From the NCBI GenBank assembly GCA_024643455.1, contig JAHEMV010000004.1, forward strand, positions 1 to 37,064: a DNA stretch of 37,064 nt. The letters are read 5' to 3'. Positions 1 through 37,064 of the stretch are shown one piece after another. The DNA comes from Cytophagales bacterium. GTDB lineage: Bacteria; Bacteroidota; Bacteroidia; Cytophagales; Cyclobacteriaceae. The notes beneath the pieces are model-generated. The model did not search any database, was not told the DNA's origin, and worked only from the letters and a program-made list of their open reading frames with translations. Position numbers and translations under genes: made by a program. Position 1 is the stretch's first letter. Every line of letters starts with the position of its first letter.

Positions 1-210
1 ATTTTGGCTACATTACTCACCATTTATTTCATATTTAAATACAACGAATTGATGGAAGCAGGTATTACTGATCCAATCAAACTACAAGAGGTATTAAAAA
101 AATGGATGAATCTCAATACAATCAGGGTGAGTCTATGGACACTCCAATGGCTTACCATGGCAATTTACTTTTTCCTTACAGACCTAAAGTTAAGCCTGAA
201 GCATGAATAA
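1..210 (+). CDS. C-terminal part of a small membrane protein (DUF1772-like?), truncated at the window start
   Basis: Open frame continues to the window edge; hydrophobic helices; '..LNTIRVSLWTLQW..' resembles the end of small DUF1772-type membrane proteins. Confidence 0.4.
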   Translation: MLATLLTIYFIFKYNELMEAGITDPIKLQEVLKKWMNLNTIRVSLWTLQWLTMAIYFFLTDLKLSLKHE

Positions 211-577
211 ATACTTAAATCCAATTGTAATCGCCATTTCCATCGCTACCATACTTTCCGGATTGGTACAGATGATTTCTCCACAAACTGTTTTGACATT
301 TATAAAAGGAGACATAACACCTGCCTCATCCCATTTCTTTGCTATCGTGGGCATGTTCATGACGCTATTTGGTGGTTTGATGTTACATGCCATATATAGT
401 GCCTACCCGCAGCAACCAGCCGTTTTGTGGTGTGCTTTACAAAAACTAGGCGCTTTTGCAGCAGTTGGCATTGGAATCCTCAACGGAATATTTGCTCCAA
501 TTGCCGCAGCAGTCGCTCTTTTTGATTTTTTCTCCGGCCTCGTTTTTCTGTATTATTTAAAAAATATGGATAAATGA
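203..577 (+). CDS. Hypothetical integral membrane protein (124 aa)
   Basis: ATG start overlapping the upstream ORF end; several hydrophobic helices; overlaps the next gene by ATGA. Confidence 0.6.
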   Translation: MNKYLNPIVIAISIATILSGLVQMISPQTVLTFIKGDITPASSHFFAIVGMFMTLFGGLMLHAIYSAYPQQPAVLWCALQKLGAFAAVGIGILNGIFAPIAAAVALFDFFSGLVFLYYLKNMDK

Positions 578-990
578 ATTGGTTGAGTCACTTCTTTTTT
601 TATACCTATATCGGCCTGGTTTTGGTTGCTGGATTTTGGGGTGCTTTTATCAATCCTTATTTCGATTTTGATTTGTTGTTTAGCTTCGACCCACATACAC
701 TTACGGATCATGTACGGATCAATTTATTAAGTCAGTATCGATTCCTGAGAGCGCTGGAGCTAGGTTTTGGCCTATTTTCCATCCTTTTTGTGAACAAGAT
801 ATTTAATGAAAAAACATTCAATATTCTTTTCCTGATCATTATGGGATCGGGAATTATAGCTCGGGTGATATCCTGGATGGTAGATGGAACGCCAAATACG
901 CTTTCCCAACTATTTATGTTCTACGAACTAACCGGCTGGATTTTCATTTTCATTCATACACATAAAACCCGATATCACCGTGCTTATTGA
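574..990 (+). CDS. Hypothetical integral membrane protein, DUF4345-like (138 aa)
   Basis: ATGA overlap with the upstream ORF; four hydrophobic segments; '..LSQYRFLRALELGFGLF..'. Confidence 0.6.
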   Translation: MNWLSHFFFYTYIGLVLVAGFWGAFINPYFDFDLLFSFDPHTLTDHVRINLLSQYRFLRALELGFGLFSILFVNKIFNEKTFNILFLIIMGSGIIARVISWMVDGTPNTLSQLFMFYELTGWIFIFIHTHKTRYHRAY

Positions 991-2419
991 AAGAAACAAT
1001 ACTACTCAGGGGAAAAAACGGTCACTCATCCTGGCAGGAGGAGGTATGCGTCTTGCTTACCAGGCAGGGGTACTTATCGCCCTGGAAGAACACGATATTG
1101 CCTTTAACCATGTCGATGGCACCTCCGGTGGTATTTTTAATGCCGGCATGCTTGCATCTGGACTAAGCGCGAATGAAATAGCTGACAATTGGAGAAATCT
1201 GGACATCAAACACTTTATATCCATGCGTCCGTTGAAAAGTTATTTCAAACCGCTCAATATGATGGGGTATGCCGACGCAGATGGCATCCGAAGTAATATT
1301 TTCCCAGGCTTGGGGATTGATCTAAAAAAAATTAATCAATTCAATAAGGGAGAAATCACCTTTAATGTGTGCAACTTCTCCAATAAATCCATAGAATCCA
1401 TTCCTCATACAAGGGTGCTTGAAGATCATCTGATCGCTGGCGTTTCCTTGCCCATCGTGATGCCCGCAATACACATCGGCGAGCAATGGTTTTCAGATGC
1501 TGTTTGGATTAAAGATGCCAACTTAATTGAGGCTGTGAAACGCGGAGCGGATGAACTATGGCTTGTATGGGCTATTGGCAATACAGCTACCTACCTACCC
1601 GGTGCCTTAAACCAATATGTGCATATGATCGAAATGAGTGCCAATGGAGGTTTATTGGAAGAATACGAAAGGATCGATATGATCAATAAGCTAATCGAGC
1701 AAGGTAAAAGTGACTATGGTCAAAAAAAGCCCGTGACCTTATTTGTTATCAAACCAGAGTTCCCGTTGCCACTTGATCCTGATTTGTTCTTTAATAAAAT
1801 TGATGCACGATCATTGATCAACATGGGGTATGACAGTGCCAAAAAGAGCCTCAAAACCATGCCTTCAAGTGGCGTGCTACAGGATGTCGAAGCAACTAAA
1901 ATGAAAGATCCGGGTATCCGGTTCAATATCCGTAATGAATTTCAAGGCACGCTTTCAAACAATAAAAATCAATATAAGGTCCGCTTTTATGCCTACATGG
2001 TACTCTCATCTAATAATGAAAACGACCACTTACTCATCTATTCCAGTGTTCACCTTGAATTGTTTAATCGGGAGATATCGTGTTTCGATTCTGAGATAAA
2101 AACTTCAAAACTAAATAACAAAAATATCCTGGAATACACTTGCCACTTCATGCAGAACCGTGACAAATATATATTGACAGCGAGCTGGAAATTAGGTTCT
2201 CCAATCGATTTGCTGCTGGGGCTGGAGTTTAAATCTGTACGGGTTTCAATTGCAAATGTGCATGAAAACGATGATAAAATGGAAGGCACTTTATATCAAG
2301 ACATTAAGCACAGAATGACAGCATGGTTTAGTACCAACATTCGAAAGCAAGATGGTAAACCGGGGGGAATCGGTTTAAAATATCGTATGGCATCTAAACT
2401 AATCCACTATGCAATTTGA
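980..2419 (+). CDS. Patatin-like phospholipase family protein
   Basis: 'LAGGGMRLAYQAGVL' oxyanion-hole motif, 'GTSGGIFNA' (GxSxG-type nucleophile) and 'SDAVWIKDAN' (D-G/A dyad region). Confidence 0.85.
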   Translation: MLIERNNTTQGKKRSLILAGGGMRLAYQAGVLIALEEHDIAFNHVDGTSGGIFNAGMLASGLSANEIADNWRNLDIKHFISMRPLKSYFKPLNMMGYADADGIRSNIFPGLGIDLKKINQFNKGEITFNVCNFSNKSIESIPHTRVLEDHLIAGVSLPIVMPAIHIGEQWFSDAVWIKDANLIEAVKRGADELWLVWAIGNTATYLPGALNQYVHMIEMSANGGLLEEYERIDMINKLIEQGKSDYGQKKPVTLFVIKPEFPLPLDPDLFFNKIDARSLINMGYDSAKKSLKTMPSSGVLQDVEATKMKDPGIRFNIRNEFQGTLSNNKNQYKVRFYAYMVLSSNNENDHLLIYSSVHLELFNREISCFDSEIKTSKLNNKNILEYTCHFMQNRDKYILTASWKLGSPIDLLLGLEFKSVRVSIANVHENDDKMEGTLYQDIKHRMTAWFSTNIRKQDGKPGGIGLKYRMASKLIHYAI

Positions 2420-4148
2420 ACAAAAACCCATGGTCGGGTGGTATGACGTAAAACAACTGATGGCCACGGCAGTAAAAACCGTCGTGTCCGGAGTTTTTGG
2501 AAGCTACTCCGATAAACGGGAAATCCAGGCGTTTTCTAAACAACAGGAATATTTTGATTTCTCGGAAAAAGAAGAAATCTGGATGGATTATATTTCCGAT
2601 TTGGGGGATGGATTCAATTCAACCTATACCATGGCACATCTTATGGCTATGGATGAAATCGACATTAATATTACCACGCTTCCTCGAGGTGAACTGCTCA
2701 TAATGGGTGGGGATGAAGTCTATCCAACACCTGAGAAAATTGAATATAAGAACAGACTTCAAGGTCCGTATAACGCTGCATTTCCATGGAAAAAAGATGA
2801 GCCAAAAGCATCAAAGCCAAAGCTTTTTGCCATACCCGGCAATCACGACTGGTACGATGGCCTGACCAATTTCATTCGGTTATTTTGCCAGGGCCGCTCG
2901 CTTGGCAACTGGCTTACCCTACAAAAAAGAAGCTATTTTGCGATTAAACTCCCGCATCATCATTGGTTGCTGGGCATTGACATTCAGCTCAAGGGAGATA
3001 TTGATGATCCCCAGATCGCATATTTTAAAAATATCGCATCCAATGAATTTGCATCTGGAGATAAAATAATCTTGTGCACCGCCGAACCGACATGGGTATA
3101 TGCCTCTTTGTCCGGAGATTTTGATGCGGAGCAACGATTAAATTTTTTCATCGAAAAAGTCCTCAATGTATCCGGCGATGATCCACAAGGCAAAAAAATG
3201 GATATCCATGTTGTGACCATCCTTACTGGAGACCTGCATCATTATTCAAGATACGAAATGAAGGCTTCTGACGGTAAGATCACTCAGTTGATCACAGCAG
3301 GAGGTGGAGGGGCATTTATGCATCCGACTCATCCACTCAAAAAGGCTATCAATTTTAATAATGGTTCAACCGCTGAACTCAAAGGTTCGTTTCCCTCTGC
3401 TGATCAATCCAAAAGACTTTCATGGAAAAACCTTGCTTTTCCATATTACAATTGGAGTATGTGCCTCTTTTTTGGTGTCTTTCATATCATTACCAGCTGG
3501 TTCATACAGAGTACCACTACTAATCCCTACGGAAGTTCGTTCATGGAAACCATGTCAGGGATAGATTTCAACCTGGCCAATATTGACAATTACATGCACA
3601 TCATTTATGACAGTATCCGTCAAACTCCGACTATTGTCATATTGAACCTATTCTTATTTACCGGGATTGTTTTGTTTACAGATACGTCAACCGGAAAGAA
3701 GAACTGGAATTACATCGTCGGTTTAGGACATGCCATTTTTCAGCTTATAAATCTATATATGTGGATATGGATTTTTTCGATCTGGAATTTGACAATGTTA
3801 CATCTGCAGGCTGGTGAAATTACCCAATCGGTACTGTTCGCAATAGAAATGCTCGCTCTGGGAGGGATAACAAGCGGATTAATTTTTGGAATATATCTGC
3901 TGATCAGCACCCTTGTCCTGGAATCACACCCTACTGAAGCTTCCTCCTCCTTCAGGTATGAAGGATATAAAAACTTTCTGAGAATTCACCTTTCCAAAGA
4001 AAAACTAACCATTTATCCTATCGGCGTAAAGAATAGTGTACGGAACTGGAAAAATACCGGCACATTGGAATCACCCAGGTTTGAGGGAGATAAAATTATG
4101 CCAGTACTCATTGAAAAAGAACCAATAGAAATCCCCAAAAAACCATGA
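2409..4148 (+). CDS. Metallophosphoesterase with C-terminal transmembrane helices
   Basis: 'ISDLGDGFN', 'MGGDEVYPTP', 'IPGNHDWYDG' and 'ILTGDLHHYSRY' metallophosphoesterase motifs; about 4 hydrophobic helices in the C-terminal half. Confidence 0.8.
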   Translation: MQFEQKPMVGWYDVKQLMATAVKTVVSGVFGSYSDKREIQAFSKQQEYFDFSEKEEIWMDYISDLGDGFNSTYTMAHLMAMDEIDINITTLPRGELLIMGGDEVYPTPEKIEYKNRLQGPYNAAFPWKKDEPKASKPKLFAIPGNHDWYDGLTNFIRLFCQGRSLGNWLTLQKRSYFAIKLPHHHWLLGIDIQLKGDIDDPQIAYFKNIASNEFASGDKIILCTAEPTWVYASLSGDFDAEQRLNFFIEKVLNVSGDDPQGKKMDIHVVTILTGDLHHYSRYEMKASDGKITQLITAGGGGAFMHPTHPLKKAINFNNGSTAELKGSFPSADQSKRLSWKNLAFPYYNWSMCLFFGVFHIITSWFIQSTTTNPYGSSFMETMSGIDFNLANIDNYMHIIYDSIRQTPTIVILNLFLFTGIVLFTDTSTGKKNWNYIVGLGHAIFQLINLYMWIWIFSIWNLTMLHLQAGEITQSVLFAIEMLALGGITSGLIFGIYLLISTLVLESHPTEASSSFRYEGYKNFLRIHLSKEKLTIYPIGVKNSVRNWKNTGTLESPRFEGDKIMPVLIEKEPIEIPKKP

Positions 4149-6493
4149 ACAGATTATCCAAACCCATCACTGAACTAAAACAGGAATATGAAGTAATTGT
4201 CATTGGCTCTGGCTATGGCGGCAGTATTGCAGCCTCCAGAATGTCACGTCTACATAAAAAAGTGTGCTTGCTGGAAAAAGGAAAAGAATTTCTGCCTGGC
4301 GAATTCCCTGATAAACTTTTAGAAGCTGGAAAAGAATTTCAAGTAAATAAAGGGAAAAGCACATATGGCGACGATAATGGTTTGTATGAATTGGTCGTCG
4401 GCGATGATATCAATGTGTTTAAAGGCTGTGGTCTCGGTGGCACTTCCCTGGTAAATGCCAATGTTTCCATTGAAGCTGAAGACCGTGTCTTTGACGATGC
4501 CATATGGCCTAAGGCCATACGCGATGATATGGCTTCTCTAAAAGATGGCATTGCCAAAGCCTGGGATATGCTCAAACCAGTCCCCTATCCGGAAGGTCAG
4601 CATGGTTATCCTATTTTAGCCAAAACAGAAGGCATGCGTAAATCTGCAACTGCAATGCAAGAAGATTTCCGCCTTTTGGATATCAACGTCACCTTCGAAG
4701 ACAAGGTCAATCATGTAGGTGTCAGGCAAGCTAAATGTACCAATTGCGGCGACTGCGTTACGGGCTGCAACCATGGAGCAAAAAACACCACGGCCATGAA
4801 CTATTTGCCGGATGCAGTAAACCATGGCGCAGAAATTTTTACTGAAATTGGGGTTTCACATATCGAACAACATGGAAATAAATGGTTCGTGCATTGCAAT
4901 CTGTACAATACCGGAAGAGAAAAATTTGATGCTCCTGCCATTGTTCTTTCAGCTGACAATGTGTTTATCAGTGCAGGTTCGCTGGGCAGTACCGAAATTC
5001 TTTTGAGGTCGGCTGCAAAAGGTCTTGATGTTTCGACTTTACTCGGTAAGCGGTTTACTGGCAATGGAGACGTATTGGGTTTTGGATACAATAATGATGT
5101 GCAGGTCAACGGAATAGGACTTGGAGAAAAAGCGATTACCGGGGAAATCTATAATGTTGGCCCTTGTATCACGAGTGTCATCGACCTACGGCATAAAGAA
5201 AAGTTGGAAGATGGGATGACACTTGAAGAAGGCAGTATTCCAGCTCCGATCAAGTCGGTCATGATTCCTGCGTTGACCAGTTTTTCCAGACTTATCGGTA
5301 GAGATACCGATCGCGGTTTTAATGATTATTGGAAAGAAAAATGGCGTGAATTCCTCAGCTGGATTGGCGGACCATACAAAGGGGCCATCAACAATACCCA
5401 AGTTTATTTGGTGATGTCGCATGATAGTGGCGATGGAGAAATGAAACTTAAAAACGACCATTTACAAATCAACTGGAAAGGTGTGGGCAAGGAGGAAATC
5501 TTTGAAAAGGTAAGTGGAAAACTAAAGGATGCCACTGCAGCACTGGGAGGAAATTATGTAAAAAATCCAAGCTGGACAAAAATGATGAATTATGATCTGG
5601 TGACCGTGCATCCTTTAGGTGGATGCATCATGGGCGAAGATGCCAGCTCAGCCGTGGTGGATCATAAAGGGCAGGTGTTTATGGGAAAATCAGGCAATTC
5701 GCTGTACCCCGGATTATTTGTTATGGATGGAGCGATTATTCCCCGCCCTGTAGGGACCAACCCGCTTTTAACCATCAGCGGTCTGGCAGAACGAAATTGT
5801 TTGCTCATTGCCAAAGAAATGAAAGGGAAAATATCATACGATTTCGATATCAAGGACGCCAAACAAGATGTTCCAAGAAAACCGGGTGTACAGTTTACAG
5901 AAACCATGAAGGGCTATTTCTCTTTAAATGAAACTACCGATTATGAGAAAGGATTCGATCTAGGGAAAAAAGAAAATTCGCCTTTTGAATTCACGTTAAC
6001 CATTCGATCAGAAGATGTTGAAACATTTTTATCTGAACCGGACCACGAAGCCGGCATGATTGGTACTATGGAAGCACCAAAACTTTCCAACGCTCCGCTT
6101 AGTGCATGCAATGGAAAATTTAACCTTTTTGTTGTTGATCCTTCAAATCCAGCAAAGAAAAAAATGAATTACAATTCCGTATTGAAAAGTAAAGAAGGGA
6201 AGTCTTATTATTTTACCGGGTTTAAAGAAATGGAAAATAATGCCGGTGTCGATGTATGGCTGGATACAACAACCCTATTTATTACACTCCATGAAGGAGA
6301 TTCTAAAACTGGGAAAGTTATCGGAAAGGGAAAGTTAAAAATTGAAGTAGGCGACTTTGCAAAACAACTTACCACCATGCGTGCTATCAACATTGAGAAA
6401 GGAAAATCAGGACTTAAATCGTTGACTTCGTTTGGTAAATTCTTCGCGGGAAATGTCTGGGACACCTTTGTTAAAGGAGGATTGAAATTATAA
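4145..6493 (+). CDS. GMC-family oxidoreductase, cholesterol-oxidase-like, with C-terminal extension
   Basis: N-terminal FAD motif 'VIVIGSGYGGSIAASRMSR'; 'GCGLGGTSLVNANV'; 'VTVHPLGGCIMG'; 'PVGTNPLLTISGLAER'; ATGA overlap with the upstream gene. Confidence 0.88.
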   Translation: MNRLSKPITELKQEYEVIVIGSGYGGSIAASRMSRLHKKVCLLEKGKEFLPGEFPDKLLEAGKEFQVNKGKSTYGDDNGLYELVVGDDINVFKGCGLGGTSLVNANVSIEAEDRVFDDAIWPKAIRDDMASLKDGIAKAWDMLKPVPYPEGQHGYPILAKTEGMRKSATAMQEDFRLLDINVTFEDKVNHVGVRQAKCTNCGDCVTGCNHGAKNTTAMNYLPDAVNHGAEIFTEIGVSHIEQHGNKWFVHCNLYNTGREKFDAPAIVLSADNVFISAGSLGSTEILLRSAAKGLDVSTLLGKRFTGNGDVLGFGYNNDVQVNGIGLGEKAITGEIYNVGPCITSVIDLRHKEKLEDGMTLEEGSIPAPIKSVMIPALTSFSRLIGRDTDRGFNDYWKEKWREFLSWIGGPYKGAINNTQVYLVMSHDSGDGEMKLKNDHLQINWKGVGKEEIFEKVSGKLKDATAALGGNYVKNPSWTKMMNYDLVTVHPLGGCIMGEDASSAVVDHKGQVFMGKSGNSLYPGLFVMDGAIIPRPVGTNPLLTISGLAERNCLLIAKEMKGKISYDFDIKDAKQDVPRKPGVQFTETMKGYFSLNETTDYEKGFDLGKKENSPFEFTLTIRSEDVETFLSEPDHEAGMIGTMEAPKLSNAPLSACNGKFNLFVVDPSNPAKKKMNYNSVLKSKEGKSYYFTGFKEMENNAGVDVWLDTTTLFITLHEGDSKTGKVIGKGKLKIEVGDFAKQLTTMRAINIEKGKSGLKSLTSFGKFFAGNVWDTFVKGGLKL

Positions 6494-6554
6494 AATGGGT
6501 ATTTATTCTGAGAGCACCAATTTAAGTAAAAGGCTAAAAAATAGGTAATATTCC

Positions 6555-7382
6555 ATGACAATGAATGCTATACGCGGTATCGGAATGTATTTATTGAATT
6601 GTCTGAAATCCATTGCAGCAATTCCATGGTCGGTTCTTTCCGATTTGCTTAAAAGAATTTTCCTTTTTCTTTATCACCTGGTTAGTGGATTGGTTTTTTT
6701 AGGTGTTGGGCTATACTTAAATTTTCAATTACTTTTTACGCAAATTAAAAAATGGCCAAAATGGTTTGGCAAGGTCTTCATTTCTATTGTTGCATGGATT
6801 GGCAGGCTTGTGAGTAAAATTCTGGATATGGTCATGGTTGGTGAAATTCTTGATCTTGTATTTCAGGTACTGAAGCCCAATTCAAGATCACTCTCGGACA
6901 CAGAACTAACTGAAGCTAAAAAAGTATATGGCGACGGACTCCGATATTGGCAAATACGCATTGATGAATATTCTCTCATTGCTAAGCTCGGCGCATTGTT
7001 TGCCGGAAGTAAAAACATGGGTGTGACTACTTTTCATACAATCAATTTTACACGAAAAATAGTTGCTGCACCCGGAAACGGAGACATGGACTGGCTCATA
7101 CACGAATTAGCACATGTCTGTCAAATGCAGCATGTCGGTATTCAATATCTTGTAGAAGCACTGGTTGCCCAATATACCGGAGGGTACAATTATGGAGGTA
7201 CTGAAGCACTCAAAGGGAAAACAATTCATGATTTCAACCGCGAACAACAAGCAGATATTGCAGCAGATTATTATACTAAAGCACTTTATGGAAATACTCC
7301 AGTGGATTATTTTATGCCAATCATCAATGAATTCCGTAACGCCAATGGACTGTGGGTTTTCAGTAATTTGGTAAATCGGTAA
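6555..7382 (+). CDS. Membrane-anchored protein with zincin-like HEXXH motif
   Basis: N-terminal TM helices; 'WLIHELAHVCQMQHVG' (HELAH) followed by 'NREQQADIAADYY', a possible third-ligand region. Confidence 0.55.
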   Translation: MTMNAIRGIGMYLLNCLKSIAAIPWSVLSDLLKRIFLFLYHLVSGLVFLGVGLYLNFQLLFTQIKKWPKWFGKVFISIVAWIGRLVSKILDMVMVGEILDLVFQVLKPNSRSLSDTELTEAKKVYGDGLRYWQIRIDEYSLIAKLGALFAGSKNMGVTTFHTINFTRKIVAAPGNGDMDWLIHELAHVCQMQHVGIQYLVEALVAQYTGGYNYGGTEALKGKTIHDFNREQQADIAADYYTKALYGNTPVDYFMPIINEFRNANGLWVFSNLVNR

Positions 7383-7830
7383 AACGGAGGAATGGTTAAT
7401 TGGTAAAACAATGGAATAGTAGAACAGTGTATCGGGAAATAGGAATAGTAAACTAAGTCATCAGCTTTATTGTTGAAACTCAAGCATAATTTAATCATCA
7501 ACTAATGGAAAACAGATTACATTGATAATAAGGAAAAGGAAAAAGCTGATTTATGCTTCATCGATTTAAAAGTAAAAAAAAGCCATTGTGAGAAATAATA
7601 GTTTTGCAAAATACTCAAACAGGGATGATGAAATCAAGCCAATTAAAGGCCGGCTTTGCGAGCTTGTTTGGCGGCAAAGGCAAGGTACGAAGCAATCTGT
7701 TAGCTATGCGTCAAGTTATATCGGCAGTGCTAGCTTGAAATTTACTGCATGGAATTATAATTGACAAATCAAAAGTAAACGGGGACGCTGAAAACCAAAT
7801 AGAGTAAGCAAAAATTTAAAATTAAATACA

Positions 7831-8247
7831 ATGACAAACAAAGAAGTAGTATTTGGCTTTTTTAAAGCCATAGACAACAAGGATTTTACAACAGCAGCAA
7901 AACTGCTGGGACCAAACCATCAAATGCATTCTTCCATGAGCCCGGTTCCAATGAATACTGAACAGCATCTGGGGATGACTAAAACATTTAATGATGCTTT
8001 TTCCAACGAGGAACATGAATTTGTTGAAATACTGGAGATTGGTAATAAGGTTGTAGGACGTGGCACCTGGCACGGCACACACACAGGTACCTTCAATGGT
8101 ATTCCTGCATCAGGAAAAACAGTTCATTTGACTTTTATTCAGATTTTTGAAATTGAAAATGATGCACTTAAGAATCAATGGGTTGAAATTGATGGAATGT
8201 CATTGATGATGCAAATTGGTGCATTACCAATGCCTGCAAGTGAATGA
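7831..8247 (+). CDS. SnoaL-like / ester cyclase family protein
   Basis: 'GRGTWHGTHTGTFNGIPASGKTVHLTFIQIFEIENDALKNQWVEID' is characteristic of SnoaL-like polyketide/ester cyclases. Confidence 0.85.
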   Translation: MTNKEVVFGFFKAIDNKDFTTAAKLLGPNHQMHSSMSPVPMNTEQHLGMTKTFNDAFSNEEHEFVEILEIGNKVVGRGTWHGTHTGTFNGIPASGKTVHLTFIQIFEIENDALKNQWVEIDGMSLMMQIGALPMPASE

Positions 8248-8358
8248 TTTTAGTTATCGTTTCGCATTATGATAGAGATATTATGACACCTTGAACGATG
8301 TTTTGTACTGACATCAAAAAGTATCGCTTTGAACAAACAGCTGCACAAACGCACAATT

Positions 8359-8378
8359 GCCACTTGACAAAAAGTGGC
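8359..8378. repeat. Perfect inverted repeat (7-bp stem, 6-nt loop) in non-coding DNA
   Basis: gccactt-gacaaa-aagtggc. Confidence 0.5.
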
Positions 8379-8397
8379 GGTTCAGTATAACGCAGAC

Positions 8398-8445
8398 ACA
8401 TTTGTGGTTAATCAAAAATTGGTTCTCCGCATCAACATTTGTGGT
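8398..8445. repeat. Short 11-bp direct repeat acatttgtggt (8398-8408 and 8435-8445)
   Basis: Two exact copies 37 bp apart in a region without a credible gene. Confidence 0.35.
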
Positions 8446-8671
8446 AAAAATCTCCACCTTCACCAAGCCACAAAACGCTATCTGCAATGATTATACAGAC
8501 AGAAGGAGATTTACACTACCGATAAATCGGGATTGCAATGACTACTTATTGGTTTTCTGCACCTTCGCTGAAATAGGTCATCAGTAGGATCGCAAAGACA
8601 GAACACATTCCGGTAAGTTCCATTCCTAATTGTACCAGGTAAGAATTTAAGCATTTGTCGCTCGGCAAACT

Positions 8672-8704
8672 AAAAAAGGAGGCTTCGTACTATGAGCCTC
8701 CTTT
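8672..8704 (-). terminator. Rho-independent terminator of the flotillin operon
   Basis: Perfect 10-bp inverted repeat aaaggaggct...agcctccttt (8675-8684 / 8695-8704), followed on the minus strand by a T tract; 29 nt downstream of the 8733 stop. Confidence 0.88.
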
Positions 8705-8732
8705 GCATTTTGATATGAATAAAATTCAGTTA

Positions 8733-10340
8733 CTATTTTTCTTCTTTCCCTTTCTGGATTTTAACTTCTTTGACTTCTGGTTTCTTCACTTGTTCCTTTA
8801 CCACAGTGGTCTCTTCATTTTTTTCTTTCGTTCCCTGCAATAATGTCGGCAATTCCATGCCAGCATTCTTTAGTAAATCCTCAATTGGAGGTAAGGACTT
8901 GGCAAGACCTGACAAGAAGTTTGAAGTGGAGTTGGCTCCATTGGATCCATTCCCGCTATCCCAAACAGTGACCTTATCGATTTTTATATTCTTTATAGCC
9001 TCGACTTGAGATTTAACGATTTCTGGTAATTTATCAGCAATCATCAACAATACGGCATCTCTGGAGTTTGATCCGGCAGCATCCACTATTTTCTGGAATC
9101 CTTCAGCCTGCTTACTCAATATTTCCAGAATACCATTGGCCTCGGCCTGCATTTTAAAGAAAATGGCATCGGCTTCACCTTTAGCTTGCCTTCTTATTCT
9201 CTCTGCAGCTGCTTCGGCATCAATCTCCACTTTTTCCTTATCAATCTGCGATGGGATTACAATATCGGCCATCTGGGATGCTTTATCCCTGAGGGCTCTG
9301 GCTATTTCAGCTTTGCGCTCTGAATCATAGGCTTCCTCCAACGCTTTGGCCTGGCTAACCTTTTCAGCAGCTATGGCTTTTCGTTGTGCTTCTGCTTCCT
9401 TTTCTCTTCGTTCTGCTTCTGAATTGGCAACGTCAATTTTTGCTTTGTTTTCTCCTTCAACTGCGCGTGCATTGGCCTCTGACACCGAAATACGCTCCTG
9501 TTTACGGGCTTCGGCTTCACCTACATTTGCCTTCGCGCTGGATTCAGATTCGCCGATTTTAGCCAGGGAATCAGCCGCCGCAATTTTAATGCGTTCCAGT
9601 TGAGCCGCTTCAGCTTCTCCGATCTTAGCCTGTGCTGTTAATGCAGCAACTTTTATACGCTCATCCTGGAAAGCATCCGCCTCTCCGATTGAACCATCGC
9701 GGTTCTTTTCTGCAACACTTTTTCGTGCATCGTTCACAGCCTTTGACGCTGCTTCTTTACCCAATGCTTCAATATAACCCGACTCGTCTTTGATATCGGT
9801 TACGTTCACGTTAATGAGTTTCAGACCAATTTTCTTCAATTCAGCTTCCACGTTGCTTGCCACATTTGCCAAAAACTTATCCCTGTTGCTATTGATCTCT
9901 TCAATATCCATGGTGGCAACTACCAAACGCAACTGGCCAAAAATAATATCCTTGGCCAGGTCATATATTTCTTGCTGACTCAGGCCAAGCAAGCGTTCTG
10001 CGGCGTTGTTCATCACGCCAGGCTCCGTAGAAATACCCACAGTAAATCTTGACGGCACATCCACCCGAATATTCTGCCGACTTAAGGCATTCGTCAGGTT
10101 TACTTCAATGGAAATAGGCGTAAGATCCATGAATTTATAATCCTGGATAATTGGCCAGATAAATGCTGCGCCGCCATGAATACATCGTGCGGCATGGACA
10201 CCTTCTGCATTGCTCCCAACCCGACCATAAACGACAAGAATCCGGTCAGATGGACAACGTTTATATCGCTTGAAAAGCGATGAAACAATTATGACCAGGA
10301 ATAAAATACTTGCTACTACTGCTACTAAAATATAACTCAT
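8733..10340 (-). CDS. Flotillin-like SPFH-domain protein
   Basis: N-terminal TM; SPFH region '..RCPSDRILVVYGRVG...FIWPIIQDYKFMDLTPISIEV..'; long Ala/Glu-rich coiled coil with repeated 'IGEAEA..ERI.IA' units; flotillin-type C-terminus. Confidence 0.93.
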   Translation of the reverse strand: MSYILVAVVASILFLVIIVSSLFKRYKRCPSDRILVVYGRVGSNAEGVHAARCIHGGAAFIWPIIQDYKFMDLTPISIEVNLTNALSRQNIRVDVPSRFTVGISTEPGVMNNAAERLLGLSQQEIYDLAKDIIFGQLRLVVATMDIEEINSNRDKFLANVASNVEAELKKIGLKLINVNVTDIKDESGYIEALGKEAASKAVNDARKSVAEKNRDGSIGEADAFQDERIKVAALTAQAKIGEAEAAQLERIKIAAADSLAKIGESESSAKANVGEAEARKQERISVSEANARAVEGENKAKIDVANSEAERREKEAEAQRKAIAAEKVSQAKALEEAYDSERKAEIARALRDKASQMADIVIPSQIDKEKVEIDAEAAAERIRRQAKGEADAIFFKMQAEANGILEILSKQAEGFQKIVDAAGSNSRDAVLLMIADKLPEIVKSQVEAIKNIKIDKVTVWDSGNGSNGANSTSNFLSGLAKSLPPIEDLLKNAGMELPTLLQGTKEKNEETTVVKEQVKKPEVKEVKIQKGKEEK

Positions 10341-10350
10341 GATTAAAAAA

Positions 10351-10986
10351 TTAATATAAAACCCGTGTGACTAATAAAATCTGATTGTTTACAATTTCGA
10401 GTACCTGGGCTATACTCCCTGTTGGCAATTCCTTTTCATCATCGGTAATCGCATCCATTTCCTGCAAATTCCCTTGAAATTCAACCTGAATTTTGCCATG
10501 CCCTTCTCTATTCGGTGGAATCCGCAAATATACTTCACCTGTATGCCCTATTGCATGCTCTATGATCATGGTACCACTCTGATTCAGTCTACTGATATAA
10601 TAAAACAAAGCAGCCATCACTACCATCATGGTCAGGCCGGCAATTACTGAAAATATTCCAACGATTAATAAGCCCAGGCCCATCTGTAAAAACCCAAGGC
10701 CGGTCCAACCAAATAAGGTAAAAAAACCAAGTACATTTTTATAGGTAAAAAATTGCCAACCCGCACCGCCATCCAAATCACCATCACCACCATCCAGATC
10801 ACCGTCAAAATCTGTTTCCAAGTCTGATGCATCACTACCCATGAGGGTCATCGTCACCTGAACTAACAGGAGTACGGTAGAAGGAATGGCAATAATCCAA
10901 TAGACTTTTTCAGGAAGAGCAAGTAAGGACCACCAGGAAGAAATATCAATTAGCATTATAAAAAAATTAAGTTGAATAATCCACAC
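10351..10986 (-). CDS. NfeD/YqiJ-like membrane protein with C-terminal OB-fold-like domain, flotillin partner (start possibly at 10956)
   Basis: TM helices then 'IGHTGEVYLRIPPNREGHGKIQVEFQGNLQEMDAITDDEKELPTGSIAQVLEI'; 10-bp gap upstream of flotillin; Asp/Gly-rich linker. Confidence 0.8.
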   Translation of the reverse strand: MWIIQLNFFIMLIDISSWWSLLALPEKVYWIIAIPSTVLLLVQVTMTLMGSDASDLETDFDGDLDGGDGDLDGGAGWQFFTYKNVLGFFTLFGWTGLGFLQMGLGLLIVGIFSVIAGLTMMVVMAALFYYISRLNQSGTMIIEHAIGHTGEVYLRIPPNREGHGKIQVEFQGNLQEMDAITDDEKELPTGSIAQVLEIVNNQILLVTRVLY

Positions 10987-11160
10987 TGACCAACTTCTCT
11001 AATGCACAATAATTTTACCCAATAATTATCATTTAACCATGGTTTTTTTGAAGAATACGCAAATTAATTTATAGCCGGTAGAAATGAAGTAAGAATTGTT
11101 GGGCTTGTTTTTTCTTTTAGTGAAAATTCAGACATTTGAAAAACAAACTTAAAAGCTAAT

Positions 11161-11595
11161 ATGACTAACCATCAATGGCAAAAAGGTGCGTATACCTGTT
11201 CGACTGATAAATCAACATTACAGGTTGACGTCATGCATACTTTTTTGAGTGAGCGATCATATTGGGCGCAAGGAAGAAGTTTGGAAAAAGTGAAAAGAAG
11301 CATTGCACATTCTGAATGCTTTGGATTATACAAAATGGATAAACAGGTTGGTTTTGCCCGGGTGGTCAGTGACTTTACAATTTATGCCTATATCCTCGAT
11401 GTTTTTGTTTTGGAAGAAGAACGCGGGAATGGTCTTGGAAAATTTTTAATGGAATGTATCCTTGCTCATCCGGAACTAATAGGTGTTAGAAAATGGATGC
11501 TGGGCACAGAAGATGCACATGGACTTTATTCACAATATGGTTTTACATCATTAAAAAAAGTTCAAAATCATATGGAGAAAGTGCAAGCGAATTAA
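11161..11595 (+). CDS. GNAT family N-acetyltransferase
   Basis: 'FARVVSDFTIYAYILDVFVLEEERGNGLGKFLMECIL' acetyl-CoA binding motif; 'GLYSQYGFTSL'. Confidence 0.92.
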   Translation: MTNHQWQKGAYTCSTDKSTLQVDVMHTFLSERSYWAQGRSLEKVKRSIAHSECFGLYKMDKQVGFARVVSDFTIYAYILDVFVLEEERGNGLGKFLMECILAHPELIGVRKWMLGTEDAHGLYSQYGFTSLKKVQNHMEKVQAN

Positions 11596-11792
11596 GTTAT
11601 CTAATAAAATAGTTTAAGTATAATTAAATGGCGAAATCTAAGACTAAGATGAGCCACCTACGGCTAATCCTATCCCAAGCACCTAGTATATCTGACATGA
11701 AAAGCAATGTTTGTTCAAAAAAATACGAAAAACAAACAAAATTGGCATCTTCATACATGATCTATATCATAAAACGCGTACCTGAGAATTCT

Positions 11793-11800
11793 TATATTTG
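11793..11800 (+). promoter_or_regulatory. Candidate Bacteroidota-type -7 box (TAnnTTTG) upstream of the propeller operon
   Basis: tatatttg at 11793-11800, about 109 nt upstream of ATG 11909; no well-spaced -33 TTG recognised. Confidence 0.35.
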
Positions 11801-11908
11801 TTAGGGCAACCGTTAACCAAGTCAGGCTTCAACAATAGCTCTTTTTAACACATAAGGATATGGTTTCATCTCATATTCTAAAAATAAGTTATACATAAAC
11901 TTAAAAAA

Positions 11909-13156
11909 ATGAAGTTAACAACTGGAATATTATCAATACTCGTCGGAATAATTGTATTCCAATCCAAGGCACAAGAAACACAATGGCGTGGACCTGAACG
12001 ATCTGGCATTTTCCCGGAGACCGGATTACTTCAAGAGTGGCCTGAAAGTGGCCCGGAACTGATCCTGAAAGTTGACAATCTCGGCAAAGGCTATTCCACG
12101 CCAGTGCTGGATAATGCCGTAATTTATATTACTGGCAAGGAAGGTGAAGAAGATTTTCTATATGCTGTAGAAATGAGCGGTAAAATCAAATATAAAGTGA
12201 AGTATGGCAGATCCTGGGAAAACAGCTATCCGGATACAAGATCCACACCTACTATTGATGAAGATCACCTTTATGTAATTAGTGGTATGGGTGAAGTAGT
12301 TTGCATCAATAAAATTGAAGGCACTATTTTATGGAATATAAATGCATACGAAAAATATAAAGGTGAACTTCACAGATGGGGTGTAGCAGAATCTCCACTA
12401 GTAATTGATGACAAAGTCATTTATACAAATGGCGGGAGTGAAACCTCCTTTATCGCCTTTAATAAATTAACAGGTGAGGAAGTTTGGAAAACTGAAAGTG
12501 TTGGTGGAGCCAGAACGTATGTATCTCCGGTTATTTATAAAAATGGCGATGTCCGTCAGATTTTGGGTTCAACATCGGATTATGTGGTGGGAATTAATCC
12601 TGAAAATGGAAATATCGATTGGAAGTATTATTATCTCCTGCAAGAAAGTGAAGGAGTAAAACAAGTTACGATTAGTCCTAACTCAGCCATCATCAAAGGA
12701 AACGAGATATTTATTTCTAAAGGATACAATTCCTATGGTGTGATGTTAATCGTTGCTGAAGACGGGAAAAATGTAAAAGAAAAATGGAGAACAGAAGTAC
12801 TGGATACACATCATGGACATTATGTGAATGTCGGTGATTACATCTATGGATCAAACTGGCTCAATAATAGCCAGGGAAACTGGGTGTGTCTGAGATGGGA
12901 TAAAGGCGAAGTGATGTACGAGGAAGAATGGAAAACCAAGGGTCCAATCGCTTTTGCAGACAGCAAGCTTTATTGTTGGGAGGAACGCACTGGCAATTTT
13001 GCATTGGTCAATCCTACTCCTGAAAAATTTGATATCGTAAGCTCATTCAGGATTCAGGATGGTTCTGGACCCTATTGGGCGCATCCTTACATAAAAGAAG
13101 GGAAGCTACTTCTTCGTCATGGCGAAGTGTTATTGGTTTATAATATTAAAGCTTGA
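11909..13156 (+). CDS. Secreted PQQ-like (BamB-fold) beta-propeller protein
   Basis: Signal peptide ending 'FQSKAQETQWRGPERSGIFPETGLLQEWPE'; repeated 'G.I.W....' blades such as 'IEGTILWNINAYEKYKGE' and 'LTGEEVWKTES'. Confidence 0.85.
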   Translation: MKLTTGILSILVGIIVFQSKAQETQWRGPERSGIFPETGLLQEWPESGPELILKVDNLGKGYSTPVLDNAVIYITGKEGEEDFLYAVEMSGKIKYKVKYGRSWENSYPDTRSTPTIDEDHLYVISGMGEVVCINKIEGTILWNINAYEKYKGELHRWGVAESPLVIDDKVIYTNGGSETSFIAFNKLTGEEVWKTESVGGARTYVSPVIYKNGDVRQILGSTSDYVVGINPENGNIDWKYYYLLQESEGVKQVTISPNSAIIKGNEIFISKGYNSYGVMLIVAEDGKNVKEKWRTEVLDTHHGHYVNVGDYIYGSNWLNNSQGNWVCLRWDKGEVMYEEEWKTKGPIAFADSKLYCWEERTGNFALVNPTPEKFDIVSSFRIQDGSGPYWAHPYIKEGKLLLRHGEVLLVYNIKA

Positions 13157-14579
13157 CAGGCATTTGAAAATCTCGAATCACATATTGCTCGGAACAACTG
13201 CATTAATCTTTGTTATTGCTTTATCATGGTGGAGTTTTAGCAAACCCCGTGTAAAAGTATCCATGAGTGAGCCTGGCATGGATAATCGTGAAGCTTCTGC
13301 AGGAGCCAACGAACTAATCAATATTGGAGAGTTTTTCGAACGTTTTTTCAGTACAAAAACAACACTTTCAGAAACATGGCCCAGATTCCGGGGAGAGGAT
13401 TTTGACAATATCAAAAAACCAGGCAAAGCCCTCACGGATAAGTTTAATAATGACGCAAAAATTCAATGGTCTATGGAATTGGGGGAAGGTCATGCCGGAC
13501 CTGCAGTGTATAAGGGGCTGGTATATGTACTGGATTACGATGAGGAACAAAAAGCAGATATACTTAGGTGTTTTTCATTAAAAGATGGCAAAGAAGTATG
13601 GAGAAGGTGGTACAATGTAAATATAAAGCGGAACCACGGCATGTCCAGAACTATTCCTGCGGTGACCGAAAAATACATTTTGACTATCGGCCCGCGATCT
13701 CATGTAATGTGTATGGATAGAGAGACAGGTGAATTACTTTGGGGACTTAATGTGGAAAAAGAATACGGCACTGATGTTCCCTTTTGGTATACTGGTCAAT
13801 GCCCGATGATTGATAATGGTAAGGCAATCATTGCTACTGGAGGTAAAGCAATTTTAATAGCAGTGGACTGCGCTACCGGAGAAGTTGTATGGGAAACTCC
13901 CAACCCCAATGGCCTTAAAATGTCACACTCTTCCATCATGCCCTGGACACTAAATGGAACCAGAATGTATGTTTATAGCGCAGTTGGAGGAGTCGTCGGA
14001 ATAAGTGCTGAAGGACCTGATGAAGGCAAAATACTTTGGGAATCGTTGAAGTGGGGATGTTCGGTAGTAGCCCCCTCACCTGTATGTTTACCGGATGGCA
14101 AATTATTCCTTACAGCTGGTTATGGTGCAGGAAGCATGGTATTTCAGGTTACCGGTTCAGGCGGAAATTTTTCCATAGAAAAATTATATGAATATAAACC
14201 CAATGATGGACTGGCATGCGAACAACAAACGCCTGTAGTTTATGATGGATTGGTGTACGGAATCCAACCCAAAGATGGAGGAACGCTAAGAAATCAGTTT
14301 ATCTGTGTAGATCCGTCTGATTTCAAAAAAGTGATTTGGTCCAGTGGAAAAACGAACAGATTTGGCCTGGGACCTTATATGATCGCTGACAATAAATTTT
14401 TCATTCTGAATGACGAAGGAACACTTTCGATCGTGAGACCAAGCAAGACAGAATTTGTTTTGCTCGATCAACTAAAAGTTTTCGATGGACGTGATGCCTG
14501 GGCACCTTTAGCCATAGCCGATGGTTATCTCTTGTTAAGAGATGATCACAAGATGATATGTATGGATATAAACAAATAA
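13119..14579 (+). CDS. Membrane-anchored PQQ-like beta-propeller protein (true start may be internal)
   Basis: N-terminal TM 'HILLGTTALIFVIALSWWSF'; 'WPRFRGEDFDNIKKPGKALTDKFN' plus repeated 'DGKEVWRRWY', 'TGELLWGLN', 'TGEVVWETPN' blades. Confidence 0.85.
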   Translation: MAKCYWFIILKLDRHLKISNHILLGTTALIFVIALSWWSFSKPRVKVSMSEPGMDNREASAGANELINIGEFFERFFSTKTTLSETWPRFRGEDFDNIKKPGKALTDKFNNDAKIQWSMELGEGHAGPAVYKGLVYVLDYDEEQKADILRCFSLKDGKEVWRRWYNVNIKRNHGMSRTIPAVTEKYILTIGPRSHVMCMDRETGELLWGLNVEKEYGTDVPFWYTGQCPMIDNGKAIIATGGKAILIAVDCATGEVVWETPNPNGLKMSHSSIMPWTLNGTRMYVYSAVGGVVGISAEGPDEGKILWESLKWGCSVVAPSPVCLPDGKLFLTAGYGAGSMVFQVTGSGGNFSIEKLYEYKPNDGLACEQQTPVVYDGLVYGIQPKDGGTLRNQFICVDPSDFKKVIWSSGKTNRFGLGPYMIADNKFFILNDEGTLSIVRPSKTEFVLLDQLKVFDGRDAWAPLAIADGYLLLRDDHKMICMDINK

Positions 14580-14582
14580 TAT

Positions 14583-15554
14583 ATGAATAAGAACCTTATA
14601 TATTTGATTCTGATAGTTTGTGGACTGGCAATCGCATATATAATGGTTGGTGGATTATTTAAAAACGAACTTAAAAAAACCACGAAAAATCCATATGAGT
14701 ATGATCTTGGGGATATAAATAAAATTGACCCCGAGATGATCAAATACAAAGAAACCAAGCGAATCGGTCTTTCTTTCGCAGAGCCAAAAGTGGTAGATTA
14801 TTCAAGCGGTTATCTGGCTATTGGATTTGAAAATCAGTTGCAGATGATTGACACATCGGGAAGGGAAATTTTTAATAAAGCTGTATCGGGTCCCATTACA
14901 AGTCTGAAATTATCAAAGGATAACCTGATTTATCTTGGGTGTAAAAACCATATCGAAAAATACAATACCAATGGAGATCTCATCGAAACCTGGCAGGAAA
15001 TAGATCCTTCCACTTACATCACTTCCATAGCGCTGAAAGATGATTATGTATTTGTGGCTAATGCCAGTGGGGCGGTTGTTCTTCAGTACAGCCTCACCGG
15101 AGAGATCTTGCATTCTTTTGATGGTAAAAACAGAACGGATAGCAAGCATGGCTTTATTATACCGAGCCCCTACTTTGATCTGGATGTTGATTCGGGGGGT
15201 GAACTTTGGGCAGCCAATACAGGTGTTCAAGCTATTGAAAACTACAACCTCGATGGTTCACTAAGAGCATTCTGGGGAGCCTCATCCTATGATTTGAAAG
15301 GATTCATAGGATGTTGTAACCCAGCTCATTTCAGCATACTTGAAAATGACTCTTTCGTAACCTGTGAAAAAGGGCTGGTAAGAATCAAGATCTATCTACC
15401 TTCCGGTGAATTGGAAAGTGTGGTTGCTACTCCAGATGATTTTTCCGCGAATTCAATCCCTCCGGATCTTACTTCTGATGAAATGAATAATATTTATATA
15501 CTGGATATATCCAGAAAAATGATTAGAAAATTTGAGCGAAAGGAAACCTCATGA
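14583..15554 (+). CDS. Membrane-anchored NHL-like beta-propeller with GCCNP motif
   Basis: N-terminal TM; blade repeats 'SLKLSKDNLIYLGCKNHIEKYNTNGDLI', 'YFDLDVDSGGELWAANTGVQAIENYNLDGSL'; 'GFIGCCNPAHFSILENDSFVTCEKGLVRIKIYLPSGE'. Confidence 0.75.
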   Translation: MNKNLIYLILIVCGLAIAYIMVGGLFKNELKKTTKNPYEYDLGDINKIDPEMIKYKETKRIGLSFAEPKVVDYSSGYLAIGFENQLQMIDTSGREIFNKAVSGPITSLKLSKDNLIYLGCKNHIEKYNTNGDLIETWQEIDPSTYITSIALKDDYVFVANASGAVVLQYSLTGEILHSFDGKNRTDSKHGFIIPSPYFDLDVDSGGELWAANTGVQAIENYNLDGSLRAFWGASSYDLKGFIGCCNPAHFSILENDSFVTCEKGLVRIKIYLPSGELESVVATPDDFSANSIPPDLTSDEMNNIYILDISRKMIRKFERKETS

Positions 15555-15748
15555 AAAGACGAAATTTTATATCTGAATTTGGCAGATGGGTATTGCTTGG
15601 AGGCTTGATGAGTACATCGGGATTTCTGCTTTATCGCCGCCGGTTTGGAGATCCTCAAAACTGCTATAAAAATCCGCTATGTAAAAGTTGCAACCAGTTT
15701 AGCAACTGCGACATTGTTGCCAATATAAAAACATCTGGAAATGAATGA
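15551..15748 (+). CDS. Small membrane protein with four-Cys motif (65 aa)
   Basis: ATGA overlap with the upstream gene, overlaps the downstream gene; one TM; 'CYKNPLCKSCNQFSNC' at the C-terminal end. Confidence 0.65.
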   Translation: MKRRNFISEFGRWVLLGGLMSTSGFLLYRRRFGDPQNCYKNPLCKSCNQFSNCDIVANIKTSGNE

Positions 15749-16322
15749 CAGAAAGGAAAACAAGGCAAAAAGCAGAAGGGACTTCCTGCAAAGTACCGCA
15801 CGTTATACACTTGCTATAAGCATAGGAGGAATCGGTGGTCTTGTTGCCAGTAAATCCAAAACAGGAGATTACCTCTGGCAGATCGATCCTTTTGTTTGTA
15901 CACAATGTGGACGATGCGCAGATGAATGTGTCCTAACGCCATCTGCTGTGAAGTGCTTCCATGCATTCGACCTTTGCGGATATTGCGACCTCTGTGGTGG
16001 CTATTTTAAACCTGGAGTAATGGATCTGAATACAGGCGGAGAAAACCAGCTTTGCCCTACCGCTGCTATTAAAAGGAATTTTGTGGAAGATCCATTTTTT
16101 GAATACACTATTGACGAGGATCTGTGCATTGGATGTGGAAAGTGTGTTAAAGGATGTTCTTCCTTTGGGAATGGCTCGCTCCATCTGCAGATCAATCAAG
16201 ACTTATGTGTGAATTGTAACCAATGCGCCATTGCAAGAATGTGCCCTTCTGATGCTATCACCAGGGTGCCAGCAAGTAATCCATATAAAGTAAAAGGAGA
16301 TTTTATCAAATCAAATACTTAG
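15741..16322 (+). CDS. Putative Tat-exported multi-[4Fe-4S] ferredoxin-like protein
   Basis: 'SRRDFLQSTARYTLAISIGGIGG' Tat-like signal; 'CTQCGRCADEC', 'CGYCDLC', 'CIGCGKCVKGC', 'CVNCNQCAIARMC'. Confidence 0.87.
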   Translation: MNDRKENKAKSRRDFLQSTARYTLAISIGGIGGLVASKSKTGDYLWQIDPFVCTQCGRCADECVLTPSAVKCFHAFDLCGYCDLCGGYFKPGVMDLNTGGENQLCPTAAIKRNFVEDPFFEYTIDEDLCIGCGKCVKGCSSFGNGSLHLQINQDLCVNCNQCAIARMCPSDAITRVPASNPYKVKGDFIKSNT

Positions 16323-16325
16323 ACA

Positions 16326-17615
16326 TTGAATAGGCAATTTTTTAAAATAGTATCCATTTTTTCCGGACTTCTCATCTCGGTAATCACCTTTGCCCAGCAA
16401 CGGTTTCCACGGCCGGACTTTGAAAGTGACTACAAATCACCATCAATCCTGGTCCCGGAACCAAGACATGGCTGGATGGAATACATGGATGTTTTTATAC
16501 TTTTCATTGTGCTTTCACTCGCCACCTGGTTTGTACTAAAAAAGCGCTCCAGAAAAGGTGTGCTTTACTTGTCCTTGTTTACGTTGATCTATTTCGGTTT
16601 TTATAGAAATGGATGTATTTGTTCTATCGGAGCTATTCAGAATGTTACTCTGGCATTGGTCGATCCGATGTATGCGATCTCACTGACTGCATTGGCATTT
16701 TTTATGTTACCATTGCTTTTTGCCCTTTTTGCTGGAAGAGTCTTCTGTGGAGGAGCTTGTCCGTTGGGTGCTATCCAGGACCTGATCATCATTAAACCGA
16801 TCGAATTGCCCATCGGGATTCGAAAAGCACTAGGCGTTATCCCCTATCTATACCTGGGTCTTTCTATATTATTTGCCGCTACAAAGACCGACTTTATTAT
16901 CTGTAGATATGATCCATTTGTCGGGATATTTCGTATGGATGCTAGTTTTAATATGCTGGTTCTTGGCGGAAGTTTTTTGATCATTGGTATGTTTGTAGGC
17001 AGACCTTATTGTCGATTCCTTTGCCCATACGGTGTTTTATTGAACTGGACTTCAAGCGTTTCCAAAAAACACCTGACTATCACACCTTCGGAGTGCATTG
17101 ATTGCAAATTGTGCGAGCGATCATGCCCGATGGATGCAATCAACAAACCAGTGACCGAACCCGTATCCAGAAAAAAGGATATCAATCGATTTGTATTGTC
17201 CGTCATCATTATTCCAATTCTAATGCTAGCTGGTGGATACATTGTTTCCAAATCGCACGTGTACCTGTCGAAAGTGAACCGTACCGTAAGTTTAGCAGAA
17301 TTGTTAATCACCCATCCAGAATTAAAAGCTGATCCAGACCATATTGATATTCAGACGTTCCTGGCCTCTGGGAAAACCATGGATAGCCTCGTGCAGGAAG
17401 CAACGGTAATCAGAGAACAATTTCGCATTGGCGGCTGGATTTTGGGTGCCTTTTTTGGCCTCTCATTCGGGATTATGTTCAGCAAAAAAACCATTTACCG
17501 TAACCGTACTGATTATGAACCTGACAAAGGCAACTGCGTAAGTTGCGGACGCTGCATGGATTTTTGCCCTGTTGGTAAAGAAGATTTTGAGACATTAATG
17601 AAATTAAAAAGTTGA
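16326..17615 (+). CDS. NapH/NosR-like polytopic 4Fe-4S membrane protein (TTG start)
   Basis: 'GCICSIGAIQNV', 'VFCGGACPLGAIQD', 'PYCRFLCPYGVLL' membrane Cys motifs plus 'CIDCKLCERSCPMDAI' and 'CVSCGRCMDFCPVG' clusters; multiple TMs. Confidence 0.85.
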   Translation: MNRQFFKIVSIFSGLLISVITFAQQRFPRPDFESDYKSPSILVPEPRHGWMEYMDVFILFIVLSLATWFVLKKRSRKGVLYLSLFTLIYFGFYRNGCICSIGAIQNVTLALVDPMYAISLTALAFFMLPLLFALFAGRVFCGGACPLGAIQDLIIIKPIELPIGIRKALGVIPYLYLGLSILFAATKTDFIICRYDPFVGIFRMDASFNMLVLGGSFLIIGMFVGRPYCRFLCPYGVLLNWTSSVSKKHLTITPSECIDCKLCERSCPMDAINKPVTEPVSRKKDINRFVLSVIIIPILMLAGGYIVSKSHVYLSKVNRTVSLAELLITHPELKADPDHIDIQTFLASGKTMDSLVQEATVIREQFRIGGWILGAFFGLSFGIMFSKKTIYRNRTDYEPDKGNCVSCGRCMDFCPVGKEDFETLMKLKS

Positions 17616-19483
17616 GAGATAGAGAAAAACAAATATTTGCCCTAAGGACGGCCTACATTTCAGGGATCTTTTCAATGATCGTTTGCCTGGTGATACTGCT
17701 GAATTATAGGCAATTGATCACCACCGATCCATTAGAAAGTAAGCTATTAAAAACAATGGTGGAACGACTTCAGGAAGACACCTCAAATGAGGAACTGAAA
17801 GAAGAAATCCGTCAGTTGGATTTAATGACCCGTAATGCCTATTTCACTGATCAATGGCAAATTCGATCTGGAGCTTTTTTGTTCATCGGTGGAATTGTAA
17901 TCATGGTTATTGCACTCAGGATCTACTATTCCTTAAAAGCTAAAATCGTACAACCCCAATCTAATATTGCTTCTCTGGATCTCGAACTGTTGATTTCCAG
18001 AAAATGGATTTTATACACAGTTGCTATCATATTCGGCCTTGCATTACTTGCTTCATATCTTTCAATCGATCATTTATCAAAGACGTATGCACTGACTGAA
18101 GTTCAGGAAAAGAATGCTGAAATCCCAGTTCAACAAATAATCCCAAAGGATGCACTTGAAAATCCAGCTGTCAATGGAGATGACGAATCACAAAATGTTG
18201 AATTGGAAGTAGAAAATGAAGCGACACAAAAGGATGTCACTGCACAAGTAAATACTCCAGAGGATGGTGAAGATATTATAGCGGAATCAGCAGAAAAACC
18301 AATAGCATCCTCCCCTAAAGCAATTACAGCAAACGATCTTAAAAATAATTTCCCGTCATTCCGTGGCCCTTTCGGTTTGGGAATAGCCTATCAAAGCAAT
18401 ATTCCCACAACATGGGATGGCACTTCAGGTGAAAATATAAAATGGAAAGTAAAAATTCCTTTACCTGGTTTTAATTCTCCGGTTATTTGGGATAAAAAGG
18501 TATTCGTTACGGGTGCTGACAGAACAAATGAATCAATCTATTGCTATGACCTGGAAAATGGAAAACTCGTTTGGGAATATAAAGTCACTGGCATTGAACG
18601 CCCTTCAGGAAAACCGATTAAACCAACGGAAGATACCGGATTTGCTGCGCCAACAGTTACCACTGATGGCGAATTTGTCTTTGCCATATTCGCTACCGGT
18701 GATCTGGTTTGTGTTGACATACAAGGAAACAGAAAATGGTCAAAAAATGTAGGAATTCCGGATAACCATTACGGACACTCCTCATCGTTGCTTTTATGGA
18801 AAAATAAAGTTTTTATCCAGTTTGACACTAATGAGGCTGGCAAAATTCTTGCACTTGATGCTACTACAGGAAACCAGGTTTGGGAAACAACCCGGACATC
18901 TAAAATCTCATGGGCGTCACCAATCCTTGCAAACGTGGCAAATCAATATGAATTGATATTATCTTCCAGTCCAGAGGTAGCTGCATACAATCCTGAATCC
19001 GGCAAAGAGTTGTGGAAACTCAATTGTTTGAGTGGTGAGGTCGGACCATCTCCGGGATTTAACGATGGCATTGTATTCGCCGCAAATGAATATGCGAAAC
19101 TTATTGCGATTAAACCCGGGAATCCTCCGGAAGTGCTCTGGGAATCAAATGAATACCTGCCTGAGGTTGCCAGTCCTGTTGCTATAAATGGATTACTATT
19201 TATTGCAACCAGCTATGGCGTGGCGGCCTGCTTTGATGCTTCCAAAGGTGAATTGTTATGGGAATACGAAGCGGATCAGGGCTTCTATGCGTCTCCGGTT
19301 ATTGCAGATGGGAAAGTATTCTTCATGGATATGGATGGGAAAATGCATATTTTTTCTATCGACCGCGTTAAGAAGGTAGTTGGAACTCCTGAATTGGGAG
19401 AAAAAGTAGTGAGCACTCCTGCTTTTGCTCAGGGTAAAATAATGTTGAGGGGATATGATCATTTATATTGTATTGGAAAATAG
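17612..19483 (+). CDS. Membrane-anchored PQQ-like beta-propeller with acidic linker (TTG start)
   Basis: Three TM segments; Glu/Asp-rich linker; 'FPSFRGPFGLGIAYQSNIPTTWDG..NIKWKVKIPLPGFNSPVIW' followed by W-containing blades. Confidence 0.87.
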   Translation: MRDREKQIFALRTAYISGIFSMIVCLVILLNYRQLITTDPLESKLLKTMVERLQEDTSNEELKEEIRQLDLMTRNAYFTDQWQIRSGAFLFIGGIVIMVIALRIYYSLKAKIVQPQSNIASLDLELLISRKWILYTVAIIFGLALLASYLSIDHLSKTYALTEVQEKNAEIPVQQIIPKDALENPAVNGDDESQNVELEVENEATQKDVTAQVNTPEDGEDIIAESAEKPIASSPKAITANDLKNNFPSFRGPFGLGIAYQSNIPTTWDGTSGENIKWKVKIPLPGFNSPVIWDKKVFVTGADRTNESIYCYDLENGKLVWEYKVTGIERPSGKPIKPTEDTGFAAPTVTTDGEFVFAIFATGDLVCVDIQGNRKWSKNVGIPDNHYGHSSSLLLWKNKVFIQFDTNEAGKILALDATTGNQVWETTRTSKISWASPILANVANQYELILSSSPEVAAYNPESGKELWKLNCLSGEVGPSPGFNDGIVFAANEYAKLIAIKPGNPPEVLWESNEYLPEVASPVAINGLLFIATSYGVAACFDASKGELLWEYEADQGFYASPVIADGKVFFMDMDGKMHIFSIDRVKKVVGTPELGEKVVSTPAFAQGKIMLRGYDHLYCIGK

Positions 19484-21832
19484 ATGGAGGGAGATAGATA
19501 TACAGCAATTGATGCAATTCTGAAAGAGAAGGAAGGAGTCCAAAAGGATGTAATCCCCATTTTACAGGCTATTCAAAACCAGTATCATTACTTACCGGAA
19601 GACATTCTAAAAAGAGTTTGCAATCAGACTCAAATCACCCCGGCCATGTTGATGGGCGTATCCAGTTTCTATTCTCAATTTAGACTAAAACCAACTGGTG
19701 AACATATCATTAAAGTATGTACCGGTACAGCGTGCCATGTAAAAAGAGCTGAGTTGGTTTATGATACTTTTGGGCGAGCATTACACCTGGAACCGAATCA
19801 AGACACCGATCCAAAGGGCAATTATACACTTGAAAAGGTCAATTGCCTTGGTTGCTGTACACTTGCACCTGTCGTTCAAATTGACGAAATCACCTATGGA
19901 CATGTGGAAGTAGAAAGTGTTAAGCGCGTACTAACCTCTTTTGAAAATTTAAATGGCCAGCCCAAAACCAAAGAAAATGCCAATAACATAAATGGGAATA
20001 AAAATGATGGCGAGATAAGGATTGGCTTAGGCTCATGCTGCATTGCCAGCGGTAGCGAGGAAGTAAAAAATTCTGTTGAGCTAGCCGTAAAAGAAAATGC
20101 GCTGGATGTACAAATGAAAAGGGTTGGCTGCGTAGGAATGTGTCACCAGGTACCTTTACTGGAAATTATCCCAAAAGGAAAAGAGCCAACACTCTATTCC
20201 AAAGTCCAGCCAGGTGATGTGAACAAAATCATCAATCAACATTTCAAACCTCAGGGGATTTGGCACAGATTAAAATCCTCCATTTTCAATATGGTAGAAG
20301 ATATCCAGACGGACAGAAACTGGGAAGGTATTGAGCAATTCGAACTAAATTACCGTGAAAAGCAGGTCTCTTCCTTTCTGGGAACGCAGGTTCCTATTGC
20401 TACGGAACACCGAGGTGCTATCGATCCCTTAGATATTGATGAATACAAACAAGGATTTGGATTTTTTGCTCTGAAAAAATGTTTAAATGAATTGAGTCCA
20501 GATCAGGTTATTGACAAAATTGAAGAAAGTGGCTTACGTGGCCGAGGGGGTGCAGGATTCCCAACCGGTGCAAAATGGCAAACGTTTAAAATTCAGCAAA
20601 GTGAAATAAAATATATTATTTGCAATGGGGATGAAGGAGACCCTGGTGCATTTATGGACAGGATGCTGTTGGAATCTTATCCATACCGGATCATTGAGGG
20701 TATGATCATTGCGGCTCATGCAACCGGAGCCTCCAAAGGTTATTTTTATATCCGGGCTGAATACCCTCTGGCAGTAAAACGGATTAGTGAAGCTTTAAAA
20801 ATCTGCAAAGAGCATGGCTATCTAGGAAAAAATATCCTTGATTCGGGTTTAGCTTTTGATATCGAAATCTTCCAGGGAGCAGGAGCATTTATTTGCGGTG
20901 AAGAAACTGCACTCATTGCATCTATCGAAGGCAACAGGGGATTTCCAAAATTGCGCCCTCCCTACCCGGTGCAGCAAGGCTTATGGGAATGCCCTACCCT
21001 TGTTAACAATACCGAGACGTTTGCCACTATACCATTTATCTTAAGAAATGATGTTGCAAACTATACCAAATACGGAACCGAAAACAGCAAAGGGACTAAA
21101 GTTTTTGCCCTGGCAGGAAAGATTAATCGGGGTGGATTAATCGAGGTTCCCATGGGAATCACAATTCGGGAAATTATAGAAGATATTGGTGGTGGTGTCG
21201 CTGAAGGAAGAAAGTTTAAAGCAGTACAGATAGGTGGACCTTCCGGTGGGTGTATCCCGGAATCTTTGATAAATACTCCGATTGATTTTAATTCATTGAA
21301 AGAAGTTGGTGCTATGATGGGCTCTGGAGGTCTGGTTGTGCTTGATGATACCGACTGTATGGTAGATATCGCGCGCTATTTTCTTTCTTTCACACAAAGT
21401 GAATCTTGTGGCAAATGCACATTCTGCCGGGTTGGCACGATGCGAATGCTGGATATTCTTAACAATATTACGGCAGGGAAAGGAACATCAAAGGATCTGG
21501 ATGAACTTGAAAAACTGGCTAAATGGACAAAAAAAGGCAGTCTTTGTGGTTTAGGTCAGACTGCTCCAAATCCTGTACTATCAACTTTAACGTATTTCAG
21601 ACATGAATATGAGGCGCACATCAACGGCACATGTCCAACTGGAAAATGTCAGAATTTAATTAAATATTCCATCGATGATACGTGTATTGGCTGTACAAAA
21701 TGTGCACAGAATTGTCCGGTAGATGCGATAGCTTTTACCCCCTACGAAATACATGTGATCGATCAGGATAAATGCATCAAATGTGATGGATGCAGGCAGG
21801 TATGTCCAGAGGATTCGGTTCACGTAAGATAA
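19484..21832 (+). CDS. NuoE-NuoF fusion with an extra thioredoxin-like [2Fe-2S] domain and C-terminal 2x[4Fe-4S] (HydBC/NuoEF-like)
   Basis: NuoE: 'VSSFYSQFRLKPTGEHIIKVCTGTACHVK...VNCLGCCTLAPVV'; second thioredoxin-like: 'GLGSCCIASG...RVGCVGMC'; NuoF: 'GLRGRGGAGFPTGAKW', 'CNGDEGDPGAFMDR', 'GAGAFICGEETALIASIEG', 'SCGKCTFCRVGT'; ferredoxin: 'CIGCTKCAQNCPVDAI', 'CIKCDGCRQVCPEDSV'. Confidence 0.94.
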   Translation: MEGDRYTAIDAILKEKEGVQKDVIPILQAIQNQYHYLPEDILKRVCNQTQITPAMLMGVSSFYSQFRLKPTGEHIIKVCTGTACHVKRAELVYDTFGRALHLEPNQDTDPKGNYTLEKVNCLGCCTLAPVVQIDEITYGHVEVESVKRVLTSFENLNGQPKTKENANNINGNKNDGEIRIGLGSCCIASGSEEVKNSVELAVKENALDVQMKRVGCVGMCHQVPLLEIIPKGKEPTLYSKVQPGDVNKIINQHFKPQGIWHRLKSSIFNMVEDIQTDRNWEGIEQFELNYREKQVSSFLGTQVPIATEHRGAIDPLDIDEYKQGFGFFALKKCLNELSPDQVIDKIEESGLRGRGGAGFPTGAKWQTFKIQQSEIKYIICNGDEGDPGAFMDRMLLESYPYRIIEGMIIAAHATGASKGYFYIRAEYPLAVKRISEALKICKEHGYLGKNILDSGLAFDIEIFQGAGAFICGEETALIASIEGNRGFPKLRPPYPVQQGLWECPTLVNNTETFATIPFILRNDVANYTKYGTENSKGTKVFALAGKINRGGLIEVPMGITIREIIEDIGGGVAEGRKFKAVQIGGPSGGCIPESLINTPIDFNSLKEVGAMMGSGGLVVLDDTDCMVDIARYFLSFTQSESCGKCTFCRVGTMRMLDILNNITAGKGTSKDLDELEKLAKWTKKGSLCGLGQTAPNPVLSTLTYFRHEYEAHINGTCPTGKCQNLIKYSIDDTCIGCTKCAQNCPVDAIAFTPYEIHVIDQDKCIKCDGCRQVCPEDSVHVR

Positions 21833-21833
21833 A

Positions 21834-23399
21834 ATGGGAATGATCAAACTAAAAGTCAACGGTAAAGAAATAGAAGCAGATAATGGATTAACTGTTCTGG
21901 AAACGCTGAAAAAAGAAGGGATCAACGTTCCCACTATGTGTTTCCTGGATAATGAAGAGCATTTCCCAACCTGTATGATTTGCATCGTTAAGGATCAAAA
22001 AACGGGGAGGCTTATTCCTTCATGCAGTACACATATTTCCACAGGTATGGATATCATTTCCAATGATGAAGAAATAATAGAAGCCCGGAAAACTGCTTTG
22101 GAACTTTTGCTCAGTGATCACATTGGAGAATGTGACGCCCCATGCCAGACCAATTGCCCTGCATTTATGGATATCCCGCTGATGAATCGACTCCTTGCCA
22201 ATGGACAATTTGACGAAGCATTGAGGGTAGTGAAAAAAGACATCGCACTTCCAGCGGTGTTGGGGAGAATTTGTCCTGCGCCCTGTGAACGCGCATGCCG
22301 AAGAAGAAACATTGATGAGCCAGTTTCAATTTGTACATTAAAACGTTATGCGGCAGATCACGATCTTGAACATGCCTCGAGTTTTATTCCTGATATAGCA
22401 AGATTAAATGGCAAAAAAATAGGCATTATCGGTTCCGGCCCGGCTGGATTATCAGCAGCATATTTCCTCCTTCAGAAAGGCTATCAATGCACATTACATG
22501 ATAAAAATCCATTACCCGGAGGAGCGTTGCGCTATGCCATCCCTGATGATCGGCTTCCTAAAGAAGTTCTGGACCAGGAGATCGATATTATAAAGCAGAT
22601 GGGGGCAAAGTTTTTAATGAATTTTGAATTGCCTGTCGATGGTCTGGAAAATCTTCGAAAGGAATATGATGGTGTAATTGTAGCTACTGGTGAAGAAAAT
22701 GCTGATTTTGACGAATTGGTCAAAAAGAATAAATCTTTTGTCACAGAAAAGAACACCTACCAAACAAATGTGGATGGAGTGTTTGCAATCGGCAGCGCCA
22801 TCAAACCAGGTAGAGTAGCCATTCGAGCTGTCGCTCATGGAAAAGAAGCTGCTTTTGCCATGGATCAGTTCCTCAATGGAAATCCAGTGACTGGCGAAGC
22901 TCAACTATTCAATTCCAGGATTGGCAGAATGTTAGAAGAAGAATATGATGACTTTATGCTTGAGGCTGATCCTGGGCCAAGGATTGAAACAACAGAATTT
23001 GAAGGATTCACAATGGAGCAGGTCCAAAAAGAAGCTGCCAGATGTATGCATTGCGATTGCAGGAAAAAATTTGACTGCAAACTTAGGGATTACTCCGGTG
23101 AATATGACGCTTCACAAAAGCGTTTTTTCCCAAGAGAAAGACCACCAATTCGAAAAATATTCAAGCATGAACCATTGGTTTATGAACCAGAAAAGTGTAT
23201 AAAGTGTAGTATATGTGTTAGGATCACAGCACGACACAAAGAGGAACTGGGGTTGACTTATATCGGGAAGGGTTTTGATGTTGAAATAAGTGCTCCTTTC
23301 AACGATTATCAAAAAAACGCCCTGGAGAATACGGCTATTTTATGTGCAGAAAAATGTCCAACAAGTGCATTGGCAATTAAAAAGCATGATGAAGTTTGA
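21834..23399 (+). CDS. NuoG-like [2Fe-2S] / GltD-like FAD / [4Fe-4S] protein, apparently without the NAD(P)H-binding subdomain
   Basis: 2Fe-2S: 'TMCFLDNEEHFPTCMICIV..IPSC'; GltD N-terminal 'CDAPCQTNCPAFMDIP', 'GRICPAPCERACRR'; FAD 'KIGIIGSGPAGLSAAYFL'; C-terminal 'CIKCSICVRI...CAEKCPTSAL'. Confidence 0.88.
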   Translation: MGMIKLKVNGKEIEADNGLTVLETLKKEGINVPTMCFLDNEEHFPTCMICIVKDQKTGRLIPSCSTHISTGMDIISNDEEIIEARKTALELLLSDHIGECDAPCQTNCPAFMDIPLMNRLLANGQFDEALRVVKKDIALPAVLGRICPAPCERACRRRNIDEPVSICTLKRYAADHDLEHASSFIPDIARLNGKKIGIIGSGPAGLSAAYFLLQKGYQCTLHDKNPLPGGALRYAIPDDRLPKEVLDQEIDIIKQMGAKFLMNFELPVDGLENLRKEYDGVIVATGEENADFDELVKKNKSFVTEKNTYQTNVDGVFAIGSAIKPGRVAIRAVAHGKEAAFAMDQFLNGNPVTGEAQLFNSRIGRMLEEEYDDFMLEADPGPRIETTEFEGFTMEQVQKEAARCMHCDCRKKFDCKLRDYSGEYDASQKRFFPRERPPIRKIFKHEPLVYEPEKCIKCSICVRITARHKEELGLTYIGKGFDVEISAPFNDYQKNALENTAILCAEKCPTSALAIKKHDEV

Positions 23400-23445
23400 A
23401 CAGATATCACGTTTTAGCTCCATTTGGAAAAATTTAAAAGTGAAA

Positions 23446-24549
23446 ATGAAAAAGTATCTGATCGTATTGTTTATCCTAATTCCAATTTTAGCTTTTACCC
23501 AAACAAGCACAGAATGGAACATCTTCCGGGGAGATCCTGCGCTAAGTGGTTATAGCAATGCAAAAATCAAATTCCCCATAGATCTCAAATGGACCTATCA
23601 AACAGATGATGACATCGTAGCCGCTGCTGTGATTGGCGATGAAACAATTTTCGTAAGCTCAATTGGAGGCTTTGTGTATGCACTGGATTTTAATGGAAAA
23701 TTGAAGTGGAAATTTGAAGCAGATAATTCCATTGAAGCTCCGGCACTTTACCTTAAAGGCAGATTATACGTGGGCGATTTTAGTGGATATTTATATGCAT
23801 TAGATGCCAAAACGGGGAAACAAGTTTGGGTATACGAAACAGAAAACCAGATTATGGGATCTCCGAATTATGCGTACGTGAAAAACAGGCTATATATTCT
23901 CGTTGGCAGCTATGATTATTTTCTTCATTGCGTAGATGCTGAAACAGGAAAGAGTGTGTGGAAATACGAATCTGATAATTTCATCAATGGCGCTCCGGCG
24001 ATAGGCAACAACCTGGCTATGTTTGGTGGTTGTGACGGATTTTTGCACATGGTAAATCTTGAAACCGGAAAAGCTAAAGATAAACTGGAAGTAGCAACCT
24101 ATATCGCTGGTTCAGTGACTATTTCAGAAAATCTGGTTTTTACAGGTGACTATGATGGACTTTTTTCCTGCATAGACCTGGATAAAAAGGAAATAAAGTG
24201 GCAATTTGACAATCCATCCAGTAATTTACCAATATTGGCTTCGCCGGCACTGAATAGCGATAAAGTCGTAATTGGAGGACAGGATAAATATCTGAGATGC
24301 TTTGATGATGATGGAAAGCAAATCTGGTCATTCAACGCCGGAGGCAGATTGGATGCCTCACCTGTTATTGTGAGAAATGTTGTAATTGCAGCGACCATGG
24401 ATGGATTGCTTTATGCTTTAAATCTCAATAATGGAAAAGAATTGTGGTCCTATGAAATTGGAAGTGCCATGGCGCATAATCCGGCAGTAATTGATAACCG
24501 GATGGTTGTTGGAGCAAGAGATGGAAACGTTTATTTTTTTGAAAAATAA
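23446..24549 (+). CDS. Secreted PQQ-like (BamB-fold) beta-propeller protein (start moved from 23290 to the ATG at 23446)
   Basis: Signal peptide 'MKKYLIVLFILIPILAFTQTSTEW' begins at 23446 in frame; very regular blades 'GFVYALDFNGKLKWKFEADNSIEAPAL', 'GYLYALDAKTGKQVWVYETENQIMGSP'. Confidence 0.9.
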   Translation: MKKYLIVLFILIPILAFTQTSTEWNIFRGDPALSGYSNAKIKFPIDLKWTYQTDDDIVAAAVIGDETIFVSSIGGFVYALDFNGKLKWKFEADNSIEAPALYLKGRLYVGDFSGYLYALDAKTGKQVWVYETENQIMGSPNYAYVKNRLYILVGSYDYFLHCVDAETGKSVWKYESDNFINGAPAIGNNLAMFGGCDGFLHMVNLETGKAKDKLEVATYIAGSVTISENLVFTGDYDGLFSCIDLDKKEIKWQFDNPSSNLPILASPALNSDKVVIGGQDKYLRCFDDDGKQIWSFNAGGRLDASPVIVRNVVIAATMDGLLYALNLNNGKELWSYEIGSAMAHNPAVIDNRMVVGARDGNVYFFEK

Positions 24550-24570
24550 TTAAACCTATAAATCAATCGC

Positions 24571-25857
24571 ATGCAAATAGTTCATATCGTACCGGGTTCA
24601 GGAGGTAGTTTTTACTGTGGCAATTGCCTTCGTGACAGTGAATACATCCAGGGATTGAAACGAGCAGGTGTTGAAGTGATGAAGGTTCCGATGTACTTAC
24701 CCATTTTCGCCGACAAACATGATATTGAAGAAGTTCCGGTGTTTTACGGCGCTATTAGTCTTTATCTGAAACACAGCTTCCCTGCACTTCGAAAGGCTCC
24801 CGGCTGGATGGAAAAAATACTGAATTCTGGCCCGGCACTTAGGTTTGCTGCCGGCATGGCCGGTTCAACCAATCCAAAAGGTCTGGAAAGTATGACCATC
24901 TCCATGCTTCTCGGAGAGACCGGAGAACAGAAAAAGGAGTTGGAACATTTGATAGACTGGCTCGAGAAGCACTGCCATGCAGATGTTATTCATTTGTCCA
25001 ACGCGCTCCTGATTGGATTAGCAAGACGGATCAAAGAGCGACTGGATGTCAAGGTGGTTTGTACTCTTCAGGACGAGGACGTCTGGGTGAATGCTATGGA
25101 TGAGCATTTTAAAATACAGACCTGGGATCTGATGAAAGAACGCGCACGTGATGTCGATGCTTTTTTTGCCGTTAGCAACTATTTTGCAAAAGAGATGCAA
25201 CCTGTCTTAAATATCCCAGATGAAAAACTTTTTATCCACCACATCACGATTGATCCTGCAGAATATACTTATCAAAATACTTCTGAAAAACCATTGAACA
25301 TCGGGTATATTTCCAGGATGTGTGAAGACAACGGACTGGAAGTATTAGTAGATGCTTTTATTATTCTGAAAAAAGACTCTAAATGGTGCGATGTTAAGCT
25401 GATTGTCACAGGAGGATCAACCGGGGAAAATGACAAATTTGTAAAATCCATAAAGAAAAAAATTAAAGAAGCAGGACTCGATAGCGAAGTGGAATTTCAT
25501 AAGGATTTTGAAGATGGCCGGCATGAATTCTTCAAAAAGGTATCGATGACCTCCGTTCCAGTGCTGCACGGTGAAGCATTTGGATTATATCTTCTTGAAT
25601 CTATGGCTTCTGGTGTACCCGTAGTGCAACCTGCCTTGGGTGCTTTCCCTGAAATTGTAAAAAAATCTGGCGGAGGGACTATTTATGAACCTAATAGTCC
25701 GGAAATGTTAGCAAAAGCTTTATTAGGATTATTGGAAAATCAAGAAAAACTAAATCAATTGAGTGAAGAAGGTAGAAAAGGAGTTGAACAAAAGTTCAAT
25801 ATTCACCAGGAAGCAAAAGATGTGGTAGCACGGTATTCGAAACTTTTAAATAAATAA
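24571..25857 (+). CDS. GT4-type glycosyltransferase with N-terminal CGNC motif
   Basis: 'IVHIVPGSGGSFYCGNCLRDSEYIQGLKRAGVEVMKVPMYLP'; GT-B C-terminal 'GYISRMCEDNGLEVLVDAF', 'GEAFGLYLLESMASGVPVVQPALGAFPEIV'. Confidence 0.9.
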   Translation: MQIVHIVPGSGGSFYCGNCLRDSEYIQGLKRAGVEVMKVPMYLPIFADKHDIEEVPVFYGAISLYLKHSFPALRKAPGWMEKILNSGPALRFAAGMAGSTNPKGLESMTISMLLGETGEQKKELEHLIDWLEKHCHADVIHLSNALLIGLARRIKERLDVKVVCTLQDEDVWVNAMDEHFKIQTWDLMKERARDVDAFFAVSNYFAKEMQPVLNIPDEKLFIHHITIDPAEYTYQNTSEKPLNIGYISRMCEDNGLEVLVDAFIILKKDSKWCDVKLIVTGGSTGENDKFVKSIKKKIKEAGLDSEVEFHKDFEDGRHEFFKKVSMTSVPVLHGEAFGLYLLESMASGVPVVQPALGAFPEIVKKSGGGTIYEPNSPEMLAKALLGLLENQEKLNQLSEEGRKGVEQKFNIHQEAKDVVARYSKLLNK

Positions 25858-25865
25858 AGATAAAA

Positions 25866-26543
25866 ATGTTGCTTAAAGTCCAGCACATCACAAAAACATA
25901 TCTATCGGAAAATAGCACGCCTGTCTTGCTCAACCTTGACATGGAATTGGATTCCGGTCAAACTATGGCCATCCTGGGTCCTTCAGGATCGGGTAAATCT
26001 ACGCTATTGAATATCATTGGGACATTGGATAAGCCAGATTCAGGAGCGCTATTCTTTAATGATAAAAACATCCTGGATCTTTCTGATAAAGACCTGGCTA
26101 GCTTCAGAAACAGGGAAATAGGATTTGTGTTTCAATCGCATCATCTCCTGCCGCAATGTACTGTCATGGAAAATGTGATGATTCCAACACTCGCTGTCAA
26201 AGATGAAGCATTCAAAAAACAATGCAAAACAAGAGCTATGGAGCTGATCCATGAAGTGGGTCTCTGGGATCACAAGGATAAATTTCCAGGAACTTTATCT
26301 GGTGGCGAATGCCAGCGGGTTGCAGTTGTTCGGGCTTTGATCAATAAACCCAGGATCCTTTTGGCTGATGAACCCACGGGTTCACTCGATAGAGAAAATG
26401 CCCATGCAATTACTGCATTACTGCTCAAATTGAATGGTGAATTCAACACATCCCTCATCGTTGTGACACATTCAGAAGAAATAGGAAAGCAAATGGCAAA
26501 CGCCTTTAAATTATTGGATGGGCAATTAAAGCCATGGAAATAA
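25866..26543 (+). CDS. ABC transporter ATP-binding protein, LolD/MacB family
   Basis: Walker A 'GPSGSGKST'; signature 'LSGGECQRVAVVRAL'; Walker B 'ILLADEPTGSLD'. Confidence 0.95.
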   Translation: MLLKVQHITKTYLSENSTPVLLNLDMELDSGQTMAILGPSGSGKSTLLNIIGTLDKPDSGALFFNDKNILDLSDKDLASFRNREIGFVFQSHHLLPQCTVMENVMIPTLAVKDEAFKKQCKTRAMELIHEVGLWDHKDKFPGTLSGGECQRVAVVRALINKPRILLADEPTGSLDRENAHAITALLLKLNGEFNTSLIVVTHSEEIGKQMANAFKLLDGQLKPWK

Positions 26544-26550
26544 ACAATAG

Positions 26551-29500
26551 ATGAATTTACTCCACCTCATATACAGGTCCCTGTTTTATTATTGGAAATC
26601 ACATCTGACAGTCGTCATCGGTGTGGCAATTTGCACAATGGTCATCACTGGCACATTGATCGTGGGAGATTCTATCCGATCCAGTCTCGAATTGACGACT
26701 CAACTTCGACTGGGGAAAACAGAATATTTATTTTCCGGAATAGACAGGTATTTTCGATCAACACTGGCAGAGGAAGTAAAAAAAGAACTTCAAATCGATG
26801 TAGCACCCATACTTCAATTAAATGGATTTGCCTCTTCACAGGGAGGTCAATTAAAGCTAAATAATGTTCAGGTTATTGGTATTGATAATCAATTTCAATC
26901 TTTTCTTCCAGACGATATCAAACTTGGATCGCCAGCAAATGGAGAAGCTTATATAAGTGAAAATCTTGCACAACGTTTACAACTCAAAGAAGGCGATGCA
27001 CTGCTATTGCGTGTGGAGAAAGCAAGTCAAATTCCAAAAAATGCCCCATTTGTTACAGATCAGGAAAACCAGGTTTCCATTCGGTTAACAGTTAAAAAAA
27101 TATTAAGTCCTATAGAGCTTGGAAGGTTCAATTTGAAAACCTCGCAAACTGCACCATTCAATGTATTTCTATCCTTGACATTTCTGAATGAAGAAATGGA
27201 TCTATCTGAAAAAGCCAATAAAATCCTATTTCATTCAACTCTTGACAATGAACAAAATATCCGTGAAGCGATAAGAAAGCATTTTACTTTAGAAGATAGG
27301 GCATTGAACGTCATTTCTGTTATGGATAGTTCATTATTTGAGATCACTTCTGAACGTATATTTCTAGATTCTGCCATTACTAAAAAGGTTAATGAAATCG
27401 TTCCTCAGGCCAAAGAAATATTGACTTATATGATCAATTCATTTGAGGTTCACGGTAAAGAAACACCCTATTCTTTTCTATCTGCAGGACCTTTTTTGAA
27501 TCCTGATTCAGGATTAAACTATGAAGTTATTATCAATTCATGGATGGCTGCAGATTTAAATGCCTCTATTGGCGACAGCATGAAAATATCGTATTTCATC
27601 ATTGGACCTCTGCGGCAACTGCTCGAAGAAAGTCATTGGTTTATCATCACGGATATAGTGAAGATGGAGGGCATCTACAATGACAGAACCCTCATGCCGG
27701 ATCTTCCCGGCATGTCTGATGCAGGAAATTGTCGCGACTGGGAAGCTGGAGTACCCATAGAGTTGGACAGGATTCGCGACAAGGATGAGGATTACTGGAA
27801 TAACTATCGCGGTACACCAAAGGCATTCATCAACTATGAAACTGGGAAAAAATTATGGCAAAATCGATATGGCGTTTCTACAGCAATTCGGATACCTTCT
27901 TCAACCATCGACAAAGAAACTCTGGAGAATAATCTCTCACAGGCAATTTCACCTGAGTCGCTGGGATTCACGCTTCATCCAGTCAAAAAGGAAGGACTTA
28001 CTGCAGCAAGCGGAGGGGTCGATTTCGGCCAGCTTTTTATGGGGTTGAGTTTCTTTTTGCTGGTTGCCGGATTGATCCTGATGGCTTTACTTTTTAACCT
28101 GCATCTGGAAAAACGGATGGGTGAGATCGGTACATTAAAAGCACTTGGATACTCCTACTCATCCATCAGGAAGATCATTTTATCAGAAGGGTTGTTCATT
28201 GCAATTCCGGGCGTAATTATTGGTGGAATATTTGCCATACTGTATAATAAAATCATTTTTTACGCACTCAATACTGTCTGGTATGCCATTGTCCTGACCG
28301 ATATCTTGCAGGAAGTTATTCTGGTCAAAACGTTGCTTTTAGGAATGGCGATCTCACTTCTCCTTATTTCAGTTTCCATCTGGTATAATGTAAATAGACG
28401 CCTAAAAGAAACCTCCTCTAGCTTACAACGCAACTTGAAAGAATCTAAAAAAAACAACAGGCTTGGTTGGCTCAAAGTTGGAGCATGGTCGACAGCTTTC
28501 ATTGCCATTGCAATGCTTGGGTATGAAGCAATATTCGGACAAATATTAAATACCGGCATTTTTTTTACCGGAGGAGGATTGTTGTTAGTATCGTTTATCC
28601 TACTTTTTTCAATCCTGATCAAAAAGGAAGGTATGATGTCGAATGAAGAACTTACCCAAGTTTCGCTGATTAGAAAAAATTTATCTCGAAATCCAGCAAG
28701 GAGTTTCAGGATTGTTATCCTTTTCGCACTTGGCACCTTTATCATAATTTCCACCGGTCTCAATAAGAAGGATCTGCACCAGGGCGCAAATGAACCGACT
28801 AGTGGAACAGGAGGTTTTCAATTTTATATGGAAACCACAATGCCAGTTTTAAAAGACCTCAATAATCCACAAAACCAACTGGATCAAGGTATTGAAAATC
28901 CTTTGGAATTTATTCAATTAAGAAAAAGTGAAGGAGATGATGCCAGCTGTCTGAATCTAAACAGGGTTGTCTCCCCAAGGATATTGGGAATTCCTCCGGA
29001 GCAACTTTCCGGAAGATTCACATTTATAAAATCCACAGAAGATCTTGATCCCGAAAATCCATGGATATCCATTCAAAAAGAGTTGGCGGGAGGTGTGATT
29101 CCTGCTGTTTTGGATCAAACAGTGATCCAATGGGGGTTGGGCAAAAAAGTAGGTGATACGCTTATTTACCGTGATGAAGCTGGAGATGAAATGAAGCTCA
29201 AAATTATTGGAGGACTGGCCAATTCGATTTTCCAGGGAAATGTGTTGATCGATAATCAATTGTTTCTAAAGCACTTCCCATCCAACAGTGGTTCTAATGT
29301 TTTTCTCATTAATGGTGCTACCGAGGAGCTGGATCAAAGCAGGGATGAACTCGCACGTTCATTTAGAAATGAAGGTGCCGAAATTGAAATCGCAGCAGAT
29401 CGCCTTGCTATGTTTAACCAGGTGGAAAATACTTATTTATCCATCTTTCTTTTACTGGGTGGATTAGCAATGATCCTTGGGACTGTTGGATTGGGAGTTT

Positions 29501-29811
29501 CGCTTGCAAGAAATATCCAGGATCGTGGAAGGGAGATAGGGATATTACGTGCTGTCGGATATCAAAAATCTAAAATTCTACAGATTATCGCTTACGAACA
29601 TTTGGCATTGCTGTTGGTTGGAACCTTGATAGGAGCCATCACTGCATTTGTCGCTACGCTACCCTCAATTTTATCAGAATTTGTCCAGGCTTCCTGGCAG
29701 ACTGCCGCGATGATTGTGGTGCTGATCCTGCTAAATGGCCTGCTCTGGATTTATGGAATTTCAAGGAATTATTTAAGAAAAGATTTGTTACTCACCTTGA
29801 GGGAAGAGTGA
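26551..29811 (+). CDS. ABC transporter permease with two FtsX-like domains (1086 aa)
   Basis: N-terminal TM plus large extracytoplasmic domain; 'EKRMGEIGTLKALGYSYSSIRKIILSEGL' and 'DRGREIGILRAVGYQKSKILQIIAYEHL' FtsX motifs. Confidence 0.92.
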   Translation: MNLLHLIYRSLFYYWKSHLTVVIGVAICTMVITGTLIVGDSIRSSLELTTQLRLGKTEYLFSGIDRYFRSTLAEEVKKELQIDVAPILQLNGFASSQGGQLKLNNVQVIGIDNQFQSFLPDDIKLGSPANGEAYISENLAQRLQLKEGDALLLRVEKASQIPKNAPFVTDQENQVSIRLTVKKILSPIELGRFNLKTSQTAPFNVFLSLTFLNEEMDLSEKANKILFHSTLDNEQNIREAIRKHFTLEDRALNVISVMDSSLFEITSERIFLDSAITKKVNEIVPQAKEILTYMINSFEVHGKETPYSFLSAGPFLNPDSGLNYEVIINSWMAADLNASIGDSMKISYFIIGPLRQLLEESHWFIITDIVKMEGIYNDRTLMPDLPGMSDAGNCRDWEAGVPIELDRIRDKDEDYWNNYRGTPKAFINYETGKKLWQNRYGVSTAIRIPSSTIDKETLENNLSQAISPESLGFTLHPVKKEGLTAASGGVDFGQLFMGLSFFLLVAGLILMALLFNLHLEKRMGEIGTLKALGYSYSSIRKIILSEGLFIAIPGVIIGGIFAILYNKIIFYALNTVWYAIVLTDILQEVILVKTLLLGMAISLLLISVSIWYNVNRRLKETSSSLQRNLKESKKNNRLGWLKVGAWSTAFIAIAMLGYEAIFGQILNTGIFFTGGGLLLVSFILLFSILIKKEGMMSNEELTQVSLIRKNLSRNPARSFRIVILFALGTFIIISTGLNKKDLHQGANEPTSGTGGFQFYMETTMPVLKDLNNPQNQLDQGIENPLEFIQLRKSEGDDASCLNLNRVVSPRILGIPPEQLSGRFTFIKSTEDLDPENPWISIQKELAGGVIPAVLDQTVIQWGLGKKVGDTLIYRDEAGDEMKLKIIGGLANSIFQGNVLIDNQLFLKHFPSNSGSNVFLINGATEELDQSRDELARSFRNEGAEIEIAADRLAMFNQVENTYLSIFLLLGGLAMILGTVGLGVSLARNIQDRGREIGILRAVGYQKSKILQIIAYEHLALLLVGTLIGAITAFVATLPSILSEFVQASWQTAAMIVVLILLNGLLWIYGISRNYLRKDLLLTLREE

Positions 29812-29906
29812 TTATTAAAAATTCCAAACAATGAAAATCTGATTTGATATATGCAATAAAAAAAGATTGATATTTTCCTTATCCTGTTTTTGTACACAAT
29901 TAAATA

Positions 29907-31262
29907 CTACTTCTCCCCTACAGCTACTATTCCTTCCTGTGTCCTGAAAAATACAATTCCATCGGAAATCGCCGGAGTAACCATACAGATAGCATTGAGC
30001 TCATTTTCAGCTATTACTTTAAATTCCTTTCCACACAAAATGGTATACACCTTCCCTTCATCATTTACAGCAAACAAATGATCATCAGCAATGACTGGTG
30101 AGGCTGTGAAGCTGCTGGCTCGTCCTAACTTTTCATGATAAATCTCTTCGCCTGTTTTAGCATCAAAACAATCCAGCTGGCCATTCCAATTCAGGTTATA
30201 CAGCAAATCCTTATACAGTATCATAGTTTGCATGTAAGAACCTCCACGTGGTGTACTCCATTTAATAAAATTATTGCTAGTTGCTCCGTCCGCTAAAGTT
30301 ATGTCTCCTGTGGCCTCATTACTGACAGCCAAAATAGGTGATTGGGGCCCATGAGCACTGTTGAAATAGACGAACCCATCCCCGATAATTGGCGTTGGGA
30401 TTTGAATATCACCTCCTCCAGACATTCGCCAAACTTCTTCTCCAGTTTCCAGATCATATCCACCACGATGTTTAAACCCATTCACTGCTACAATTTTTCT
30501 TCCATTAGATTCATACACATTCGGCGTACACCATCCTGGATATTCATCGCGATCCTGTTTCCAAATTTCCTTTCCTGTCTTTACCTCAAATGCCGCTACA
30601 AAAGAATTCTCCATTACATCGCATTGAATTATTACCTTGTTTTCATAAATAATTGGTGAACTGGCAAATTCCCATTCGGCGGATTCTACCCTGAAAAAAA
30701 CCGATCTTAACACTCCAAAATCCTTTTTCCACTGCAGGTTTCCTTCCATATCGTAACAATACAGCCCTTCCGAGCCAAAAAAAGCGACAACAAAATTACC
30801 ATCGGTGGCTATAGAGCAATTGGCGTGTGAAGATTTAGGATGGCGCTTTTGTTCAGGAATCCCGAGATATGCCAGCTTTTCCCAAATGACCTCACCTGTT
30901 GTTTTATTAATACAAAATACTTTCCATTCATGTTCCGAATTGTCATTTACTGATCCGATATCGCCATAAATCCCTTCTTTTAATCCTTCTTTGTCCTTAT
31001 CACTGATGGCTGTTGTAATAAATAATTTATCCTCCCAGATGACAGGGCTACTCATTCCTAGACCTGGCATCTCTAAATGCCATATTATATTATTGCCTGT
31101 TTTCACATCCCATACTTCGGGTAAATGGGCTTTGTCGAGAACGCCTGATGACATATAACCTCGGTATTGTGACCATTGCCTTTCAGGATTTGTCTGAGCA
31201 TAAATTGTAAAATCTGATATGATCAGTGCTACCGTTAGTAAAAATTGATAACGCTTCTTCAT
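29907..31262 (-). CDS. Secreted PQQ-like beta-propeller protein
   Basis: Signal peptide ending 'SDFTIYAQTNPERQWSQYRG'; 'GNNIIWHLEMPGLGMSSPVIWEDKLFITTAI', 'TGEVIWEK', 'TGKEIWKQDRDEYPGW', 'TGEEVWRMSGG' blades. Confidence 0.88.
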   Translation of the reverse strand: MKKRYQFLLTVALIISDFTIYAQTNPERQWSQYRGYMSSGVLDKAHLPEVWDVKTGNNIIWHLEMPGLGMSSPVIWEDKLFITTAISDKDKEGLKEGIYGDIGSVNDNSEHEWKVFCINKTTGEVIWEKLAYLGIPEQKRHPKSSHANCSIATDGNFVVAFFGSEGLYCYDMEGNLQWKKDFGVLRSVFFRVESAEWEFASSPIIYENKVIIQCDVMENSFVAAFEVKTGKEIWKQDRDEYPGWCTPNVYESNGRKIVAVNGFKHRGGYDLETGEEVWRMSGGGDIQIPTPIIGDGFVYFNSAHGPQSPILAVSNEATGDITLADGATSNNFIKWSTPRGGSYMQTMILYKDLLYNLNWNGQLDCFDAKTGEEIYHEKLGRASSFTASPVIADDHLFAVNDEGKVYTILCGKEFKVIAENELNAICMVTPAISDGIVFFRTQEGIVAVGEK

Positions 31263-31355
31263 GTGGATGTTTGTCTAAATCTGAAAAAATAGTGTGAGGT
31301 ATGAAGTTAGCGATTTTCAACTTTATAAATAACGAATACCAATAGTTAATTAGAA

Positions 31356-32024
31356 TTAAAAATACAGCTGATCCAATGTGATGTAGACTCCCAATAGGAT
31401 AATGATCCATCCGGCGATTTTTGGAAACTGTTTTGTCCAACGATTACTTAATCGCTGAATCAATCCACGATAAATTAATATACTTATGGTCATAATGGGG
31501 AATAAAGCACCCGCCGCATAAATTACTGGGAAGAGGATAGACTGGTCGTGCTTTACAGAAAGGGGAATCATCAAACCAAAAAAAATGGATGCTGTAGCAG
31601 GACAAAAAGTCAATGCAAGTAGAAAACCCAATATCAGGGACGAAAAAAATGATCCATTGGTAATCCAGTAATTCTTAGAAATCGAAATGCTTCTGTAAAA
31701 CTGATCCAGGTTGATGAGTTTTGTCTGTATCATCCCGGTTAAAATCAATAATGGCCCAAAAAAAGAAAGTACAATTCGCTGAAGGATCAAGCTTAACCTG
31801 GGTATTGAGAGCAACCCAAAATTGATTATTATTGCCAATAGGACAAATGCAATAATATAACCGGCACTAAAACTAAGGATCGCACCGATATGTCTTTTTT
31901 TACCGGATGATATACCAGAAATTAAAGAAATGGCGGAAATATTCGTCGCTAGAGGACATGGATGTAATGTTGTTGTAATCCCTAAAGCAAATATTCCAAG
32001 TGCTGGTATAAGCAAATCATTCAT
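31356..32024 (-). CDS. CcdA/ArsG-like membrane transporter (cytochrome-c-biogenesis / aromatic-arsenical permease-like family)
   Basis: Six hydrophobic helices; 'TTTLHPCPLATNISAISLISG' and 'LTFCPATASIFFGLMIPL' Pro/Cys motifs; overlaps the upstream ArsF-like fusion gene. Confidence 0.7.
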   Translation of the reverse strand: MNDLLIPALGIFALGITTTLHPCPLATNISAISLISGISSGKKRHIGAILSFSAGYIIAFVLLAIIINFGLLSIPRLSLILQRIVLSFFGPLLILTGMIQTKLINLDQFYRSISISKNYWITNGSFFSSLILGFLLALTFCPATASIFFGLMIPLSVKHDQSILFPVIYAAGALFPIMTISILIYRGLIQRLSNRWTKQFPKIAGWIIILLGVYITLDQLYF

Positions 32025-33558
32025 TACTTTTCAATATTTCAGTCAGTTCATTTGTTAAATTATCCTTAAAAGCGGCATCATCACGATACAACTCATTTGC
32101 TTTGGGCAGTATCCGTGCATAGGTTAATTCTTCTCCATCAAACTCAAATAAAACCAAAGCAGCGGCAAAAATACCTAGTTGCTCTACCAATTCCTGGTTG
32201 ATGGGATCATCAATTGTGAGTGTTTTAAAGACCACACTACCACTCTTTAAATCATCACTAAATAAGCTCTCTATTACAAATCGGGACATTTCTTCCATCT
32301 GAAGACATTGATAACATCTTTTTTCATTGTGAAATAATACCAGTTGTAGTTGTCCGTCAATAAGGGGTTGAAGCTGCTCAAATTTTGCAGCAGCCGGAGT
32401 AATTGTCTGTAATTCATAACATCTCCTGGCGGCCAGTAAACTACTTATAATGATAAATGCCATTAAAATCCATTTTATCAATCTTTGCGAATTAGACGGT
32501 GATTGCTCCAACCTTTCTCTGATCTGCTTTCTGAAAGTAGTATCAAATTTTATCTTAAATCCGGTATCCGTTATGGTCAGTTCATCCTTGATGGAATAAA
32601 AAGTGAGTGGGCATGATTCACCCTGATCAGGTTCGCTATACGCATTTAAAATTCCCTTTTTTACAAGATTATTAGCCTCTGTTACCTCTTCAGAGGGACA
32701 ACAACCCAACTTATCTGACAAATCACTGCCCACTAAGACAAAGTACTTTTTATTTTCATCCAGTAACTTTAAAAGACGATGCTTCAAGGGCTTGCTTACG
32801 CTATTCAATGCAGTCAGATCGGTTAAAAATTCCGGCACATTCTGCTTTTTGAGTTTCAACTCATTCATCAAAGTGGAAGGACCCTCTTTTATATACATTT
32901 CCTGAAAAAATACTGGAGGTTCACTTTCGCTATATTCCAAATGAAGAAAACCTTCCTTGCCGGTGAGTTGATCTACATATTCTGATGGAACAGCATTCCA
33001 TTTTCCTCGCCTGACCAAAGTGCCATCCTGAAGAATTAATGATCGAAATGGCCCTGGATAAAATAACATTTTTCGATTGGTGTTACCAGGATTTAAATCT
33101 TTTAATAGATTATAAAGATCTCCTAATATAAAATCAAAATCCTCGTTTTCATTTTCTGCTTTTGCTTCCTGGTCCTTTGCTTTTAATTCAATAAAGTTTT
33201 TGTAAGCAGGTAAACTAAGTACTTTCATTGTTTTTTCACAAACTCTGATATTCTGGCTCACAGGCAATAAATGAAGGTCATCATCAAGTGCAGCCAAAGC
33301 ACAACCTTTATAAACCGCTGTATTTCCGTCAAACCTACAAGGGCCATGTTTGCCTTTGGAGGCTTTAATAGTCCAGGAATCCCTGTCAAATGGCATATCA
33401 ACGATTTCAATGGCAACAAAGCCAATTTTCTCCATGTCTTTTAAGACTTCTTGCAGATTGCTGGTTTTGGTGATGATTTCATGGAGTTTAGGCAATCCCC
33501 TGTAAGCGTCGTCAAGATCGAGATAGGAAGGATCGTTCAAAAAAATTGTATCCATCAA
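32017..33558 (-). CDS. Fusion: N-terminal uncharacterised Cys-containing region + TM + C-terminal ArsF-like thioredoxin-fold domain
   Basis: C-terminal 'LQLVLFHNEKRCYQCLQMEEMSRFVIESLF' with CYQC; TM 'LIKWILMAFIIISSLLAA'; N-terminal Cys motifs 'GPCRFDG..YKGCALAALDD' and 'DKLGCCPSEEVTEAN'. Confidence 0.65.
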   Translation of the reverse strand: MMDTIFLNDPSYLDLDDAYRGLPKLHEIITKTSNLQEVLKDMEKIGFVAIEIVDMPFDRDSWTIKASKGKHGPCRFDGNTAVYKGCALAALDDDLHLLPVSQNIRVCEKTMKVLSLPAYKNFIELKAKDQEAKAENENEDFDFILGDLYNLLKDLNPGNTNRKMLFYPGPFRSLILQDGTLVRRGKWNAVPSEYVDQLTGKEGFLHLEYSESEPPVFFQEMYIKEGPSTLMNELKLKKQNVPEFLTDLTALNSVSKPLKHRLLKLLDENKKYFVLVGSDLSDKLGCCPSEEVTEANNLVKKGILNAYSEPDQGESCPLTFYSIKDELTITDTGFKIKFDTTFRKQIRERLEQSPSNSQRLIKWILMAFIIISSLLAARRCYELQTITPAAAKFEQLQPLIDGQLQLVLFHNEKRCYQCLQMEEMSRFVIESLFSDDLKSGSVVFKTLTIDDPINQELVEQLGIFAAALVLFEFDGEELTYARILPKANELYRDDAAFKDNLTNELTEILKSNE

Positions 33559-33563
33559 AATAG

Positions 33564-34685
33564 TTATCTTACCAATTCGATAATTTTTTCAATCAACTCT
33601 TTGACGGACACATCAGTTGTACCTATTCCCATGCTTATCCGGACCGAGCCAATAGCTTCCCGGTCTGTTCTCCCCATAGAAAGAATAATTCGCGAAGGTT
33701 CCATCTCGTTCGCATGACAGGCAGATCCGGTAGAAACCGAAAAACCTGATAAGGATAACGCTCCTACTATTTCTCGTCCGGAAAATCCTGGAAAGCTTAC
33801 CGAAAGCAATCCAGGAAGATCAGGTTCTGAACTGTTGATGACAAATTCAGGAAAATCCTCGAAGTGCTGTACTAATTCATTTTTTAACTGCCGGAGTCTT
33901 TTACTTTCATCCGCCATCACTTCAAGACTCCTTTTCAATGCTTTTACCATGGAAGCGACGGCAGCGACATCTTCAGTTCCTGCTCTTTTTCCCCACTCCT
34001 GCTTTCCTCCCATAATCAACGGTTCAAAATTCTCATCTCGCATTAATACGCCGGCAGCGCCTTTGACACTACCAAATTTATGTCCTGAAATCGTATAGTA
34101 GGTGCATGGAATTTCATCCATATTTACCGGGATATGCCCTACGGACTGCATCCCATCAACCATGAGTTTTACATTCCGTTCATCGCACAATTGTGCAATT
34201 TCAACTATTGGTTGAATCGCCCCCGTTTCATTGGACACATGGTTGACGCAAACAATGGAAATATCAGCATCCAGTGCTTTGACAAACTTTTTCAAATTGT
34301 AATGACCAGATTTCTCCGGGGAAAACAATTTTAGACTTTTTAAATGTTTTCGAGAAGCATACCACATCGAATCATGAACATCCATCGCCATCAGGATTTT
34401 TCCTTTCGGGTATTTATTTAAATGCCCCTCAATAATTGTATTATTCGCTTCAGAACCAGTAGCGGTAAGCAGCAGTCTACCATCATAAAAATGCAAAAGA
34501 TCACAAAACTCCTTTTTTAGCTCCAACAATTTTTGCTTCGTTGCTTTACCCTGTTGGTGAATAGAAGATGCATTAGCATAAAATGATTTACTTATTTCGC
34601 AATATTCATCCACTGCCCCCTGCCATGGTGGAGCAGAGGCCGCGTAATCAAAATATTTTGGATCGACTTGAAAGCCCATATTCAC
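33564..34685 (-). CDS. Cysteine desulfurase (NifS/IscS-type aminotransferase class V)
   Basis: PLP Lys 'TYYTISGHKFGSVKGAAGVL'; 'KRAGTEDVAAV'; active-site Cys loop 'FSVSTGSACHANEMEPSRIILSMG'. Confidence 0.93.
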   Translation of the reverse strand: MNMGFQVDPKYFDYAASAPPWQGAVDEYCEISKSFYANASSIHQQGKATKQKLLELKKEFCDLLHFYDGRLLLTATGSEANNTIIEGHLNKYPKGKILMAMDVHDSMWYASRKHLKSLKLFSPEKSGHYNLKKFVKALDADISIVCVNHVSNETGAIQPIVEIAQLCDERNVKLMVDGMQSVGHIPVNMDEIPCTYYTISGHKFGSVKGAAGVLMRDENFEPLIMGGKQEWGKRAGTEDVAAVASMVKALKRSLEVMADESKRLRQLKNELVQHFEDFPEFVINSSEPDLPGLLSVSFPGFSGREIVGALSLSGFSVSTGSACHANEMEPSRIILSMGRTDREAIGSVRISMGIGTTDVSVKELIEKIIELVR

Positions 34686-34731
34686 TAATTATTTACAGAC
34701 ATCTTCTTTTCAATGCATCGATTTCAATTTA

Positions 34732-34744
34732 CTGTAATTTACAG
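34732..34744. promoter_or_regulatory. 13-bp palindrome upstream of the cysteine desulfurase
   Basis: ctgtaa-t-ttacag perfect inverted repeat, 47 bp from ATG 34685; an extra tttacag half-site at 34692-34698. Confidence 0.4.
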
Positions 34745-34908
34745 CACCAGAACCAATGTCCCTGAAATTTTATTCAAATTCTGATTTTTTCATTTAGATA
34801 GTTTTTACTTTTTCAATTTAAAAGGATTATTTATTGGCATTTTTTAATCACTATGGCTTAACCATTTTAAAAAGCTTTAAGCGGTGTTTACAAATAAAAA
34901 GAAAAAAA

Positions 34909-34916
34909 TAGTTTTG
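34909..34916 (+). promoter_or_regulatory. Candidate Bacteroidota -7 box (TAGTTTTG) upstream of the NUDIX gene
   Basis: Matches TAnnTTTG; 38 nt before ATG 34955. Confidence 0.4.
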
Positions 34917-34954
34917 CTGAGTAAAATATCAAATAATGAATTCCTTAAGAGACT

Positions 34955-35371
34955 ATGAAAAAAAACAGGCCAAGTGTTGGTATAGGAGTTGTCGTCTTTA
35001 AAAATGGTAAAATCCTCCTTGGGAAAAGAAAAAATGCTCATGGAGAGGGTGCGTGGAGCTTTCCTGGAGGACATTTAGAATTTAATGAATCATGGGAGGA
35101 TTGTGCAAGACGTGAAACACTTGAAGAAACGGGTATAATCATTAAAAATATTCGTTTTGGGACTGCAACCAATGATATTTTTCAAAAGGAGAAAAAGCAC
35201 TATGTTACGATCTTCCTATTGTCTGACTATGATTCTGGAGAAGTAAAAATAATGGAACCTGAAAAATGCGAGCGTTGGGAATGGTTTGAGTGGAACAAAC
35301 TGCCCCAACCTCTTTTTGTTCCCATTCAGAATTTGCTGAAAAGAAACTATAATCCACTAAATCCGACTTAA
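34955..35371 (+). CDS. NUDIX hydrolase
   Basis: Nudix box 'GGHLEFNESWEDCARRETLEETGI'. Confidence 0.95.
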   Translation: MKKNRPSVGIGVVVFKNGKILLGKRKNAHGEGAWSFPGGHLEFNESWEDCARRETLEETGIIIKNIRFGTATNDIFQKEKKHYVTIFLLSDYDSGEVKIMEPEKCERWEWFEWNKLPQPLFVPIQNLLKRNYNPLNPT

Positions 35372-35575
35372 TTATATTTAAATAATTCATAAACTATATA
35401 ATCTGATCAAAGGAACGTCTCATGCCAAAGGAAAATAACCAGAACGGTTAATTTTGATTGACAATACCTTGCCTTAAGTTGGTTTTTGTTTTCTTACAAA
35501 TACTGGAAAAACAATAAGTGCAATCATACCCTTCAAAAGTATAACTTTATATTATCGAAGAGGTCAACATGTCGG

Positions 35576-35597
35576 TTCTTCTGGCCCATGAGAAGAA
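35576..35597. repeat. Stem-loop (ttcttct-ggcccatg-agaagaa) downstream of the OmpA gene
   Basis: Perfect 7-bp inverted repeat; no clear T tract. Confidence 0.35.
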
Positions 35598-35643
35598 GTG
35601 ACTAAGTTTAACAAATTATTATATTGTTTGAGCTTAGAGATTA

Positions 35644-37064
35644 TTAGTTATTATTGCTTTGAACAAGTAACAAATAGGTTGAGAATGGAATAATTTTATC
35701 ATTATGATAAATACTGATAAAAGCATCATGAATTCCTCTACTGATGGTGCCTTTTCTTGCTGCCTCTGCAGTTTTCAAATTATTAAATTCCCCTAAAAAG
35801 TAATAATTAATCCCCCCTACTAATTTTTTTTGAATAACGCCCAAGTCCTTTAGTTCATCAAAAGTTAGGTTTGGATTAAATCGATAGGCACCAATACTAA
35901 TTTTATATACTATTCCATTAATGCTAGTTTCACCGTATCGCTCAAGGATTTCTCCATAGCTAAGCTTTAAGATTTTGTTTGCTTGGGAAAGGTTTTCTGT
36001 TTCTGAGTCTATCTTGCTCTGTAAAGTACTGATATCCTCAAATTTTGGATTTGCTATAAGCAATGAAAGTTCTGCTCTCCTATTTTTACTATGATCTATT
36101 TCATCACATTTTTGGACCTGGCAAGGTATTACAGGATTTCCCTCTCCGAATGCAAAAGTATTCATTCTATCTTCATCTATTCCTTGTTTTACTAGAAATG
36201 ACTCAACATTATTAGCACGTCTACTGGATAACTCTTGGTTGTAGCTGTCCCTACCCCGATCGTCGGTATAGGCACTGATGACTAATTTCAAATATGGGTT
36301 ATCATGTAGTATTTGATTTGCTTTGGCCAGTTCTTGCTTACTATCATTCCTTATTTCCGCTGAATTAAAATCAAAATAGATATTTTGGAGTGAAATAATT
36401 TCAGGATTATGCACACCTAATTTTGAAAGATAGGTTAATGGTTGATTGCTAAATTCATCCATAGATCCATCAGAAATCACAAAGCTTCCATCCTGGTTTT
36501 TTAGGCAAAGTTTTCCATCGACTTCTACAACTTCAGATGGCATCCCATCAGTTAGAATATAGTACTTCTTGAAAACTCCATCACTATTCAAAACGATCAG
36601 GATCGGTGATTTATCCTTGCTAACAGATGAGGAAGCTATCTTAGAATCCTCCTTTTCATATAAATCTGAATTTTTTGATAAATTTAAAAAATTAGCATAT
36701 CCAGGAGCCATAGCTATCAGATTTTCTGAGTTACCTCCAGTATCAATGGTAAGTATTAATTTGCTAATTTGACCACCTTCCATCGGAACAGATATTGTGT
36801 TTGGTTTCAATTCCCAATCATCCTTATCCGGATGAATCGTGTATTTCTTCCCCGGGTCACCTAAAAAGCTGAATACCCCATTCCTAACCGGTACTTCAAA
36901 GCGCTCTCCGCCTTCCTCTGCCGTTACCGTAATAAATACTTCATCCAACAGGTAGCCATCCTTATTGGTTGCCAAGCCTGCCACTGGCACTTGATCCTCT
37001 TTGCCTCTGCTTAGTGGTACCTGATGGACCATATGAGCCTTGCCCGATTGGGCGTCCACTATCC
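35644..37064 (-). CDS. OmpA-family protein with C-terminal SPOR-like domain, truncated at the window end
   Basis: 'IYFDFNSAEIRNDSKQELAKANQILHDNPYLKLVISAYTDDRGRDSYNQELSSRRANNVESFLVKQGID' OmpA C-domain; 'YKISIGAYRFNPNLTFDELKDLGVIQKK' SPOR-like; frame reaches the window edge. Confidence 0.88.
   Translation of the reverse strand, partial: IVDAQSGKAHMVHQVPLSRGKEDQVPVAGLATNKDGYLLDEVFITVTAEEGGERFEVPVRNGVFSFLGDPGKKYTIHPDKDDWELKPNTISVPMEGGQISKLILTIDTGGNSENLIAMAPGYANFLNLSKNSDLYEKEDSKIASSSVSKDKSPILIVLNSDGVFKKYYILTDGMPSEVVEVDGKLCLKNQDGSFVISDGSMDEFSNQPLTYLSKLGVHNPEIISLQNIYFDFNSAEIRNDSKQELAKANQILHDNPYLKLVISAYTDDRGRDSYNQELSSRRANNVESFLVKQGIDEDRMNTFAFGEGNPVIPCQVQKCDEIDHSKNRRAELSLLIANPKFEDISTLQSKIDSETENLSQANKILKLSYGEILERYGETSINGIVYKISIGAYRFNPNLTFDELKDLGVIQKKLVGGINYYFLGEFNNLKTAEAARKGTISRGIHDAFISIYHNDKIIPFSTYLLLVQSNNN

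Follow-up and report, generated by a model that had tools for sequence, protein, structure and literature searches.

The window analyzed here, the whole stretch of 37,064 nucleotides from a Cytophagales genome, contains a cluster of genes for beta-propeller proteins, iron-sulfur proteins, a glycosyltransferase, and an ABC transporter (Table 1). The first base of the 21834-23399 gene lies 1 nucleotide past the stop codon of the 19484-21832 gene. The downstream gene of this pair encodes 521 amino acids in a single uninterrupted frame, and the first-pass annotation was right that this is not a frameshift. The upstream gene encodes a 782-residue protein in which NuoE (BfuC) is fused to the N terminus of BfuB. 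The propeller gene that follows the pair probably has its true start near 23446, at the M of MKKYLIVLF, as judged by eye.

Table 1. Features of the gene cluster in the window
Feature	Coordinates	Strand	Remarks
PQQ-like beta-propeller protein	11909..13156	+	1 to 3 copies in related clusters
Beta-propeller protein	13119..14579	+	64% mean column identity over 17 sequences, versus 58% for the BfuA-like protein
Propeller-like protein	14583..15554	+	Adjacent-cysteine GCCNP motif, kept across clusters
Tat-signal (SRRDFLQ) multi-4Fe-4S protein, NapG-like	15741..16322	+	
NapH/NosR-like membrane polyferredoxin	16326..17615	+	Two membrane CX3CP motifs, two 4Fe-4S motifs
Membrane-anchored PQQ-like beta-propeller protein	17612..19483	+	
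BfuC-BfuB fusion	19484..21832	+	NuoE, 2Fe-2S, NuoF, and two 4Fe-4S; top PDB hits, from bifurcating complexes, are NfnB, StnB, and HydB
BfuA-like subunit	21834..23399	+	NuoG-type 2Fe-2S domain, GltD-type 4Fe-4S/FAD domain without NAD(P)H subdomain, C-terminal 4Fe-4S region
PQQ-like beta-propeller protein	23290..24549	+	Mechanical ORF start overlaps upstream gene
GT4 family glycosyltransferase	24571..25857	+	Conserved in cluster
LolD/MacB-type ABC transporter ATPase	25866..26543	+	Conserved in cluster
FtsX/MacB-type permease	26551..29811	+	Conserved in cluster

The gene order was kept in most loci. One to three PQQ-like propellers are followed by the 13119-14579 propeller, the 14583 propeller-like protein, the Tat-signal multi-4Fe-4S protein, and the NapH/NosR-like polyferredoxin, which has its CX3CP motifs at residues 141 and 229 and its 4Fe-4S motifs at 257 to 267 and 404 to 414. 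Then come the membrane-anchored propeller, the BfuC-BfuB fusion, the truncated BfuA-like protein, another propeller, the glycosyltransferase, and the MacB/LolD-type ABC transporter. In some genomes, the cluster is divided into two modules at the BfuCB boundary, with both still present. At four loci (L033, L039, L044, and L046), unrelated genes (restriction, TonB-type receptor, RDD, and GDPD) divide or interrupt the cluster between the membrane module and the Bfu module. The 13119-14579 propeller has many invariant His, Cys, Trp, and Arg residues and, judged from its sequence, seems more likely to be an enzyme or to bind a cofactor than to act as a scaffold; a fold search with it returned generic propellers only (BamB and tetrathionate hydrolase). 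A PqqC search bearing on PQQ use by the propellers was silent, but the controls were equally silent. Literature searches on the conserved propeller gene cluster found no description of it. Upstream of the cluster, at 980-6493 of the window, genes for a patatin-like phospholipase, a protein without assigned function, and a GMC oxidoreductase lie in a row, and in a related genome (G010) a SelA-like pyridoxal-phosphate enzyme (19262-19900 of locus L104) adjoins the cluster.

The first-pass annotation had described the 21834-23399 product as a GltD-like flavoprotein without its NAD(P)H-binding subdomain, and this was borne out by Pfam, phmmer, linker lengths, and fold comparison. Pfam Pyr_redox_2 matched the protein over profile positions 2 to 56 of 291 only, and the same profile matched an intact Bacteroidota homologue (locus L129) over positions 2 to 291. 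The nearest solved relatives are 9bov_A, 8oh5_C (StnC), and 9n5u_A, all of them NADPH-oxidizing subunits of Bfu/Stn transhydrogenases. In phmmer alignments with 9bov_A and 8oh5_C, query residues 2 to 287 corresponded to chain residues 2 to 287, and the alignment resumed at chain residues 415 to 420 and ran to about residue 672. The approximately 127 residues skipped in these StnC-type chains are the second Rossmann subdomain. A 28-residue linker between the ATG motif (G286) and GVFAIG (V316) replaces this NAD(P)H subdomain of some 127 to 150 residues, and the GGGNTAxD motif is absent from the protein. No separate NAD(P)H domain was recognized among the cluster proteins scanned. An AlphaFold model (mean pLDDT, 72.5; pTM, 0.69) gave StnC (8oh5_C) as its top Foldseek match, with a TM score of 0.82 over the query and 690 alignment columns for the 521 residues. 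Because parts of its C-terminal half are of low confidence, the model backs the fold assignment, not the details. The NuoG-like 2Fe-2S N terminus and the C-terminal Fe-S segment were found as first described.

Homologues with the same deletion came from one genome scan and from whole-genome searches, and they occurred in the window's own family (genomes G002, G003, and G010) and in many Bacteroidales and Marinilabiliales metagenome-assembled genomes (MAGs). On the loci read, there were 36 distinct Bacteroidota members (less than 95% identity), the window protein included, and all were without the NAD(P)H subdomain. Their linker spans 28 to 31 residues in a 23-sequence alignment and 15 to 65 residues in 15 further loci; it is 179 to 180 residues in full-length relatives of the same phylum (n = 28). 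A scripted check found a GGGNTA-type motif in none of the 15 newer truncated loci. The full-length relatives in Bacteroidota are of two kinds, one of about 663 residues (mostly 657 to 821), with the strict pattern GGG[ND]T[AS][VI]DAAR in 26 of 28 sampled, and a Stn type of 1,209 to 1,276 residues encoded beside NuoE and NuoF genes. The Bfu partnership is thus common to the truncated and the intact Stn-type forms. In a maximum-likelihood tree, calculated from the columns present in the window protein and with full-length relatives sampled from Bacteroidota only, a 100/100 branch separated the 32 truncated proteins from the 8 intact Stn-type proteins and the 6 intact proteins of the 663-residue kind. 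The simplest reading of these sequences is that the NADPH subdomain was lost once, in one Bacteroidota lineage.

Several other arrangements were seen on the loci read. Open frames of 1,308 to 1,322 residues in two genomes (G491 and G494) were considered as BfuB-BfuA gene fusions and rejected, since a stop splits each into two ORFs. In one Bacteroidota family (f36), stand-alone 2Fe-2S/GltD fusion genes of about 663 to 821 residues (L057, L058, L064, and L070) follow an ORF that resembles IspH by eye, with no NuoEF gene adjoining on these short loci. Intact Stn-type operons (NuoE, NuoF, and a 1,250-residue StnC-like protein) are present at six loci; one of them (L129) is flanked by a response regulator and a histidine kinase, and the others (L130, L131, L133, L135, and L136) have unmatched ORFs of similar length in that place.

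The truncated and full-length proteins alike have 18 invariant Fe-S cysteines (residues 36, 47, 50, 64, 100, 104, 108, 147, 151, 155, 404, 407, 409, 415, 455, 458, 461, and 508) and an invariant His96. On the adenine side of the flavin site, every aligned truncated member keeps the GxGxxG motif, D223 (the acidic residue for the ribose), GG229-230, and the glycine of the ATG motif. The flavin-contact motif RYGIPxxR, conserved in the 28 full-length relatives except for one Tyr-to-Phe change, is degenerate in the truncated proteins. The Asp of FAxGD is present in 28/28 full-length proteins and is Ser or Asn in 21/21 truncated ones (Ser, Asn, or His across all 23 aligned). The position matching StnC R239 and NfnB R201, an Arg beside the flavin N5, is Arg in only 7 of 23 truncated members. 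With the Fe-S ligands invariant and the flavin-side motifs altered, the wire is strongly constrained, and the flavin ring site has changed.

These residues bear on the role that had been proposed for the FAD. The truncated protein may, judging from its adenine-side motifs, retain FAD; no member has the FAxGD Asp and the flavin-side motif is degenerate, so the cofactor is possibly bound differently or not at all. The suggestion that it acts as an internal electron relay is left uncertain by these flavin-side changes and by StnC, in which the FAD is the terminal cofactor of the chain. The other suggestion, that the FAD is a bifurcation site, was not supported. In StnC the FAD does not bifurcate but passes its electrons along Fe-S clusters to the BfuBC core (PMC10482914), for Bfu enzymes the proposed site of bifurcation is the FMN of BfuBC with its adjacent Fe-S clusters (PMC9304861), and only a minority of members keep an Arg at the position of StnC Arg239.

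In the fused partner, Pfam identified PF01257 (NuoE, thioredoxin-like 2Fe-2S; 3.5e-46) and, in the BfuB part, PF01512 (4e-46), PF10589 (9e-33), and PF14697 (4Fe-4S dicluster; 1e-10); PF10531 (7e-5) was just under its gathering score. The domains that define BfuB (Complex1_51K, SLBB, NADH_4Fe-4S, and 4Fe-4S; IPR011538, IPR019554, IPR019575, and IPR017896) were judged through these Pfam counterparts. All B2-cluster ligands of the NiFe-HydB structure 7t2r_B have equivalents (C438, H525, C531, and C536). At the position of 7t2r_B C476 the protein has Thr, which some two thirds of BfuB proteins share (PMC9304861). The B2 His is found in BfuB, and non-bifurcating homologues are without the B2 to B5 clusters and this His (PMC9304861). 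The 19484-21832 protein thus has, in its sequence, the published features of an electron-bifurcating BfuBC core, and the 21834-23399 protein has the 2Fe-2S and 4Fe-4S domains expected of a BfuA. By sequence, the pair belongs to the Bfu family, and coupled NAD(H)/ferredoxin bifurcation is predicted. The first-pass view that NAD(H) is handled only by the adjacent NuoF-like module was supported; that module has a full FMN/NADH site, and the NAD(P)H subdomain is gone from the truncated protein. Neither the Bfu/Stn family nor the accompanying membrane module had been named in the first-pass annotation.

A genome with one of the two, polyferredoxin or truncated protein, nearly always has the other, whether or not their genes are linked. 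Of 59 relatives, the 4 with the polyferredoxin were precisely the 4 with the truncated protein, and among 396 genomes of the phylum, each was found in the window genome alone. The whole-genome protein search missed six truncated homologues plainly present on the loci read, which makes its counts minimum values and its negative results soft. In one Bacteroidales family of 43 genomes, the search matched the truncated protein in 26, all of which had the polyferredoxin, and 6 more, negative by search, proved on reading their loci to carry the two next to each other; 3 (G466, G469, and G496) had the polyferredoxin without a recorded match for the truncated protein, and 8 had neither by search. Eight genomes with the truncated protein, picked mainly for a non-adjacent pair or a short contig, were examined through their loci. 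The polyferredoxin lay elsewhere in the genome in six of them and was not found in the other two (G452 and G457), possibly because these MAGs are incomplete.

The closest known systems are the Stn/Nfn-Bfu transhydrogenases (StnABC of Sporomusa ovata and NfnABC of Thermococcus sibiricus and Caldicellulosiruptor saccharolyticus). Their BfuA has the same order of 2Fe-2S, GltD-type 4Fe-4S/FAD, and C-terminal 4Fe-4S domains, and BfuB and BfuC homologues with all signature ligands are present here too. However, the protein in the window has no NADPH-binding subdomain, its flavin-site motifs are altered, BfuC and BfuB are fused, and the partner is a cluster of membrane polyferredoxin and propeller genes. 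The 521-residue BfuA is also without the FdhF-like C-terminal domain of StnC. Because the NADPH domain was tested for and is absent, the enzyme is not an Nfn-Bfu/Stn transhydrogenase. Mbh-Bfu and Nuo-Bfu likewise combine a Bfu core with membrane protein genes, but the membrane subunits there are those of group 4 NiFe-hydrogenase or complex I (PMC9304861), and the putative partner here is NapH/NosR-like. The membrane-bound Bfu enzymes in Schut et al. are of the Mbh and Nuo types only, with no NapGH-like partner (PMC9304861). The NapGH menaquinol dehydrogenase, NosR, and RdhC (PMC5928378) have, as here, a membrane protein with two CX3CP and two 4Fe-4S motifs, along with a Tat-signal 4Fe-4S protein. 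In contrast to those systems, the present cluster is linked to a Bfu module and several propellers, and no terminal reductase (NapA or equivalent) or FMN-binding domain was recognized among the cluster proteins scanned. By analogy, the polyferredoxin module may work like a NapGH-linked system. DvTRi and a clostridial ferredoxin-linked enzyme, both thioredoxin reductases, are two-domain FAD proteins that have ceased to use NAD(P)H (PMC5627308). DvTRi retains a pseudo NADPH domain and a GxFAAGD motif, but in the 21834-23399 protein the domain is removed entirely.

In light of these comparisons, we lean toward reading the 21834-23399 protein as the BfuA of an Nfn-type Bfu enzyme (HydABC/Stn type) that has lost NADPH and has the membrane module as its third redox partner. 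The ancestor would have been an Nfn-Bfu/Stn NADPH transhydrogenase whose NADPH-binding subdomain was lost, most simply once, with the whole Fe-S wire to the FMN of the fused BfuC-BfuB partner retained. BfuBC would handle NAD(H) and ferredoxin, and the co-inherited membrane module would most likely stand in place of NADPH. The 4Fe-4S domains of the polyferredoxin, presumably cytoplasmic from hydropathy and the NapH analogy, could dock at the vacated NADPH-domain site. The quinone pool, or the Tat-exported Fe-S protein together with the propeller proteins, would then receive or supply the electrons; by analogy with NapGH, we lean toward electrons leaving the cytoplasm. We infer the physical link between the Bfu pair and the polyferredoxin from genomics. 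Counting against the reading are the membrane-bound Bfu types described by Schut et al., the two genomes in which no polyferredoxin was found, and the separate loci of the Bfu and membrane modules in several genomes; moreover, if menaquinone (-74 mV) were the partner, ferredoxin coupling would be thermodynamically loose. More tentatively, and with somewhat less than even confidence, the cluster may represent a new type of Bfu enzyme, in which the NADPH domain is deleted, the flavin/Fe-S end docks on a NapH-like membrane protein, and cytoplasmic NADH and ferredoxin pools are coupled across the membrane to a periplasmic redox process of the beta-propellers.

Other explanations were weighed against the membrane-partner reading. 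The source assembly is fragmented (719 contigs), as an assembly deletion or a pseudogene might lead one to expect, but the search for homologues suggested in the first-pass annotation has already refuted this: the same deletion recurs in the 36 distinct members, which come from many assemblies and have uninterrupted frames and unvarying Fe-S ligands, and the probability left to this explanation is negligible. That the flavin site is vestigial, with the GltD fold a scaffold for 4Fe-4S clusters and electrons entering or leaving through Fe-S without FAD, we consider somewhat unlikely. The replaced FAxGD Asp, the degenerate RYGIPxxR motif, and the invariant Fe-S ligands are what such a protein would show, but the invariant adenine-side residues would be unexpected if no dinucleotide binds.

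If FAD is bound, the face exposed by domain loss might instead react with a diffusible carrier or substrate, such as menaquinone, a flavodoxin, a thiol protein, or a small molecule, and not with the polyferredoxin. This is unlikely given the near-strict co-occurrence, which points to the polyferredoxin module as the partner, and no thioredoxin or flavodoxin gene was recognized in the cluster. Less probable again is a plain NADH dehydrogenase that passes NADH electrons to the membrane module without ferredoxin coupling. Complex I, HoxEFU, and some formate dehydrogenases do contain homologous modules of NuoEFG type that are non-bifurcating (PMC9304861), but the B2 to B5 clusters and B2 His missing from such homologues are all present here, and POR-type enzymes encoded in the window genome could supply ferredoxin.

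An enzyme family that has lost a substrate-binding domain and kept its Fe-S wire and gene partnership offers a natural experiment in the replacement of the third substrate of modular bifurcating enzymes. The travel of its genes with those of a membrane electron carrier and propellers suggests that a known soluble enzyme has been rewired for electron exchange with the outer side of the inner membrane. Should the membrane link be real, the conserved propeller gene cluster would gain a testable function, and anaerobic Bacteroidota would have a further way in which NADH and ferredoxin could be coupled to reactions beyond the inner membrane.
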